Made by a program: the position numbers and the translations under genes. From a virus: a stretch of DNA of 55,764 nt. The notes under the pieces are model-generated. The model was not told the origin of the DNA. It was given only the letters and a program-made list of their open reading frames with translations, and did no database searches. Numbering within the stretch: position 1 is the first letter of the stretch; each line of letters opens with the position of its first letter. Below, one piece after another: positions 1 through 55,764 of this stretch. The DNA lies in the IMG/VR virus record IMGVR_UViG_3300047494_000274, positions 1 through 55,764 of that record. One strand, given 5' to 3'.

Positions 1-432
1 TCAGTTGCCTCTTCCCGCGAACTTGGTCTGGCAGTATGGACACTGCGAGAGCGTCGGCGCATCCAGCCGTCTACCGCAGCCGGGGCACGGTGGATGCTCG
101 CTTTCGAACGCGGCCTTGGCGCGCTTCACCATCTCCAGGCCGCGCACGTCGTCGTGCGTGAGCTGGTGCGGCGCATAGGTGACGCCGCAGTCGATCGAGC
201 CTGCCAACTCCAGCAGGTACGCCGCGCGGCTGTAGTAGCCGGGCGAGAGCGTACGCGCGGGGATGTCTTCCTCCACGCGGCGCATGGCGTCGAGATCTCC
301 GGAGCTGAAGACGTCCTCGGTCGCGCCCAGGATGAAGCTCTCCTCGAAGATCTCGCGGAGGGCCACGCGCAGGCCCTCCGCGTCGCTCTCGACGCGCGTG
401 GTGGAGGAACGAATTGGAATCGTCGCGGTCAC
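1..432 (-). CDS. Probable tail assembly protein with C-terminal zinc ribbon
   Basis: This 143-aa product is not recognised by name. The first three quarters are alpha-helical and acidic. The C-terminus holds a clear four-cysteine zinc ribbon, CPGC (Cys116, Cys119) and CPYC (Cys131, Cys134). A GTG start lies one base after the TAG stop of the upstream gene, so the two are translationally coupled. In long-tailed phages, the small genes between the tail tube and the tape measure are the tail assembly chaperones. This position, with the tape measure expected just off the left edge, makes that role plausible, but this is inference from location only. Confidence 0.55.
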   Translation of the reverse strand: MTATIPIRSSTTRVESDAEGLRVALREIFEESFILGATEDVFSSGDLDAMRRVEEDIPARTLSPGYYSRAAYLLELAGSIDCGVTYAPHQLTHDDVRGLEMVKRAKAAFESEHPPCPGCGRRLDAPTLSQCPYCQTKFAGRGN

Positions 433-433
433 G

Positions 434-1219
434 CTACTCGGCGTCTCCTTGCTGCGCCAGTGAGCTGGTGTCCTGCGGCTGGAAGAGCTCCTGCGCCGCG
501 ATCACCTTGTGCTGCATGTCCATCTCGCGGCGAATGTCGGCGTTGTTCGTGAGCGGCACACCGTTGACCGTGTAGCCTTCGACGGAGACGATCAGATCGT
601 CGTACAGGTCCGCCAACAGTGGGCTCCAGTTCCTATAAATCGTCTTTCCGGTCCGCGATCCGCCGACTACGACGGAGCGGCTGGCCTCGCGCTGGAAGCG
701 ACGGTGCTGCTCCTCGGTGGGCGTGGAGAAGACGTGCTTCAGCCCCAGCACCTTCTCCATGCGAGCGTCGTCATCCAGAAAATTGAAGCTGGTGTAGGTG
801 GCATCCAGCAGCACCACCTCGCACTCTGGGTGGATGGTGAACGGATCGCCCGCTTGCGAGGGCCGCACCTCGGCCAGCGCCTCGCCCAGCCGTAGACGAT
901 GAGGCAGCGGGATCTTCTTCTGCCAGTTAGGAACGGACGTGAGAGCTGCTCCACCAATGACGGTATAGCCACGGCAGTCGATCAGCGCGGTCTCCGCCAG
1001 CGCCAGGCGCGGAGAGACGGTGTCGATGGTGGTGCTGCGCTCGTTGCCGTTCTGCTGCGCTGCGATGTGGATGCCGGCGAAGTACTTCATCCAGTCGGCC
1101 TCGGTCAGTCGACGGCAGTGCAGGATGAAGGTGCGATCGTGATCGTGGAGCACGATGGTGCGCGGCACGGCCAGGTCAAAGGTGGCTTCGGAATGGGCTT
1201 GAGAATGCGATTCAGACAT
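434..1219 (-). CDS. Tail-region protein, possible tail assembly chaperone
   Basis: The product is a 261-aa soluble, hydrophilic protein. I chose the ATG at 1219 (protein begins MSESHSQ) because GAGGG lies 7 nt upstream; an in-frame ATG 23 codons further out lacks an equally placed site. No catalytic motif, signal peptide or membrane segment is visible. It sits downstream of the tail tube gene and directly upstream of the zinc-ribbon gene, the usual place of a tail assembly chaperone pair. No homologue was recognised directly, so the function is inferred from order alone. Confidence 0.55.
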   Translation of the reverse strand: MSESHSQAHSEATFDLAVPRTIVLHDHDRTFILHCRRLTEADWMKYFAGIHIAAQQNGNERSTTIDTVSPRLALAETALIDCRGYTVIGGAALTSVPNWQKKIPLPHRLRLGEALAEVRPSQAGDPFTIHPECEVVLLDATYTSFNFLDDDARMEKVLGLKHVFSTPTEEQHRRFQREASRSVVVGGSRTGKTIYRNWSPLLADLYDDLIVSVEGYTVNGVPLTNNADIRREMDMQHKVIAAQELFQPQDTSSLAQQGDAE

Positions 1220-1357
1220 GGGTTTCCCTCGTTTGGTGTGGTTTGTGTTTTCGGCCTGCTCAGGTTGAGGGAACCTGTCTTTCTTCAAGCTCCGCGAAGT
1301 GGTGCGGCGCTCGGACGGCGGCGAAGTGGTGCTGCCGTCTTGCTGCGGTGCTACGGG

Positions 1358-1552
1358 CTACTTAGGCTTGCCCCAGAACCAGATATCGTGCCCACAACCA
1401 GCGGTTGGACACGCGATCTTATAGCCGGTTTCGTTGCGATCGTCGACTCGCACTGCCTCGCGGACAGTGAATTCGACAACAGTCTTGCAATAGACACACC
1501 TGGCTCTGCACTTCAGGGAACGTTCAAGTTTGCCCGGCTCTATGATTTGCAT
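1358..1552 (-). CDS. Small zinc-ribbon protein
   Basis: The product is 64 aa with five cysteines arranged as CxxxCxxC near residues 15-22 and CPTAGC at 48-53, typical of a Zn-binding ribbon. AGGAG occurs 11 nt before the ATG. It lies in a run of three small genes between the tail tube gene and the chaperone-like genes. Such mini zinc ribbons are frequent phage accessory proteins of unknown role. Confidence 0.5.
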   Translation of the reverse strand: MQIIEPGKLERSLKCRARCVYCKTVVEFTVREAVRVDDRNETGYKIACPTAGCGHDIWFWGKPK

Positions 1553-1578
1553 CGAGTGTCTAACTCCTAATTCCTGTG

Positions 1579-1800
1579 CTACTGCCGCTGCTGGCGCTCA
1601 TCGGAGAACGCGCGGGCCTCAGCCGTCAAGGCCCGGCGTCTCCAGTTCGCAGCCATCTCCGCCAGCGTAAAGCCATGCGCTTCGGCGGCATCTTCCACGC
1701 CGAGCGCCAGCCACGCCTGGCGGACAACTTCCCGCTCCGCCTTCAGCGACGTTTCGAGTTCCGCAATTTGGTTACCGCTTCGATCTTCCGTGCGTGGCAT
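1579..1800 (-). CDS. Small helical phage protein of unknown function
   Basis: The product is a 73-aa charged protein, predicted largely helical, with Glu/Ala/Arg-rich stretches compatible with a coiled coil. AGGAG lies 5 nt upstream of the ATG, a good start. It is co-directional with the neighbouring tail-region genes, separated by 7 nt from the gene upstream. No family was recognised. Confidence 0.5.
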   Translation of the reverse strand: MPRTEDRSGNQIAELETSLKAEREVVRQAWLALGVEDAAEAHGFTLAEMAANWRRRALTAEARAFSDERQQRQ

Positions 1801-1807
1801 AACGCTC

Positions 1808-1987
1808 CTAAGCCGCGACCTTCTGCATCCAGGCGTTGCACTGCTCGCGGCGGCTAGTCCAGCACTCGCGGCAGAAGTGGAAGACGATCTTGCGGAAGAC
1901 CTGCGTCGTGCCTTCGCACGTCTTGCAGGCGCAGGTTGAGCAGACGAGAATCCGGCCTACCTTCCTCAATAGCTTTCCGAGATACAT
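1808..1987 (-). CDS. Small Cys-rich zinc-binding protein
   Basis: The product is a 59-aa basic protein with CSTCACKTC and FCREC motifs, six or seven cysteines in all, suggesting a treble-clef or zinc-ribbon fold. I chose the ATG at 1987 because GGGAGG stands 6 nt before it; the frame stays open further upstream without a ribosome site. It immediately follows the tail tube gene in transcription order. Function unknown. Confidence 0.5.
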   Translation of the reverse strand: MYLGKLLRKVGRILVCSTCACKTCEGTTQVFRKIVFHFCRECWTSRREQCNAWMQKVAA

Positions 1988-2057
1988 CCGTGCCTCCCGC
2001 AAGATTGAACAAAAAGAACCGAGGCCATCGCCCGACAACCCCGGCGGAGAAAGTTTC

Positions 2058-3068
2058 CTAAGCCCCGACCAGGTACGCCGGAACGTTGTTATGGATGAAT
2101 GCGCTGATGGCTGGTCCGGCTCCGGTCTGCAGGCAGACCTCTTCGTCGAAGCTGAGCTGCCACATCACCTTGTTCTCGTTGTTGCCCAGCTTGTTCGCCT
2201 TCACCGTCACCGACGGGAAGGTGAAGCCGACCTGCGTGCCCAGCACCGGGTTGGTGGCGATCGAGAGGGCCAGCGACACCTGGTTCTCGAACCATCCATT
2301 CACGTCGTCGGTTGCCAGCGCGGCGATCTGCACGTCGACGGAGAACTTGGTTACGCCGCTCTCCACCGAGTTCGCGTACAGGCCATCGCCAGAGGCTTTG
2401 TAAGGCGCTGCAGCGCGATCGACCTTGATGGAGAGGCTCTTCTGCCGCCCGCTGAAGGCAACAGCGCCGCCCGCCGTAGGCGTCGCGTTGAAGGTGAAGT
2501 CCGACCCCAGCAGATAGCTCACAGAGCCGATCGCTGGCACCGCCGCGACCATCGCGCCCGGCGTCCAGCGTCCCGTGCCGACCATGTCCAGCGACGCCAT
2601 GATCGATCCGCGCTCCGGCACGTCAAGCGAGAGCGACTTCGCGGCCATGTCCTGCAGCTTGAACTTCTGGTCGTTCGTCTCTTCCACGTAGAGCGTGGTG
2701 CAGGGCATGGTCGCGGAGATCTGCGGGATGGTGAAGGTGTGAATGTAGTTCGGCGCGGCCCCGGTTACGACCTCCTGCCCGAAGGTGAAGGCCAGCATCC
2801 AGCCCAGCAGGAAGTTATCGGCCTCGGCCTTCAGCGTGCCCGCCGTATCCCACGCGGTGATCTGCGAGTTGGTGGCGAACTCGGTGCCCTTGCCGGAGTA
2901 CTCCTTGTCCGATCGGAAGGTCGCCGTCTTCGCGAAGACGGAGCTGGGGTCGAAGCGCTGGCGCTGCGTCAGTGCCAGGTCTGCAAGCACTCCACCGTAG
3001 GCGGCCTGTGAGTTGGCCGCGAGGACCAGGTTACGTGCGGATTGCTTTTGAAAGCTGGGAATGGCCAT
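2058..3068 (-). CDS. Probable major tail tube protein
   Basis: The product is 336 aa, rich in beta strand, Gly, Thr and Ala, without a signal peptide. Its length, composition and position (after virion-morphogenesis, gp37-like and a 77-aa gene; before the chaperone-like genes) fit a long-tailed phage tail tube subunit. Mu itself has a contractile sheath gene (L) followed by a tube gene (M) here. No sheath-like protein of about 450-500 aa is present, so this transposable phage probably has a flexible siphovirus tail, as known for B3 and D3112. The assignment rests on context and general sequence character. Confidence 0.6.
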   Translation of the reverse strand: MAIPSFQKQSARNLVLAANSQAAYGGVLADLALTQRQRFDPSSVFAKTATFRSDKEYSGKGTEFATNSQITAWDTAGTLKAEADNFLLGWMLAFTFGQEVVTGAAPNYIHTFTIPQISATMPCTTLYVEETNDQKFKLQDMAAKSLSLDVPERGSIMASLDMVGTGRWTPGAMVAAVPAIGSVSYLLGSDFTFNATPTAGGAVAFSGRQKSLSIKVDRAAAPYKASGDGLYANSVESGVTKFSVDVQIAALATDDVNGWFENQVSLALSIATNPVLGTQVGFTFPSVTVKANKLGNNENKVMWQLSFDEEVCLQTGAGPAISAFIHNNVPAYLVGA

Positions 3069-3302
3069 TTACGCTCCTTCTTTCTGGGGCTGCGCTTCCG
3101 GCGCGGGTGCAAGCTCGAACAGCGGCTCGCCGCGCGAGGTAGAAAAATCTTTCAGCATCAGGTCCCACTCGTACTTCGCCACGCGGGTGGGTTCGCCCGG
3201 CGTGAAGACCACACTGGTGCGGCCGGTGACGCGGAGAGGATTGCCAGCGGCCTGCTCCTCGCCCTTCGGCGTGAGCTGCACCATCACAAAGTCATTGCCC
3301 AT
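3069..3302 (-). CDS. Small structural-region protein (DUF2635/gp38 position)
   Basis: The product is a 77-aa protein with a Pro/Ala/Glu-rich C-terminus. AGGAGG lies 9 nt upstream of its ATG, and the start overlaps the end of the upstream gene by 11 nt. In Mu-like phages the short gene after gp37 is gp38 (DUF2635); the position matches, but the sequence resemblance is too slight for me to be sure. Its stop directly abuts the ATG of the tail tube gene, indicating coupled expression. Confidence 0.55.
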   Translation of the reverse strand: MGNDFVMVQLTPKGEEQAAGNPLRVTGRTSVVFTPGEPTRVAKYEWDLMLKDFSTSRGEPLFELAPAPEAQPQKEGA

Positions 3303-3828
3303 TGGCCGTGCCCTCCTGCTCCATCGCGTTCATGCCGTAGCCTTCCGCATTCGTGCCTGGAAACTGCGCGATGCCCGGAACCTCAAACCCGAGCGCGTAG
3401 CCGATGCCGAGGCCTGCGACCGGCATCACCGCAGTGCTGACCCAGGCGATCGGCTCCGTTACATCGCCGTTCGGCAGCTGCAGCCGCGCGCCGATCGCGA
3501 CGTTCTTGACGCGCGTGGCCAGCGCGGCGGAGGCGATGGCCTGCGCCTGCGTGCTGCGCAGGTTCTGGTCCGCGCAGCTCACCACGTATCGCCCCACAGC
3601 GTTGTAGCTCAGCCGCTGGCTGTCGCTGGTGCCGCTTGCGCCTTCGCCATCGAAGAAGACGCGGACCGACGGCGGATTCATGATGATGTCGCCATCCTGG
3701 TTGAAGTCCTTCTCGGAGATCGCCTGCACGTCGACGCCGAAGAGGCCGTCGCGCAGCATCTGCATCAGCGTCTGCCATACCTGCTCCGTGGGCAGCTGGC
3801 TGGTCAGGTCCAGCACGAAGGCGCTCAT
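3292..3828 (-). CDS. Mu gp37-like protein (tail terminator position)
   Basis: The product is 178 aa. It follows the virion morphogenesis gene with an ATGA overlap, as gp37 (DUF1834 family) follows in Mu-type tail-joining modules. The N-terminus (helical, then a VRVFFDGEG strand) and overall length agree with a tail terminator or completion protein that joins tail tube to head. I recognise the family by order and size more than by motif. It overlaps the next gene by 11 nt. Confidence 0.55.
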   Translation of the reverse strand: MSAFVLDLTSQLPTEQVWQTLMQMLRDGLFGVDVQAISEKDFNQDGDIIMNPPSVRVFFDGEGASGTSDSQRLSYNAVGRYVVSCADQNLRSTQAQAIASAALATRVKNVAIGARLQLPNGDVTEPIAWVSTAVMPVAGLGIGYALGFEVPGIAQFPGTNAEGYGMNAMEQEGTANGQ

Positions 3829-4409
3829 GACTGATCTCCAAACGTGACGCCTTGCATGAAGATGTCGTCGCCCGATGCGTTCTTCGTCGAGATCACGCGC
3901 CCGACCCGATGCATCTTGCCCGAGAGGTAGGCTTCGAAGCCTTCCATGATGCGGCCGGGGTCTTCCGGCCGGAAGACCAGGAAGGGGCGCGCCGGGATGT
4001 TCTGGTGACGGCCGCGTTTGTCTGCGCGGTCCTTCAGCTTTGCCTGCGGCCCGATGCTGCCGCCGCGTCGATCCGCGCTGCCGTACTGGTGGACGCCCGC
4101 ATACACGACGTTCGTTCCCACGGTCAGGGTATTGCCGCTCACCACGTAGCTGATCGAACCGAAGAGACGCCCGCTGAGAATCAGCAGCTTGTGTCCGGCG
4201 GTGTAGCCCTTCTTCTTCATCGTCGATGCCGCCAGGCGCGGCCAGGAGCCTGCAGGCGACCCTTCCGCGCGAAAGGTCTTCGCGACCGAGCCGCGCATCA
4301 GCTCACCGGCGATGCTTAGCATCGCACCGTAGTCGGCGACTGCGGCGCGTGTCTCGTCCAGGCCCGCGAGCACCGTCTGGTTGTCTGTCTTTACGACGAA
4401 GCCAGCCAT
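3825..4409 (-). CDS. Phage virion morphogenesis protein (Mu gpG / PF05069-like)
   Basis: The product is 194 aa starting MAGFVVKT. The ATG shares one base with the TGA of the DUF1320 gene (TGATG), which fixes the start. The central part, with KGY, LxLSGRLFGS and a VYAGVHQYG motif, is the signature of the phage virion morphogenesis family: these proteins carry a conserved sliding 'L..sG.L..s' and 'Y...hq.G' pair and act in head-tail joining. Neighbours on both sides fit the Mu head-completion block. Confidence 0.8.
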   Translation of the reverse strand: MAGFVVKTDNQTVLAGLDETRAAVADYGAMLSIAGELMRGSVAKTFRAEGSPAGSWPRLAASTMKKKGYTAGHKLLILSGRLFGSISYVVSGNTLTVGTNVVYAGVHQYGSADRRGGSIGPQAKLKDRADKRGRHQNIPARPFLVFRPEDPGRIMEGFEAYLSGKMHRVGRVISTKNASGDDIFMQGVTFGDQS

Positions 4410-4912
4410 CAGCGGAACCCCGCGAGGTTGGAGTCCGTAAAGCGCAGCGGTGCGCCATCGGTTGCAGAGCTGCCCGGCCCGCACTGGCTGGGGAAGCAGA
4501 TGCCCGACTGCTGCTGGCCCTGTTGCGCCGTGGGGATCGCCGCGCCGTCGACTGTGGTCTGCGGCGTGTTCGCGGCGGGCAGGTCGATGGCCCACTTGCC
4601 GCTGCCGATCTTATCCAGCTTCGCCATCGCATCTTCGTAGCGCCGCAGCACGGTTACCGGCATCTGCTGCGGCCGCCGCCCGTACAGCTCGTAGATAACG
4701 ATGTCGCGCACGATCGAGGTGATGATGTCACTCGCCTGCAGCGGCGTCGCGTAGCGGTTGCGCACCGCCGCGTCTACAGTGCCGGACGCCTCCTCCAATG
4801 CATCGCCGACCACCACCACGTTGGGCTGGCCCGCGTTCGCGTCGTCGGTCAGCTGCGTGAGCTGCACGAGCGTGATGCGCTGGAGGAGATCGTTCTGGGT
4901 GGCGTAGGGCAT
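4409..4912 (-). CDS. DUF1320 / Mu gp36-like head-tail connector protein
   Basis: The product is 167 aa. It opens with a PYATQNDLL segment and continues with VDAAVRNRYATPL and IVRDIVIYELYGRR, the hallmark pattern of the DUF1320 (Mu gp36) family. Such proteins form a ring at the head-tail interface. A Gln-rich, low-complexity C-terminus (PTAQQGQQQSG) extends beyond the usual about 140 aa. It is followed by the virion morphogenesis gene with a one-base stop/start overlap. Confidence 0.8.
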   Translation of the reverse strand: MPYATQNDLLQRITLVQLTQLTDDANAGQPNVVVVGDALEEASGTVDAAVRNRYATPLQASDIITSIVRDIVIYELYGRRPQQMPVTVLRRYEDAMAKLDKIGSGKWAIDLPAANTPQTTVDGAAIPTAQQGQQQSGICFPSQCGPGSSATDGAPLRFTDSNLAGFR

Positions 4913-4921
4913 GGACGTGAT

Positions 4922-5167
4922 TTAGGCGACAGGGTCTGTGTCGGGGGCTGTGGCGACAGCGACGCCGATGGCTGCGTTGACGACGGCGGTCGTGGTGATG
5001 CCTCCGACAGCGATCAGGTGCGCAGCTTGCGGGGCGGTCAGCTCGATCTCGTCCCCGGCAACATAGCTCTCGCCATCGTGACGAACGTTCTTGAGCACAA
5101 GGTAGACGGCGGTTGGCTGGGGGACTGCGGGAACTCCAGGAACGGATGCGATCTTCTTCTTCGCCAT
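4922..5167 (-). CDS. Small DUF7210-like head protein
   Basis: The product is 81 aa. The core, LKNVRHDGESYVAGDEIELT followed by a helix and a gly-rich turn, matches the short 'V.HDG..Y..Gd.i.l' domain (DUF7210-type) often encoded between capsid and connector genes. The N-terminus is Lys/Pro-rich and the C-terminus Ala-rich. It lies 85 bp downstream of the capsid gene, after a strong hairpin, and 9 bp upstream of the DUF1320 gene. Exact role is unknown; a minor head or connector component is likely. Confidence 0.6.
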   Translation of the reverse strand: MAKKKIASVPGVPAVPQPTAVYLVLKNVRHDGESYVAGDEIELTAPQAAHLIAVGGITTTAVVNAAIGVAVATAPDTDPVA

Positions 5168-5205
5168 GTGAACTCCTTTGCGGTGCGGGAACTTCTAAGA
5201 CGAGA

Positions 5206-5230
5206 GCGGCGCAGACAATGCCTGCGCCGC
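5206..5230 (-). terminator. Hairpin after the major capsid gene
   Basis: There is a perfect 9-bp stem (GCGGCGCAG / CTGCGCCGC) with a 7-nt loop in the gap between the capsid stop and the next gene. No T-run follows on the minus strand, so it may be an attenuator or an mRNA 3'-end stabiliser rather than a full intrinsic terminator. Confidence 0.45.
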
Positions 5231-5252
5231 CCGTCGCGAGGTAACGTCGGAC

Positions 5253-6197
5253 TTAGGTTGCGCTGGTGACGTTCTGGAAGTTGAAGCAGGTCTCCGGCGC
5301 GGTCAGCTTCACGTCGTAGTACATATTGCCGTTCACCCAGTCCTTCTTCGTGCTCAGGTACGGATCGGGATATTCGAGGACCTCGTAGCCAGCCAACCCT
5401 TGCGTGGTGTCGACGAAGGTCTTCGCGACCGAGAGGTCTTCCTGATCGGAGACCTCCTGGAGGTAGGCAACGTAGGCGTTGTTTCCCCAGACGAAGCTAT
5501 CGTTGCCAGCGCCATCGGTGATGACCGCGCCCGCGTCGACGATCGGAAGGCCGAAGACCTCCTGGAGTTGAGGCATGGTGATCGCACCGCCGACTACGTA
5601 CTGGAAGCGGGCGACGATGTCCGGATGCGAGACCAGGTACTTGACCACAATGGGCGGGAGCACCAGCGCGTTAGCGCGGACGCCAGCCTTGCGGATCTGG
5701 TACTTCGCGTTCTCGACATCCCGGATTGGGTGAGAGACGCCGCTGTAGTCGCTCCACTGCGAGGTGCCGTTCGCGAAGACCTCGGCATTGTTGCCACCGA
5801 CGCTCGCGTAGAGATTGGCTACGATCTGCTCACGCTCCAGCTGGATCTGCTGCATGATCTGCTTCATGGCGCGACGCTTGGCGCTGAACGCCAGCTCAAG
5901 GGAGGCGGCCTCAGTCTCGACGGGGATGTCCGCTTCGAGCGAGTGCGAATCGCAGAAGTACTTGTCGGTCGAGTACGTGAAGCGAATCTGCTTCGGTCGG
6001 GAACCTGGCGCGCGCTTATACGATCCGTTCAACTGACGCATCGACTTGTCGAAGATCAGATACTGGAACGACTGGCGGTCGACCTCGACGCGTGGCGCAA
6101 GGCGATCCGCGACGAAGTCTGTATTGCTGTAGTCCTTGGCGAGGTTCGTCAAAGCTACGTTGATTTGCCCAAGCCCTTGTGCGGAGGCGACTGCCAT
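5253..6197 (-). CDS. Major capsid protein of the Mu-like prophage
   Basis: The product is a 314-aa HK97-fold-type coat protein. Features seen include an N-terminal helix, a VADRLAPRVEVDRQS strand/E-loop-like region, the IRKAG..ANALVLPP and YLVSHPDI segments of the P-domain, and the late LTAPETCFNF end. Many siphovirus-like transposable phages encode a coat protein of this type and length. It follows the decoration-protein gene by 55 bp. Its mRNA is bracketed by hairpins, consistent with high expression. Alternative Mu gpT-like naming is possible; the coat function is well supported by order. Confidence 0.8.
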   Translation of the reverse strand: MAVASAQGLGQINVALTNLAKDYSNTDFVADRLAPRVEVDRQSFQYLIFDKSMRQLNGSYKRAPGSRPKQIRFTYSTDKYFCDSHSLEADIPVETEAASLELAFSAKRRAMKQIMQQIQLEREQIVANLYASVGGNNAEVFANGTSQWSDYSGVSHPIRDVENAKYQIRKAGVRANALVLPPIVVKYLVSHPDIVARFQYVVGGAITMPQLQEVFGLPIVDAGAVITDGAGNDSFVWGNNAYVAYLQEVSDQEDLSVAKTFVDTTQGLAGYEVLEYPDPYLSTKKDWVNGNMYYDVKLTAPETCFNFQNVTSAT

Positions 6198-6253
6198 GTG
6201 AAGGTTCCTGCTTTCTTGCGCCTACTGGCGCGGGAATGAAGTGCTCCGCTGAA

Positions 6254-6634
6254 TTAGCGGATAGAAGGAGCGACGAAGGCGACAAACTCATCGAGCGGGT
6301 TGACCGTGCTCGACACCGCGAAGCCCGCGATATTGTCCCCGGCAGCCGTGGTGGGAACGGCGTGGCCATTCGCATCGAGCTTGAAGTAGCCGGGCGCGAC
6401 AAGAGCGGCACCGCAGATGGCATACGCCTCGCCGAAGCGGCGCACGTTGTAGACTCCCGCGCCGACCAGGTCCGAGTCCGTGATGACGCCGATCGCCTGC
6501 TGGTTCGCTCCAGACGGAAGCGCGATCACGCCATCCGACGCGCCCTGGACAACGAACGTCCCGGCTGTAAGGTTGGGCGGACCCGCGTAGGTGCGGTCAT
6601 TGCCTGCGACGATGTTGGTAGTTGCCTGAGCCAT
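6254..6634 (-). CDS. Capsid decoration / DUF2190-like protein
   Basis: The product is 126 aa, beta-rich and Gly/Ala-rich, without Cys clusters. The pattern VIALPSGANQQAIGVITDSD and a Gly-containing turn near AICGAALVAPGYFKL match small capsid decoration proteins that precede the major capsid gene in Mu-like and related phages. It lies between protease/scaffold and capsid genes, the usual site. Confidence 0.65.
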   Translation of the reverse strand: MAQATTNIVAGNDRTYAGPPNLTAGTFVVQGASDGVIALPSGANQQAIGVITDSDLVGAGVYNVRRFGEAYAICGAALVAPGYFKLDANGHAVPTTAAGDNIAGFAVSSTVNPLDEFVAFVAPSIR

Positions 6635-6681
6635 TGATTCACTCGCCTTCCGCCCGTTCGGGCCTTCCCTTTGGCGTTACG

Positions 6682-6705
6682 CCCGGCACCTTCTCCGGTG
6701 CCGGG
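6682..6705. terminator. Hairpin between protease/scaffold and decoration genes
   Basis: There is a perfect 9-bp stem, CCCGGCACC / GGTGCCGGG, with a 6-nt loop within the 113-bp gap. There is no U-tract on the minus strand. It may mark an RNA processing site or attenuator that separates protease/scaffold expression from the highly expressed decoration and capsid genes. Confidence 0.4.
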
Positions 6706-6747
6706 ATGCTGCGTTGCGGGTCTCGAACATCACCCCGCCGGGAAAAT

Positions 6748-7383
6748 CTAGACAGTGCCTGCGCTCGCCCCGCCTGGCGCGAGCAGCTCGACATGGTCCT
6801 TCGAGACTTCGTCGAAGGCGACCGTGTAGCTGACGCCCTTCTCCTTCATCCGCGCCTTCACAAGCGCGTCGAGCCGAGCGGAGTTGGGATCGGCGTTCGC
6901 CGGAAGGTCCGAGCCGATGACGGCGACGGGTCGCTGGCCGGTGTAGACGCTTCCAGTCGGCACGATCTTGCCCAGGTTCTCCATGAAGCTCACGAACGCT
7001 TCAAGCGGCGTTGCGCTCTTCTTCGCGTCGCCCTCGCCGAACTCGACCGTCTCGGTCGTCTTGGCCAACTCATCGAAGACCAGCGGCAGGCCCAGCTTGT
7101 CGAACGCGGGCACCCATGCGCCCTTCGCCTTCACGCGGTTGATCGCATCGATCGCTCGCGTCCTGGTCGTCGCGGTCGCGGCGGCCTTCTGGCTCTCGGA
7201 GAAGCTCAGCTCGTGTGTCGCCAGCTTCGCCTCCAACGGCTTCACGGCTTCGGTGACGGCAGCGATTGCAATCGCCTTCACCTCGTCCTCGCTGAACTGC
7301 TTCACGCTGGGCTCCGGCTTCTTGCCGAAGCGCTCTTCGATCCTTGCCAGCAACCGATCCACGATGTTCTGCTCATCTGCCAT
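6748..7383 (-). CDS. Internal in-frame start: probable scaffold protein (Mu gpZ-like)
   Basis: Codon 145 of the protease gene is an ATG (protein MADEQNIVD) preceded by GAGGAG about 9 nt upstream, a far better ribosome site than expected by chance inside a gene. It would give a 211-aa protein equal to the scaffold domain. Nested protease/scaffold genes are established for Mu (I/Z) and lambda (C/Nu3). Seen: the start and its ribosome site. Inferred: that it is used. Confidence 0.6.
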   Translation of the reverse strand: MADEQNIVDRLLARIEERFGKKPEPSVKQFSEDEVKAIAIAAVTEAVKPLEAKLATHELSFSESQKAAATATTRTRAIDAINRVKAKGAWVPAFDKLGLPLVFDELAKTTETVEFGEGDAKKSATPLEAFVSFMENLGKIVPTGSVYTGQRPVAVIGSDLPANADPNSARLDALVKARMKEKGVSYTVAFDEVSKDHVELLAPGGASAGTV

Positions 7384-7815
7384 GTTGTCCGTCTCCTCAA
7401 ACTCGATCGTCTCGTTGTCTTCGCTGCTGAACTGGATATCCGCCAGGCCTTTTACCTCCGGCGGCTGCGCTCCGAGGAACGCGATGTGCCGAAGCCCGGT
7501 GATCTTGCCCGCGTCGTCCGTGTAGAAGCTGGCCGAACGCTTCTTGAAGCTGCCCGCCTCCACCATCTCTTCGAACTGCGGATTCACCTGGTGCGGCTGG
7601 AACTGCAACAGGTCGCCAAGCCTGCGAACCTTTGCCACCCAACCGAACGCCGGAGCGTTCGACTTCGGGTGCCCGATGCAGATTGGCGCTTCGTGCTCGC
7701 CGCCCGGCTGGTAGCTGGCGACGATGCGATCGATGTCCGCCGTGGTAAACGTCCCCTTGGCTCCGTGCGTCCCGGCGCGGAAGGCATCGATCCACTTGCT
7801 GGCCAGCTTGCTCAC
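6748..7815 (-). CDS. Mu gpI-like prohead protease with C-terminal scaffold
   Basis: The product is 355 aa. The N-terminal about 140 residues resemble the Mu I protease: IGHP (His49) and KKRSASFY (Ser94/Ser96) are in the expected order for the His and Ser of the catalytic site. The C-terminal about 210 residues are charged and helical, typical of a scaffold. It lies directly after the gp30-like gene and before decoration and capsid genes, exactly the Mu order. An internal start (separate entry) allows the scaffold to be made alone, as known for Mu I/Z. Confidence 0.8.
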   Translation of the reverse strand: MSKLASKWIDAFRAGTHGAKGTFTTADIDRIVASYQPGGEHEAPICIGHPKSNAPAFGWVAKVRRLGDLLQFQPHQVNPQFEEMVEAGSFKKRSASFYTDDAGKITGLRHIAFLGAQPPEVKGLADIQFSSEDNETIEFEETDNMADEQNIVDRLLARIEERFGKKPEPSVKQFSEDEVKAIAIAAVTEAVKPLEAKLATHELSFSESQKAAATATTRTRAIDAINRVKAKGAWVPAFDKLGLPLVFDELAKTTETVEFGEGDAKKSATPLEAFVSFMENLGKIVPTGSVYTGQRPVAVIGSDLPANADPNSARLDALVKARMKEKGVSYTVAFDEVSKDHVELLAPGGASAGTV

Positions 7816-7881
7816 AGCACGGAGACTACGGCGCGCCTCTATCGATAACGGTTGAAGTTGCGCCAGAACGCGAAGTTGGTT

Positions 7882-8718
7882 CTATGTGGCGGCTGCAAAG
7901 ACCTTCGTAAAGCCCGGAGTCGGCACCTTCAACTTCGCCAGCAGCGGCAGCCGCGCATAGCCCGGCTCGCTGGCTTCGTCGCCTGCTTCGCTCGCCAGCA
8001 GCGCGATCACGATGCAGCGGCAGTTGAATCCGTTGGGCGGATAGATCTTGTTCCACACCGGATCTCCGACGCGCGCCTGGAAGCCGTCGAGCACCGCGTG
8101 CTCCGGCCGCACGCGATCGTCGCCGACGGTGAAGTACTGCCAGAAGGGCAACGCCTCGGCCACGTCGGGGTCCGTCATCTGCTCATAGCGGCCAAGGCTG
8201 TACGCCTTCTGCATGTTCGTGGTGAAGACGGTATCGAGCGTAAACGCCGTGATGTCGGCCACGCCCGCGTCGCCGGTGATCTTTTTCACCGCTGCCTCGA
8301 AGTCCGCGCGCGTGCCGCCCTTCTGCATCACGTCGGCCAGCTCGTCGCGCACCTTCTGGATGATGCGCACGTCGGAGACGCCAGCGACCGTAAAGGCATC
8401 GCGCTTGTACTGCGTGGTAAGGCCGTCGAAGGTGTCGCGCGTGACCGGCGTAAGGTTGCGCAGGTAGTTCGCGGAGCCATCCGCAGGCAGCTTGAGCGAG
8501 AAGCCGAGCGACAGATCGTCGGTATCGTCCGCTTCATCGAAGTGGATGAAGTGTCGCTTGCCGGAGTGATGCCGCGACGTCGTCGCAATCGGGATCACCT
8601 TGCCCGTCTTGCGATAGACCTCGCGCGCGATCTGCGAGCGGCCCAGCAGGTTCGCCGCCGCCATGTGCCTGGCCAGCAGGTCGCCGATCTTCATCTGGAT
8701 GTTGTCCGAGCGGATCAT
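7882..8718 (-). CDS. Minor head protein, SPP1 gp7 / Mu gp30 (phage_Mu_F) family
   Basis: The product is 278 aa. The C-terminal half carries the family signature: FWQYFTVGDDRVRPEHAVLDG, then a DPVWNKIYPPNGFNCRC motif with its paired cysteines. The ATG at 8718 overlaps the portal TGA (ATGA), which settles the start although the frame is open for another 143 codons into the portal gene. The protein is carried in the head with the genome and is required for infectivity or packaging in relatives. Confidence 0.9.
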   Translation of the reverse strand: MIRSDNIQMKIGDLLARHMAAANLLGRSQIAREVYRKTGKVIPIATTSRHHSGKRHFIHFDEADDTDDLSLGFSLKLPADGSANYLRNLTPVTRDTFDGLTTQYKRDAFTVAGVSDVRIIQKVRDELADVMQKGGTRADFEAAVKKITGDAGVADITAFTLDTVFTTNMQKAYSLGRYEQMTDPDVAEALPFWQYFTVGDDRVRPEHAVLDGFQARVGDPVWNKIYPPNGFNCRCIVIALLASEAGDEASEPGYARLPLLAKLKVPTPGFTKVFAAAT

Positions 8719-10145
8719 CGGCTGCCGGCCGCCGCGTCCGCGATCTCCTTCACGCGCTGCCGGTACAGGTCCTTCGCGCCGTCCTGCAGCTCGGCCATGA
8801 CGTGATCGAACTGCGCCAGTTCGCGCTCCGCCTGCGCCTGGTGCGAGTCTTCGCTGAAGTTCGCCGTCGTCGTATCCGCGATCGCGACCTGCGCGGCGTT
8901 CACGTTCGGCGTTGCGATCTCGTCTCCGGCATCGGGCGTGGGGATCTGGTACTTGTCGCGCAGGTAGCCCAGCGTCAACGGGACGCCCATGCGCTGCACA
9001 CCGGCGTCGATCGCCAGGCGCTTCGTCAGGTCCTCCTGCTCCTTCACGTCGTACTGCCACCTCGGCATCGGCGCATCCGGGCCGAAGTTCCAAAGCACGA
9101 GCGGACGGATGAGCTGCTGATTCATCACGGCCTGCGCTGCCTTGCACAGCCGCACCGCCTTGGTGTCCTTGGTGGCGGAGTGCGTATCGCCCATGCCCTT
9201 GCTGCCGGTCCCCTTCTCCCCGCCGAAGCTGGTCAGCGTCTCGCCCAGCACGCGGCGGATGATGTCCAGCTGCATCGCCTCATAGAAGTGCTCGTAGACA
9301 GCGGGGTCCTGCGCGCGAGCGATGGTCAGCAGATCCTTCTCGATCTCGAAGTTCTTCGGCACGCCGAAGGCCACGCCGCTGATGATCGCCTGCGCGATGT
9401 CCGCCGCCTGCTGCGCATCCTCGGGACCGTCGTAGCGCACAAGCGCGGTTCCCGGTCCCTTCTCCGCAAACTTCACCCACATGGCCATCACGTTGCGCTT
9501 CAGCCAGCTACTCCAGAAGAGGCTGCGCAACAGCGGCCTGCCCATGCGGTTGCGGCTGCGCGGCCGATGCGAGAAGACCAGGAACTTCTGCTCCGGCACT
9601 TCGACGCCGCTGGTCGCATACGGCGAGCTGAGGAACTGCAGGTTGCCGATCTGCGGCGTGTAGCGATCGCCGAAGAGGAACAGCTCCTGCGGACAGTCCT
9701 TGATGTCGACCAGGCTCGCCTGTCCTGCGCTGGTGTCGAACAGCAGCTCCGCCACGCTGAAGCCGTAACCGGCTGCGTCCAGCAGGTTCTCGATCGCGCA
9801 ATCGAGGTTGGTCACGTTCGCCAGCTGCGCGTTGATAAAGTTCGCGACATCCTGCGCCGGGCCGCTGTCGTCGAAGGGCTGGATCTCGTAGTCGCGTTCG
9901 AGCACCGCCTCCTTCAGCGTGTCGAGTGCGTTGGCGACGTCAGTATCCTTCTCCTCGATCTCGCGGTAGTAGAGCATGGCGGCCGCGTCGTCGCGCACCA
10001 TCTGGCTCCAGATCATGGTGGGGTTCTGCGTGCCGCTAAAGGCCAGCGTGTTGCGGTAGAGAGCGATCTGCGTGTTGTAGAGCGCCTGCGTGCTTACGAT
10101 TTCATCCTTCGGCGGCAGCGCCGGGATTGCGACTTCATAGGCCAT
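8715..10145 (-). CDS. Portal protein, DUF935 (Mu gp29) family
   Basis: The product is 476 aa, the normal length for Mu-type portals. Recognisable segments are LYYREIEEKDTDVANALDT near the N-terminus, the ENLLDAAGYGFSVAELLF helix, PRSRNRMGRPLLRSLFW, and LGETLTSFGGE. Twelve copies form the DNA gate at the capsid vertex and dock the terminase. The ATG follows the terminase stop directly. Downstream, gp30 overlaps by 4 nt. Confidence 0.93.
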   Translation of the reverse strand: MAYEVAIPALPPKDEIVSTQALYNTQIALYRNTLAFSGTQNPTMIWSQMVRDDAAAMLYYREIEEKDTDVANALDTLKEAVLERDYEIQPFDDSGPAQDVANFINAQLANVTNLDCAIENLLDAAGYGFSVAELLFDTSAGQASLVDIKDCPQELFLFGDRYTPQIGNLQFLSSPYATSGVEVPEQKFLVFSHRPRSRNRMGRPLLRSLFWSSWLKRNVMAMWVKFAEKGPGTALVRYDGPEDAQQAADIAQAIISGVAFGVPKNFEIEKDLLTIARAQDPAVYEHFYEAMQLDIIRRVLGETLTSFGGEKGTGSKGMGDTHSATKDTKAVRLCKAAQAVMNQQLIRPLVLWNFGPDAPMPRWQYDVKEQEDLTKRLAIDAGVQRMGVPLTLGYLRDKYQIPTPDAGDEIATPNVNAAQVAIADTTTANFSEDSHQAQAERELAQFDHVMAELQDGAKDLYRQRVKEIADAAAGSR

Positions 10146-11564
10146 TTAGAGGAATCCTTTCATCTGGCTCTGCACGCTCGGCGTGCTGCTGGTTGCAAGG
10201 CCAAGCTCGATCGACGGGCCATCGGCTGCGAGATCGGCCAGCGCCGCCGCCCAGAAGCGATCGGCGTGCGCATACAGCTTCTTCGTCTTCGCGCCGGAGA
10301 CGGCGGACTGCACCTCGATGCGCGGCGCATCGAAGGTGACGCCCGTCGGCGTCGCCTCGCGCTTGATGGACTGGAACTCCTGGCGGATCTGCGCGTCGGC
10401 CGGCAGACGCCAGCGAAAGCTCTCCAGGCTCTTCTTCAGCCGGATCGCCAGGTCGACCTTCATCCTCACGCCATCGTCGTTCGTGCCGCCGAACGACACG
10501 CCCATCACGCGGCCCGGATTCGACTCGTCCAGGTAATCGAACAGCGCGCTGCCCATGCCGGTCTTATCGATGGCAGACTTGCGCGTCATGTGGACCCAGG
10601 GGTTCAGCATCTGGTGTTGCTTGGGGAACGGCACGGCGTGCAGCGGAAACACCAGGCGCGTCCACTTTACGTCGCCGATCCGCTCCACCAGCCACAGCAC
10701 GGTCTGGTCGCGATCGCGCGCCACGTCGATGCCGGAGAACAGCGGATTGCGCGCCACGTACCCTGCAGGCCAGTCGACCGTTGCGCCCGCATCCTGCGCG
10801 GCGAGGATCAGCTCCGGCGGTATCCACGCGCCGGTGGCCTTCAGGAAGAAGCAACGGAACTCCTGGTTGAAGGTGTCCTCATCCTTGATGCCCTCGCGCA
10901 TCTCCTCGATGACGATCGGGCAGCCCTGCTCGACGGCCTTGAAGACATCGACCCAGTGCCCGCTCCACGGCCCCTTCCTGATGCGCCCCGTGTCGAAGCC
11001 GTCTGTAAGTCCAAGATCCGAAGCCACCTCGAAGAACTTGCCCTGCTCGCCGTTCGGCGTGGAGAGCACATCCATCCGGTTGCCCAGCGCAGTCTGGCGA
11101 AAGGCAGCAGCCCAGATGGCGTAGGAGTCCTGAACGTGCGCAAACTCATCCAACACCACATCGCCCGGATAGCCGCGAGCGGTGCGCGGGTTGCAGGCCA
11201 GCGCCATGATGCGCGAGCCGTTCGCGAAGCGGATGCGCTGCACGGTAAAGTCGGTCTCGCTGATCTCATCGGCCCACTTGGTCTGGTCCAGTTGCGCGAC
11301 CGCGCCGATCGCCTGGATGTTCTTCTGGCAGGTCTCCACGAACTCGACGGACTGCGCCTGGCCCGCGGATAAGATGGTCGACGTGGTGCCGGGCTTGGCG
11401 AGACGGCGAAAGATGTGGTCGACGCCCGTGCCGTAGGAGAAGCCGATGCGCGCCGCCTTGACCGCGATCTTGAAGCGCGCGGGGTCGTCGATCCACTCCT
11501 GCTGGTATGGGCGGAGCTGCAGGACCGGCGGCAGCGTATAGCTGGGCGAGATAACCTCAACCAT
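10146..11564 (-). CDS. Terminase large subunit, Mu gp28 family
   Basis: The product is 472 aa. The Walker A-like element is KAARIGFS (36-43), Walker B is VVLDE (136-140), and a C-terminal RNase H-like nuclease begins near LFSGIDVARDRDQTV with the first catalytic Asp. The motor pumps phage DNA into proheads; in Mu-type phages it cuts headful from integrated copies, so packaged ends carry host DNA. The start overlaps the small-terminase gene by 8 nt. Gene order gp27-gp28-gp29 is exactly that of Mu. Confidence 0.92.
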   Translation of the reverse strand: MVEVISPSYTLPPVLQLRPYQQEWIDDPARFKIAVKAARIGFSYGTGVDHIFRRLAKPGTTSTILSAGQAQSVEFVETCQKNIQAIGAVAQLDQTKWADEISETDFTVQRIRFANGSRIMALACNPRTARGYPGDVVLDEFAHVQDSYAIWAAAFRQTALGNRMDVLSTPNGEQGKFFEVASDLGLTDGFDTGRIRKGPWSGHWVDVFKAVEQGCPIVIEEMREGIKDEDTFNQEFRCFFLKATGAWIPPELILAAQDAGATVDWPAGYVARNPLFSGIDVARDRDQTVLWLVERIGDVKWTRLVFPLHAVPFPKQHQMLNPWVHMTRKSAIDKTGMGSALFDYLDESNPGRVMGVSFGGTNDDGVRMKVDLAIRLKKSLESFRWRLPADAQIRQEFQSIKREATPTGVTFDAPRIEVQSAVSGAKTKKLYAHADRFWAAALADLAADGPSIELGLATSSTPSVQSQMKGFL

Positions 11565-12282
11565 TGGCGGCTACCGGAGCAGGCCCCATGCCGAAGACCT
11601 TCATGCGGATATCGTTGATGTCGTCGAGCGTGATCGGACGCCCTTCCGTGATCTTCTTCTCCGCGCTGTCCATCTCCTTCTGGAACCGCGCCCGCTTCTG
11701 TTCGGCGTCTTTTTCGAGCTGGGCGATGCGGCGCTCCTCGACCGAGACCTGCCTGGCGCGGATCTCGTTCGTCTTCGCGCGAGACATCACCTCGCTCAGC
11801 TTCAGCAGGCCGCGCGTCGCGTTCAGGCGGCCAGCGGACGTGCCGTCTTCAGACAGCACGGACATCAGCGTGTCGCGGGCCGCGTTGATGACTGCCTCGT
11901 CGCCATCGGCCACGTTCGACTTGGCGAAGGCCTCGGCGATCTTCTGCGCCTGCTTCGACCGCGCCATCACATCCTTCTGCACCTGGGCGACTCGGATGTC
12001 GTACCAGCGGTGCAGCGTGGTGTGCGGCAGGCGCATGTCCGGGAAGAGTTCGAGGACGTTCAAAGGCACGGCGTTCCAATCGACGAAGCCGCCCTCGCCT
12101 GCCTTCCAGTCTTTCAGGTAGGGCTCGGCGGATAGCGCCTCGATCTCCATCCACGTCTTGCCCACCTCGTTGCGCAGGTACAGGATCGCGTCGGTGATGT
12201 GCGAGGGCAGGCGGTCGATCTTCAGCGGTTGTTCCGTCTTGCGCTTCTCGCCCGTGCGCGGCCTGCGCGCAGCCGCGCTCAC
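11557..12282 (-). CDS. Small terminase subunit, DUF3486 (Mu gp27) family
   Basis: The product is 241 aa. I chose GTG at 12282, overlapping the preceding TGA as GTGA; it gives the family-typical beginning of a short basic stretch followed by KIDRLPSHITDAI. The helical core and PHTTLHRWYD segment resemble a winged helix that recognises packaging DNA, and the C-terminal half is a charged coiled coil (VEERRIAQLEKDAEQ). It hands DNA to the gp28-like motor encoded next. Confidence 0.85.
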   Translation of the reverse strand: MSAAARRPRTGEKRKTEQPLKIDRLPSHITDAILYLRNEVGKTWMEIEALSAEPYLKDWKAGEGGFVDWNAVPLNVLELFPDMRLPHTTLHRWYDIRVAQVQKDVMARSKQAQKIAEAFAKSNVADGDEAVINAARDTLMSVLSEDGTSAGRLNATRGLLKLSEVMSRAKTNEIRARQVSVEERRIAQLEKDAEQKRARFQKEMDSAEKKITEGRPITLDDINDIRMKVFGMGPAPVAANG

Positions 12283-12590
12283 AGGTAGATGGCAGCGTCG
12301 CTCCGAGTGCCCTCGAATACGTCGCGCCCCCCGGAGGTGATCTCGATCTTCGAGATCCTCACCTCGTTCGTCTTGCGGTCGCGCGTCTCGTCGTAACGCA
12401 CATAGCCGCGATCGCACATATCCTGCAGCAGCGTCAGCACGTCGTCTTCGCCCACGTCGCAGCCGATACCGCGAAGGCTGTACCACATGGTCACATGGTC
12501 CAGACGCGACTTCTGACCGCGATGGTTCACGGCCAGCAAGCGAAGTATCTCGCCGCGATAGCGCTTGATGTGATCGTTCGTCAAAGTCAC
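12279..12590 (-). CDS. Small winged-helix protein, Mu gp26-position
   Basis: The product is 103 aa. The order of helices (IKRYRGEILRLLAVN, HVTMWYSLR, VLTLLQDMCDRGYV) followed by a two-strand wing (RISKIEITSGGRDVFEG) is that of a small winged-helix domain, as found in the gene that precedes the small terminase in Mu-like phages. It overlaps both neighbours by 4 nt, so it is part of the packaging transcript. Confidence 0.65.
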   Translation of the reverse strand: MTLTNDHIKRYRGEILRLLAVNHRGQKSRLDHVTMWYSLRGIGCDVGEDDVLTLLQDMCDRGYVRYDETRDRKTNEVRISKIEITSGGRDVFEGTRSDAAIYL

Positions 12591-13096
12591 GTCGGCAGTC
12601 CTTTCCGTTCCGGCGCAGCGGGCACGTCGTGCGCCGGGTGCAGCATGTCCAGCTTCGACTCCATCCCCGCCTGACGCTTTTCGATTCGATCCAGCGCGCT
12701 GTTCTGCAGCCGTATCTCGTCGTGCAGCTTGCCCATGCTGTCCGCCGCCTCCTGCGCCCGCTGGCTGTTGTACTGCGTCATCAGCTCCAGCCGCTCCGCC
12801 TGGCGGTCGTCCTTGTCCGCGATCGCGCGGACCGCGTCGGCCATCTCCTGGCTCGATGTCGCGGACTTCTCCATCACGCCGATCAGTCGGTTCACCAGCA
12901 GGATCAGGATGACGGCGATCACGAAGATCGGGCCGAACTCCTTCAGCAAGCTGAGCGACGGCGTCGGGTTAGCCTTGACGAACTCGAAGAACTCATAGAC
13001 GCCCACCGCGCCGCCGGTAAGCCCCGCACCCTGGAAGAGCTTGCCCAGGGCAGACTCCTTCTCCTCGTCCATCGCCTTCTTCAGCCAGAGGAACAT
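12587..13096 (-). CDS. Membrane-anchored coiled-coil lysis/holin-like protein
   Basis: The product is 169 aa with one hydrophobic segment at about 53-73 (FGPIFVIAVILILLVNRLIG). A long charged coiled coil follows, then a Pro-rich tail. This topology is seen in inner-membrane spanins and XhlA-like accessory holins. Its ATG shares one base with the stop of the preceding holin-like gene (TGATG), placing it in the lysis group. Function inferred from topology and position. Confidence 0.55.
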   Translation of the reverse strand: MFLWLKKAMDEEKESALGKLFQGAGLTGGAVGVYEFFEFVKANPTPSLSLLKEFGPIFVIAVILILLVNRLIGVMEKSATSSQEMADAVRAIADKDDRQAERLELMTQYNSQRAQEAADSMGKLHDEIRLQNSALDRIEKRQAGMESKLDMLHPAHDVPAAPERKGLPT

Positions 13097-13503
13097 CAGC
13101 TCGCCGCCTTCGGAGATTCAGCCTGGATATCGGGAGCGCTCGCCTGCAGCGCACTGACCACCTGCGTCACTTCCTTGGCCGGGCCGGTGAACTGGACGCT
13201 CACCGCCGGGGCCAGCGTTGCCGCGTCCGCGATGCCCCGCAGCGCGTCACTCTTCAACGCGGTGTAGTTGTGCGCCGTCGCATCCGCGCCTGCCTTCGCG
13301 ACATCTGTAAGCACGGCGACGATCTGCGATTGGTTCTTCTCGATCGCGTCGCGGAAGGTGGCCGCGAAGCCCGGCGCGAAGCCGATCACGATCTCGACCG
13401 CCAGCCCCGGAGTCAGCTTGCCCAGGAAGACCAGGATCAGCAGAACCACGCCGAGCAGCACGGCCAGGATGTACGTCTTTTTGCCTTCGAGAGTCTTCAA
13501 CAT
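13096..13503 (-). CDS. Probable holin-like membrane protein
   Basis: The product is 135 aa with a short basic N-terminus (KTLEGKKTYI) and one strong membrane helix at about 11-28. A weaker amphipathic segment at 34-48 may be a second helix. The 'EGKKTYI..A...' opening is common in phage holin-like proteins. It is encoded between lipoprotein and coiled-coil membrane genes, next to an endolysin, so a role in host lysis is likely. Confidence 0.6.
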   Translation of the reverse strand: MLKTLEGKKTYILAVLLGVVLLILVFLGKLTPGLAVEIVIGFAPGFAATFRDAIEKNQSQIVAVLTDVAKAGADATAHNYTALKSDALRGIADAATLAPAVSVQFTGPAKEVTQVVSALQASAPDIQAESPKAAS

Positions 13504-13624
13504 CGTTCCTCCTCTTCCAACTGCCGCCTACAGCGGCCCGCAATCGCGCGGAATAAATGCGTGCAGGGCTGCGGTCGAATTACCGCGATCTTTCCCCGCA
13601 CCCTCGGTTTGCCGAACGCGCTAC

Positions 13625-13648
13625 GAGGCCGGAGGGTAATCCGGCCTC
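13625..13648. terminator. Hairpin in the lysis region
   Basis: There is a perfect 9-bp stem, GAGGCCGGA / TCCGGCCTC, with a GGGTAA loop. It lies in the 162-bp gap between the lipoprotein and holin-like genes. No U-tract follows on the minus strand. It could terminate weakly, or shield an mRNA end; the rest of the gap shows nothing else. Confidence 0.4.
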
Positions 13649-13665
13649 GCGCACACTCCCGTTAC

Positions 13666-14286
13666 CTAAAAGCCGAGTGCTTCCTCATACCCGACTGCCA
13701 CCCGGAACGGGACACCGGTCGCCTGCTCGACCTTGTTGCGGTCGAGGTAAGGTGCGACCTCTCGTAGCTTCAACGTGCGCGCCTGGGCCGATGCCGTGGT
13801 CTGCGCCGGAGTCTGCGTCGTTTGCAGCTGGCTATCCATCAGCAACAGGATGGTGCGCACCGCGCCGATCGCCAGCTTCGCCGAGGCGACCGAGGCCGGA
13901 TCGCTGATGTGCGCAGCCGCGAGGAACTGGTCCGCGTTGGTCGAAAGCATCGTGTTCAGCGTGCTCTCGATGCTGGCCAGCGTGCCCTCGTTGGGCGTGG
14001 CGGCGTATGCCTTGCACAATGCCGTCAGCGTTGCGGCCTCCAGGTCGAATGCCTTCTGGACCGACGTGATCAGCACGGCATCGGCGGGCAGCAGCGTGGC
14101 GGCCGTGGAGCTGAGCGTGTCGACCGCGATCTGCAGCTCCGGCTCGTAGGCGATCACCTTGGCCACGACGGCCTTGGTGTCGGATTGCTGCTTGACGGTG
14201 CAGCCGATGAGAGTGAGGCACAGCGCCAGCGCGGTGCACGCGGCGAGAGAGGTACGGATGCTGCGAACGATTCCAATGAAGTTCAT
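13666..14286 (-). CDS. Phage-encoded lipoprotein, possible spanin/lysis accessory
   Basis: The product is 206 aa with a signal peptide and lipobox LTLIGC (Cys29). The mature part is mostly helical, Ala/Thr-rich, with a Gln/Thr-rich stretch near 155-170. Its ATG overlaps the endolysin stop (ATGA), so the two are translated together. An outer-membrane lipoprotein next to an endolysin suggests an o-spanin-like or lysis-control role, but it is longer than typical o-spanins, so that is only a suggestion. Confidence 0.6.
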   Translation of the reverse strand: MNFIGIVRSIRTSLAACTALALCLTLIGCTVKQQSDTKAVVAKVIAYEPELQIAVDTLSSTAATLLPADAVLITSVQKAFDLEAATLTALCKAYAATPNEGTLASIESTLNTMLSTNADQFLAAAHISDPASVASAKLAIGAVRTILLLMDSQLQTTQTPAQTTASAQARTLKLREVAPYLDRNKVEQATGVPFRVAVGYEEALGF

Positions 14287-14807
14287 GCTGCCTCCTGTTT
14301 GGCTTGCGCCGGGGCGGCGTTGCTCTTGGCGTCCCCGTCCGGCGGAGTGATGTCGTACTGCCGCAGCTGGTACATGTCGATCAGCTCCGTCAGCCGTTCC
14401 GGGTAGTGCGAGTCCGTGCTGTAGCCGCAGAGGAAGAGCTGCTCGCAGAAGCGAACCGGGTCCGCGCGCACCAGCATCGCCGGGCTGTAGCGCGGCAGCG
14501 TGGCCAGCAGCTTGCCGTGCGCCTCGAAGCTCTCGAAGGGCGATGGGTACCGGGCGAAGGCTGCCTGCTCCAGCACGCTGCGGCCCTGCACCACCTCGCG
14601 CGTGGTGAACTCCATGTAGTCCTTGCCCTGCAGCGCCTTCACGCCGAAGTAGTTATTCGCCCGGCGCGCGAGCTGCGACTGGCCCCAGCTGGACTCCAGG
14701 ATGCATTGCGCCAGCGTGACCGAGGCGGGCACGCCATACTCATGCATCGTGATCCGCGCGGCGGAGACCATGCCCTGCAGCCACTTCGTTTGCAGCAGTG
14801 TCGGCAA
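14283..14807 (-). CDS. Endolysin with glucosaminidase (FlgJ-like) domain
   Basis: The product is 174 aa and should cleave the glycan strands of peptidoglycan. The diagnostic run is GVPASVTLAQCILESSWGQS, with Glu38 as the likely catalytic acid, followed by NYFGVKA and a Phe-rich substrate region (FARYPSPFESFEAHG). I chose TTG at 14807 because AGGGG sits 7 nt before it; the open frame runs further upstream through a terminator hairpin and is not coding there. No signal peptide is present, so release would depend on the neighbouring holin-like proteins. Confidence 0.82.
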   Translation of the reverse strand: MPTLLQTKWLQGMVSAARITMHEYGVPASVTLAQCILESSWGQSQLARRANNYFGVKALQGKDYMEFTTREVVQGRSVLEQAAFARYPSPFESFEAHGKLLATLPRYSPAMLVRADPVRFCEQLFLCGYSTDSHYPERLTELIDMYQLRQYDITPPDGDAKSNAAPAQAKQEAA

Positions 14808-14991
14808 CCTGTTGCCCCTTGTCTGGAATGTGTGTGCCGGGGGCGCGGGGAGATACCCATGAGGCGATCCCGTTGCCGCACGGCGGTCATTGGCCCTGGA
14901 ACCACTCCCGTCCTTTCGGTTGGAAGATGGGTTAAACCCGGCGATCAGCCGTGACTGGAGAGTAGAGCGCACCGCCAAACCGCCGCGTCGA

Positions 14992-15030
14992 AGATGCCGC
15001 AGAGCGCGAAGTTGAACGCGAAACGCGACT
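14992..15030. repeat. 39-bp direct repeat, copy 1
   Basis: These 39 bases match 15341-15379 at 37 positions. On the minus strand the repeat directly follows a terminator hairpin (15042-15066) and precedes the endolysin gene. It contains short internal repeats of the type TTTCGCG/TTCGCG. It may be a regulatory site or promoter element used in the lysis region. Confidence 0.8.
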
Positions 15031-15041
15031 TGCGGCGCACG

Positions 15042-15066
15042 AAAAAGCCCTCCCCGAAGGGAGGGC
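15042..15066 (-). terminator. Intrinsic terminator downstream of the 63-aa gene
   Basis: A perfect 8-bp stem (GCCCTCCC / GGGAGGGC) with a 4-nt loop is followed on the minus strand by TTTTT. It stands 22 bases after the stop of the 63-aa gene and ahead of repeat copy 1. Confidence 0.8.
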
Positions 15067-15088
15067 GGCTCGGCTTTCGGTCGGCGGT

Positions 15089-15280
15089 TTACAGGGCGAG
15101 CTTGATCGCCGTCGCCAGCGCGATCAGCAGTTGCTCGTCCGTCAAGGTGCCCGCCAGCGCCGTGCGCGGCCCATCGGCACCCCGGTAGAGCAGGATCGCT
15201 CCGCTGTCCGCAGAGTAGACGATCAACCCCTTCCAGTCTTCGACGGACACGCGATTCCCAAACCGGTGGATCTTGTACAT
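15089..15280 (-). CDS. Small protein of unknown function (63 aa)
   Basis: The product is a 63-aa protein with a beta-rich first half and a helical, hydrophobic C-terminus (LLIALATAIKLAL). The ATG at 15280 has GGGAGGAG 6 nt upstream, which decides the start; the open frame continues upstream through the second repeat unit but has no ribosome site there. It is flanked on both sides by hairpin-plus-39-bp repeat units, so it appears to be an independently transcribed cassette. Not recognised. Confidence 0.6.
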   Translation of the reverse strand: MYKIHRFGNRVSVEDWKGLIVYSADSGAILLYRGADGPRTALAGTLTDEQLLIALATAIKLAL

Positions 15281-15340
15281 GGCACACTCCTCCCTAAACC
15301 TGCATACCATCCAATCCCTGCCGACGCTCAGCACCGACGG

Positions 15341-15379
15341 AGATGCCGCAAAGCGCGAAGCTGAACGCGAAACGCGACT
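15341..15379. repeat. 39-bp direct repeat, copy 2
   Basis: This copy matches 14992-15030 at 37 of 39 positions. As in copy 1, it is followed on the plus strand, after a 12-16 nt spacer, by a GC-rich hairpin. On the minus strand it precedes the 63-aa gene. Confidence 0.8.
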
Positions 15380-15391
15380 CGCGGGCACCGG

Positions 15392-15413
15392 AAATCCCCG
15401 CCGGAAGGCGGGG
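15392..15413 (-). terminator. Terminator-like hairpin with weak T-run
   Basis: A 7-bp perfect stem, CCCCGCC / GGCGGGG, with a GGAA loop is followed on the minus strand by ATTTC only. It is probably a weaker version of the terminator at 15042-15066, placed downstream of the secreted-protein gene. Confidence 0.5.
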
Positions 15414-15628
15414 CGTTCGACGGTTCCGGGGTCAGGTTTTGGAGCGGGAGGGATTTTCGGGGGGTCGGAGGGGGCCAAGACCGGATTCCACGGCCGGGCT
15501 CCCCGCGCATTACAGCCCCGTGGCTGCGTGTACGAGTTTCCTATGAGGACTCTGTACCTTCCACGTCGTCCTGGGGGCTGCCAGAGGGCTGACCCGAGCC
15601 GGGACGCTGGCGCGTTTTCCACAGGAAG

Positions 15629-16246
15629 CTAATGCCCTACGGTCCAGCCGTTCTTCACAGAACGAGTGAGAGGAAATGTCGTGTAGTCATAACGCGAGAG
15701 CTGAAAGACGTTTGCTTCCCCATCGAGGTCGCTCATCGCGTTTGACATCGGCTGGCCTTGCTGATCGGCGTAGTAAATCTGAAGCGTCCACGCCTGCCAG
15801 TCAGTTAGATGCTTGTCCGGGATCAGCAGCAACTCCACCCCTGGGACGATTCGACGGACCTTGCACCGTGGCTGGCAGAAATCCTTTGCCCACCCCAGCC
15901 GATTGATCATTCCCCTTATCTGGATCGGTTTGTCTGTGATCAAAGTGATTGTCGAGACCCTGTATATCGGATTGAACCTCGACAGCACGGTATCAGCGGT
16001 GTAGCTGATTCGGAACTCGTACTCGTTTAGATCGTCCTTTTGCCGGTATACGACAAAGACGATCTCGCCTGTTGTGATCGTCGGGGCTTCTTTGTAGAAG
16101 ACGCCCCGCCAGAGGAACCCGACTGGCTGACCGTAAACTTTCGCCACGTCGTCACTGGTGGCGCCGATCACGACAGTTTGCGCAGGGCTGATGTGACAAA
16201 TGAAGAACGCGCCGATACAGATTAGAAGCCGCCAAATCTTGGTCAT
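15629..16246 (-). CDS. Secreted protein of unknown function, encoded after the repressor
   Basis: The product is 205 aa with a signal peptide (basic start, hydrophobic core LLICIGAFFICHI, cleavage near SPAQT). The mature domain is beta-rich with two cysteines near CQPRC, so it is probably disulfide-bonded in the periplasm. The ATG overlaps the repressor stop in an ATGATG start pair; GAGAGGAAGAG precedes it. Being co-transcribed with the repressor suggests expression in the lysogen, that is, a possible lysogenic-conversion gene. Fold and role unknown. Confidence 0.6.
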   Translation of the reverse strand: MTKIWRLLICIGAFFICHISPAQTVVIGATSDDVAKVYGQPVGFLWRGVFYKEAPTITTGEIVFVVYRQKDDLNEYEFRISYTADTVLSRFNPIYRVSTITLITDKPIQIRGMINRLGWAKDFCQPRCKVRRIVPGVELLLIPDKHLTDWQAWTLQIYYADQQGQPMSNAMSDLDGEANVFQLSRYDYTTFPLTRSVKNGWTVGH

Positions 16247-16947
16247 CATCTCTTCCTCTCGCCGAACGGCTCGCCGATCCATTTCACTACCCTCCCGACG
16301 ACGGCATAGCCGTCGCGCTCAACCTCGATCGGCGGATACTCGGCACTCACATTCTGTGAGATCAGGTAGAAACTTCGACCCTTCTTCCTCAGCCATTTGA
16401 TACAGACGCCGTGCTCATCTCTAGCCGCGACGACCTTGCCGTCGAGCGAGGCAAAGTCTTGGTTGTCGTGCACGTCCACCAGCACAAGAAACCCATCTTC
16501 GATCAAGGGTGCCATCGAGTCGCCCTTTACATGCAGCCCGATGAGGACCTGGCCGCTCTTGAACCACGAGCGCGGCAAGAATATTTGCTCCTCCGCTTCG
16601 GAACTGGGGAAACGGTTCGGTCCCGCACCCGCACTCCCGTGGATACGGATAGCTTGAACCTTATCGGGGTCGAAGCTATGAGTCTGTTTGTACGCGTCGA
16701 CGAGACTGCCAACGCTCGCATGGAGCGGACCGGCTAATTCCAGCCAGTACGCCTTGTTCTGAAAGTCGCGTTCAGCGAGCGCAAGTATCGCCATCTTGGA
16801 CGGCTTGACGTTCCCAGACTCCCATTTCGCAACGGTAGACAGCGTCACACCGAGCATTTCGGCGAGCCGGGTCTGCGTGCATTGAAGCCCCTCAACCCTG
16901 AATTTCTTTATGGCTTTCCCAGGGGGTAAGCCTTTATATGGAGTCAT
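16246..16947 (-). CDS. Lysogeny repressor, XRE HTH plus S24 (LexA/CI-like) protease domain
   Basis: The product is 233 aa. Residues about 22-60 form a helix-turn-helix of XRE type (TQTRLAEMLGVTLSTVAKWESG). The C-terminal half is a S24 self-cleavage domain: an Ala-Gly cleavage site in SAGAG (about 105-109), Ser144 in GDSMAPL, and Lys184 in VCIKWL. Such repressors cleave themselves when RecA is activated, so this prophage is probably SOS-inducible, unlike Mu with its c repressor. It is divergent from the early operon, with a 68-bp shared control region that contains an operator-like dyad. Confidence 0.9.
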   Translation of the reverse strand: MTPYKGLPPGKAIKKFRVEGLQCTQTRLAEMLGVTLSTVAKWESGNVKPSKMAILALAERDFQNKAYWLELAGPLHASVGSLVDAYKQTHSFDPDKVQAIRIHGSAGAGPNRFPSSEAEEQIFLPRSWFKSGQVLIGLHVKGDSMAPLIEDGFLVLVDVHDNQDFASLDGKVVAARDEHGVCIKWLRKKGRSFYLISQNVSAEYPPIEVERDGYAVVGRVVKWIGEPFGERKR

Positions 16948-16960
16948 TCCACCTTTTCCG

Positions 16961-16989
16961 TTGACAGGATGTGTAACTTTACATATCGT
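16961..16989 (+). promoter_or_regulatory. Early promoter (PE) of the transposition operon
   Basis: The -35 is TTGACA (perfect consensus, 16961-16966), the spacer is 17 bp and the -10 is TATCGT (16984-16989). The start codon of the first early gene follows 27 bp after. This is the only clear sigma70-type promoter between the divergent repressor and early genes. Confidence 0.7.
16969..16986. promoter_or_regulatory. Operator-like dyad inside the early promoter
   Basis: The sequence ATGTGTAA-CT-TTACATAT is an 18-bp imperfect palindrome with one mismatch between the arms. It occupies the spacer between -35 and -10, so a bound repressor would block RNA polymerase. The likely ligand is the divergently encoded repressor or the Ner/Cro-like protein. 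Confidence 0.6.
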
Positions 16990-17015
16990 TTGGAAGTCGC
17001 TGTTGGAGTCTCTAA

Positions 17016-17279
17016 ATGGCCCGCAAAATGTCTTCCAAAGAGAATAGCAAGACGCCCCCCGAAGTAGCGCGAGCGCTCGAACATATAGGTCTTTTCACCC
17101 GTGTCGCAAGTAACCTCGGCGTGACCGCCGCACATGTTACGCGGGTGGCCCGTGGGGTACGGGAGTCCCGCCGAATCATCGAGGCTATCCGGCAAGAGGT
17201 AATCAGGATCGAGCGCAACACGGGGTGTGCAGCAGCGCCGGTGGGCGTAGCTACCCCACCACTTGGCGGCGCGAGATGA
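17016..17279 (+). CDS. Small HTH protein, Ner/Cro-like early regulator
   Basis: The product is 87 aa, basic, with a putative helix-turn-helix at about 25-55 (FTRVASNLGVTAAHVTRVARGVRES). It is the first gene of the early operon, the place of ner in Mu and cro in lambdoids. GGAG stands 7 nt upstream of the ATG. It probably damps its own promoter and the repressor promoter early in lytic growth. Family assignment is by position and HTH pattern. Confidence 0.7.
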   Translation: MARKMSSKENSKTPPEVARALEHIGLFTRVASNLGVTAAHVTRVARGVRESRRIIEAIRQEVIRIERNTGCAAAPVGVATPPLGGAR

Positions 17280-17313
17280 TGATTTCGACATCCAGTCCCA
17301 GGAGATTGAGCCA

Positions 17314-17610
17314 GTGGAAGCAAGACTATGCGGCTGCGGCTGCGGCAAGGCCGCTGCCCGCAAGAGTAAATATGCAGAGCCCGCTTGCAGATGGCGCGCC
17401 AGCGTCGAACGCCGGCGCGCGAGGCTTCTCAAAAACAGGCAAGCCTATCTCGCAAACCCGTTCGCTTTCCTCAAGAAGGTTGGATTGCAGGGCCTCCTAT
17501 GCCCCTGCCCGCATCCAGAAGGCGGCTTGCCGTTCTACCGCAAGCCAGGCCGACCACAGGGTTCCCGAAACAAGCCGAAGCCTCCAAACCCCGCTGGACG
17601 CGGGCAATAA
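17314..17610 (+). CDS. Small CGCGCG-motif Cys-rich protein
   Basis: The product is 98 aa. I chose GTG at 17314 (protein MEARLCGCGCGKAA) because AGGAG lies 9 nt upstream; the frame is open from 17263. It has a C-x-C-G-C-G cluster at the N-terminus, a helical basic middle, CPCPH, and a basic Pro-rich tail ending in an AT-hook-like KPGRPQGS. Two further small early genes (17632 and 24351) start with the same kind of Cys cluster. Probably a zinc- or nucleic-acid-binding protein; role unknown. Confidence 0.55.
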   Translation: MEARLCGCGCGKAAARKSKYAEPACRWRASVERRRARLLKNRQAYLANPFAFLKKVGLQGLLCPCPHPEGGLPFYRKPGRPQGSRNKPKPPNPAGRGQ

Positions 17611-17631
17611 CCCACGAAAGGACCAACCGCC

Positions 17632-17865
17632 ATGCCACGACACTGCCAGTGCGGCTGCAACCGCAAGGTGCGCAAGCTCGCCGACCGATTCGCTACCAGA
17701 GCCTGCAAAGCGAAAGACAAAGACAGCCTCAACGCGGAACGCAACGAAGCCGCGTACCGCCGCTGGGCGCTCAACATCACGAGCATCTTCCGCAAGTGCG
17801 GGTTCGACCGCTTCATCGTCAACGGCCTCGATCTCGCAGACCCAGGCTGGAGCGCTCTCGAATAG
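17632..17865 (+). CDS. Small CxCGC-motif protein
   Basis: The product is 77 aa, beginning with a C-x-CGC cluster (HCQCGCNRKV), then charged and helical with many Arg/Lys. The ribosome site AAAGGA lies about 9 nt before the ATG. It resembles the preceding gene's N-terminus and that at 24351. Unknown function. Confidence 0.6.
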   Translation: MPRHCQCGCNRKVRKLADRFATRACKAKDKDSLNAERNEAAYRRWALNITSIFRKCGFDRFIVNGLDLADPGWSALE

Positions 17866-17886
17866 CACCCTCATGGGCGGTGCGCG

Positions 17887-18081
17887 ATGAGCGTCCGCCC
17901 ACCTTCCAAGCCCGCGAGCAACGCGGGGCAGGCAAGCCTGCTGCGTGATGCGCTGCTCTCGATAGCCTCCACCTGCGTCACACACGCGGACGATACGAGC
18001 GTCGCGAAGCTCCGGGTCGCCGTGCGGCACATCGAGACCCTCGCCGCAGACAGCCTGCGCCACACTGGCGGTGCGGAATGA
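17887..18081 (+). CDS. Small early protein of unknown function
   Basis: The product is 64 aa, mostly helical, without motifs. Its stop overlaps the MuA start (ATGA), which links it to transposase translation. A small helical protein at this spot could modulate transposase, but nothing in the sequence shows it. Confidence 0.5.
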   Translation: MSVRPPSKPASNAGQASLLRDALLSIASTCVTHADDTSVAKLRVAVRHIETLAADSLRHTGGAE

Positions 18082-20213
18082 CATCGCCCTTGTGGATCAC
18101 GCGGGATCAAGTCTGCATCGCGACCGGATACACGCCGCGTTACATCCAGCGGAAGGTTGTCAGCGGTGAGATCGAAACCCGCGACACGCAGGAGCGCGGT
18201 CGCAATGGCCGCATCCTCAAGGAATATAGCGCCGCCTCTCTTCCACCCGAGGCGGTCGCCAAGCTGGCCGGTGCCGGAGCAGTTCGAAGCGAAGAGTATC
18301 CCAACAAGCGCCCTGTCGAGACCCCCGCCTCGGAACTGTCTCTTACGCCCCTCTTCGCCCAGGAAGCATCTGCAGCTTCCGGCATCGGCCAACCTCTTCA
18401 AGTCGCGCTGACGCCCCAGCAGGAGAAAGAGGCCGAGCGCAAGCTCGCCATCCTGCGGCCTCTGCTGGACTACATCGCCGACGCCACCACGCGCGATCGC
18501 TTCAGCAGGCTTAGGCTCTCCGATGGCCGCGCGGTCACCAACTCCGAGCTGCTCTCGCGCTACCTTGCGGAGCAGCACAACGTAGGCCGCTCCGCCCTGT
18601 GGGCGTGGAAGAAGGCGTACGAAACAGATGGCCGCTTCGGCCTGGTGCGCAAGCCGAACAAGAACAAGTCCACCTCCACCTGGGCGGCGGCGCATCGCGA
18701 CCTGGCGGACATCGCGGCCGCCGTCTACATTGGCACGCCGCAGGCTCCGGGCCAATCGAAGCGGGTCGCGTGGGAGACCGTCTGCGAGCGCGCCCGCAAC
18801 ATCGGCGCGGGAATGCCAAGCTATGAGACGGTGCGGGCGTTCCTCGACAACCCGCGCGAGGTCTCGCCCTCGATGCGCATCATGGGCCGCGAGGGCCGCA
18901 GGCGCTACGACGCGGTCCATGCGCCCTTCATCCGGCGCGGCTATACGGAGCCAGCGCAGTACATGTGGGTCTCGGACCACGCCATCATCGACACGCTGGT
19001 GCAGAACGACCTCTTCGGCGCGTGCGATCTGCGCCACATGCGGCTGCGCATGACGACGCTGCTCGACCATCGCAGCCGGTTCGTCGTCGGCGTCAGCTGG
19101 TGCGAGGAGGGCAGCAGCCACTCCATCAAGCGGGCGCTGCTGCGGGCGATCAGCCGCTTCGGCCTGCCGGAGAACTTCCTCTGCGACAACGGCAAGGACT
19201 ATCGCAAGATCGCCGACGGCGCGCGGCGGCATGAGATCGAAGCAGCCAAGGCCGAGCACGCCGAGTGCTGGAAGGACCTGGACGCCAGCGTGATGAAGCG
19301 CCTGCAGGTGCCCGTCACCTTCTCGATCCCGTTCCATCCTCAGTCCAAACACATCGAGCGCTACCACCGGACGTTCCATGAGCGTGTGGACAAGAAGTTC
19401 CGCACCTACACCGGCGGCGCGACGCATCTGCGGCCGGACCACACGACGGAGAACCTTGCCCGGCACGGCAAGCTGCTGCAGATGGGGCAGACGCATCTCT
19501 CCGCGCTGCCGCTGGCCAGCCAGTACATCGAGATGGCGGAGGCGTGGATCGACGGCTGGTACCACGCGCAGCCGCACGATGGCGAAGGCATGGATGGCCG
19601 CTCGCCCGCAGAGGTCTACCTCGCGGAGCGCAGCCCCAACGCAAGGCCCGTTCCCGAGCCCGCGCTGCTGGCCATGCTGCTGAACGAGCGCACGACGCGC
19701 AAGGTGCAGAACTGTGCCATCACGCTGGGCAGGCATCGCCTGGTGCCGGGCGTGCAGGACCAGGCCGCGTACTTCGCCATGCATGAGCTGAGCGGACGCG
19801 AGGTCGTCATCGCCTACGACCCGCTGGAGCCGAACTTCGCGGCGGTGCTCGACGGCGAGATGCGCTTCGTCTGCAAGCTCGAAAGCGAGCAGCTCTATCG
19901 CCAGTCTTCGGACGCGGAGACGCGGGCGAACATCGGCGCATTCATCCAGAACCGCAGTGGCCTGGCCAAGGCGGTGAAGCAGTCGCAGGTCGCGCTGCAC
20001 AAGCGAGTGACCGCGCGCGGCGGCATCCAGACCGGCGAAGAGCGTCTGCGCGAGATGGCGCAGCTGCCCGCCGCCGTGGGCGACAACGTGGTGCATCGCG
20101 TCGCGCCCACGGCGCTGGCGGATGCGGCGGACACCAAGCAGTTTCACTCGGACGACATCGCGGAGCGCTTCCTGAGCCGCCGCGCGGGAGGTGCCCTTGG
20201 CGCTCAAGGCTGA
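18078..20213 (+). CDS. MuA-type DDE transposase
   Basis: The product is 711 aa. The N-terminal about 60 residues form the winged-helix that binds phage DNA in this family. A linker and Mu-transposase helical region follow (ALWAWKKAYETDGRFGL). The catalytic RNase H-like core has Asp300 (WVSDHA), Asp370 (LCDNGKDY) and Glu427 (SKHIERYHRTF), the DDE triad. A beta-barrel and a helical C-terminal tail follow that in Mu contacts MuB. It inserts and replicates the phage genome by strand transfer. Length is close to MuA (663 aa). Confidence 0.95.
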   Translation: MTSPLWITRDQVCIATGYTPRYIQRKVVSGEIETRDTQERGRNGRILKEYSAASLPPEAVAKLAGAGAVRSEEYPNKRPVETPASELSLTPLFAQEASAASGIGQPLQVALTPQQEKEAERKLAILRPLLDYIADATTRDRFSRLRLSDGRAVTNSELLSRYLAEQHNVGRSALWAWKKAYETDGRFGLVRKPNKNKSTSTWAAAHRDLADIAAAVYIGTPQAPGQSKRVAWETVCERARNIGAGMPSYETVRAFLDNPREVSPSMRIMGREGRRRYDAVHAPFIRRGYTEPAQYMWVSDHAIIDTLVQNDLFGACDLRHMRLRMTTLLDHRSRFVVGVSWCEEGSSHSIKRALLRAISRFGLPENFLCDNGKDYRKIADGARRHEIEAAKAEHAECWKDLDASVMKRLQVPVTFSIPFHPQSKHIERYHRTFHERVDKKFRTYTGGATHLRPDHTTENLARHGKLLQMGQTHLSALPLASQYIEMAEAWIDGWYHAQPHDGEGMDGRSPAEVYLAERSPNARPVPEPALLAMLLNERTTRKVQNCAITLGRHRLVPGVQDQAAYFAMHELSGREVVIAYDPLEPNFAAVLDGEMRFVCKLESEQLYRQSSDAETRANIGAFIQNRSGLAKAVKQSQVALHKRVTARGGIQTGEERLREMAQLPAAVGDNVVHRVAPTALADAADTKQFHSDDIAERFLSRRAGGALGAQG

Positions 20214-21195
20214 ACGCAAAGAGGAACTCGCGCGCATGAACCTGCCGTCTGAGGCGGAGATGCGCATACGCCTGCGCCGCTTCATGTTCCGCGCGGGGCT
20301 GAATGCGGCGGAGATGGGCGACGCGCTGGGTTACTCGCCCACCGCGATCCTGTTGTTCTTGCGGGCGAACTACTGCCCCAACCACGTTGTCGAGTCGAAC
20401 TCGCTGGCGCTTCGCGCGGCGGCGCAGGCGTACCTGGATCGGAACGGCGTCGAGCCGGAGTTCGCCTTCCGCGCGTCGTCGCACAAGACGAACGCCTACC
20501 GCGAGGTCAGGGCCTCCGCGATGCGCGCGCTGCAACATGGCTCGGCGTACCTGGTGGATGGAGCGCCCGGCACGGAGAAGACCTACACCCTGCGCCGCAT
20601 CGAGCAGGAGATCAACGCGTCCGGCAAAGGCCGTGCCATCTATGTCTACGCCCGCGCGCACCACTCGCCGCAATCGTTCCTGATTGAGTGCTGCATCCAG
20701 GCGGACCTTCCATGCCGCGGCTCGATCGACATGCTCCTGCGCAAGCTGCGGTACTTCCTGGCGAACGACCGCACGCTGCTGATGGTGGACGAAGCGCAGC
20801 ACCTGGACCACAAAGGGCTGGCGGTCCTACGGCAGCTGCTCGATCTGCCGCCGCACTTCGGCGTCCTGCTCGCCGGATCGCACGACCTTACCCAGCGCCT
20901 GAGCCACTGGCAGATGGAGCAGTGGCGCAGTCGTCTGCGCAAGACGCACTACCTGAACGGACCTTCGAAGGCCGAGGCCGCGCAGATCCTCCGCAAGGAG
21001 CTGGGCGAGATGACCGACGCCGAGTGCAGCGCCTTCCTCGCGGACTGCATGGCCACCGGCCAGCGCATGAAAGAGAAGGGCGGCAAGCTGGTGCCCGAGA
21101 AGTTCGACTACATCTCCGCCCGCGATCTCTTCAACGCGATCGATGGCATTCAACAACGACTTCAACAGACGCAAGCCCAGGAAGGTGTCGCATGA
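20197..21195 (+). CDS. MuB-type transposition activator ATPase with altered Walker A
   Basis: The product is 332 aa from TTG at 20197, which sits 5 nt after GGAGG; a GTG two codons earlier overlaps the ribosome site. Residues about 18-58 form an HTH. The AAA+ domain has Walker A GAPGTEKT (122-129) and Walker B LLMVDEAQHL (about 193-200). MuB binds target DNA in an ATP-dependent way and delivers it to MuA. The Walker A loop has Glu127 where the family rule GxxxxGK[S/T] requires Gly, which may impair ATP use. It overlaps both neighbours and is co-translated with MuA. Confidence 0.92.
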   Translation: MALKAERKEELARMNLPSEAEMRIRLRRFMFRAGLNAAEMGDALGYSPTAILLFLRANYCPNHVVESNSLALRAAAQAYLDRNGVEPEFAFRASSHKTNAYREVRASAMRALQHGSAYLVDGAPGTEKTYTLRRIEQEINASGKGRAIYVYARAHHSPQSFLIECCIQADLPCRGSIDMLLRKLRYFLANDRTLLMVDEAQHLDHKGLAVLRQLLDLPPHFGVLLAGSHDLTQRLSHWQMEQWRSRLRKTHYLNGPSKAEAAQILRKELGEMTDAECSAFLADCMATGQRMKEKGGKLVPEKFDYISARDLFNAIDGIQQRLQQTQAQEGVA

Positions 21196-21521
21196 AGGAA
21201 CCAGGTCCGCTCGATCCTCTCTTCTATCTCGGTGTGCTCATCGCCCTGTTCTTCCTGGTGACGATCATGCCGCTGCTGTTCGTGTACCAGCTGGTCTCGC
21301 TGGCATGGGTGCTGGCGCGTGTGGCGTACGAGAAAGCCTTCCTGTGGTTCGCGCGGGCGGAGCTTGGCTTCTCCGGCGTCAGCCTGCGCTCGCTCGATCG
21401 CGCCGCCACGCGCATCACCGCATTCACGCTGGCCGCCGCGCTGCTCGGTCTCCTGGTCCTGCTGGTCCAGCTTGGCATGTACCTGCTCTCGCCCGCTGGC
21501 CGGGCCTTGGTGTCTCGCTGA
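21192..21521 (+). CDS. Two-helix membrane protein of the early operon
   Basis: The product is 109 aa with a long hydrophobic stretch at about 11-41 and a second at about 76-98, separated by a basic, aromatic loop. ATG overlaps the MuB stop (ATGA), and AGGAAGGTG precedes it. A membrane protein made together with MuB is unexpected; superinfection exclusion is one possibility, but no family was recognised. Confidence 0.65.
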   Translation: MKEPGPLDPLFYLGVLIALFFLVTIMPLLFVYQLVSLAWVLARVAYEKAFLWFARAELGFSGVSLRSLDRAATRITAFTLAAALLGLLVLLVQLGMYLLSPAGRALVSR

Positions 21522-21820
21522 TGCCGATGCGTGCACAGACTCGTGAGGTCTTCTGCTCCGCCTGCATGCGGATGCGGCCGCTCAGCCAGCGGACCCGCGC
21601 GCTGCATGTGAACCTGCGCGGCGAGCTGACCATCTCGCAGCCGGAGCACATGGGCATCGCGGAGTATGAGCGGCCCGGAACCATCTTCGCCTGCGGCGAC
21701 GGGGACGTCCTCGTCCTGGTCGAGCGCTATCTCCACACGCGCGGCTTCAACGCCGAGCACGCACTGCACCTCTCCGCGCCGGGGCACACCGGCCACGACC
21801 TAACCGGCTACCTCGCGTAG
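21521..21820 (+). CDS. Early protein of unknown function
   Basis: The product is 99 aa with a CSACMRMRPLSQ segment near residue 12, possibly half of a metal site, and a C-terminal His-rich stretch (HLSAPGHTGHD). The ATG shares one base with the preceding stop (TGATG). Not recognised. Confidence 0.55.
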   Translation: MPMRAQTREVFCSACMRMRPLSQRTRALHVNLRGELTISQPEHMGIAEYERPGTIFACGDGDVLVLVERYLHTRGFNAEHALHLSAPGHTGHDLTGYLA

Positions 21821-21848
21821 CTGCCTCACCTTCAAGGAGAAAGACAAG

Positions 21849-22415
21849 ATGGCTGAATCCAACGTTGCTTACGAGAAGACCGAGCAGTTCGCCGAAGACA
21901 TCGAGCGGCAGCGCGACGTGCTCGTCCCACCAACCGCCGAGCAGATCGACAGGCACATCGCGGACTATCAGCAGCGCAAGGCTGAAGCGGAGAAGGCGCA
22001 GGAGTTCGTGGACGACGCGAAGAAGATACTCGTCTTCCTCGCGGACCACTTCGGCCATCGCCCGGCGCACGCGGAGCAGTCCTTGCGGCTGCAGGGCCTG
22101 CGCAACGCCGCCGTCGTCACGCGGTCCACAACCGTCGTCGTCGACGAGTCCGCCGTCATCGAGCTGCAGAAAGAGACCCTCGACATCCCGGCGATCTTCC
22201 CGCGCCTCTTCGCCGTGCGCATCAAGCACACGCTGATCGAGGGTGCGCGCGACGTGCTGAAGGCGCTCGATCTGCCGCGCCGCAAACATGAGAAGGTGCT
22301 CGCGCTCTTTGGCAAATGCTTCGACGTAAAGACGAACGCGCCCAGCCTGAAGGTCGAGGTCATCAAGCCGGAGAAGCCCGCGAAGAAACCCCGCGCGGCA
22401 AAGGCGGTGGCGTGA
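21849..22415 (+). CDS. Early protein of unknown function, Gam-position
   Basis: The product is 188 aa with an N-terminal charged helical part (EQIDRHIADYQQRKAEAEKAQ), a beta-rich middle and a Lys/Pro/Ala tail (KPEKPAKKPRAAKAVA). In Mu-like phages, the host-nuclease inhibitor Gam is encoded in this area and has a coiled coil at its start. The coiled-coil opening and length (Mu Gam is about 174 aa) are compatible, but I do not see the conserved Gam core, so this is only a hypothesis. AAGGAG lies 9 nt upstream. Confidence 0.6.
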   Translation: MAESNVAYEKTEQFAEDIERQRDVLVPPTAEQIDRHIADYQQRKAEAEKAQEFVDDAKKILVFLADHFGHRPAHAEQSLRLQGLRNAAVVTRSTTVVVDESAVIELQKETLDIPAIFPRLFAVRIKHTLIEGARDVLKALDLPRRKHEKVLALFGKCFDVKTNAPSLKVEVIKPEKPAKKPRAAKAVA

Positions 22416-22417
22416 TG
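22400..22417 (+). repeat. 18-bp stop/start junction repeat, copy 1
   Basis: The 18 bases AAAGGCGGTGGCGTGATG occur identically at 22717-22734. Each copy encodes the last residues (K-A-V-A-stop) of one protein and contains the ribosome site and ATG of the next (TGATG overlap). Confidence 0.85.
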
Positions 22418-22732
22418 CATGTCCTCATCTACCAGCACGGCCAGAAGGACCAGCCACGCGTCGTCCTCACAAACGCGCAGAACAGAAAGCTTCTCGCAAT
22501 TCTCACCGAAGCCGCGCGCATTCTCACTCGGCCTGACTCCGACTACGCCTATGGCGACAAAGAATCCTCAAGCCCTTTGCAACTTCCGCTGACGGTCATT
22601 CGGCTGTGCGAAGAGAACGTCATCCCCGAAATCAGCGAGCTTGCAGCTGGACCGATCCTGTCCGCGTTCTGCACCGACGTCGAAACATTCCCCGGCGGTT
22701 CCAAGTTCAACGACGGAAAGGCGGTGGCGTGA
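22415..22732 (+). CDS. Early protein of unknown function
   Basis: The product is 105 aa starting MHVLIYQH. ATG shares one base with the preceding stop. No motif is recognised. It ends in the same KAVA tetrapeptide as the gene before it because the two 3' ends carry an identical 18-bp sequence. Confidence 0.55.
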   Translation: MHVLIYQHGQKDQPRVVLTNAQNRKLLAILTEAARILTRPDSDYAYGDKESSSPLQLPLTVIRLCEENVIPEISELAAGPILSAFCTDVETFPGGSKFNDGKAVA

Positions 22733-22734
22733 TG
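22717..22734 (+). repeat. 18-bp stop/start junction repeat, copy 2
   Basis: This is an identical copy of 22400-22417, again placed across a TGATG stop/start junction. It suggests gene-cassette duplication or recombination at junctions within the early operon. Confidence 0.85.
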
Positions 22735-22989
22735 GACAACACCGAACTGTGCAAGGACCTTCGGCAGTATGTCACCTCAGCGATGGCGCAGCTCGATCAC
22801 CTCGAAGACGGCTGCGTCGATTTCGATGCTGCGGTAGATCGGATCGAGTTTTTCGGCGCTGTTCTTGGGCTGTGCCATCGAGAACTGTTAGTCGTTCGCG
22901 GTGGGTTGCGGGCGAAGCGCAAGTTGGCCCGTCAGCAGGCGAAGGCAGCTAGCGTCGCCGCGAAAAGAAAGGCGGCCACCAATGCCTAG
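22732..22989 (+). CDS. Early protein of unknown function
   Basis: The product is 85 aa, helical, with a strongly basic Lys/Arg/Ala C-terminus (LRAKRKLARQQAKAASVAAKRKA), suggesting nucleic-acid contact. Its end overlaps the next gene by 8 nt. Confidence 0.55.
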   Translation: MDNTELCKDLRQYVTSAMAQLDHLEDGCVDFDAAVDRIEFFGAVLGLCHRELLVVRGGLRAKRKLARQQAKAASVAAKRKAATNA

Positions 22990-23206
22990 AACCGTCCGAG
23001 AGCTACCCAACGGCTTTGCCACCGGCTTCAAGGAGATCGCCCGTCGCGAACGCGTCGCCATCTCTACCGTCTTCAACGCCTACGAGTCCGGCATGGCGAA
23101 GCTCCGCGCCAACCCGGAGGCGCTCACTCTGCTGGTCGCGCTCGCCAACGAGATGGAGCGCAATCGCCGCCATGAGAACCCCATCACCGTCGCGGAGGTG
23201 CGCTGA
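22982..23206 (+). CDS. Small HTH-like early protein
   Basis: The product is 74 aa. The segment TGFKEIARRERVAISTVFNAYESG resembles a helix-turn-helix of XRE/LacI type. It overlaps the preceding gene by 8 nt. Possibly an early regulator; not assigned to a family. Confidence 0.55.
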   Translation: MPRTVRELPNGFATGFKEIARRERVAISTVFNAYESGMAKLRANPEALTLLVALANEMERNRRHENPITVAEVR

Positions 23207-23523
23207 TGGCCGTCCTCGACATCAACTTCGATCGCAGCAAGCGGGAGAACGGCAGCGAGCTGAACGAGCTTGAGCAGGCGCGCGCTCGAATCATCGGCGC
23301 GTTGATGGCGCTGGCCAAGAGCACGCAGATCGTCGCCGTGTGCATGGAGACCAACAACCCGGAGCGGTCGGCACAGGCATCGGTCGACATGCTGCTGACG
23401 GTCGCCAACCTCTATCAAGGCGACGGCAAGCGCATGGAGCGTGAAGTCCTGCAGCTCGCCCATGACCTCGGCTTCGAGATCGAGCAGCGCTACATCGCCA
23501 AGCCAGCGGGAGGTGTCCATTGA
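23206..23523 (+). CDS. Early protein of unknown function
   Basis: The product is 105 aa, almost wholly alpha-helical (ELNELEQARARIIGALMALA). There is a one-base stop/start overlap with the previous gene and a 4-base overlap with the next. No family recognised. Confidence 0.55.
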   Translation: MAVLDINFDRSKRENGSELNELEQARARIIGALMALAKSTQIVAVCMETNNPERSAQASVDMLLTVANLYQGDGKRMEREVLQLAHDLGFEIEQRYIAKPAGGVH

Positions 23524-23762
23524 GCACCACCGCTAAAGCTCGCGTCCTCGCCCAATTCCCCCATGCGCTGCTCGACTTCTATGAGCACCTGCTCGGCCAG
23601 CGCAAACCGTGCTGGTTCATCCGCACCGGCATCCAGTGTCCCGCAATCAGTGGTATCAACGTCACGCCTCGCCAGGCATGGGCAGATGCCGACCGGCTGA
23701 TCCGCGAAGGAAAGATCAAGCTCGTCCAGATGCAAGGCAAACTCCAGGCGGTGCGCCTATGA
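23520..23762 (+). CDS. Early protein of unknown function
   Basis: The product is 80 aa from TTG, preceded by GGGAGG at 6 nt. The tail TPRQAWADADRLIREGKIKLV looks like a small winged-helix-type DNA-binding unit. It overlaps neighbours by 4 nt on each side. Confidence 0.5.
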   Translation: MSTTAKARVLAQFPHALLDFYEHLLGQRKPCWFIRTGIQCPAISGINVTPRQAWADADRLIREGKIKLVQMQGKLQAVRL

Positions 23763-23929
23763 CCGAGCTAGAGATGCTTCGTAGCTGCGTGGAGAAGATC
23801 GCGGCGATGGTCTGCGGCTACGTGGGCAGGCTGGAATATCCCGAACCACCGGCGGAGTGCATGTGCTTCTCCTGCCATGCACGCGGCTGCCTGAAGGCGA
23901 TCGACACGCTGAAGGAGATGAACGGATGA
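23759..23929 (+). CDS. Small Cys-containing early protein
   Basis: The product is 56 aa with CMCFSCHARGC near the C-terminus, a likely metal-binding knuckle. ATGA overlaps on both sides show it belongs to the operon. Confidence 0.5.
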   Translation: MTELEMLRSCVEKIAAMVCGYVGRLEYPEPPAECMCFSCHARGCLKAIDTLKEMNG

Positions 23930-24186
23930 CGACTGCGAAGCGGCTGCACAAGCGCATGGCGGAGCTGGGCACGAAGCCCAGCCCGGAGACGACGCTCACC
24001 ATCGTCACCGACGACCACAACGTGCATTGCCTCACGGAGGCCGACCTCGACACCTGGTGGCACTCGCTGAAGCCGCATGAGAAGGCCGACGTATACGAGC
24101 GCGATCTGGAACAAGTCGAGCCGGACTACGTTGGGCGGCTGCTTTACGAGAAGGCGAATCAGGAGGTGGGCCATGCGCAAGGGTAG
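23926..24186 (+). CDS. Early protein of unknown function
   Basis: The product is 86 aa, acidic, with Trp-Trp-His near the middle (DTWWHSLKPHEKADVY). No recognised domain. Its 3' end contains the AGGAGG ribosome site of the next gene and overlaps it by 14 nt. Confidence 0.5.
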   Translation: MTTAKRLHKRMAELGTKPSPETTLTIVTDDHNVHCLTEADLDTWWHSLKPHEKADVYERDLEQVEPDYVGRLLYEKANQEVGHAQG

Positions 24187-24337
24187 ATGGTTCACCCGCG
24201 CGGAGATGGACGCGCTCAACCGTTGCCTCACGAACGCGCAGCAGAAGCTGCGCGAGCAGGACTTCAAGATCAACCTTCTGACCACGCTGGTGGTGGTCAC
24301 AGACCTCCTCTTCGCCCACTACATCGCCACTCACTGA
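24173..24337 (+). CDS. Small single-pass membrane protein
   Basis: The product is 54 aa, with a charged helical N-terminus and a hydrophobic segment at about 34-50 (LLTTLVVVTDLLFAHYI). AGGAGG lies 6 nt upstream of ATG. Role unknown. Confidence 0.5.
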   Translation: MRKGRWFTRAEMDALNRCLTNAQQKLREQDFKINLLTTLVVVTDLLFAHYIATH

Positions 24338-24350
24338 AAGGAACGCACAC

Positions 24351-24644
24351 ATGGAAACGAAGCTCTGCAAATGCGGATGCGGCCACCCGGCCGGGAAACG
24401 TTGGGAGTACAAACGCGGGCACGCGCCGAAGGGGACGAAGTCCAGCTCTACCCCCCCCCGCAAGCAAACCGCCAAATCGCTGGCCGTGATCGAGCCTGTG
24501 TTTGAAATCGGCCCGCAGCCGGAGGAGGAGTATCTCGCGCTCGAAATCAACGGCCCTGCGTACGACCGCATCTTCTCGATGCTCACGCTCCGCCAGAAGA
24601 ACATCGCCATCGGCGCGGCACTCTGCGCAGACGAAGACGAATAA
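24351..24644 (+). CDS. CKCGCG-motif protein with a C9 homopolymer
   Basis: The product is 97 aa. The N-terminal CKCGCGHPAG followed by a GH pair about ten residues on looks like a compact zinc knuckle, related to those at 17314 and 17632. The middle of the gene contains nine consecutive C bases (24451-24459), a site liable to slippage that would change the reading frame after about 36 codons. The ATG is 14 nt after the preceding gene. Function unknown. Confidence 0.6.
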   Translation: METKLCKCGCGHPAGKRWEYKRGHAPKGTKSSSTPPRKQTAKSLAVIEPVFEIGPQPEEEYLALEINGPAYDRIFSMLTLRQKNIAIGAALCADEDE

Positions 24645-24672
24645 CCCGCAACCCGAACCGCAGGAGGTTCGA

Positions 24673-24924
24673 ATGCCCTGGATCAAAATGCAGGACGGAA
24701 CGGTAGCCCACATCTGCACGCGCGGCTCGCGCAACCCGATCAAGGCGTGCGTGAAGTGCAGTGCCATCTCGACCAAGCTCTGCGACTTCAAGCTGCCCAA
24801 CCGGCGCACCTGCGACAAGCCGCTCTGCGATAGGTGCGCAGTCAACGTCGGGCCGAACAAGGACTACTGCCCCGACCACCCACAACCCGCAACCACACCC
24901 AACCTCTTGGCGGAGCACGTATGA
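24673..24924 (+). CDS. Zinc-finger protein of the early operon
   Basis: The product is 83 aa with at least seven cysteines in a CVKC..CD..CDKPLCDRC..YCPDH array, typical of a two-site zinc finger (B-box or LIM-like spacing). AGGAGG stands 6 nt upstream of the ATG. It overlaps the next gene by 4 nt. Probably nucleic-acid or protein binding. Confidence 0.65.
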   Translation: MPWIKMQDGTVAHICTRGSRNPIKACVKCSAISTKLCDFKLPNRRTCDKPLCDRCAVNVGPNKDYCPDHPQPATTPNLLAEHV

Positions 24925-25358
24925 GCATCGACCTCTTCTCGGACTTCGGCGATCGTGTGCAGCGCCGGCTGGACCAGGTGCTGCGCAACGAGCAGTGCAA
25001 GTGGCCCGCCACGCACGACGAGCGCGAGCTGCTGCACGCGCTCAGCGGCAAGCGCGGGCCTCGCTTCGCCGTGGAGCGCAGCTACCTGGTCTCGCGCCTC
25101 AAGCTGAACGACCGCGCCATCCGCGACATGGTGCATAACCTGCGGCTCAACTTCGGCGTGCAGATCGGCGCGTCGCGCGTGGAAGGCGGCGGCTACTACC
25201 TGATGAACGACGAGGCCGACGCCCTGGCCGCGAGCGAGCAGATGATTCGCCAGGGCGTGGCCACCATCCGCGCGGGCATCGCCATGCGCGGCGGCCGGCA
25301 CGACGAGGTCGAGCTGCTGGGCCAGATCAGCCTGGCGCTCAACCAAGGAGGCAACTGA
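24921..25358 (+). CDS. Winged-helix-like early protein
   Basis: The product is 145 aa. Residues about 30-100 contain VERSYLVSRLKLNDRAIRDMVHNLR and a wing-like VEGGGYYLM, the arrangement of a winged helix that includes the replication-control type found in phages. A helical C-terminus follows. It overlaps both neighbours. A DNA-binding role in regulation or replication is likely, but the family is not named. Confidence 0.6.
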   Translation: MSIDLFSDFGDRVQRRLDQVLRNEQCKWPATHDERELLHALSGKRGPRFAVERSYLVSRLKLNDRAIRDMVHNLRLNFGVQIGASRVEGGGYYLMNDEADALAASEQMIRQGVATIRAGIAMRGGRHDEVELLGQISLALNQGGN

Positions 25359-25786
25359 TGGGCGACCCGATCCACACCAAGCGCGACATGCTTCGCGCCG
25401 GGTACAGGTTCCGCGCCGTCGCGGAGTGCAAAGGCTGCGGCGCGCAGATCGAGTGGTGGACCACCACCAACGGTGCCCGCATTCCGTACGACCCGCAGCA
25501 GGACGACGACGTGAAGATGGTCGCGCACTTCGCCACCTGCCCGAAGAAGGAGCAGTTCAAGAGCAAGCGCGCCCGCGCGGACGAGCTGCAGTCGAAGCGC
25601 GACGACGCCGTCCACCAGCTCGCCGCGTCGCTCGGCGCGCGTGTCGTCATCGCCTGCTTCGAGGATGGCGTCTCCTCGTTCGCCTGGCGCAACGGCATCC
25701 CCGGCGAAGACCTGAAGCAGGAGGCCATAACCGCCGCGAACAAGCTGCGCTGGCAAGTCGTCACCCACGGAGGCAAGGCCGTATGA
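25358..25786 (+). CDS. Zinc-ribbon protein of the early operon
   Basis: The product is 142 aa. A CKGCG near residue 24 and ATCP near residue 62 give a Cys2 plus His/Cys zinc ribbon with an intervening WWTTTNGARIPYDP strand pair, a pattern frequent in phage and actinobacterial small proteins. The second half is helical. TGATG overlap with the previous gene. Confidence 0.6.
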   Translation: MGDPIHTKRDMLRAGYRFRAVAECKGCGAQIEWWTTTNGARIPYDPQQDDDVKMVAHFATCPKKEQFKSKRARADELQSKRDDAVHQLAASLGARVVIACFEDGVSSFAWRNGIPGEDLKQEAITAANKLRWQVVTHGGKAV

Positions 25787-26187
25787 CACCCACACGGATC
25801 ACAGGCGAGTGGAAGGTGAGCCAGTACGTCATTCACCATCCCTATCGGCTCGACCTGCCAGCGAAGCTGCGGCCTCAGCTTGAGGCGTTGGTACTGTCCT
25901 TCTGCAAGGTACGGCGCGCTAGCGCCGCGATCGAGGCGATGCTCGGCGAACTCACGGACTGTCCACCCGAGCTGCTGCAAGCGCTGCGCATGACTCTTTG
26001 CGCAGTCCTCTTCTTTAGACCTCAGCGCATCGACGATAACTTTTTCAGTCGTCGCGCCGAAGGCAAAGGCCAGATGTACTGGACCACGGCGGAAGGCCTC
26101 GCCTATCTCGAAGCGCTCCGTGCTGGCGGCGTCTCCGCATCGGCTCTCGCATACCTGGAAGCGATCGAAGAGAAGGAGCAGGCATGA
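25783..26187 (+). CDS. Early protein of unknown function
   Basis: The product is 134 aa, mostly helical; no motif is recognised. It overlaps both neighbours by 4 nt. Confidence 0.55.
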   Translation: MTPTRITGEWKVSQYVIHHPYRLDLPAKLRPQLEALVLSFCKVRRASAAIEAMLGELTDCPPELLQALRMTLCAVLFFRPQRIDDNFFSRRAEGKGQMYWTTAEGLAYLEALRAGGVSASALAYLEAIEEKEQA

Positions 26188-26924
26188 AGAAAAACTGGGC
26201 TTGGATCATCACGGATGACGGCAACCCTTGCAGTCAGCACTCTACGGAAGACCTGGTCTTCGCGGCGTCTTACGCGCAGTCGTTTCACACCTACCAAGAT
26301 GCGTACAGGCAAGTCGATCGGAAGCGCAGGCAGTTCTACGAGTTTCGAGACGAGGCCCGCCGCCTCGGCGATGACACCGATGTTTCCTTTTGGCATCGGC
26401 GGATAGATAACCTCAGAATCATTCGGGTTCTGGTCATGCTGCTGCTCTGCGTCGCGCTTGCTGACAGCGCCCGCGCGCAGCAGCTTCCCGACGCGCCAGA
26501 TGCCACTCGGAACCCGCTCGACGCGGTAGACCTGCAAGGCCCCGTTTACTTCGACCGGAACGAGACGCTTATCGTGTCACCCGCAACGCGCCGCCTGAAC
26601 CTCGCGCTCTACGCGGCGGACCTCACGCTGCACACGCTCGACGTGGCGACCACCTACAGCCAGATGAACGACCCCTGCCGCTGCTATGTGGAGAGCAACC
26701 CCATAGCACCCTCGGGCAAGCGCCTCGCGCCGCTGTTGGCCTTCCAGTACGGCTATGGCGCGGCGGCGATCTTCGCCAGCCATGAGCTGACGAAACACCG
26801 GCATCCGTTCCTCGGCCGCGTGGTGCTGTTGTGGGATCTCGGCGACGAGGCCTACGCCCTGCAGAACAATCTGCGCCAGCACGGCCACACCGCCGCACCG
26901 CGCGGCTCCTGGAGGCCGCTATGA
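26184..26924 (+). CDS. Protein with an internal signal-peptide-like segment
   Basis: The product is 246 aa. Residues 1-75 look cytosolic. Residues about 78-99 (IIRVLVMLLLCVALADSARAQQ) read like a complete signal peptide with an Ala-x-Ala cleavage site. The remainder is a mainly helical domain with two hydrophobic stretches. It could be a membrane-anchored protein, two fused genes, or a gene with a second start at the ATG at 26436. The ATGA overlap with the preceding gene supports the long form. Not recognised. Confidence 0.5.
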   Translation: MKKNWAWIITDDGNPCSQHSTEDLVFAASYAQSFHTYQDAYRQVDRKRRQFYEFRDEARRLGDDTDVSFWHRRIDNLRIIRVLVMLLLCVALADSARAQQLPDAPDATRNPLDAVDLQGPVYFDRNETLIVSPATRRLNLALYAADLTLHTLDVATTYSQMNDPCRCYVESNPIAPSGKRLAPLLAFQYGYGAAAIFASHELTKHRHPFLGRVVLLWDLGDEAYALQNNLRQHGHTAAPRGSWRPL

Positions 26925-26944
26925 GCATTTCACAAGGAGACAGC

Positions 26945-27868
26945 ATGAGCACCTACATCGAACTCGGCACGGCGATCGGCCAGATCGTCGAGCAGAAGAA
27001 CGCGGCCTACGGCAGCAGCTTCGCCAAGGCGGGCGAGTTTCTTCGCCTGCTGTGGCCTCATGGCTTGCCGCCGGAGCGTTTCGACGATGCACTGTTGCTG
27101 GTGCGCATCTTCGACAAGCAGATGCGGATCGCCACGGACCGCGACGCCTTCGGCGAATCGCCCTACAGAGATATCGCGGGCTACGGCCTGCTCGGCGCGC
27201 AGCTCCATGCGGAAAGAGGACAGCAAGAATGCGGACGTGTCAGCGGCCCGGATGCGGCAAACGATGCAAGGGAACCGCTCGCTTCTGCAGCGCCAGCTGC
27301 GGCAGAGCCGACTACAACGAGCGACGCCGCGCCGAGGCCGAAGAGTGGCGGCGTGCTGTCCTCGCTGCCGCCCGTGAACTCGTCGCTGAAAGAGGCGCTC
27401 GCGGCTGCTTTTGCCCGAGGTGCGACGGCACCTGCACCAGGCGCAGAGGAAGACCGCCGAAGACTGCCCGCCCCTAGGTGTGTTTGGTGCCGCAATCCGT
27501 GCCGTCCCTTGATATGTCACGCGCGCCACCCAGAATCAGGAGGCATGTTGAACTTCTGCTCGAAAGAGCATCGCGATGCGGCGGAGAAGATGCTTGCGGC
27601 GGATTCAGCCGAAGATGCAACGGCGCCTGCACCAGGCGCAGAGGAAGCCCGCCGAAGAGTTTTCGACCAGATTGATCGAGAGACATGGTTCCAGATCTGC
27701 GTCGACTTTTCGACTGTCGGCCTATGTGCGGAATGCGCGTCGAAGGTTGGGCTTCCGGTTGTCAACTTCAGAGTTCGAACTGCAGTGTTGACCGTTCATC
27801 CCGAATGCGAGGCAGCCTTTCATCGCAGTCTCGCTCGCCTCGACTTCGAATCCTGGAAGATCGCATGA
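26945..27868 (+). CDS. Nucleotide-modification-associated (DUF1599/Nmad1-like) protein with long C-terminal extension
   Basis: The product is 307 aa from ATG 26945, which has AAGGAG 5 nt upstream. Residues 1-90 match the widespread phage domain with VEQKNAAYG, FDDALLLVRIFDKQMRIA and YRDIAGYGLLGAQL, resembling DUF1599. The rest is Ala/Pro-rich, with a Cys cluster (CVWCRNPC, FCSKEH) and two copies of APGAEE. A second gene in another frame (27229-27477) lies inside this extension and looks more gene-like there, so the true protein may end or be interrupted soon after residue 95. Boundaries are therefore uncertain. Confidence 0.55.
   Translation: MSTYIELGTAIGQIVEQKNAAYGSSFAKAGEFLRLLWPHGLPPERFDDALLLVRIFDKQMRIATDRDAFGESPYRDIAGYGLLGAQLHAERGQQECGRVSGPDAANDAREPLASAAPAAAEPTTTSDAAPRPKSGGVLSSLPPVNSSLKEALAAAFARGATAPAPGAEEDRRRLPAPRCVWCRNPCRPLICHARHPESGGMLNFCSKEHRDAAEKMLAADSAEDATAPAPGAEEARRRVFDQIDRETWFQICVDFSTVGLCAECASKVGLPVVNFRVRTAVLTVHPECEAAFHRSLARLDFESWKIA
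27229..27477 (+). CDS. Nested zinc-finger protein in another frame
   Basis: The product is 82 aa, with CQRPGCGKRCKG, RFCSASCGRADYNERRR, a helical Arg/Glu stretch, CFCPRCDGTC and an AT-hook-like RRGRPPK. It has AGAGGA upstream of its ATG and a strong GC bias at third positions. I believe it is a genuine gene lying in the +2 frame of the longer ORF that surrounds it. The pattern resembles small phage zinc fingers that follow 'C..C.......FCS..C' and bind DNA. Confidence 0.6.
   Translation: MRTCQRPGCGKRCKGTARFCSASCGRADYNERRRAEAEEWRRAVLAAARELVAERGARGCFCPRCDGTCTRRRGRPPKTARP
27421..27658 (+). repeat. Imperfect direct repeat of about 40 bp (two copies)
   Basis: The segment around 27421-27465 (with core CACCTGCACCAGGCGCAGAG) recurs at about 27616-27658 with few changes. 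In one frame each copy encodes APGAEE; in another each encodes CTRRRG followed by PPK. This indicates an ancient tandem duplication of the 3' end of the zinc-finger gene. Confidence 0.6.
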
Positions 27869-28425
27869 CCACCATCGTCCACACCTTCATCACCCTGGCG
27901 CAGCTCAAGAAGCTGCAGGTGCTCTACGGCCAGTACGCGCGCCGCTCGCTGAATGCGGGCACGCCGCGTCAGGAGCGGCTCAACTGGGCCTCGGAGCGCG
28001 TCGGGCGATCTCTCGTCAGCTTCAATGAGATCACCGTCGACGAGGCGATCCGCCTGATCGACGATCTCCAGGCGGAGCTTGGAGTCGCGCTGCCGCAGAA
28101 GCCGAAGAGCAGCTTCTCCTATCGGCGCAAATCGAAGCGCGACGCGCAGCAGGCCGGTACCGAGGGCCGTCACGATCAGAAGCCCGGCGAGGTCACGCTG
28201 GTCTCGGATGCAGACATCCGACGCATCCAGCGCATGCTGGACACGCTCGGCTGGGACCAGGCGCGGCTTACCGCCTTCCTCGCCTCGCCCAAAGGCCCCA
28301 ACCGCCGCCGCACGGAGATCCGCACGCTCGGCGACGCCAACCGCGTCTACTGGGCGCTGAAGCGCATGGTGCCGCGCAAGGCCAAGCCCGGCGAGGCTGT
28401 TACAGCAGACGAGGTGCCCTTCTAG
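27865..28425 (+). CDS. Mu gp16/GemA-like (DUF1018-type) protein
   Basis: The product is 186 aa. The first 65 residues, especially LNWASERVGRSLVSFNEITVDEAIRLIDDL, fit the pattern of the phage GemA/gp16 C-terminal motif (W.s...gr...sf..lt..ea..lid.L). The second half is a separate helical domain with a repeated 'IRRIQRMLDTLGWDQARL' style. GemA-type proteins modulate early gene expression and host DNA topology in Mu. Start overlaps the preceding gene (ATGA). Confidence 0.55.
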   Translation: MTTIVHTFITLAQLKKLQVLYGQYARRSLNAGTPRQERLNWASERVGRSLVSFNEITVDEAIRLIDDLQAELGVALPQKPKSSFSYRRKSKRDAQQAGTEGRHDQKPGEVTLVSDADIRRIQRMLDTLGWDQARLTAFLASPKGPNRRRTEIRTLGDANRVYWALKRMVPRKAKPGEAVTADEVPF

Positions 28426-28427
28426 CC

Positions 28428-29006
28428 ATGCTCGCGCCGCCGCTCCAGCTCGAACTCTTCCCGGACTTCGTCCCGGCGGCCACGCGCGCACCTAAGCTCG
28501 CGCTGCCCTGGACGGAGCGCGAAGAGATCGACGTGCAGCGCGCGGCCCGCATCCTGGGCATCTCGAAGGCGACCGTGCTTCGCATCGCGCACTCCGGCCA
28601 GCTGCGCTACTACACGCTTACCGGCGACGACAGCTCCAGCCGCATCCTGTATGAGTCCGTGGTCGACTACTGCGACCGTCTGCGGCTGCACTACCTCATC
28701 CCGGCGCGGCACAAGCGCATCCCCGGCCGCAGGCTGCGCGATGACCAGGTGCTGCCGTTCCCGCTCGCCGAGACGGTCGGCATCGACTACGTCAAGCAGG
28801 CGCTGCACTGCCAGGACAAGACCGTCTGCGCGCTGATCGACTCCGGCGACCTGGTCGCCTACAAGATCAACCAGGATAGCTCTCGCGGACACTGGCGCAT
28901 CCATCTGCCGTCTGTCGAGAGGTACATCGCCCGGCTGCACCGCATGGCGCGCCCCGGCAACCAGGCCGGACCAGCTTCGCGCTCTGTCGCCACGTCAGCC
29001 GGGTAG
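28428..29006 (+). CDS. Tandem helix-turn-helix regulator, possible middle/late activator
   Basis: The product is 192 aa. Two excisionase/MerR-like HTH units can be lined up: residues about 35-80 (VQRAARILGISKATVLRIAHSGQL..) and about 116-165 (VKQALHCQDKTVCALIDSGDLVAYKI..). Each ends in a strand and a helix that reads 'V..Y..RL/ARL'. It closes the early operon just before the fibre gene, where Mu carries mor/C, so it is a good candidate for the late-gene activator. No homologue named. Confidence 0.65.
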   Translation: MLAPPLQLELFPDFVPAATRAPKLALPWTEREEIDVQRAARILGISKATVLRIAHSGQLRYYTLTGDDSSSRILYESVVDYCDRLRLHYLIPARHKRIPGRRLRDDQVLPFPLAETVGIDYVKQALHCQDKTVCALIDSGDLVAYKINQDSSRGHWRIHLPSVERYIARLHRMARPGNQAGPASRSVATSAG

Positions 29007-29033
29007 GCAACCCGCGCGCATGAGACTGCGATC

Positions 29034-32000
29034 ATGCGTGTGTTCCCTCGACTGCTTGCCGCCGCCCTCGCCGTTCTCGCTCTGCCTGCCTTCGCGCAGA
29101 ACCACACCACCACGGTCACTCTCGCCAAGGTCTACGCCAATGGCTCCGTGGTCGCGAACGGCACGCTCTGCGCCATCGCGGTGGACCAGTACAACAATCC
29201 GCTGGTCTTCAGTGAGGCGGGCTGGGGCGTCATCCAGGCGCGCTCGCCCTTCTGCGGCACGGTGCAGAACGGCGCGCTGACCACCGGGCTGCTGCTGCCG
29301 GACGCGAACAACACCAACCGCGCCACGCCGATCGCGTACAGCTTCTCGCTGCAGCTCACGGATGGCCTCGGTAACGCCACCAGCGCGCCCGTGCAGCTCT
29401 ACAGCGCGGTCGCTGGCGTGTCAGGGTCAACCTTCGCGCTCGATAGCTACGTCGGGCCTGTGACGGCTGTGCTGCCCGCCAGCAAGATCATCGGCTATGG
29501 CACGAGCGTGCCGACGAGCTGCGCGCCGCCCTCCGTCTGGACCGTGCCGGGCAACAGCAACCTTCTGGTCTGCAATAACGGCGTCTACACCACGGCGACG
29601 ACTACTTCCTTCACCGTCGGCACCACCAGCGGCACCATCGCGGCTGGCGACGATCCGCGCATCGTCCGCGCGTACAAGGATCAGGGCGCGTTCAACTCCC
29701 TCACTTCCTACAGCCTGGACGACTCCGTCACCGTCGGCACCGGCCCCAGCGCGATTGCGTACGTCTCGACCGTTCCCGGCCTGGGAACGAACACCGGCAA
29801 CACGCCCTCGAATGTCTCCGCCTTCTGGCGGCAGCTCGGTGCCACCGGCCAGCAAGGGCAGCCCGGACCCGCTGCAAGTTTCGCAATCGGCACCGTCACC
29901 GCACTTTCCGCCGGTGCGACTCCGACCGTCTCTGTCAGCGGGACTGCGCCAAACTACATCCTGAATCTCGGCATCCCAGCCGGGCCAGCGGGAACGAATG
30001 GCGCACCCGGAACGACGCCGACCTTCGCGATCGGCACGGTGACTGGCCTCGCCTACGGTGCAGCGGCGACCGCATCTGTGGGGGGCACCGCGCCGAACTA
30101 CCTGCTGAATATCGGCATCCCAGCGGGCCAGCAGGGCGCGCCAGGTGCAACGCCGGTCCTTACCGTGGGCACCGTCACGCAGCTCGCAGCGGGTGCGACA
30201 CCAACCTTCACACTCAGCGGCACTGCGCCGAACTACACCATCAATGTCGGCATCCCAGCGGGGCAGGCGGGCACGAACGGCACACCCGGAACGAACGGCA
30301 CCAACGGCGCGCCAGGCGCGACACCTGTGCTCACCGTAGGCACTGTCACACAGCTCGCGGCGGGTGCGACCCCAACCTTCACCATCACTGGCAGCGCGCC
30401 GAACTACACCGTCAATGTCGGTATCCCGGCAGGTCAGGCAGGCACCAACGGCGCAACGCCGGTCCTCAGCGTGGGAACCGTCACGCAGCTTGCGGCGGGC
30501 GCGACCCCAACCTTCACCATCACCGGCAGCGCGCCGAACTACACTGTCAATGTCGGCATCCCGGCAGGTCAGGCAGGCACGAACGGCACACCCGGAACGA
30601 ACGGCACGAATGGTGCGACGCCGGTTCTGAGCGTGGGCACGGTAACGCAGCTCGCGGCGGGTGCGACGCCAACTTTCACCATCACGGGCACTGCGCCGAA
30701 CTACACCGTCAATATCGGCATCCCGGCGGGCGCGGCGGGTGCGCCCGGTGCTACCGTCGCGGCTACGGCAACCTCGCTCGGCGCGGTCCAGTTGCCGACG
30801 GGACAGACCTCCTCGACGCTGGCGAAGGTCGCCATCACCGGCGCTTATGGCGATCTCAGTGGGCAGCCGACATCGCTCTCCGCCGATGCAACCGCCGCCG
30901 CTAACGCGCAGACGACTGCCAGCTCCGCGCTCGCCGCCGTCACCAATGCGCAGACCGCTGGCACCGGCGGCGTCACCGCCAACTACGCCGCCTCCAAGGT
31001 TGCGGGCAGCAATCCCGTCGCCTACGCCACGGCGGCCGCCGGAAGCTGCGGCGATGGCGTGGCGGATCGCACGGCCGCATCGGGCGCGACCTTCAATTTT
31101 TCGACCGGCCTCAACCCGGTGCAGGTCATGGTCGATAGCGGCGGCGCGATCGCCGGACATCTATTGGTCGGCTCGACCATCACGCCGGGCATGATGGCGG
31201 ACTCCGGTCAGACCTCGTCGATCTACATCTCGCAGCAGACCGCCGTCTGCGGCACCGCGCAGAGCACCGTCACCGGCAGCGGCCTTGTGTCGGAGCTGCC
31301 CAAGCCACGCGGCGCGCGCGGCGACCTGATCGACAGTATGAACGGCACGGCCATCTCGAAGACCAGCGTGCAGCTGCAGAAGCTCGACGGCGCGGGACAC
31401 GTCATCGACGCAGTGGTCGGTAAAGACTATGGTACGGACTACATGCGCGAGCGCGGCATGTCCAGCGCTCCCACGTTGCCCATGTCGGAGGAGGGCATCG
31501 GCGCGGTGCCGTATACCTACGGCGCGGCCATCGGCCTGCGCTACTTCGTCGATGCCTGCCTCGGTTCGGACTCGAACGATGGCCGGTCGGAGGTCTTCCC
31601 CTGGAAGTCGCTGGCGCACGTCGGCGTAACGCCTGCGATCTTCGGCCCGGATACGACCGTTCTGCTGCACGATAACTGCGTCTTCCATGACGAACTGCTG
31701 CTCGGCAATAACGTCACCGCGACGGGCAGCACCACGCTCACCAGCAATCCGCCCGCGTTCAGCGGCACGCCTGGGCATCCTGTCGTCATCACCAGCTACG
31801 GCCCGCAAGGCCCGGCGCTGATCGATGGCTCGGACGCAATCGTCGCCACCTGGACCGCCGTCAGCGGCCAGACGACGGTCTTCCAGGCCACACTGCCCTC
31901 CGTTGGGACCACCAACGTCGCTTACGCCAGCGGCACCTTCACCGTCACGCTGGCCGCCCCGCGCACCTACATTCAGAACTCGCAGGTGTCGCTGGTCAAC

Positions 32001-35000
32001 TGCACCAACGCGGACTTCGACGGCACCGGCGCGATCATCACCTCGACGACCGGCAACATCCGGCCCAGCAACGTCTTCACCATCACCGGCATCGCCGCAC
32101 CGGCGGAGAGCAGCTCGCTCGGATGCGGCGTCGTCTTTATGCCGCGCAAACTCTACGTCGACCAGGGCGATGCGGCCAATCCCGAATTCCCGTTGCAGAC
32201 GCAGCCACTCACCGCGGAACATAACTACGCGGGATGCTGGGCCGCGAGCACGAAATACAACTTCCTCGACTCCGTCTCAAGCTGCGCGGCGACGCCTGTC
32301 TTCTCGCTCTACCTCGAGCAGGAGTCCGGCTCGGATGCCTCCATCGCTGCCGGGCCTACCATTACGCCGTTCAACCAGGCTGCGGTGTCGGACACAAACA
32401 CCGGCGTGCAGAACGTAATTGCCAACTCGGGCAGTTGGTACGCCTCTGGCAGCACGATCTATGTGCATCTCGCGACCGGCGACAACCCCGGCGGCCACAC
32501 CATCGAGGGTGTTCAGCGAGTCTTTGGCGTGGCGTTGCTGAGCGTCAACGATGTCACCGTCGATGGTATCGCGGTCGAGCGGACGCAGGGTCCAGCCATC
32601 GCCAGCGGCGTCTTCACTAACTCGACGCTCGCGGGGGCATACACCACCGGCAACGACATCACCATCCAGAACTCCATCGTCATGAACTACTCGGACTCCG
32701 GCTTCCCGAACGTCTGGCAGCAGGGCGGCGCGGGAACGAAGCTCTTCGGTGCGGGCTCGGCTGGCATCAACGGCGGCATCCTCATCGCGGGGTACCAGGC
32801 AAGCTGCCTCTGCGCCCCGCAGATTCAGAACCCGACGATCCTCAACAACTCGGTCGGGCAGTTCGACGATCCGTGGGCGTTCTCTTCGTTCCAGAAGGTC
32901 GGCATCGGGGAGTTCGGCTTCAACAATGGGACGATCAGCGGCAACTTCGTCGCGACCACCTTCGACACGGCCATCAGCTCCACCTACGCGAACAGCCCCG
33001 GAAACACCGGCCTGACGATGGCCTATAACTATACGACGAACTCCAACATCAACTACTCGATCGCGGCCACGCAGAACGCCGTCTTCCACCACAACCGCGC
33101 GCTCAACTCATCTGGCGAGGGCTTGCAGACTGGCGGCGCGGTCATCAGTTCAGTCACGCCCGCGAACGGCTTCCCGTCGGGCACGGAGTGGTGCGACACC
33201 AACATCCTCGCTTACGACAACGTGATGGCCTATCTCGCGCCCAGCCTGGGCAACGGCGAGGGGCTGAACGGCTTCGACACTGCGGGCGGCGTCACCGGCA
33301 CCTTCGCGAATAACGACTTTTACCATGTCGATGCGAACGCCTTCACCTTGGAGTACAACAGCAGCACCGCTGGCTGCCCCGGCACACCGCATGGCGGCAA
33401 CCAGGTGCGCTTCACCGGCAACGCGATAGACCAGAGCGGCATGGCAAACGGCGGCAACGTGCTGCTGCGCGACGAAGATATCCTCGACGGCTCAACCTTC
33501 GACCATAATGACTACCTGACCGACACCCAGAACACCGGCAACGCGATGTACGTCAACACCGGCCTGGGCGCGACGCTGGGCGCGAACTACACAATCGCCG
33601 CCTTCATCGCGGCCTACGACACCACAGGCATCAGCGTCATGCCGCATTTTCGGTCGCCATCGAACGGCGACTTCACGCCGGAGCCCGGCTCCGGCCTCGG
33701 CGGCCGCGCCGTCGCCATCACCGGCGTTCCCAACGCCACGCTCGATATCGGCGCTGTCGCGGTGCCGCTCGCTCAGCCCACCGTGCGCAGCCACCCGTAT
33801 CCGGTGCAGCACATGCAGACCGGAGGAGCCTGCGAGGCAGGCGAGGGCTACGACCTCGGCAACGGCCAGCATGTCAGCTGCGACAACGGCGCGTTCTTCA
33901 ACTGGATGGCCTACGCGCTCAGCCACTCAACCGGTGGCGCTTCGGGCGGCACCAGCTCCACGCCGCAAGGCACCGCCGGGCAGATCGACGTCGCCAATCC
34001 GGCCAGCTCGACTCCAACCTTCTCGCTCGATGCCAACCTAACGCTGCCCGGTACGCTCACGGTCGGTGCGGGTCTCGGCGTCTCTGCCAATCCGACCACA
34101 AACTACCCATCGCTACTCACCAGTCTCTGTGGTCTTTACGAAAACTCCAGCCTCAACTCGGTCCCCGACTGCATCACGATGCAGAACGTCATCGGCACCG
34201 GCTCCACGCCCACATGGACGATGACCTTCGGACACACCGGCTCGACCGGCGCGGGCCTGTTCAGCTTCGGCAGCTACGCGCTCTCGGCGGGCGCGATCAC
34301 CGGCACCTCGCTCAACCTGCCTGCAATCGGCGCGGCCACGTCCTCGGTCAATCAGAACTCGCAGCAGATGGTCTTCAACGCATCGCAGTGGCAGGCAGGC
34401 GCGCCGGTCGCGAGCGGAGCATACTTCCAGCTCCAGCCCGCTGCGGGCGGGACCAACGTCTCCGTCGCGAACGTCCTCAATCTAATCGGCACGGGAACCT
34501 ATGCGGGCCTTTCACTCAAAGTTCCGCTGCTCACCGTCAGCGGCATGATTACAGCAGGCGGTCTGGTCACCTCCGGCCAGATCTACGACGCGTCCGGAGG
34601 CGCGGCCTTCAAGATCATCCCCGGCTCCACAAGCGCTTCGACGATATATCAGCGAGCCATCTCCGACGCCTACACCGCCGTCACCTTCCTCAACGCCGCA
34701 TCGGGCAGCACGGGAGCGATCGCGGACTTCTGCTTCATCGCGGGAAGTTGCTACATGCGCGTGGGCCAGAAAGGCAACATCGCCTTCGCGGAGGGCGCGG
34801 CGGTCGCCTCGGCCACGACGATTGCACCCACCGGAGCCATCTTCCACGTCACCGGCACCACGCCGATCGCGACCATCAGCCTGCCCCAGGGCATGTCCTC
34901 TACCCTGGTCGGCTCCATCACCATCATCGCGGACGCCGCCTGGACCACCACCACCGCTGGCAACATCTCAAGCGCGATCACGGCCACCGCCGGAACGGCG

Positions 35001-35048
35001 TACATCTTCACCTACGACGGAACCAACTCCAAGTGGTACATAAAGTAA
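29034..35048 (+). CDS. Giant tail fibre / adhesin with collagen-like repeats and beta-helix
   Basis: The product is 2004 aa. It starts with a Sec signal peptide (MRVFPRLLAAALAVLALPAF, cleavage near FAQ). Then come a beta-rich N-terminal domain (about 25-130), six repeats of about 45-55 aa with GTVTQLAAGATPTFT and GIPAGQAGTNG (about 284-575), a coil region, a right-handed beta-helix-like module beginning LRYFVDACLGSDSNDG (about 832-1550) and a fibre-like C-terminus. The repeat type (GTV...IP.G..G.nG) is common in phage fibres; the beta-helix may bind or cleave surface glycans. The signal peptide is unusual for a virion protein. Neighbouring genes point to a fibre, but an exported surface adhesin is also possible. 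Confidence 0.75.
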   Translation: MRVFPRLLAAALAVLALPAFAQNHTTTVTLAKVYANGSVVANGTLCAIAVDQYNNPLVFSEAGWGVIQARSPFCGTVQNGALTTGLLLPDANNTNRATPIAYSFSLQLTDGLGNATSAPVQLYSAVAGVSGSTFALDSYVGPVTAVLPASKIIGYGTSVPTSCAPPSVWTVPGNSNLLVCNNGVYTTATTTSFTVGTTSGTIAAGDDPRIVRAYKDQGAFNSLTSYSLDDSVTVGTGPSAIAYVSTVPGLGTNTGNTPSNVSAFWRQLGATGQQGQPGPAASFAIGTVTALSAGATPTVSVSGTAPNYILNLGIPAGPAGTNGAPGTTPTFAIGTVTGLAYGAAATASVGGTAPNYLLNIGIPAGQQGAPGATPVLTVGTVTQLAAGATPTFTLSGTAPNYTINVGIPAGQAGTNGTPGTNGTNGAPGATPVLTVGTVTQLAAGATPTFTITGSAPNYTVNVGIPAGQAGTNGATPVLSVGTVTQLAAGATPTFTITGSAPNYTVNVGIPAGQAGTNGTPGTNGTNGATPVLSVGTVTQLAAGATPTFTITGTAPNYTVNIGIPAGAAGAPGATVAATATSLGAVQLPTGQTSSTLAKVAITGAYGDLSGQPTSLSADATAAANAQTTASSALAAVTNAQTAGTGGVTANYAASKVAGSNPVAYATAAAGSCGDGVADRTAASGATFNFSTGLNPVQVMVDSGGAIAGHLLVGSTITPGMMADSGQTSSIYISQQTAVCGTAQSTVTGSGLVSELPKPRGARGDLIDSMNGTAISKTSVQLQKLDGAGHVIDAVVGKDYGTDYMRERGMSSAPTLPMSEEGIGAVPYTYGAAIGLRYFVDACLGSDSNDGRSEVFPWKSLAHVGVTPAIFGPDTTVLLHDNCVFHDELLLGNNVTATGSTTLTSNPPAFSGTPGHPVVITSYGPQGPALIDGSDAIVATWTAVSGQTTVFQATLPSVGTTNVAYASGTFTVTLAAPRTYIQNSQVSLVNCTNADFDGTGAIITSTTGNIRPSNVFTITGIAAPAESSSLGCGVVFMPRKLYVDQGDAANPEFPLQTQPLTAEHNYAGCWAASTKYNFLDSVSSCAATPVFSLYLEQESGSDASIAAGPTITPFNQAAVSDTNTGVQNVIANSGSWYASGSTIYVHLATGDNPGGHTIEGVQRVFGVALLSVNDVTVDGIAVERTQGPAIASGVFTNSTLAGAYTTGNDITIQNSIVMNYSDSGFPNVWQQGGAGTKLFGAGSAGINGGILIAGYQASCLCAPQIQNPTILNNSVGQFDDPWAFSSFQKVGIGEFGFNNGTISGNFVATTFDTAISSTYANSPGNTGLTMAYNYTTNSNINYSIAATQNAVFHHNRALNSSGEGLQTGGAVISSVTPANGFPSGTEWCDTNILAYDNVMAYLAPSLGNGEGLNGFDTAGGVTGTFANNDFYHVDANAFTLEYNSSTAGCPGTPHGGNQVRFTGNAIDQSGMANGGNVLLRDEDILDGSTFDHNDYLTDTQNTGNAMYVNTGLGATLGANYTIAAFIAAYDTTGISVMPHFRSPSNGDFTPEPGSGLGGRAVAITGVPNATLDIGAVAVPLAQPTVRSHPYPVQHMQTGGACEAGEGYDLGNGQHVSCDNGAFFNWMAYALSHSTGGASGGTSSTPQGTAGQIDVANPASSTPTFSLDANLTLPGTLTVGAGLGVSANPTTNYPSLLTSLCGLYENSSLNSVPDCITMQNVIGTGSTPTWTMTFGHTGSTGAGLFSFGSYALSAGAITGTSLNLPAIGAATSSVNQNSQQMVFNASQWQAGAPVASGAYFQLQPAAGGTNVSVANVLNLIGTGTYAGLSLKVPLLTVSGMITAGGLVTSGQIYDASGGAAFKIIPGSTSASTIYQRAISDAYTAVTFLNAASGSTGAIADFCFIAGSCYMRVGQKGNIAFAEGAAVASATTIAPTGAIFHVTGTTPIATISLPQGMSSTLVGSITIIADAAWTTTTAGNISSAITATAGTAYIFTYDGTNSKWYIK
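29883..30755 (+). repeat. Six collagen-like phage-fibre repeats
   Basis: There are six tandem units of about 135-170 bp, each encoding GTVTxLxxGATPTFT-type strands and an IPAGxxGTNG triplet tract of variable length. Units 3 to 6 are nearly identical at the protein level. Such tracts vary in copy number by recombination and change fibre length. Confidence 0.85.
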
Positions 35049-35068
35049 CCCTGAAAGGCTCATCGCCC

Positions 35069-35599
35069 ATGCGCATCCGCTCGCTGTTGTACTACGCTTC
35101 GTTCGCCGCTCTGCTCGCGCTCTTCGTGCTCGGCGGCTGCACGTCTGCCTTCTCGCAGGCCACGCCGCCGAGGGCCGAACGCCCCAAGGCTGGCGCGAGC
35201 AACATCGTTCCGAACGTGCCATCCGAGGCCGCACCTGCTCCGGCCGCGCCAGCCGATCCGCCGAAGATGGTCGAGCTGACGCCGCGCGCCGCGCTCGACG
35301 ATACCGCCGCGCGCAGGCTTGTCTCGCATGAGCAGATTCTCGTGCTGCGCTCGCAGATCATGCAGGCCCGAATCGAGTCTGCCCGCGAGCTTAAGTTGAA
35401 GCTCGCACCGCTCGAAGCCGCGCTCGAAGCGCAGTCCGCGCAAGCGCCCATCGGCTCCGAATTCGCTGGTGTCGAGAAGCAGCTCGCCGCCTGGATCGCC
35501 GCCACGAAGCAGGCCAACGGCTGGGGCGAAGACGTCACCTACAACCGCCAGACCGGCAAGTTCGAAAAGCCCGCGCCGCCGGAGGTGAAGCACCCCTGA
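35069..35599 (+). CDS. Lipoprotein with coiled-coil segment
   Basis: The product is 176 aa with a signal peptide and lipobox LGGC (Cys24), a Pro/Ala-rich linker, and a helical part around residues 85-140 (LRSQIMQARIESARELKLKL). It starts 20 nt after the fibre gene and shares a stop/start base with the HTH gene downstream. Function unknown; a surface or periplasmic partner of the fibre, or a conversion factor, are possibilities. Confidence 0.6.
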   Translation: MRIRSLLYYASFAALLALFVLGGCTSAFSQATPPRAERPKAGASNIVPNVPSEAAPAPAAPADPPKMVELTPRAALDDTAARRLVSHEQILVLRSQIMQARIESARELKLKLAPLEAALEAQSAQAPIGSEFAGVEKQLAAWIAATKQANGWGEDVTYNRQTGKFEKPAPPEVKHP

Positions 35600-35859
35600 T
35601 GAAGCTGCCGGAGGACCGCAAGCTCACGCCGAGGGAGAAGCAGGCTGTCGCACTCATCTGCGAAGGCTACCGTGGAAAGGATGCGGCCGCCGCTATGGGC
35701 ATCTCCCCCGAAACGTTCAGGAGGCACATTCAAAACCTCTACGACAAGACTGGCCTGGGCACCCACTCGGAGATTATTCTGGCCTTCGGCGCGACCGGCA
35801 CACGGACCACGCTCACCGACCTTGTGGCGTCCCTGCTCCCGGCCTACGACTGGCCATGA
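35599..35859 (+). CDS. Small LuxR/GerE-type HTH protein
   Basis: The product is 86 aa. The whole N-terminal part is a GerE-type helix-turn-helix: LTPREKQAVALICEGYRGKDAAAAMGIS and then TFRRHIQNLYDKTG, with the conserved Glu of the family (PRE) and a basic recognition helix. It has no receiver domain. TGATG overlap couples it to the lipoprotein. It is probably a transcriptional regulator of the fibre end of the prophage. Confidence 0.8.
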   Translation: MKLPEDRKLTPREKQAVALICEGYRGKDAAAAMGISPETFRRHIQNLYDKTGLGTHSEIILAFGATGTRTTLTDLVASLLPAYDWP

Positions 35860-35909
35860 CGCCGCCAAAAGAATCGCAAAATCGCGCTTTTGTTGGGTTT
35901 TCTGGGAAG

Positions 35910-36070
35910 TTCCCTTGGATTGCACTCATTCCGAAGTGAATAAAACCCGCTCTGGCCGCGCTCTTTGACAATCTTATGCGTCACACGTTGTGACGAGTTC
36001 CGCTAGTTCCCTTGGATTTCCGTTGGGTCGTCACCAGAAATCAACAACTTAGCAACGTATTCCAAGGGAA
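35910..36070. repeat. TTCCCTTGGA repeats (candidate MuA-type sites)
   Basis: Two direct copies (35910-35921, 36007-36018) and one inverted copy (36059-36070) of a 12-bp word with at most one base change. Their placement close to the prophage end and on both strands fits transposase-binding sites. Confidence 0.6.
35979..35995. promoter_or_regulatory. Perfect palindrome near the prophage right end
   Basis: CGTCACA-CGT-TGTGACG is a 7-bp perfect inverted repeat around a CGT spacer. A TTGACA lies at 35965-35970, 8 bp before it, so it could be an operator for an outward promoter, but no -10 at the right distance is convincing. Confidence 0.45.
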
Positions 36071-36460
36071 CTCCGCCCCGTACTCCGAAAGATCGGCTGC
36101 ACTCCGAAATCGCCGCGCGCCCCCCAAATCCCCACAAAACCCGCGCCGATCCCGCCGTTTACCGCTATCGCCCCTCATTTCCCCCACTCCGGTTTCTCTT
36201 CTGTTCTTACAGGCGTTCAGGCACGCCACCACGCCGTCGACGATCTGTCCCAGGCCAGCGGAGAACCTTTCCGCATCCGCGATCTTGTGCGAGCTGACGG
36301 CATCGGCGAGATTGATCGACGCGGCGACAACCTCCAGCGCGGCACGCTTCTTCTGCTCGCCGCTGGCTGGCCCGGTCTCCGCGCCGAAGAGCGTCTCCGT
36401 GCCCTGGATGACCTCGGGTAGCATGGCGACGATCCGTACAAAGAGCTTTAGAAAATCCAT
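36041..36460 (-). pseudogene. Element B gene interrupted by the Mu-like prophage
   Basis: The reading frame gives 139 aa. Codons 1-83, up to position 36212, read like an ordinary protein: a hydrophobic-amphipathic start (MDFLKLFVRIVAMLPEVIQG) and helices through IVDGVVACLNA. From codon 84 the frame continues into the predicted prophage end and turns Arg/Gly-rich without order, ending EFPWNTLLSC, part of which is the translated repeat. AAGGAG lies 6 nt upstream of the ATG. It was probably a small phage-type (holin or spanin-like) gene. The missing 3' end should lie beyond the left end of element A. Confidence 0.55.
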
Positions 36461-36486
36461 TGGTACTCCTTCCCTGTGTTGCGGCT

Positions 36487-36708
36487 CTAACGTTTGCCGA
36501 CGAAGTGGTCGATGGCCACGTGAACGATGGTCAACAGTCCACCGAACGCGGCGGCCATACCCTTCATCCGCTGCAGCGCTTGCTCATGCTTTAGCACGCG
36601 GTCCTCGACCTGCAATAAGCGGCCCGGCTGGCCGATGCCCATCACCTGTTGCATCTGGCTCTTCAGCACGCTCAGATCGCTGAGCACCTGGGTTTCGAAG
36701 TCTGTCAT
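36487..36708 (-). CDS. XhlA-like coiled-coil membrane protein
   Basis: The product is 73 aa from ATG 36708 (GAGGT upstream). A charged coiled coil (DLSVLKSQMQQV, VEDRVLKHEQALQRM) is followed by a hydrophobic helix at about 50-67 and a basic end. This layout is that of phage XhlA/haemolysin-type accessory lysis proteins. It follows the tail-hub gene and is upstream of the interrupted gene. Confidence 0.6.
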   Translation of the reverse strand: MTDFETQVLSDLSVLKSQMQQVMGIGQPGRLLQVEDRVLKHEQALQRMKGMAAAFGGLLTIVHVAIDHFVGKR

Positions 36709-36732
36709 GGTGTACCTCAATTGGGGCTTGAA

Positions 36733-39087
36733 TCAGCTGACCGGAAGATCGGTAAATACAGCGCTCGAAAGGCGTGAGTAGAGCGGGGGCACCGACGCGT
36801 CGTACATGCGGATGAAGTACTGCTCCACCTGCGCCGCACGCGGAATGGAGAAGCTGCGCACCGGCGAGCGCAGGACGAGATCCTGGTTGTCTGCCTGCAA
36901 TGTGGAAGGTCCAAATGCCCAGTCGCGTCGCCGCACCTCGAAGCCTCCACCCGCGGGAGGGTTCGTCCCCGCATCGATCTGGAGCGCCGTTGTGCTCGCG
37001 CTGGTCACGGTTAACTGTTGCAGGTTTGCGAGTACGGCTCCCGGCGCTGGCGAAGCCGTAAGCGGCAACAGCGCATCGGGAGCGATGGCCTCCGAGAGCG
37101 TCAGTCCCAACCCCTCCGCCCAGTCGTTGGCGAATGCGATGGTATACGCGAGCGCCTCGGGCGACGACGCGTCGCGTTCAACCCGCACCCTGCGCACGAT
37201 TGCGTTCGTGGTGGCACCGTTCTGGATGAACGCGAGCACATCGCCTGGCCACACATCCGTGCCCTGCTGCAGATTGACCGCGTCATAGGTGCCCGCGAGC
37301 GCGGCCGCCCGGCTGGTGGCGAAGCTCAGCACCGCCAGGGCTGCACTCTCGCAGTCGATCGAGCTGCGCGCCGGGGGCTTCAGCACCTTGCCCAGCCAGC
37401 GAGCGGTGCCTGACGCTCCGCCCGCAGCTTCAGCCGCAACGCTGGCCGGATCATCCAACCGCGCCACCGACCGCTGCGCATTGCGATACGCCACGGTTAC
37501 AAACTCCCCCGCGACGGGAATACGTCCAGCGAAGAATGTAACCTTCCCGGTTGCGGACAAGGTACAGTCGACGCCCTCGCCCGCTACGCCGATCAACCGC
37601 GTCTCAGGTGATGACGCTGGCGGGGTGCTGGTCACCCAGCCGGAGCCGGTCTGCGTGATCCGGCAGTAGTCGATGGAGCCATGCAGCGAGACGCTGTTCG
37701 CCACCGTAAAGGTGCAACTTGCCGAAGCTCCCAGAATTGGCCCGGCGGCGGTGCCGTCGTAAAGAATGGTCGCTGGCGTATTCGAGGCCGCACCGAGGTC
37801 CTGCAGATCGAAGACCAGCGTAATCGGCGCGGGCACGATGCCGCCGCCGAATGCCTCGGTCACGCCATCCACCGACGCATAGTAGGTCTGCAACACGCGC
37901 TGCATCTCGACGCAATGCACGCGGATGCGCAACGTATAGAGATGGCCCGGCAGCACCGTGAAGCTGCTTCCAACCGCCGTACCCATCGCCAGCGGAGTGA
38001 GCACCGTGTTGCCGCCCGCCGCGCCGACGCTGTACCCTGCGACGCAGTTCGTCGTGTTGACCGGCCCGTCGTAAAGGCCCAGCAGGATCCCCTGGCTGCC
38101 CGGGGTGATCGCAACGCTCCCTGCCTCGATCACCAGCGAGCCGCCAAGCTCTACAGGGTCGATGGCGGTAAGCGTCGTCTGTCCGTCGATGCCCGTGCCG
38201 CCCGTCAGCGTCAGCCCAGCCGAGGTGATATTCAGGTGCGAACCAGGATCGGTGATCGTCCATATCTGCGTGTCGATTGCGGCTTCGTTGAAGCCGTCCG
38301 TCAGAAGCCTGCGCAGCGACGGTGCGGGGCGGTAGAGGTCTTCGCTGAGTTGAAAGATCGCCGTCGTGCCATCGCCCAGAAAGGTCTCGGTGATGTAAGC
38401 AGCTGGCTCCATCGCGCCGCTGAGCGTCACATCGTTGGCCAGTTCCTTCACAGACGCGGTCTTCAGCGCGGCGATGGAGAGGAGACCACCGGCGGCATCG
38501 CGTCCCGTGTCGAAGTCGAGCAGGTGCGTCACGGCTCCTGCGGGCTGCATCGTAAGGGCGCCATCGAGCACGCGATACGCGGAGTAAGAGGCGTTTGCCA
38601 GCGCACCTGCATTGCGCGACCAGCTCGCAGCAGCGCTCGGCTCGAAGACTCCAACAGCGGCTGAATCGACGACGCCCGTGGTCGAAAAGACTCCGCCGAG
38701 CGCACGCTGCGTCAGCGTCCGCAGCACAGCGCCTGCCGGTGTCGACAACCCTGAGCCGAGGTAAGGGAGAGGCTGTTTGTCGAGCAGCCACTCATCGCTG
38801 ATCGCCGAGAACGCATAGCGATACACCGGCCCTGTGGTCGAGACGCCCGCATAGATCGCGACGGCTTCGATGCCCAGATACCCGGTGAACATTACCGTCC
38901 CGTTATCCGCCGCGATGACCACCCGGCCTCTGCGCACCGGCACCGCGAGCGTACAGGGTTCGAGCAATCCGCTTGCGATCGTCGGCTCATTCAGCGTCCG
39001 CTCGATCTTCAGCGGGACGTCGGCGGCGATTGCGGCCGAGTAATCGACCGCGCCCAGGCCATCCAGATTATCGATGGTCAGCCTCAT
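36733..39087 (-). CDS. Large tail hub/tip-like protein of element B
   Basis: The product is 784 aa, beta-rich. The N-terminal part (MRLTIDNLDGLG... LKIERTLNEPT) resembles the start of phage tail hub proteins, which share a barrel fold with T4 gp27-type hubs. A Gly/Thr-rich beta-sandwich region lies in the middle, with a region near 270-450 that looks like a concanavalin-type module, and the C-terminus has a fibronectin-like character. ATG overlaps the portal stop (ATGA), so portal and hub are co-translated, which is unusual because portals normally neighbour head genes. No enzyme motif seen. Confidence 0.6.
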   Translation of the reverse strand: MRLTIDNLDGLGAVDYSAAIAADVPLKIERTLNEPTIASGLLEPCTLAVPVRRGRVVIAADNGTVMFTGYLGIEAVAIYAGVSTTGPVYRYAFSAISDEWLLDKQPLPYLGSGLSTPAGAVLRTLTQRALGGVFSTTGVVDSAAVGVFEPSAAASWSRNAGALANASYSAYRVLDGALTMQPAGAVTHLLDFDTGRDAAGGLLSIAALKTASVKELANDVTLSGAMEPAAYITETFLGDGTTAIFQLSEDLYRPAPSLRRLLTDGFNEAAIDTQIWTITDPGSHLNITSAGLTLTGGTGIDGQTTLTAIDPVELGGSLVIEAGSVAITPGSQGILLGLYDGPVNTTNCVAGYSVGAAGGNTVLTPLAMGTAVGSSFTVLPGHLYTLRIRVHCVEMQRVLQTYYASVDGVTEAFGGGIVPAPITLVFDLQDLGAASNTPATILYDGTAAGPILGASASCTFTVANSVSLHGSIDYCRITQTGSGWVTSTPPASSPETRLIGVAGEGVDCTLSATGKVTFFAGRIPVAGEFVTVAYRNAQRSVARLDDPASVAAEAAGGASGTARWLGKVLKPPARSSIDCESAALAVLSFATSRAAALAGTYDAVNLQQGTDVWPGDVLAFIQNGATTNAIVRRVRVERDASSPEALAYTIAFANDWAEGLGLTLSEAIAPDALLPLTASPAPGAVLANLQQLTVTSASTTALQIDAGTNPPAGGGFEVRRRDWAFGPSTLQADNQDLVLRSPVRSFSIPRAAQVEQYFIRMYDASVPPLYSRLSSAVFTDLPVS

Positions 39088-40352
39088 GCCTGCACCTCGG
39101 CTTCCGCCTCCTGCGGCGTCACCGGCAGCGGTGCAAGGCCGCGCATCGCCCGCACCTCCGCGATGGTCAGCACATTCGCACCCAGCAGTTGCATCTGGAT
39201 CTGCAGCTCTTCCATCTCGTCGCGGCTTTCGAGGTCGTTGAAGACGAACTCGAACTCCCGCCATCCCAGCCGTTTCGCAAACAGGTCGCGCGTGATGTGC
39301 TCCGCCAGCAGCTTCGCGACTGGCACAATCGCGGAGGCGAACGCCTCATCGGCAAGCTCCGTCGCCGACGACCGGTTCACATCCGAGACGAGGCCAAGCA
39401 GCATCGGCGGCAGGTCGAACGCATTGGCGATCATCCGCAGCAGGAACTCCTGCCACGCGATGCGCAGGTCCGCGTCCGTGCCGCCTGCGAAGCGCAGCAC
39501 CTCGGGCTTCTGATCGCAGCTCATCAGCGGAACGCGGCCAGTGCCCTCGATCTCGTCCTGCCACCAGCGGATCAGCCGGTCGTGTTGCTCCGGCGTGGCC
39601 TCGTTAAGCCACAGCGCATATTGGACGACCGAGTTCGACGCGAGCCGTCCCGCATAGCGATTTGCGCCGAGAAACTGCGTGATCGTCTCGAAGGCTACCT
39701 CCAGGCGACCAAGGCCGAACGGTGTGTGCGTGCGTGGATTGAGCCGCACATACATCAGCTCGTCGTCCAGCAGAGGAACCAGTGCATCCTTGCCGAGACG
39801 CCCGGTCTGCTGCGCGTAACGCGGCTGCGCGGGATCGCCGCTCCACGTCGTGTCGACCTGGATGGTCCCGCCATCGACGGCCCATAGCCGGAAGGGCTGC
39901 GCGGGATCGCCGGTCGCCTCCATCTCAACCGCGCCAAATCCGCCCACCAGGGTGTCTTCGATCACCTGCTCCCACAGCGTGCGGAAGCTGTCCGAGGCGT
40001 TCGGCTCTTCGAGGCACTGCCGCAGCGCCTGGATGCGCGACTCCGCATCGGCGACGCTGCCGGGAGCATATCCGCGCCGTACCCGTACCTGCCAGTCCAT
40101 GCTGGCGATCTTGTCCTTCACCAGGTTGATCGCGCGGCGGGCTACGGGCGTCTCCGCGAACCGGCGGAGGTTGGCCGGGGTCGGCTTCATCAGCGCGGAC
40201 TGCTGGTTACGGCCCGCTCCGTACGGGCTCAGAATCGACGGCAGCAGCAAGGTCTTGCGGTCGCCCTGCGCCGCCGCGATGTCCGCAACAGGGGCAGCCT
40301 GCTTCGAGAGAACACGCTGCCAGAGACGCCTAAGCTTAGCGTTGACTTCCAT
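39084..40352 (-). CDS. Portal protein of element B
   Basis: The product is 422 aa from ATG 40352, with AGGAG 7 nt upstream. Motifs include VARRAINLVKDKIASMDW, WEQVIEDTLVGGFGAVEME, the LWAVDGGTIQVD strand and IANAFDLPPMLLGL..DVNRSSATE near the C-terminus, characteristic of the HK97-type portal family (PF04860). It is unlike the DUF935 portal of element A (8715-10145). A terminator separates it from the HipA-like/DUF3037 pair. Confidence 0.85.
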   Translation of the reverse strand: MEVNAKLRRLWQRVLSKQAAPVADIAAAQGDRKTLLLPSILSPYGAGRNQQSALMKPTPANLRRFAETPVARRAINLVKDKIASMDWQVRVRRGYAPGSVADAESRIQALRQCLEEPNASDSFRTLWEQVIEDTLVGGFGAVEMEATGDPAQPFRLWAVDGGTIQVDTTWSGDPAQPRYAQQTGRLGKDALVPLLDDELMYVRLNPRTHTPFGLGRLEVAFETITQFLGANRYAGRLASNSVVQYALWLNEATPEQHDRLIRWWQDEIEGTGRVPLMSCDQKPEVLRFAGGTDADLRIAWQEFLLRMIANAFDLPPMLLGLVSDVNRSSATELADEAFASAIVPVAKLLAEHITRDLFAKRLGWREFEFVFNDLESRDEMEELQIQMQLLGANVLTIAEVRAMRGLAPLPVTPQEAEAEVQA

Positions 40353-40390
40353 GCTGGTACTCCTTCTCATGTGCGACAGGAATGTGCGTT

Positions 40391-40426
40391 GAAAATGAAA
40401 AAGGCACAGCCCGCGGGCCATGCCTT
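40391..40426 (-). terminator. Intrinsic terminator after the DUF3037 gene
   Basis: On the minus strand AAGGCA..GGCCCGCGGGCT..TGCCTT folds into a strong hairpin directly followed by TTTCATTTTC. It lies 32 bases after the DUF3037 stop and 39 bases before the portal start, so it would stop transcription of the cargo pair. Confidence 0.75.
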
Positions 40427-40457
40427 GTGTCTTCGGAACGAAATCTCTTGCTCAGCC

Positions 40458-41354
40458 CTACAATCGAAGCTCGAGCCGCGCCGTGCTCGCCGCCCGCGCG
40501 AGATCGTTCAGTGTAATCACGCGAATCTGCTGGCGCTCCATCGCCTCCACTCCAAACTGGTAAAGCTCCTGCGCGTCGCTGTCGAAGACCTCCGCGTCTT
40601 CATCGTGCTTTGCTCCGGCAACCGAGCGCAGCGGTTCGATCACCGCCGTCAGCTGGAGCTCTGCCGACTCCACCCTTGCCACGCCCTCGCGCAACAAGGG
40701 TGCGCTGTAGGCCAGCACCTTGGCGCCTTCGACGTCGGCATCGAGCGACACCGCGTGGAAGGCCCGCACCAGCCTCCTTGAAGCCACCTCGACCGCATAG
40801 CCGCAGTCGAGCCGCATCGGATCGCCCGGCCGCGTATAGCGCGAGGCGGCAATCCGCTTGTTCATGCTGCTCCAGACACCCGCCCGCTCGAACTCCGATC
40901 GCATCGCGCCGACGATCGCCGCCCGCCCCGTGCGTGGCTTTACGACCTTCTGCCTCGGCAGCGGCTCGACATACAAGCGCATCAACTGGTCGAGCTCCGC
41001 AGCGACGCTCTCCGTCAGGCATCCTCGCGGCTCCGTAAGCTGTACGCCATTGGAGAGTATGTCGGCCAACAATGTGAGCAGGGGCTTATAGGACTGTGCC
41101 GCCTCCGTCTGCGACGCGGCGAGCCGCGTCGACATCTCCGCCTCCAGCGCCTCCATCATCGCGATATCCGCATCCGGTTCCATGCACAGCACCCGCGTCC
41201 AGTCCCGGGTAAACCGCACCGCCACCACGCCGTCCGGCGAGGCAGAAGCGGGCACCACCTCGCGCAGTACGACCCCGATGTTCGTAAACTCGCCCTTCAC
41301 CACGTCCGGCACATACCGGACCAGGAAGAACTCGCAGGGAATCCGCTCGGACAT
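40458..41354 (-). CDS. DUF3037-family protein, partner of the HipA-like kinase
   Basis: The product is 298 aa from ATG 41354 (AAGGAG with a 10-nt spacer). The N-terminus CEFFLVRYVPDVVKGEFTNI and the GVVL that follows are the DUF3037 (PF11236) signature. A central helical domain and a beta-rich C-terminal part follow. DUF3037 genes are commonly found next to genes for stand-alone HipA-like kinases, and that is the arrangement here. The molecular role is unknown; a kinase regulator or substrate is a natural guess. It is placed between terminase and portal of a phage-type module and ends at its own terminator. Confidence 0.85.
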   Translation of the reverse strand: MSERIPCEFFLVRYVPDVVKGEFTNIGVVLREVVPASASPDGVVAVRFTRDWTRVLCMEPDADIAMMEALEAEMSTRLAASQTEAAQSYKPLLTLLADILSNGVQLTEPRGCLTESVAAELDQLMRLYVEPLPRQKVVKPRTGRAAIVGAMRSEFERAGVWSSMNKRIAASRYTRPGDPMRLDCGYAVEVASRRLVRAFHAVSLDADVEGAKVLAYSAPLLREGVARVESAELQLTAVIEPLRSVAGAKHDEDAEVFDSDAQELYQFGVEAMERQQIRVITLNDLARAASTARLELRL

Positions 41355-41459
41355 TGCCAATCTTTCTCCTTGGAACCCGATACCTGAAACCCTTGCACCC
41401 GCCAAGCAGTCTGCAATTCGCAGGCCACTTGTTCTTTTCGACCCGTGCCTCTCTTCGCT

Positions 41460-42446
41460 TTACATAACGTAGCCGCCGCTGCCGGGTTCGGCGACAGGTT
41501 CGGCAAACAGCCGAGGGACGACCACGGTCTTCGTCGTGCTCCAAAGCGGGAACGGCTCTCTCCCCGAGTCCCGAAACGATTGAATCAGCTCCCGCACTCG
41601 CCCTCGCCGACTCAGCAATTGCTCTATCAGCCGCTCGATCGCACCGCCGTCGCCACCGTACCACTCCGGGGGCACGACATCTGCGATCTCCCAGATCTTT
41701 TCCGGGGACATGCCCTCGATTCTGCTCAGCCAGGGTTCAAAGCTCTGCCAGCCGCTGACCCCGTCGTAGACCCGGTTGCTGCCGTAGACGCCGCGCAACG
41801 GCGAGTCGGCAAAGTTCCAGGAACCGGCGTTGAAGCAGAAACCGTGGTCGATAAAGGTCGCGGTGTAGCGCGGCTCCCTCGCTCCGCGAAAGAAGACCGC
41901 CTGGCGGCCATTGCAGTTGCAGGTCCACTTATCCAGGCACAGCATTCCGGCAAAGTCGGCCAGGTTTCGCACCTCTTCCAACTGCGGTTCGGGCAGGTAG
42001 TCCACCGTCTGCCCGATGATGAGCGGCGAGCTTCCTCGTCGCCTTCCGGCAGGCTGCAACTCCGCCTGCGCTCCAATGAATCGTGACCCGAACTGCAGGC
42101 CCGGCAGATACCGATCGCGCCGCGACCCGCCCACTTCGAAGAAGAGATCCGGCGTATTTTCCACCAGCCACGGGCTTACGTCGATCACGTCGCAATCCGG
42201 CACCGGCAGTCCTATGGCCGCAGCCAGCCGGGTCACGATCAGTTCGTTCGCCAGTACCCGGATATGCTGGGGGTTGTTCTGGAACTTCACCACCCACAAC
42301 TGGCGGTCCGCGCCGAGCATCAGCTGGCTCTGCGCCCCGCCCCGCATCTTCCGGATTGCCTGCACTGCCTCGACCGCCAAGCCTGCACCTCGCTCCAGAA
42401 GCATACTGCACAGCAGCCGGACCTCGGGAGAAGTGCCCCGCGCCAT
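41460..42446 (-). CDS. HipA-like kinase (HipA_2-type) embedded in a packaging operon
   Basis: The product is 328 aa, shorter than HipA (440 aa) and lacking its N-terminal subdomain. ATG 42446 shares one base with the terminase stop (TGATG). Kinase elements seen: WVVKF (Lys54, ATP contact), LDKWTCNCNGRQ (Asp172...Asn176, Asn178) and FIDHG (Asp200, metal ligand). The residue in line with the catalytic Asp of HipA (TDGHAKN) seems to be Asn178, which should be checked. HipA kinases phosphorylate aminoacyl-tRNA synthetases or other proteins and cause growth arrest. No HipB-like antitoxin is adjacent; the partner is DUF3037. Confidence 0.82.
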   Translation of the reverse strand: MARGTSPEVRLLCSMLLERGAGLAVEAVQAIRKMRGGAQSQLMLGADRQLWVVKFQNNPQHIRVLANELIVTRLAAAIGLPVPDCDVIDVSPWLVENTPDLFFEVGGSRRDRYLPGLQFGSRFIGAQAELQPAGRRRGSSPLIIGQTVDYLPEPQLEEVRNLADFAGMLCLDKWTCNCNGRQAVFFRGAREPRYTATFIDHGFCFNAGSWNFADSPLRGVYGSNRVYDGVSGWQSFEPWLSRIEGMSPEKIWEIADVVPPEWYGGDGGAIERLIEQLLSRRGRVRELIQSFRDSGREPFPLWSTTKTVVVPRLFAEPVAEPGSGGYVM

Positions 42447-44062
42447 CAGGTTCTCTCCGCTGCCGTCTGCTTCCCAGCTCGCACCTGAAGCTCCACCCGC
42501 ACCGACTGCGCCACTGCCATGGCCATGAAGCAGTCGTCGTGCGCCCCGTTGGCCGCGCCGGTTGCGCCGCCCGTGAATACGACAAAGCTCCGGCACTCCC
42601 CCAGCAGCCGCGCGCTAGCGAAGATCTCCGGCGACTGCGCCAGCAGCGCGCCCATCCGGCTCACCATTGCTGGCTTCGAGGCCTGCGTCGTCAACCATCC
42701 CGGCACGCCACCCTGGCGATAAAGATTGGTGCAATGCTCCACGGCATCCAGGTACGCGAGCACCGCCGCGCCATGGTTGTTGCGTTCCACCGCGATCAGG
42801 GAGTGGTTGTACTCCCGCGCCAGTTCAGCCGAGACGCGTGCCAGTTCCATTGCGCCCAGCCGCTCCACCAACTCGGCGCACTGCAGGCCGGATTCAAGAT
42901 CGATCACCTGCACCGCCGCGAAGTCCCCGTCCGGCCCTCCGCCTGCCGTGTCCACGCCGACCAGGTATTGCCTTCCCGGCAGCACCGACAGCCAGATCCT
43001 AAGCGCTCCGCCGCGTCGGGTTTCGGCTGCGTCCGTCACCTCCGCCAGACGTTCTTCGATCCGGTCGATGTCGAAGCAACACTCACCCGTGGCCCGGAAG
43101 CAGGTAGTGGCATCCTCGGCAAACTCCTGCGATCGCATTCTCTTATAGCCGGTCTCCAGATAGCGCCGATAGCCGATCTGCGCAGGGCTAAGGTTGTGCG
43201 CCGCAATCAACCGCAGCTCCTCCGCGGTCGGATCCGTCACCGGCACCGACACGTAGCTCGCCTCCATCCACCACGGAAAGAAGTGCCGCACCATCTGCGC
43301 GCTGCCCGCCGTCCATTCTCCCGGCTCGACCGCCTTCATCCACTCCTCGTGGAAGCATCCGTACGCTCCATTCGGCGTCGATTCCAGCACCAGCTCGCCT
43401 CCCGGCACCAGCGCTGCGCGCAGACCGGAGAGCGTCTCAGACGCATCGCCCGGCCACCGGCTCACCTCGCTGCAGTGCAGGTTGTGGATCGTCAATCCTC
43501 GGCCCGCGTTGCCGTCGGCCGCCGATGCCACCAGAAACTCACTGTCCAGCTCCGGGAACCGCATGGCACCGACATTCGCTACGCTGCGTCGAAGCGCGCC
43601 CTTTCGCAGCTCTACCGGGAGCCGCTCCCAGAAGCGCTGTACGATCCGGAAGATTCCCTCCGCCGCCTCCTTGGTCTGCGCGACCTGCACCGTCGTCACT
43701 CCCCGACCGGTGATGGTCTTCAGGAAGAACCGCCCTCCGATCCAGGTCGTCATCCCCATCTGCCGCGCCTTCAGCACGATGTTCGAGGCTCCACGATTGC
43801 GCTCGAACAAGCGCTGCGCGGCATTTGCCAGCAGCGGGCGATCCTGTCCATCACGGCCTCGCACCTTCAACAGCTCCGCGGCCAGCAGGGTCGTCGGGTT
43901 GTCCTCCGGGCTGTGCGCCCAGCAGCGATTCTTCCTGCCCGCACCTCTCGACCCCGGTGGCCTGCTTTGCGGACCTGCATCGCCTATCCGGTCGCTCAGC
44001 ATGGGCCCCATCTCGATCAGGCCCTCTACATCTCCAGAGATGCTCTTCGAGCGCCGTTTCAT
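42446..44062 (-). CDS. Terminase large subunit of element B
   Basis: The product is 538 aa from ATG 44062 (AAGGG upstream). Walker A-like LKARQMGMTT at 97-106, Walker B/Glu in LHCSEV (about 196-200), coupling motif near ELVLESTPNG, nuclease residues GVDTAGGGPDGD (Asp371, Asp378/380), AVERNNHG (Glu426) and a late HDD. It packages DNA into heads. It is unrelated at motif level to the gp28-like terminase of element A and lies after the fibre gene, far from the capsid genes, which is an unusual order. Confidence 0.9.
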   Translation of the reverse strand: MKRRSKSISGDVEGLIEMGPMLSDRIGDAGPQSRPPGSRGAGRKNRCWAHSPEDNPTTLLAAELLKVRGRDGQDRPLLANAAQRLFERNRGASNIVLKARQMGMTTWIGGRFFLKTITGRGVTTVQVAQTKEAAEGIFRIVQRFWERLPVELRKGALRRSVANVGAMRFPELDSEFLVASAADGNAGRGLTIHNLHCSEVSRWPGDASETLSGLRAALVPGGELVLESTPNGAYGCFHEEWMKAVEPGEWTAGSAQMVRHFFPWWMEASYVSVPVTDPTAEELRLIAAHNLSPAQIGYRRYLETGYKRMRSQEFAEDATTCFRATGECCFDIDRIEERLAEVTDAAETRRGGALRIWLSVLPGRQYLVGVDTAGGGPDGDFAAVQVIDLESGLQCAELVERLGAMELARVSAELAREYNHSLIAVERNNHGAAVLAYLDAVEHCTNLYRQGGVPGWLTTQASKPAMVSRMGALLAQSPEIFASARLLGECRSFVVFTGGATGAANGAHDDCFMAMAVAQSVRVELQVRAGKQTAAERT

Positions 44063-44108
44063 CGCTTGACCCTTCCCGTCCTTCGCGCACGGTGCGGGCT
44101 GGACCACG

Positions 44109-47100
44109 CTAGTTCAGTTGCTGCCAGTACTCGCCCGCTGCGCTCGCTGAGACCAGCGTCCCTTTGAAGTCTTTACAGGTGTTGTTCGGCACCGCGATTG
44201 AGACTGTGCCGGTCACATTGTTGAACGGCAGATCCGACGGGGCAGCGATGGTCAGCGTATTGCTTCCCGATGCGCTTGCATTGCAGCGTCGGATCACACG
44301 GTTCGTGTACCCGATCGCCGAGGGGAGCGTGTCCGTAATGTTGTTCGCCGCCGTGTTGAAGACCTTGCACCCGTCCGAAGCGACCGAGGTATACGTCGAC
44401 GCCGTGACCACGGTCGGATCGCAGTTCGCGATGGTCGACCCTGTCACCTGGTCGATGGCATGGCTGGCGATCGGCGCAATCACATTCTGCTGCCCCGTCA
44501 AGGTAAGGTGGGTCCCATCGCCCTGGTAGTAGGTGGTGTTCGAGTACGCACCATCCGCGCCGACCAGCGCGTTGCCGGCAAAGTCCGCCACCGCGTCGCA
44601 CTGCGTCAGCGCCTGCGCACGGATCAGCCCATTCAGCGTGTTCTTGTTCGCATCGTTCGAGCTGCCCCGCGAGATCATCGTCGCGGCAATCGTCTTGAAA
44701 CCGTAGGAGTGCATTAGGGCGCATTCGCCCAGGATCGAGTTCACCGCCGCCTGGGCCGTCAACCCATGCGTCGCCACATCGTTTGTGCCGTTCCAGATGA
44801 ACGACACGTTTGAATAGGCGTTTGGCGCATAGCTGTTTCGCTCGCGGCTGGGCAGCAGGCTCAGGTTCTGTCCGGCTGTAATGTTTCCGATGCCGTAGTT
44901 CGTGATGTTGTACGGGATGCGTGTCGAAAGAAAGTTCACGAACGGGGACACGCCTTCCCCATTGGTCAGCGAGTCTCCGGTGAATACCGCCTGCGGAGTC
45001 ACCGTCGGCAGCGGATTCGCCGTGAACTGCACACCGCGAGAGAGTGCAAGGTTCTTCGCATAACCGGTCGCAGCCGTCACGTCGTTCGCGCTCAACTGCG
45101 TCGACCAGAAGCTCGCCCGGTACACGCTGCCCTGCATGTAGGTGTCGTACCCGGTAGGAGCACCGCAGACATCGAAGACGCCGTTCGACTTGCCAAAGGA
45201 AGACTGCCCCGAGGTGCCGAGATTCACCGGCGAACCATCCAGATAGAACTGGTCGATGCTGGTTCCGGAGACGCCCAGGACCGCTATCGCCACATGCGTT
45301 CCCACATAGCTGCCATCGCTTCCCGTCTGCCCGGTGCCGTTGACGAAGATGCCCGGCTGGTAGCCGTAGTTCTGCGAGGAAGAATAGAACAGCAGCCCTG
45401 CCAGAGTCGGGTTTCCCCACAGCGTGTAGAAGTAGGGCGGCACGGGTGCATTCGCCCCCACCGGCGGCGGAATCGTATAGACCAGCATGATCGACTTCGC
45501 GTTCTGTGTTCCCGCCGTCGTGAAGTACTGCCCCGTCGTCGTGCTTCCCGCCACCGAGCAACTTATGCCCTGCGAGGTCCAGGTCGGATTCGCCGCGCCC
45601 CCGGGAAAGCTGCCTGTGTTGCCATTGCCGCTTGAATCGGCCGGTGCGGTGCCCGAGCCGTCCGTCAGCAAATAGTCCGCCAGCAGATTGCTCGACTGCG
45701 GCAGGAACGTCGCGATCAGCGGCTGGCATGTGCCGGATGCCGGACTCCATACGTTGCCGACCGTGGTGCAGCTTCCTTCGCTCCGGACCAGCGTGTTTAT
45801 GTCGCTCGCCGTCGCTGTACGCGGAACTCCGCTGCCGCTCGTCGTCGCAACCAGCCCCGTCGTCAGCCCGGAGAACGCGGTCGATGCGAGATACGCCGAA
45901 GCCGATGTCGTCGCCGCCGACCCAAATGCGACGCCGTTGGTCTTCGTGCAGGTCGCCGCCCCGGAAGCCGAGAGTGTGCAATCCCCCGACACCGTCTGCG
46001 GCGCGTACCCCGTCCCTCCAGCGTTGCCTACCAGCACCTGTCCCGCAGCGGGAGCCGTGGCCACACCCGTCCCGCCGCTGCTTGCAGCAATCGGCGTCGC
46101 GGCCGTCACCGTCGTAAAGCTACCGGCTGCGGGAGTCGTCCCACCGATCGCCGTACCATCGATGGTGCCCGAGGTGATCGCCGCGACCGAACTGCTGCCG
46201 CCTCCGCCCGTTCCCGATGGAACAGACCATGTGCCGTCCTCGCGCAGAAAGTGGGTCGTGCCCGCGGTGGCGCCAGGGTCCGGAACGATGCCCGCTACAT
46301 GGCTTGTGCCGCTTGGCCCAAACAGCGGCAGCCGAGCTGCGGCGATCGTTCCGCTGGCAATGCTGCTGCCGTTGATGGTGGCGTTCAATGTGGTTGCATT
46401 GACGGTGGTAGCATTCACCGTTCCTGCCGTGAACGCGCTCGGCGAGAAGCTGTACCCTGTGCCGCGCAGCCCCAGCGAGAAGGTACTCGTCGCCGGAGTC
46501 CATGCAAAGGTGTCCGTCCCCACCGAGCTTTGCAACTCAAAGAGGTTGTACGGGCTGTTCCACTTGCCGCAGCCGTGGCTATTGCAGTAGACGGTGAAGA
46601 CGCTCTGCTCGCCCGCCTCAAGCGACATCGTCCGCTTCCAGACACCGGTCGACTGGTACGCGAAGTCCGGCGCGGTGTGTGTCCCGCCGTTGCCAAGATA
46701 GTTCGCCGCCGGTGTTCCATTGTTCACCGACCATCCCTGCACCCCTGGGCCGGTATTGCCTTGGTAGGTAATGCCCGCGCGCGTGTAGGTCGTCGGCCTG
46801 GGCATGGTCTGCGTCACATAGGTGGTGTCGGCGGCGATCGCCTGCTGATAGAAGTGCGGCTCCTCGACCCCATCGCCCGAGGCCCACGCCACCGTGTTCG
46901 GCGCAAGTGTCATCTGCCCATCGACGGCCTTCGCCGTCTGGTCGAAGACACTCAGCACCTCCGCCATCGGATAGAGCGCAAAGCCGCCCGTCAGCATCGA
47001 TGCTGTCCCGCCCGTGCTTGTGCTGTTTGCGCCGGTCTGTGCGTAGGTGAAGCTGTTGCCTGCGGTCGAACTCACGTTGAAGCTGCCGTTGTAGCTGCTG

Positions 47101-49172
47101 TCCGCTGCGCCCGCGATCGTGAGCGTCAGCCCGTTCACATCGAAGGGCGCACTGCTCGTGGTCGTCACCGTCACCAGGTTGCCGCTGCGCGAGAGAGAAG
47201 CGATGGGCAGGTTCAAATTGATGTACGAAGAGGTCGACCCCATCTGCGCCACCACCGCCGATGTCGTCCCCGCATAGTAGAGCCCGGTCGCCGAGTAAGA
47301 TCCCACCACCGGAAACACCTGTCGTATGCCGCTGACCGTATCGACCGTTTGCTCCAGCCCATACCCGCACAGGCCGCCAACCGCTACCGAAGCCAGCGCA
47401 GCATGGGCCTTCTGCAGTGTCATCTGCAGATGCGTTCCGTCGATCACGGTGTAGTTCGCCATCTCATAGTTGCTCGGCAGAAATCCGTTCGGCTCGTCCG
47501 CCACGCACGCCACGCCGCTCGCGGATAGAGCGCTTGTGCTGGTCGCATATCCGCTCGGAGCGCCTGTCGTCGCAATCGAAAACGTAACCAATCCCGGCGC
47601 GGTATTGTTCGCCTGGGAAGGAATCGCCTGCGCGGTCGCCAGGAAGGTGCTCACCGGAAAGCTCGTCCCGGTAAAGGTCGCCGTCGCATGGGGTGTCCCG
47701 AATGCGCCGCCTGTCAGCGAGCCCGAACTGAGAACCTTCGCCGGGTTCGTGTCGATCAGGAAGCGGCCATCACCCTGCGTGCCAGCACCTGCGGTCGGGG
47801 TCACCGTCACGACCGTCGATCCCGTCGAGCATCCAGCCGCGCACGTCCCATCGAAGACATGCGTATCCTCCGCGATCTGAATATCCATCGGATGCGCGCC
47901 CTCGTCCGCCTCATCCCGAAAGCCGCCCGAAGCCGTGATGTACTCCGACCCAATCAGGCAGTCGCCCACGCCATAGCAGTTGATGCCATGCGGCTCCAGC
48001 ACATGCTGCCCCTGCGTGTTGTAGGTGCCGTTGACGGTCAGCGCGCTGTACCCGCTCTTGAAGTAAGGCACGGTTGTGTCGATCGACTGCGGAAACAGGT
48101 TCGACCCGCCTGTCAGCCCCTCATTCGAGACCGCAAGGCCGATCGAGGCCGGGCTGTTCGTCCCCGTCAACTGATGCAGCGCCGCGCCATTCCGCGTCGA
48201 GACCACATCCACCGCCTGCCCGCTCTCGATGCCCGGCCTGTCCAGATTCTCCGGGTTCAGATAGCTATCCCACCGCCCGCCCTTGCGCGTGTCTTCGACG
48301 TGCGTCTGGCTGTTCCACTGCGCGGGATGCACCGGCTCCGTCGTTGCATAGCTCTGGTCCGCCTTCACCTCGCATCCGCTGGCGCAATCCGTGCTGGCTG
48401 TCGCATTGGCGATACCGTTCGGTGATCCGAGCGTCGTGTACTGCGACGCGTACTCGACCCCATTCAGGAGATTAACGCTCAGGTCCGTGCCCGTCGGCTG
48501 CGTCACCACCTGGCTCGCCGAAGGCACCAGGGACACCTTCCCTCCGCTGCCTCCGCCCACCGCAGCCACGCTCGTATCCACATAGTGCTTGTCCGCGGCC
48601 TGGCTGCTCGACACTGGATCGGCCGGAAGCAGAAGCGGCCCCGTCATCGTATCGCCGCTCTTCATCACGTATGCCGAGCTGCCCGCCGTCCCATTCACGG
48701 CATTTGCAATCGCCGTATCGACATAGCTCTTCGTCACCGTGTGCAGCGCCACGCTCGCCGGCAGCACGGTGCTCTTGATCGACGCGATCGTTACCGGCGT
48801 CGTGCTCACCGGAACCACCCAGTACTCTCGGCTCACCGTGCCGTCATCCAGGTGATAGATCGCCGTGTAGTAGCTGCCCATCGGGTTCGAGCCCGCATTG
48901 GGCACCAGCGAAACCGACAGCGCGCCGCCCGTGCCAATGGTCACCGACGTATTGCCCGCCGGGACGGATAGCCCGCTCGCTGTTGTGAACTGCGGCCAGC
49001 TCACCAGCACTGTTCCCGTTGCCGTGGTTCCATCGCCTCTATAGACGACATCGGTAAGCTGCGTCGTCGCGATCGAACTCTGCGCCCAGATCTCCCGCAC
49101 CGGCGCAACCCCCACCCCCGCCATCAGCGAGAGCGCCACCAGCACCTCGATAAGCCTCTTCCATCTCAGCAT
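44109..49172 (-). CDS. Giant fibre with signal peptide, LamG-like and SGNH hydrolase domains
   Basis: The product is 1687 aa from ATG 49172 (AGGAG 6 nt upstream). It begins with a Sec signal peptide (LRWKRLIEVLVALSLMAGVG, cleavage near WAQ). Then: beta domain (about 35-145), phage-fibre repeats of the type ADKHYVDTSVA, long beta regions, LamG/concanavalin module (about 1164-1370) and an SGNH/GDSL hydrolase (about 1395-1640) with GDSLTNG, NYGIGN, GTND and DGTH (block V Asp and His). The hydrolase may deacetylate or de-esterify host surface polysaccharide. Signal peptide and fibre features together are unusual. Confidence 0.8.
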   Translation of the reverse strand: MLRWKRLIEVLVALSLMAGVGVAPVREIWAQSSIATTQLTDVVYRGDGTTATGTVLVSWPQFTTASGLSVPAGNTSVTIGTGGALSVSLVPNAGSNPMGSYYTAIYHLDDGTVSREYWVVPVSTTPVTIASIKSTVLPASVALHTVTKSYVDTAIANAVNGTAGSSAYVMKSGDTMTGPLLLPADPVSSSQAADKHYVDTSVAAVGGGSGGKVSLVPSASQVVTQPTGTDLSVNLLNGVEYASQYTTLGSPNGIANATASTDCASGCEVKADQSYATTEPVHPAQWNSQTHVEDTRKGGRWDSYLNPENLDRPGIESGQAVDVVSTRNGAALHQLTGTNSPASIGLAVSNEGLTGGSNLFPQSIDTTVPYFKSGYSALTVNGTYNTQGQHVLEPHGINCYGVGDCLIGSEYITASGGFRDEADEGAHPMDIQIAEDTHVFDGTCAAGCSTGSTVVTVTPTAGAGTQGDGRFLIDTNPAKVLSSGSLTGGAFGTPHATATFTGTSFPVSTFLATAQAIPSQANNTAPGLVTFSIATTGAPSGYATSTSALSASGVACVADEPNGFLPSNYEMANYTVIDGTHLQMTLQKAHAALASVAVGGLCGYGLEQTVDTVSGIRQVFPVVGSYSATGLYYAGTTSAVVAQMGSTSSYINLNLPIASLSRSGNLVTVTTTSSAPFDVNGLTLTIAGAADSSYNGSFNVSSTAGNSFTYAQTGANSTSTGGTASMLTGGFALYPMAEVLSVFDQTAKAVDGQMTLAPNTVAWASGDGVEEPHFYQQAIAADTTYVTQTMPRPTTYTRAGITYQGNTGPGVQGWSVNNGTPAANYLGNGGTHTAPDFAYQSTGVWKRTMSLEAGEQSVFTVYCNSHGCGKWNSPYNLFELQSSVGTDTFAWTPATSTFSLGLRGTGYSFSPSAFTAGTVNATTVNATTLNATINGSSIASGTIAAARLPLFGPSGTSHVAGIVPDPGATAGTTHFLREDGTWSVPSGTGGGGSSSVAAITSGTIDGTAIGGTTPAAGSFTTVTAATPIAASSGGTGVATAPAAGQVLVGNAGGTGYAPQTVSGDCTLSASGAATCTKTNGVAFGSAATTSASAYLASTAFSGLTTGLVATTSGSGVPRTATASDINTLVRSEGSCTTVGNVWSPASGTCQPLIATFLPQSSNLLADYLLTDGSGTAPADSSGNGNTGSFPGGAANPTWTSQGISCSVAGSTTTGQYFTTAGTQNAKSIMLVYTIPPPVGANAPVPPYFYTLWGNPTLAGLLFYSSSQNYGYQPGIFVNGTGQTGSDGSYVGTHVAIAVLGVSGTSIDQFYLDGSPVNLGTSGQSSFGKSNGVFDVCGAPTGYDTYMQGSVYRASFWSTQLSANDVTAATGYAKNLALSRGVQFTANPLPTVTPQAVFTGDSLTNGEGVSPFVNFLSTRIPYNITNYGIGNITAGQNLSLLPSRERNSYAPNAYSNVSFIWNGTNDVATHGLTAQAAVNSILGECALMHSYGFKTIAATMISRGSSNDANKNTLNGLIRAQALTQCDAVADFAGNALVGADGAYSNTTYYQGDGTHLTLTGQQNVIAPIASHAIDQVTGSTIANCDPTVVTASTYTSVASDGCKVFNTAANNITDTLPSAIGYTNRVIRRCNASASGSNTLTIAAPSDLPFNNVTGTVSIAVPNNTCKDFKGTLVSASAAGEYWQQLN

Positions 49173-49230
49173 CCCAATCTCCTCTTCTCCAAAACCTAAA
49201 GAACTCGTCATCGCAGACTCGCGACCTAAC

Positions 49231-50202
49231 TCAAACCACCCGCATAACTCCAGGCAGATAGCTCCTGAAACACACCACTGCAGCCCCATCGTTCGCGTCC
49301 ACGACGGGCAGCGCCCGAAACGCTCCCGCCAAGCGCATCCGCGTCAACGGTCCCGCCAGGGCGCTCGCCTGCTCAGTCGACCCCTGCATCGCCTGCAGCC
49401 GCGGATAGTGATAGATCACCCGGTCGCCCTGCTGCCCATCGCAGACAAACAGTCCCGACCACTCCTGGAAGAACCTTCCTCCCTCGCGGTCGCAGAATCC
49501 CGCCAGCCTGCTCACCTGCATCCCCGCCACGGGCGCACCCGCCAGCAGCGGAGCACCCAGCGTCAAGACGCCTGCCGCGATACCCACCACGCGGCCCACA
49601 TTCAGCGTCACGCGGCGGATGTAGTTCGCATCCCCGCCCACCGAAGCCGAAGAAGTTACATACGCCGCGCTCACTCCGCTGCCTACGTATCCCACCTGGC
49701 CCGCATAGTCCAGGTCGACCGCCACCAACTGTCCCACCGCAAACGCCGCCGCCACGCCCACATCGAGCGCGTTCGCGCTCGATGTCGCAATCGTGATCGG
49801 CGTGGCCGCCGCCGCCACTCCACCCGAGCCATTCGCCGCCGCGCCCGTCGCGGTCGCCAGCAGATTCATCTGCTCCGACCCTGCCGCTACAGCGAGCTGC
49901 AGCTTGCCCCAGCTCTCAAACTCGACCGACACCGTCGCCTCGACCTCCGTCCGCACCTGCGTCTGCACGATTGCCGGAGCGCCTGCCCGCAGCGCGCCGA
50001 CCTTGGTCTCCACCTTGCGCGAAAACCCCGAGACCCAGCCCAGGTCCAACCACGGCGCGGGCGGAGCATCGAGCGCAAACGCCCCCAGCTGCGCCGGATC
50101 GAAGATCGTCGGCACACCCGCTTCTCGCACCACCGGCGCAAAGTAAGCCCTCACGCGATCCACCAACGGGACCGTCGCCGCTACCAACCCCGCCGCGCTC
50201 AC
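49231..50202 (-). CDS. Tail-tube-like protein of element B
   Basis: The product is 323 aa from a GTG that overlaps the upstream stop (GTGA). The region WVSGFSRKVETKVGALRAG and VEATVSVEFESWGKLQLAV has the look of a tail tube protein N-terminal sandwich; the second half is Ala/Gly/Val-rich and beta. Order (capsid, connectors, this gene, fibre) supports a tube or tail-spike adaptor. No tape measure gene follows it. Confidence 0.55.
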   Translation of the reverse strand: MSAAGLVAATVPLVDRVRAYFAPVVREAGVPTIFDPAQLGAFALDAPPAPWLDLGWVSGFSRKVETKVGALRAGAPAIVQTQVRTEVEATVSVEFESWGKLQLAVAAGSEQMNLLATATGAAANGSGGVAAAATPITIATSSANALDVGVAAAFAVGQLVAVDLDYAGQVGYVGSGVSAAYVTSSASVGGDANYIRRVTLNVGRVVGIAAGVLTLGAPLLAGAPVAGMQVSRLAGFCDREGGRFFQEWSGLFVCDGQQGDRVIYHYPRLQAMQGSTEQASALAGPLTRMRLAGAFRALPVVDANDGAAVVCFRSYLPGVMRVV

Positions 50203-50708
50203 AGCTCACCCGCTTCCTGGTAGCTGAAGACCTGCACTGTCGCCACCCGCTGTATCCGTTCTCCCGTTGCGCTGGCCGGGTGAAACACCGCCTCGCTCCA
50301 GAAGATATTCGTCGCCATCGGCACCGCCGCCGCGCCTGTCCCCGCCACGCCGCTGTAGCTCTGCTTGAGCGCCGAACGCGGCTCCGCATTCACCGCCGAG
50401 GCCAGCTCCGCATCCATCCCGGAGAGCAGCCGTCCGCGATCCATCCCTCCGTTGGCCGCAGTCCCATCGGTCGCGTACCGCACCTCGCACTCCATCGCGA
50501 CCAGCGGCAGTGGTCCTGCCGCATCCACGCTCAGCGAAGTCCACCGCAGGCTGAACGCATCCGGCTGCTGAAACGCGGACGCCAGCTCATTCTCCTCGAC
50601 CAGCACACCCGGCCGCGTTATCCCTCGCACCACGATCGTTCGCGCCGGATTGATCGCCGCCAGCCGCGTCCGAAGCGTGATGTAGAACGTGTCGCGCGCG
50701 TCTTCCAT
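50199..50708 (-). CDS. Tail terminator/connector-like protein
   Basis: The product is 169 aa, mixed alpha/beta with no Cys. ATG at 50708 has GAGGG upstream. It sits between a connector-like gene and the tube-like gene, the usual site of a tail terminator. Not recognised by sequence. Confidence 0.5.
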   Translation of the reverse strand: MEDARDTFYITLRTRLAAINPARTIVVRGITRPGVLVEENELASAFQQPDAFSLRWTSLSVDAAGPLPLVAMECEVRYATDGTAANGGMDRGRLLSGMDAELASAVNAEPRSALKQSYSGVAGTGAAAVPMATNIFWSEAVFHPASATGERIQRVATVQVFSYQEAGEL

Positions 50709-50754
50709 AACAATCCCTCTCCATCCAAACTTTGGCTATAAATCCCAGCCCGCC

Positions 50755-51210
50755 CTATGTCCTCAACGCCAGCGGAGCGCGCAACACCAGCCGATACAGA
50801 TACGGGCCGCCACCTACCTCCGACCAGGTCGCCGACACGATCTCCAGCAGCACCTCCGCCAACGCCGTATCCGGCAGCACCACGCCAAGCGCGACTGCAA
50901 ACAGCGTCTCCGCCGAGTCATACCCGAGCGCCCCGACCAGGGCGCTTACCGCCGTCACCGAAACCAGCAGTTCGTACACCGCTGGCGCACTCGCCGTATT
51001 AGTCAGCCCCGAAGGCACCCTCGGCCTTACCCGCCGAAACACCACCGGGCACAGGTCTGAATCCTGAAACTGCGGCGTCGCCAGTCCAAGCTGCTCGCCA
51101 TCGTCGTCCGGGTTCGCGGCGGCTGGCACGCGCAGCAATACCCGCCGCCCACCCACCGTTCGCAGCAGCGAGTCCGCCGCCCGGACCGCCGCCTCCGTCA
51201 TGCTCGCCAT
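50755..51210 (-). CDS. Head-tail joining protein, unassigned
   Basis: The product is 151 aa if it starts at ATG 51210; a TTG at 51234 would add 8 residues and overlap the upstream gene by 20 nt. Beta-rich with a hydrophobic centre. Position after the connector gene suggests a head-closure role. No family recognised. Confidence 0.5.
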   Translation of the reverse strand: MASMTEAAVRAADSLLRTVGGRRVLLRVPAAANPDDDGEQLGLATPQFQDSDLCPVVFRRVRPRVPSGLTNTASAPAVYELLVSVTAVSALVGALGYDSAETLFAVALGVVLPDTALAEVLLEIVSATWSEVGGGPYLYRLVLRAPLALRT

Positions 51211-51214
51211 AGCG

Positions 51215-51838
51215 TCACCCGATCCTTTGCGCAAGATAAGGCCGCAGCAGCGCCTGGACCTGTGGGTCGATCAGGTTGCCGCTGAAGTACTGCATCTGCA
51301 TTGTGTCGAGCTTGCTGGACCGCACATTCAGCGCTGGCGTCGCCTGCGCGTTCTTCACGATCTGCGCGCACGCCACCTTCACTGCCGGAGGCACGACCAG
51401 CAGCCCTGCGGTGTACGTCACCTGGACCTCGTTGTAGTTCAGGCCAAGGAAATTCCTCGGAAACGTCAGCTCGCCCGTGTCCAGGTTCACGTCGACACTA
51501 TTTACATCCAGCTCGCTCCAGCTACCCGGCAAGCTGAACGCCCACGCCACCTGCGCCATCATCGGATCTTCGAGCTCACCTCGCCGAGGAGCCGTATATC
51601 GCACCTGCACATCGATCAGTGCCGTCAGCGCCGGAGCGATCGCATTCAGCGGCATGTAGCTCAGCCGCACTGTCTGCGAGCCTGCCGTTAGCCGCATCCG
51701 TTCCACATATTGAGCCGCCAGCAGACTCGGCCGCCGACAGTAGCTCTCCATCAGCGCCGAAGCCGTCGTCACCCAATCCGCGGTCGTCTCCGGCGGCAGC
51801 CCGTAAAGCACATACTCCTCGGGCAAGAGATACCCCAT
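51215..51838 (-). CDS. Head-tail connector (gp6/gp15-like) protein
   Basis: The product is 207 aa. The N-terminus MGYLLPEEYVLYGLPPETTADWV and the segments LMESYCRRPSLL and VTYTAGLLVVPPAVKVACAQIVKNA are typical of head-tail connector adaptors of the HK97 gp6/SPP1 gp15 kind. GAGGAGG precedes the ATG. It lies directly downstream of the major capsid gene, after a terminator-like hairpin. Confidence 0.7.
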   Translation of the reverse strand: MGYLLPEEYVLYGLPPETTADWVTTASALMESYCRRPSLLAAQYVERMRLTAGSQTVRLSYMPLNAIAPALTALIDVQVRYTAPRRGELEDPMMAQVAWAFSLPGSWSELDVNSVDVNLDTGELTFPRNFLGLNYNEVQVTYTAGLLVVPPAVKVACAQIVKNAQATPALNVRSSKLDTMQMQYFSGNLIDPQVQALLRPYLAQRIG

Positions 51839-51884
51839 CTCGTCCTCCTCTCAGTCGGACACCCACGCAGCGATGAAAATGGAA

Positions 51885-51912
51885 CGGGGACAGGCACCCA
51901 TGCCCGTCCCCG
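51885..51912 (-). terminator. Terminator-like hairpin after the capsid gene
   Basis: The arms CGGGGAC/GTCCCCG plus inner GGC/GCC form a hairpin followed on the minus strand by TTCCATTTTC. It lies between the capsid stop and the connector gene and would raise capsid mRNA relative to downstream genes. Confidence 0.6.
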
Positions 51913-51938
51913 CCTTGTCTGCTTCCTTCGTCTCTGCT

Positions 51939-52910
51939 CTATCGATCCACGAGCACCTGATAGTGGGCATAGTTGGCGCCCTTCACTACAAGGCCGCCGA
52001 ACTTTACCACCACATACTGCGAAGCCAGCGATCCGGGCACTCCCAGTTGGAAGACCCGCGGATTCGGCTCGCTCAGCCAGTGGTACTCAATCATGTCCTC
52101 GGTCACGATGTACGCCGGAAGAACCGCGCTCCCCGATCCCGGAACGCCGGTATACCCCAACGTCCAGTCCGGGATCAGCGGCAGTTCGCCCGCCTGCGTC
52201 GCCATCGTCTTCACCGTGAATCCGCCCTCGATCGTCTTCGTGCTCAACACCACGTTGAACTCCGACTTCATCTCGCGGTCGATCAGGTCCAGCAGCACCG
52301 GGTTCGCATAGATCGCCGTCGGCCTCACGCCATACGAGGTGCTGGACACCATCGTTGCCACCGCTGACTTCAACCCATCCACAATGCTCGCCGCTGAACC
52401 CACCGTCACCGTATTGCCGCCCGCGACGATCTGCCCGATCGCGCCGTAATACTGCGTCGTCGTCGGAGCGCTCAGGCTGGTGTCCGTGCCGTTCCACAAC
52501 GCCACGTCATGCGTCCGCAGAACGCCGTCCACGGTATCGGTGAGGTCCTTCGCCTGCAGGTAAGCAAACTGACTCTGCTGCTGGCCCAGCTCGATGTCGA
52601 AGAGGTTGTAGTTGATCTGCGCCACCAGCGCCTTCAGCGGCACGCTGCGCTCCACGCGCGTCGGAGCCACCAGCGGTGCAACAATGTTGCGCGGATCGAC
52701 AAACCCGGCCGTCGCCGAAGGCGACGGAATCGCCGTCTCTTCAAAGAACCGCGACGGATGCCCCGTCGCCGGAACCTGCTTGATGCGTTGCCCAAAGATG
52801 CCCCTGCGCCGCACCAGGTCGGTGATCTCCGTCTGGTACATCGGTACTTCAATTGCGCCGGGTCCAATGTAGTCCGCCGTTGCATACAGGTCTGTAAACT
52901 TCGCGTTCAT
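51939..52910 (-). CDS. Major capsid protein of element B
   Basis: The product is 323 aa from ATG 52910 (AAAGGA upstream). The segments MYQTEITDLVRRRGIFGQRI, FVDPRNIVAPL, INYNLFDIELGQQQSQFAYLQAKDL and MIEYHWLSEPNPRVFQLGVPG recall the HK97-fold SU10-like/E-type major capsid proteins found in several phage groups. It follows protease and scaffold-like genes. It is not similar by eye to the 5253-6197 capsid protein of element A, indicating a separate origin. Confidence 0.8.
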   Translation of the reverse strand: MNAKFTDLYATADYIGPGAIEVPMYQTEITDLVRRRGIFGQRIKQVPATGHPSRFFEETAIPSPSATAGFVDPRNIVAPLVAPTRVERSVPLKALVAQINYNLFDIELGQQQSQFAYLQAKDLTDTVDGVLRTHDVALWNGTDTSLSAPTTTQYYGAIGQIVAGGNTVTVGSAASIVDGLKSAVATMVSSTSYGVRPTAIYANPVLLDLIDREMKSEFNVVLSTKTIEGGFTVKTMATQAGELPLIPDWTLGYTGVPGSGSAVLPAYIVTEDMIEYHWLSEPNPRVFQLGVPGSLASQYVVVKFGGLVVKGANYAHYQVLVDR

Positions 52911-52988
52911 GCGTGTCCTTTCCACTACCGTCAAGAATGGTTGTTGGAGCTTGCCTTCTACACCGCCGCCTTCCAGAGGGAGCGGCTT

Positions 52989-53375
52989 CTACACCAGGCC
53001 AGACCTCATGAGGTGAGCCTTCACCGCGATTCTCTGTTCGAGGCTCAAACTCGTCAAAGCCGCATCCAGCGCACCCGGATCGCCTCCGCCCTCCTGCTTC
53101 GCGAGCAAGCCGCCTTGCAGCGTCTTCCGCCCCTCCCGCGAGCCCGAAGAAGCGCGCAACTCGGCGATGGTCTTCTCCGCCTCTGCCAGCTTCTCCGCCA
53201 GCTCCGCTTCGCGGCTCGCATCCACGGTCGCCACGATCGGCCCCACCGCATCGGTTCCGGATGCCGCCAGCGCACGCTGCGGGATCGTCCGCTCCAGCAG
53301 CTCGATCGCCGCGTTCAATCGTCCCGCCAACTGGTCGAGCGTCTCGACCAGCCCATTTGAAATCTCACTCTCCAT
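52989..53375 (-). CDS. Scaffold-like coiled-coil protein
   Basis: The product is 128 aa. ATG at 53375 was chosen because AGGAG is 6 nt upstream of it (a nearer ATG abuts the site). The centre is a charged coiled coil (EAELAEKLAEAEKTIAELRA), then a Gly-rich linker and a basic amphipathic C-terminal helix (SLEQRIAVKAHLMRSG), as in scaffolding proteins. It precedes the capsid gene. Confidence 0.6.
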   Translation of the reverse strand: MESEISNGLVETLDQLAGRLNAAIELLERTIPQRALAASGTDAVGPIVATVDASREAELAEKLAEAEKTIAELRASSGSREGRKTLQGGLLAKQEGGGDPGALDAALTSLSLEQRIAVKAHLMRSGLV

Positions 53376-53439
53376 CGCCATCTCCTAATTCTTTCGTTCC
53401 TGTTGAGACAAGCAGTGCAAAATACAACGCCCGACTGCT

Positions 53440-53820
53440 TCAAGCCGCCGAAGGCTTTGCCTGCTGGACATTCAGGATGCTCACCACCGCCGATACCAGG
53501 CTCGATATGTAATTCGAATCCGCCTGGATTCCCGACTCCGCAAGCAGCGATGTCACCGCGTCTCCCGCTAGCAGCAGCACCTCGGCCAGCTTCTGCGTCC
53601 CGGTTCCGCTCTGCACCCCCGAAGCCGCATACTTCTGCTCCACCTGCAGCACTGCGGTCTGAATCAGCGTCGTCGCTGAGACCACTCCTGCGGCCACCGG
53701 CTGCACCTGCGGAAACAGCAGCGCCACCAGCTTTTCCACTGGGATGGCGTAGCTCACCGCCCAGTTGAGCCCCTTCATGAATCCCTTGCCGACATCCTCC
53801 AGCACACTGATAAAGCTCAT
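53440..53820 (-). CDS. Small helical protein with hydrophobic segments
   Basis: The product is 126 aa, ATG 53820 (AAGGGAG upstream). Several hydrophobic helices, none clearly membrane-spanning; Val/Ala/Leu-rich. It lies between the protease and scaffold-like genes. Unknown function. Confidence 0.55.
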   Translation of the reverse strand: MSFISVLEDVGKGFMKGLNWAVSYAIPVEKLVALLFPQVQPVAAGVVSATTLIQTAVLQVEQKYAASGVQSGTGTQKLAEVLLLAGDAVTSLLAESGIQADSNYISSLVSAVVSILNVQQAKPSAA

Positions 53821-53911
53821 CCGCATTCTCCCTTCAACCATTGCTTTGTCATCCTTCGCCGAAGGCGGAGGATCTGCTTCTTCTTCGTCGCCCCAACGCT
53901 GCGCGCCGCCT

Positions 53912-54538
53912 TTAACTCGCCGGCCGCGCCCCGCAACGTCCCTGGCTCAACCGAAAGCTCGTCCCCCGGTACGCCGCCTTCTCGCGCAGCAGAATCGCCG
54001 CCCCGGTAAATGTCGCCCGGGTTAGCGTCCACACCTGCGCCCGCATATCCGCGACATGGGCGTCGGCCAGCTCATAGCTCATCCCCATCGCGCCTTCCAC
54101 ATCCACCTTCTGCTCCATCTCCGGGAAGTCCTTGGCAAACAGGTACCCGGCCACCTTCAGCCGCTGCCCCTCCATCTGTGCCGCCGTGATGATGCCGCAC
54201 TTCCGCCGTGCGTCATGGCCGTCCCATCCTTCCTTGTAGTCGACTGCCATCCCCAGCAGGCTTGGCAACGCACTCTCGGCGGCCTGCCGAGTCAGAATGA
54301 CGCGATGCCCGCGCGACCCCGTCGGGGCCTTGTCGCTTGGCACGTCGACCAGTGTCAGCACACCCTCAAACGCCAGCCGGTTCGGGTGTCCATGGACCAC
54401 CGGAAACTCAACCGCCATCGCATGGAGCTGAAGCGACGGCGGCTGCAGCCGCGGGTTGAGCGTCCTCTGCGAAACTCGCAAAGGCCGCGCCGAAGCCAGC
54501 CGGCTCGTCTGCCGGTCCTGTGCTGCACCTTCCTTCAT
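53912..54538 (-). CDS. Prohead protease-like protein
   Basis: The product is 208 aa, ATG 54538 (AGGAG 5 nt upstream). An N-terminal basic segment precedes a beta domain with the residues expected for a herpesvirus-type prohead protease: GHDARRK (His108) and GMSYEL (Ser154), in the order and spacing of that family. It would cleave the scaffold and capsid after assembly. It lies upstream of the scaffold and capsid genes, a standard arrangement. Confidence 0.7.
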   Translation of the reverse strand: MKEGAAQDRQTSRLASARPLRVSQRTLNPRLQPPSLQLHAMAVEFPVVHGHPNRLAFEGVLTLVDVPSDKAPTGSRGHRVILTRQAAESALPSLLGMAVDYKEGWDGHDARRKCGIITAAQMEGQRLKVAGYLFAKDFPEMEQKVDVEGAMGMSYELADAHVADMRAQVWTLTRATFTGAAILLREKAAYRGTSFRLSQGRCGARPAS

Positions 54539-54566
54539 TGCGTCTCCTGTCTCGTTCTGGGTCTGG

Positions 54567-54998
54567 TTACTTTGTTGACTGCGCTTCGCTTTGCAACTCT
54601 GGCCCGGACTGCTGCGGGTTCGAAGATGAGGTCTCTGCATTGAGGCGCGCCAGCCGGACAGCCCTCATCTCTTTCAGGATTCGCCGGATCACGCTGCTAC
54701 CCCGACCCCGACCTTCCAATTGCTCCGACTCCATCGGTCTTTGATCGAAGCCTGCCAGCGCAGCCAGCGCCTTGGCATGCGGCACGCTCCCTTCGGTTGC
54801 CCGATCCATGAAGGTATCCACAATCTGCGGAAATCCCTCGGCAAGACGCTTCCGCACATAGTCCCTGCATAGCTCCGGCTTCAGCGGCGCGTTGCACTCT
54901 AACCCTTGTTCAAGCCGTTCTTTCTCGACCGAAGCTGTCGTCGTCCCACCCGTTGACTCACCCAGCCCTCCAGCCCCGGGTGTTTCCCGTCTTCCCAT
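54567..54998 (-). CDS. Possible small terminase or regulatory protein
   Basis: The product is 143 aa. A helical centre (LCRDYVRKRLAEGFPQIVDTFMDRATEG) and a basic C-terminus with RRILKEMRAVRLARL. The position upstream of the protease would suit a small terminase subunit, although the large subunit is encoded about 11 kb downstream. No clear HTH. Assignment is tentative. Confidence 0.5.
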   Translation of the reverse strand: MGRRETPGAGGLGESTGGTTTASVEKERLEQGLECNAPLKPELCRDYVRKRLAEGFPQIVDTFMDRATEGSVPHAKALAALAGFDQRPMESEQLEGRGRGSSVIRRILKEMRAVRLARLNAETSSSNPQQSGPELQSEAQSTK

Positions 54999-55073
54999 GC
55001 ATGGCCCCCCTCACCCGCCCTATCAGCCGCCAAAGCAACAGAGGCCTTTCATCCGCGCCCCCGGCAGACCGGG

Positions 55074-55110
55074 AAAAGAAAACGGGAGAGCAGCCCAAGG
55101 CCGCTCTCCC
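55074..55110 (-). terminator. Intrinsic terminator after the sigma-like gene
   Basis: On the minus strand GGGAGAGCGGCC...GGGCTGCTCTCCC is followed by GTTTTCTTTT: a long stem with a run of T. It ends transcription from the upstream sigma-like gene before the capsid operon. Confidence 0.85.
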
Positions 55111-55163
55111 GCTCCACTCCTACTTACAAATCAAGAATACCAACTACGCTCTATCCTTTCGGC

Positions 55164-55185
55164 ACTTATTTTTGGAACAATAAGT
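55164..55185. promoter_or_regulatory. Inverted repeat ACTTATT-N8-AATAAGT
   Basis: A 7-bp perfect inverted repeat with an 8-nt spacer lies in the AT-rich gap upstream of the capsid operon. It could be an operator or activator site. Confidence 0.45.
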
Positions 55186-55227
55186 CCCTTTAAAATAGCG
55201 AGTTAGCGCATTATTTCGAATTTCACC

Positions 55228-55764
55228 CTATTGACAGTCCTTTGCAGGTTCCAGCAATCCGACCGAGAGAAAGATCGCCGTTAGCCGGTCGATGGTCTGA
55301 CGATAGCGCCGAATCACCGTCCGCGGCGGCATCTTCAGCATCTTCGCCGTCTCCTGTTGTGTGTACTGCTGCAGCGCAATCCGCCGAACCAGCCACTGCT
55401 GCTCCCGATCCAGTCGCGAGATGCAGGTCTCCACATCGTGAATAAAGATAACCACATCCTCGAAGCTATGGACTTCATAGCTTGTGACGCGGCCCCGAAA
55501 CATCTCCTTGCCCAGCAGAGACGGCACCCTTCCCGCTTCCATGGACATTGCGACGTACCGCCTTAGCATCCCCTCCGTATATTTTCGGTAAAACGCCCTC
55601 TGAGGCTGCGGTGAAGTCGTTACCGCAGCCTCGATGCCAGACGTCGGCAAGCTCTCCTTGTGCTTATCCGATGGCACACTGGCCCACACCAGAGGAAGAG
55701 TCTGGGTGCAGAGATGAAGTGTTTCAGGACGCATCGTCGCAAAATTAAATGCAGTGGCGCTCAT
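55228..55764 (-). CDS. Sigma-70 region 4-like regulator (RinA/ECF-like)
   Basis: The product is 178 aa, with an ATG at the window edge; it may be complete. Residues about 112-168 form a helix-turn-helix of sigma region 4 type: ISRLDREQQWLVRRIALQQYTQQETAKMLKM, followed by PPRTVIRRYRQTIDRL. No region 2 is evident. Phage proteins of this kind (RinA-like) activate late genes. It is the first gene of element B in transcription order, insulated by a terminator, and likely controls the capsid operon. Confidence 0.65.
   Translation of the reverse strand: MSATAFNFATMRPETLHLCTQTLPLVWASVPSDKHKESLPTSGIEAAVTTSPQPQRAFYRKYTEGMLRRYVAMSMEAGRVPSLLGKEMFRGRVTSYEVHSFEDVVIFIHDVETCISRLDREQQWLVRRIALQQYTQQETAKMLKMPPRTVIRRYRQTIDRLTAIFLSVGLLEPAKDCQ

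Follow-up and report, generated by a model that had tools for sequence, protein, structure and literature searches.

HipA kinases encoded beside DUF3037 proteins are known from bacterial defence systems. The closest to the locus described here is HipAD, recovered as DS-6 by DefensePredictor (PMC13092281), which corresponds to PDC-M66 in PADLOC and is an E. coli prophage defence system according to Brenes and Laub 2025, as cited there. A catalytic-residue mutant of DS-6/HipAD loses defence, and a complex of the two proteins is predicted by AlphaFold3 (PMC13092281). In the HipA/DUF3037 unit of Retron-Sda1, where HipA acts as a toxin that DUF3037 neutralises, deletion of the kinase abolishes defence and deletion of DUF3037 is toxic (PMC12548924). 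The pair examined here shares with HipAD/DS-6 a HipA kinase beside DUF3037, a compact two-gene unit and intact kinase residues, but the C-terminal domain of its partner protein is not recognisable as DUF1829, and it resides in the terminase/portal gap of a vertically inherited element, where a role in defence is predicted. It combines the same two families as the Retron-Sda1 unit, but in an element without a retron RT or ncRNA. Like the kinases of E. coli HipBA and HipBST, its kinase has the kinase fold, the D-x4-N catalytic loop and the D-x-G motif, whereas its N-lobe is short and no HipB-like HTH antitoxin gene adjoins it, the neighbours being terminase and DUF3037. The gene transfer agents (GTAs), such as RcGTA and the Caulobacter GTA with LypABC (PMC13236601), are likewise single-copy, vertically inherited, prophage-derived clusters with an attached immune-like module; in the present element, particles and DNA transfer are putative. 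No acidobacterial GTA was found described in the literature searched.

The window, that is, the whole stretch of DNA analysed, corresponds to an IMG/VR record with a length of 55,764 bases (Table 1). The earlier note had placed the pair in a phage packaging/head operon, and it does lie in a phage-type gene cluster, but the window is not a single phage. It holds two unrelated phage-derived units, a prophage of Mu type, recognised by Portal_Mu (E=1.7e-68), Phage_Mu_F (E=4.7e-20) and an rve/Mu transposase, and a separate element at about 36-55.8 kb which carries the pair; the window is thus likely a piece of chromosome. The Mu-like prophage, which also has an AAA ATPase gene, adjoins the element where purEK comes in other genomes. 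Within the element, capsid, protease and tail functions were assigned from position and conservation.

Table 1. Features of the window (strand as given; E-values from Pfam)
Feature	Position	Strand	Remarks
Neighbouring Mu-like prophage, outside the element	1-36000 (to ~36 kb)	.	Mu matches
Mu F protein	7882-8718		in Mu-like prophage
Mu portal	8715-10145		in Mu-like prophage
Transposase	18078-20213		in Mu-like prophage
Small LuxR/GerE-type HTH protein	35599-35856		edge of Mu-like region
Conserved small element protein	36041-36460	-	
Small one-helix protein	36487-36720	-	holin-like by appearance only
Conserved element protein, probable tail/baseplate	36733-39087	-	784 aa; function inferred from position
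Portal protein	40352-39084	-	probable start 40352; ORF open from 40421; Pfam/PHROG
Intrinsic terminator, duf3037/portal gap	40426-40401	-	11-bp stem, then TTTTT
DUF3037 protein (PF11236; PDC-M66B)	41354-40458	-	298 aa; predicted antitoxin/sensor partner
HipA-like Ser/Thr kinase (PF20613; PDC-M66A)	42446-41460	-	328 aa
Terminase large subunit	44107-42446	-	Pfam marginal + PHROG
Long tail-fibre-like protein	44109-49289	-	GDSL/SGNH hydrolase-like domain at end
GDSL-type domain of the fibre protein	44112-45200		PF13472, E=1.6e-6, just under cut-off
Conserved head/tail protein	49231-50202	-	
Conserved head/tail protein	50199-50708	-	
Conserved head/tail protein	50755-51210	-	
Head-tail adaptor	51215-51838	-	phrog_442
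Putative major capsid protein	51939-52910	-	position, conservation
Putative prohead protease	53912-54418	-	position, conservation
Sigma-70 region 4-like gene, first of the element	55228-55764	-	cut by contig end

On the minus strand, the genes follow each other in the order terminase, HipA-like kinase, DUF3037, terminator and portal. Gene calls, Pfam and PADLOC agree on the pair proposed earlier from the sequence, with matches to HipA_2 (PF20613, E=1.8e-8) for the kinase and to DUF3037 (PF11236, E=2.7e-20) for its partner, and with a PADLOC call of PDC-M66 (PDC-M66A, 2e-7; PDC-M66B, 2e-10). The portal is matched clearly (PF04860, E=3e-50); the terminase is matched marginally by Pfam (PF17289, 4.9e-4) but strongly by a PHROG terminase family (E=1e-23). 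The TGATG overlap by which the pair was said to be coupled to the terminase exists in the window, together with a plausible Shine-Dalgarno sequence (GGAGAG), but it is not conserved, as the homologues usually begin about 21 codons later than the window kinase and the terminase-hipA spacing in other loci is mostly 15-1131 bp. The terminator, on the other hand, held up: the portal start most likely lies downstream of it, and a comparable hairpin is found in the duf3037/portal gap of at least 58 of 93 elements (by an ad hoc hairpin rule, used without a shuffled control). Together with the loci that carry the pair alone (see below), this suggests that the pair is an independent transcription unit. 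The hairpin has a recurrent stem, AGGCATGGCC...GGCCATGCCT, in many loci from divergent genomes, which may be a widespread acidobacterial terminator.

We then examined the two proteins. The predicted active-site residues of the window kinase are K54, D172, N177 and D200; in line with the kinase motifs seen in the earlier note, they are present, and G36, Q39, K54, D172, N177, D200 and G202 are invariant across 63 homologues. The structure model (pLDDT 86.7) matches HipA, CtkA and FAM20-type kinases in a fold search (Shewanella HipA, E=2e-6), while a profile search of PDB sequences gave a chance match only. Judging from these residues, the active site looks intact. A pseudokinase had been considered because an alignment of NCNG with NTDG in E. 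coli HipA pointed to a lost catalytic Asp; this idea was dropped, since the invariant D172-x4-N177 and D200-x-G202 match the D309/N314 spacing. The Ser150 gate in the P-loop of E. coli HipA is seemingly missing from the window kinase (motif RGGAQSQ). The model of the DUF3037 protein is confident (90.1), and its comparison with solved folds gave nothing significant, the best PDB matches being PD-(D/E)XK-like nucleases at E~0.05. Its C-terminal domain has no Pfam match, and a search for DUF1829 in 57 homologues gave no match at E<=1; hence, the pair is of the PDC-M66 type and not a strict DS-6. Purifying selection acts on the pair at a level similar to that on portal and terminase (median dN/dS of 0.11 for the kinase, 0.08 for DUF3037, 0.13 for the terminase, 0.09 for the portal and 0.05 for the capsid).

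HipA homologues also occur without a recognisable DUF3037 neighbour (L138, L148, L152, L140, L144, L146, L150, L153 and L154), so the kinase may be tolerated without DUF3037 or may use other partners; in some genomes the number of HipA-like matches rises to as many as nine (G111). Several loci have a gene for a dual-specificity protein phosphatase (PF00782) on the upstream side of hipA (L145:4668-5123, L141:1701-2162 and also L138, L139, L143, L148, L152, L059, G041 and G019); in L138, L145, L148 and L152 it is immediately adjacent, which suggests a kinase-phosphatase pairing at hipA loci. At L153, a zeta-toxin-like P-loop gene, named by reading, directly follows the HipA-like gene (6392 onwards).

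The earlier note called for a search for further loci in which the pair separates terminase and portal, and these recur. Scans with the kinase yielded viral contigs as well as 80 loci in genomes, almost exclusively from Acidobacteriaceae, and most share the gene order of the window. Since a count based on the kinase is biased toward the pair, the loci were recounted starting from the portal alone. Found in this way, 21 of 24 viral contigs have hipA-duf3037 between terminase and portal, and the remaining ones (L164, L167 and L170) have no pair. A strong portal match was present in 98 of 150 genomes of one family, nearly always in single copy, with a few split in fragments, and in 89 of these 98 genomes a kinase lies within 6 kb of the portal. 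Most of the nine others are interrupted by the end of a contig. Of the rest, G083 has the kinase in its usual position but with a broken frame, neither pair nor terminase is present at the portal of G129, the pair is truly absent from G041, and G020 stands apart from these cases. In G041 (L106:1489-3065), the place of the pair is taken by a TonB-like gene on the opposite strand and a gene for a four-helix bundle (23S IVP-like); reading of the sequence gave both names. At class level, the portal was found in 63 of 299 genomes, with one match each, and tblastn searches of phage records (kinase and DUF3037) and plasmid records (DUF3037) gave no match. Two versions of the gene order exist among 20 genomes, with the protease-capsid-connector block either ahead of the fibre gene or behind the portal, and the terminase-HipA-DUF3037-portal block is intact in both.

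The carrier of the pair is a single-copy, recombinase-free element of about 18 kb in Acidobacteriaceae. A comparison of 40 kb around the portal in 20 genomes, with flanking genes named from reading the sequences, placed it at one chromosomal site. The upstream side has RuvX-, MltG-, LolA-like and Gfo/Idh-type genes, or else a different conserved gene accompanied by an HTH regulator; the downstream side has PurE, PurK, E2, LipB, Lpd, HemB and MutS2. Both sides could be recognised in 14 or more of the 20 genomes. For 10 of 10 genomes, the matches listed within 20 kb included neither a tyrosine nor a serine recombinase. Host distances correlated with those of the virion genes (r=0.72) and with those of the pair (0.81), as did distances of virion genes and pair with each other (0.81); each value exceeded all of 1000 permutations, and quick trees of host, virion genes and pair gave the same well-supported groups and agreed in the main clades. 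A further comparison of the pair with virion genes gave distance r of 0.59-0.74, and tree conflicts of the pair with terminase plus portal were 7 of 39, compared to 6 of 44 between terminase and portal. The GC content of the pair (64-65%) is like that of its neighbours. Conserved gene order, a fixed single-copy site, the lack of a recombinase among those matches and the agreeing trees thus identify the element as a domesticated, vertically inherited prophage. It is probably the same element as the acidobacterial 'Cluster 153' prophages (Eichorst 2018, PMC5900883), as the portal of G041, at 5,171,350, agrees with the Ellin345 interval of 5.15-5.19 Mb, if G041 is Ellin345, as it appears to be. 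That work calls them prophages; the fixed site, the vertical descent and the kinase pair come from the present analysis.

At the chromosomal site of the element, several genomes have hipA-duf3037 alone (L042, L051, L135, L136 and L137), as does L032, where the upstream flank only is present, and no terminase or portal remnants were detected at these sites. Three changes are required to account for the pair-only loci on the host tree, a number imposed by branches with strong support, and on the pair tree these loci are nested in element clades, so that loss of all virion genes with retention of the pair appears to have happened in three or more independent events. For L135/L136, which are pair-only relatives, dN/dS, derived from dN and dS, is about 0.08 and 0.04. 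Alternatively, the pair was present at the site before the element, a history made possible by the divergent pairs that occupy the site without the element (L143 and L145). The pair-only loci, together with purifying selection and the invariant kinase residues, disfavour a role in packaging and favour one as a toxin-antitoxin or defence (or addiction) module.

Hence, we favour the reading, at a probability of roughly 0.6, that the pair is a toxin-antitoxin module of the HipAD/PDC-M66 type which has become fixed in a domesticated prophage that Acidobacteriaceae inherit vertically. By analogy with homologous systems, from which complex formation, trigger, target and growth arrest are taken, the DUF3037 protein would bind and restrain the HipA-like kinase in growing cells. 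The kinase would be released by some trigger, for which infection by another phage is the likeliest candidate and induction of the element a further possibility. It would then phosphorylate a host target, perhaps, as with HipA, a translation factor such as an aminoacyl-tRNA synthetase, and thereby halt growth. The beneficiary would be the cell, through abortive defence, or the locus, through addiction, and not virion assembly. Weighing against this reading are the C-terminal domain of the DUF3037 protein, which does not match DUF1829, the HipA homologues that lack a DUF3037 neighbour, and the seemingly missing Ser150 gate.

The main rival is co-option for the element, since the long co-divergence of the pair with the virion genes may equally point to a function that serves the element. 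The co-opted immune-type pair would then decide on arrest and release in the cells that make GTA-like particles, a part played by LypABC in the Caulobacter GTA (PMC13236601), and its fixed place inside the element in both gene-order versions fits this idea; however, purifying selection keeps the pair after the loss of all virion genes, a terminator separates it from the portal and the particles are putative, which makes such control rather unlikely. Less likely again is addiction only, in which a selfish toxin-antitoxin pair persists because its loss kills, with no benefit for defence or for the element. While this would account for the three or more independent cases in which the flanking virion genes are gone and exactly the pair is left, the clean absence of the pair from some elements (G041, L164, L167 and L170) and from many genomes of the family indicates that it can be lost, and such pairs are anti-phage in other bacteria. 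A kinase for packaging or morphogenesis, phosphorylating terminase, portal or capsid, would explain the invariant position between terminase and portal and the co-divergence with both, but such a kinase, like the role in the timing of packaging suggested by the earlier note, is improbable in view of the lineages that have the pair and no virion genes, the few elements with terminase and portal and no pair, and the known homologues, which are defence systems. The note's further idea, a toxin that would fire on induction of the packaging operon, has to reckon with the conserved terminator between the pair and the portal genes and with a terminase coupling that is not conserved. That the pair is a moron recently acquired by a mobile phage can be dismissed as highly improbable, because, although phage genes flank it and HipAD is carried by E. 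coli prophages (as cited in PMC13092281), it is conserved across genera in single copy at one site with no recombinase among the matches listed, resembles its neighbours in GC and has congruent trees. What stands of the anti-phage moron proposed earlier is therefore its anti-phage part, as pairs of this type have been found experimentally to act as kinase toxin and DUF3037 neutraliser in defence (PMC12548924, PMC13092281; PDC-M66), and not the cargo of a mobile phage, the pair having co-diverged with a domesticated element.

The element is possibly a GTA: it is vertically inherited, at a fixed locus and in single copy, and no integration module was among the matches listed for 10 genomes. Tentatively, it may represent an undescribed GTA lineage of Acidobacteriaceae with an immune module of its own, HipA/DUF3037, that either determines what becomes of producer cells or protects the population, an independent parallel to the CARD-NLR-like LypABC of the Caulobacter GTA; for a dominant phylum of soil bacteria, this would be a GTA candidate. 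In summary, a recently recognised defence family (HipAD) is tied to prophage domestication, and a toxin-like pair belongs to an element that a bacterial family has kept throughout its history, and persists beyond the virion genes, which offers a natural experiment on why bacteria retain prophage-derived loci.
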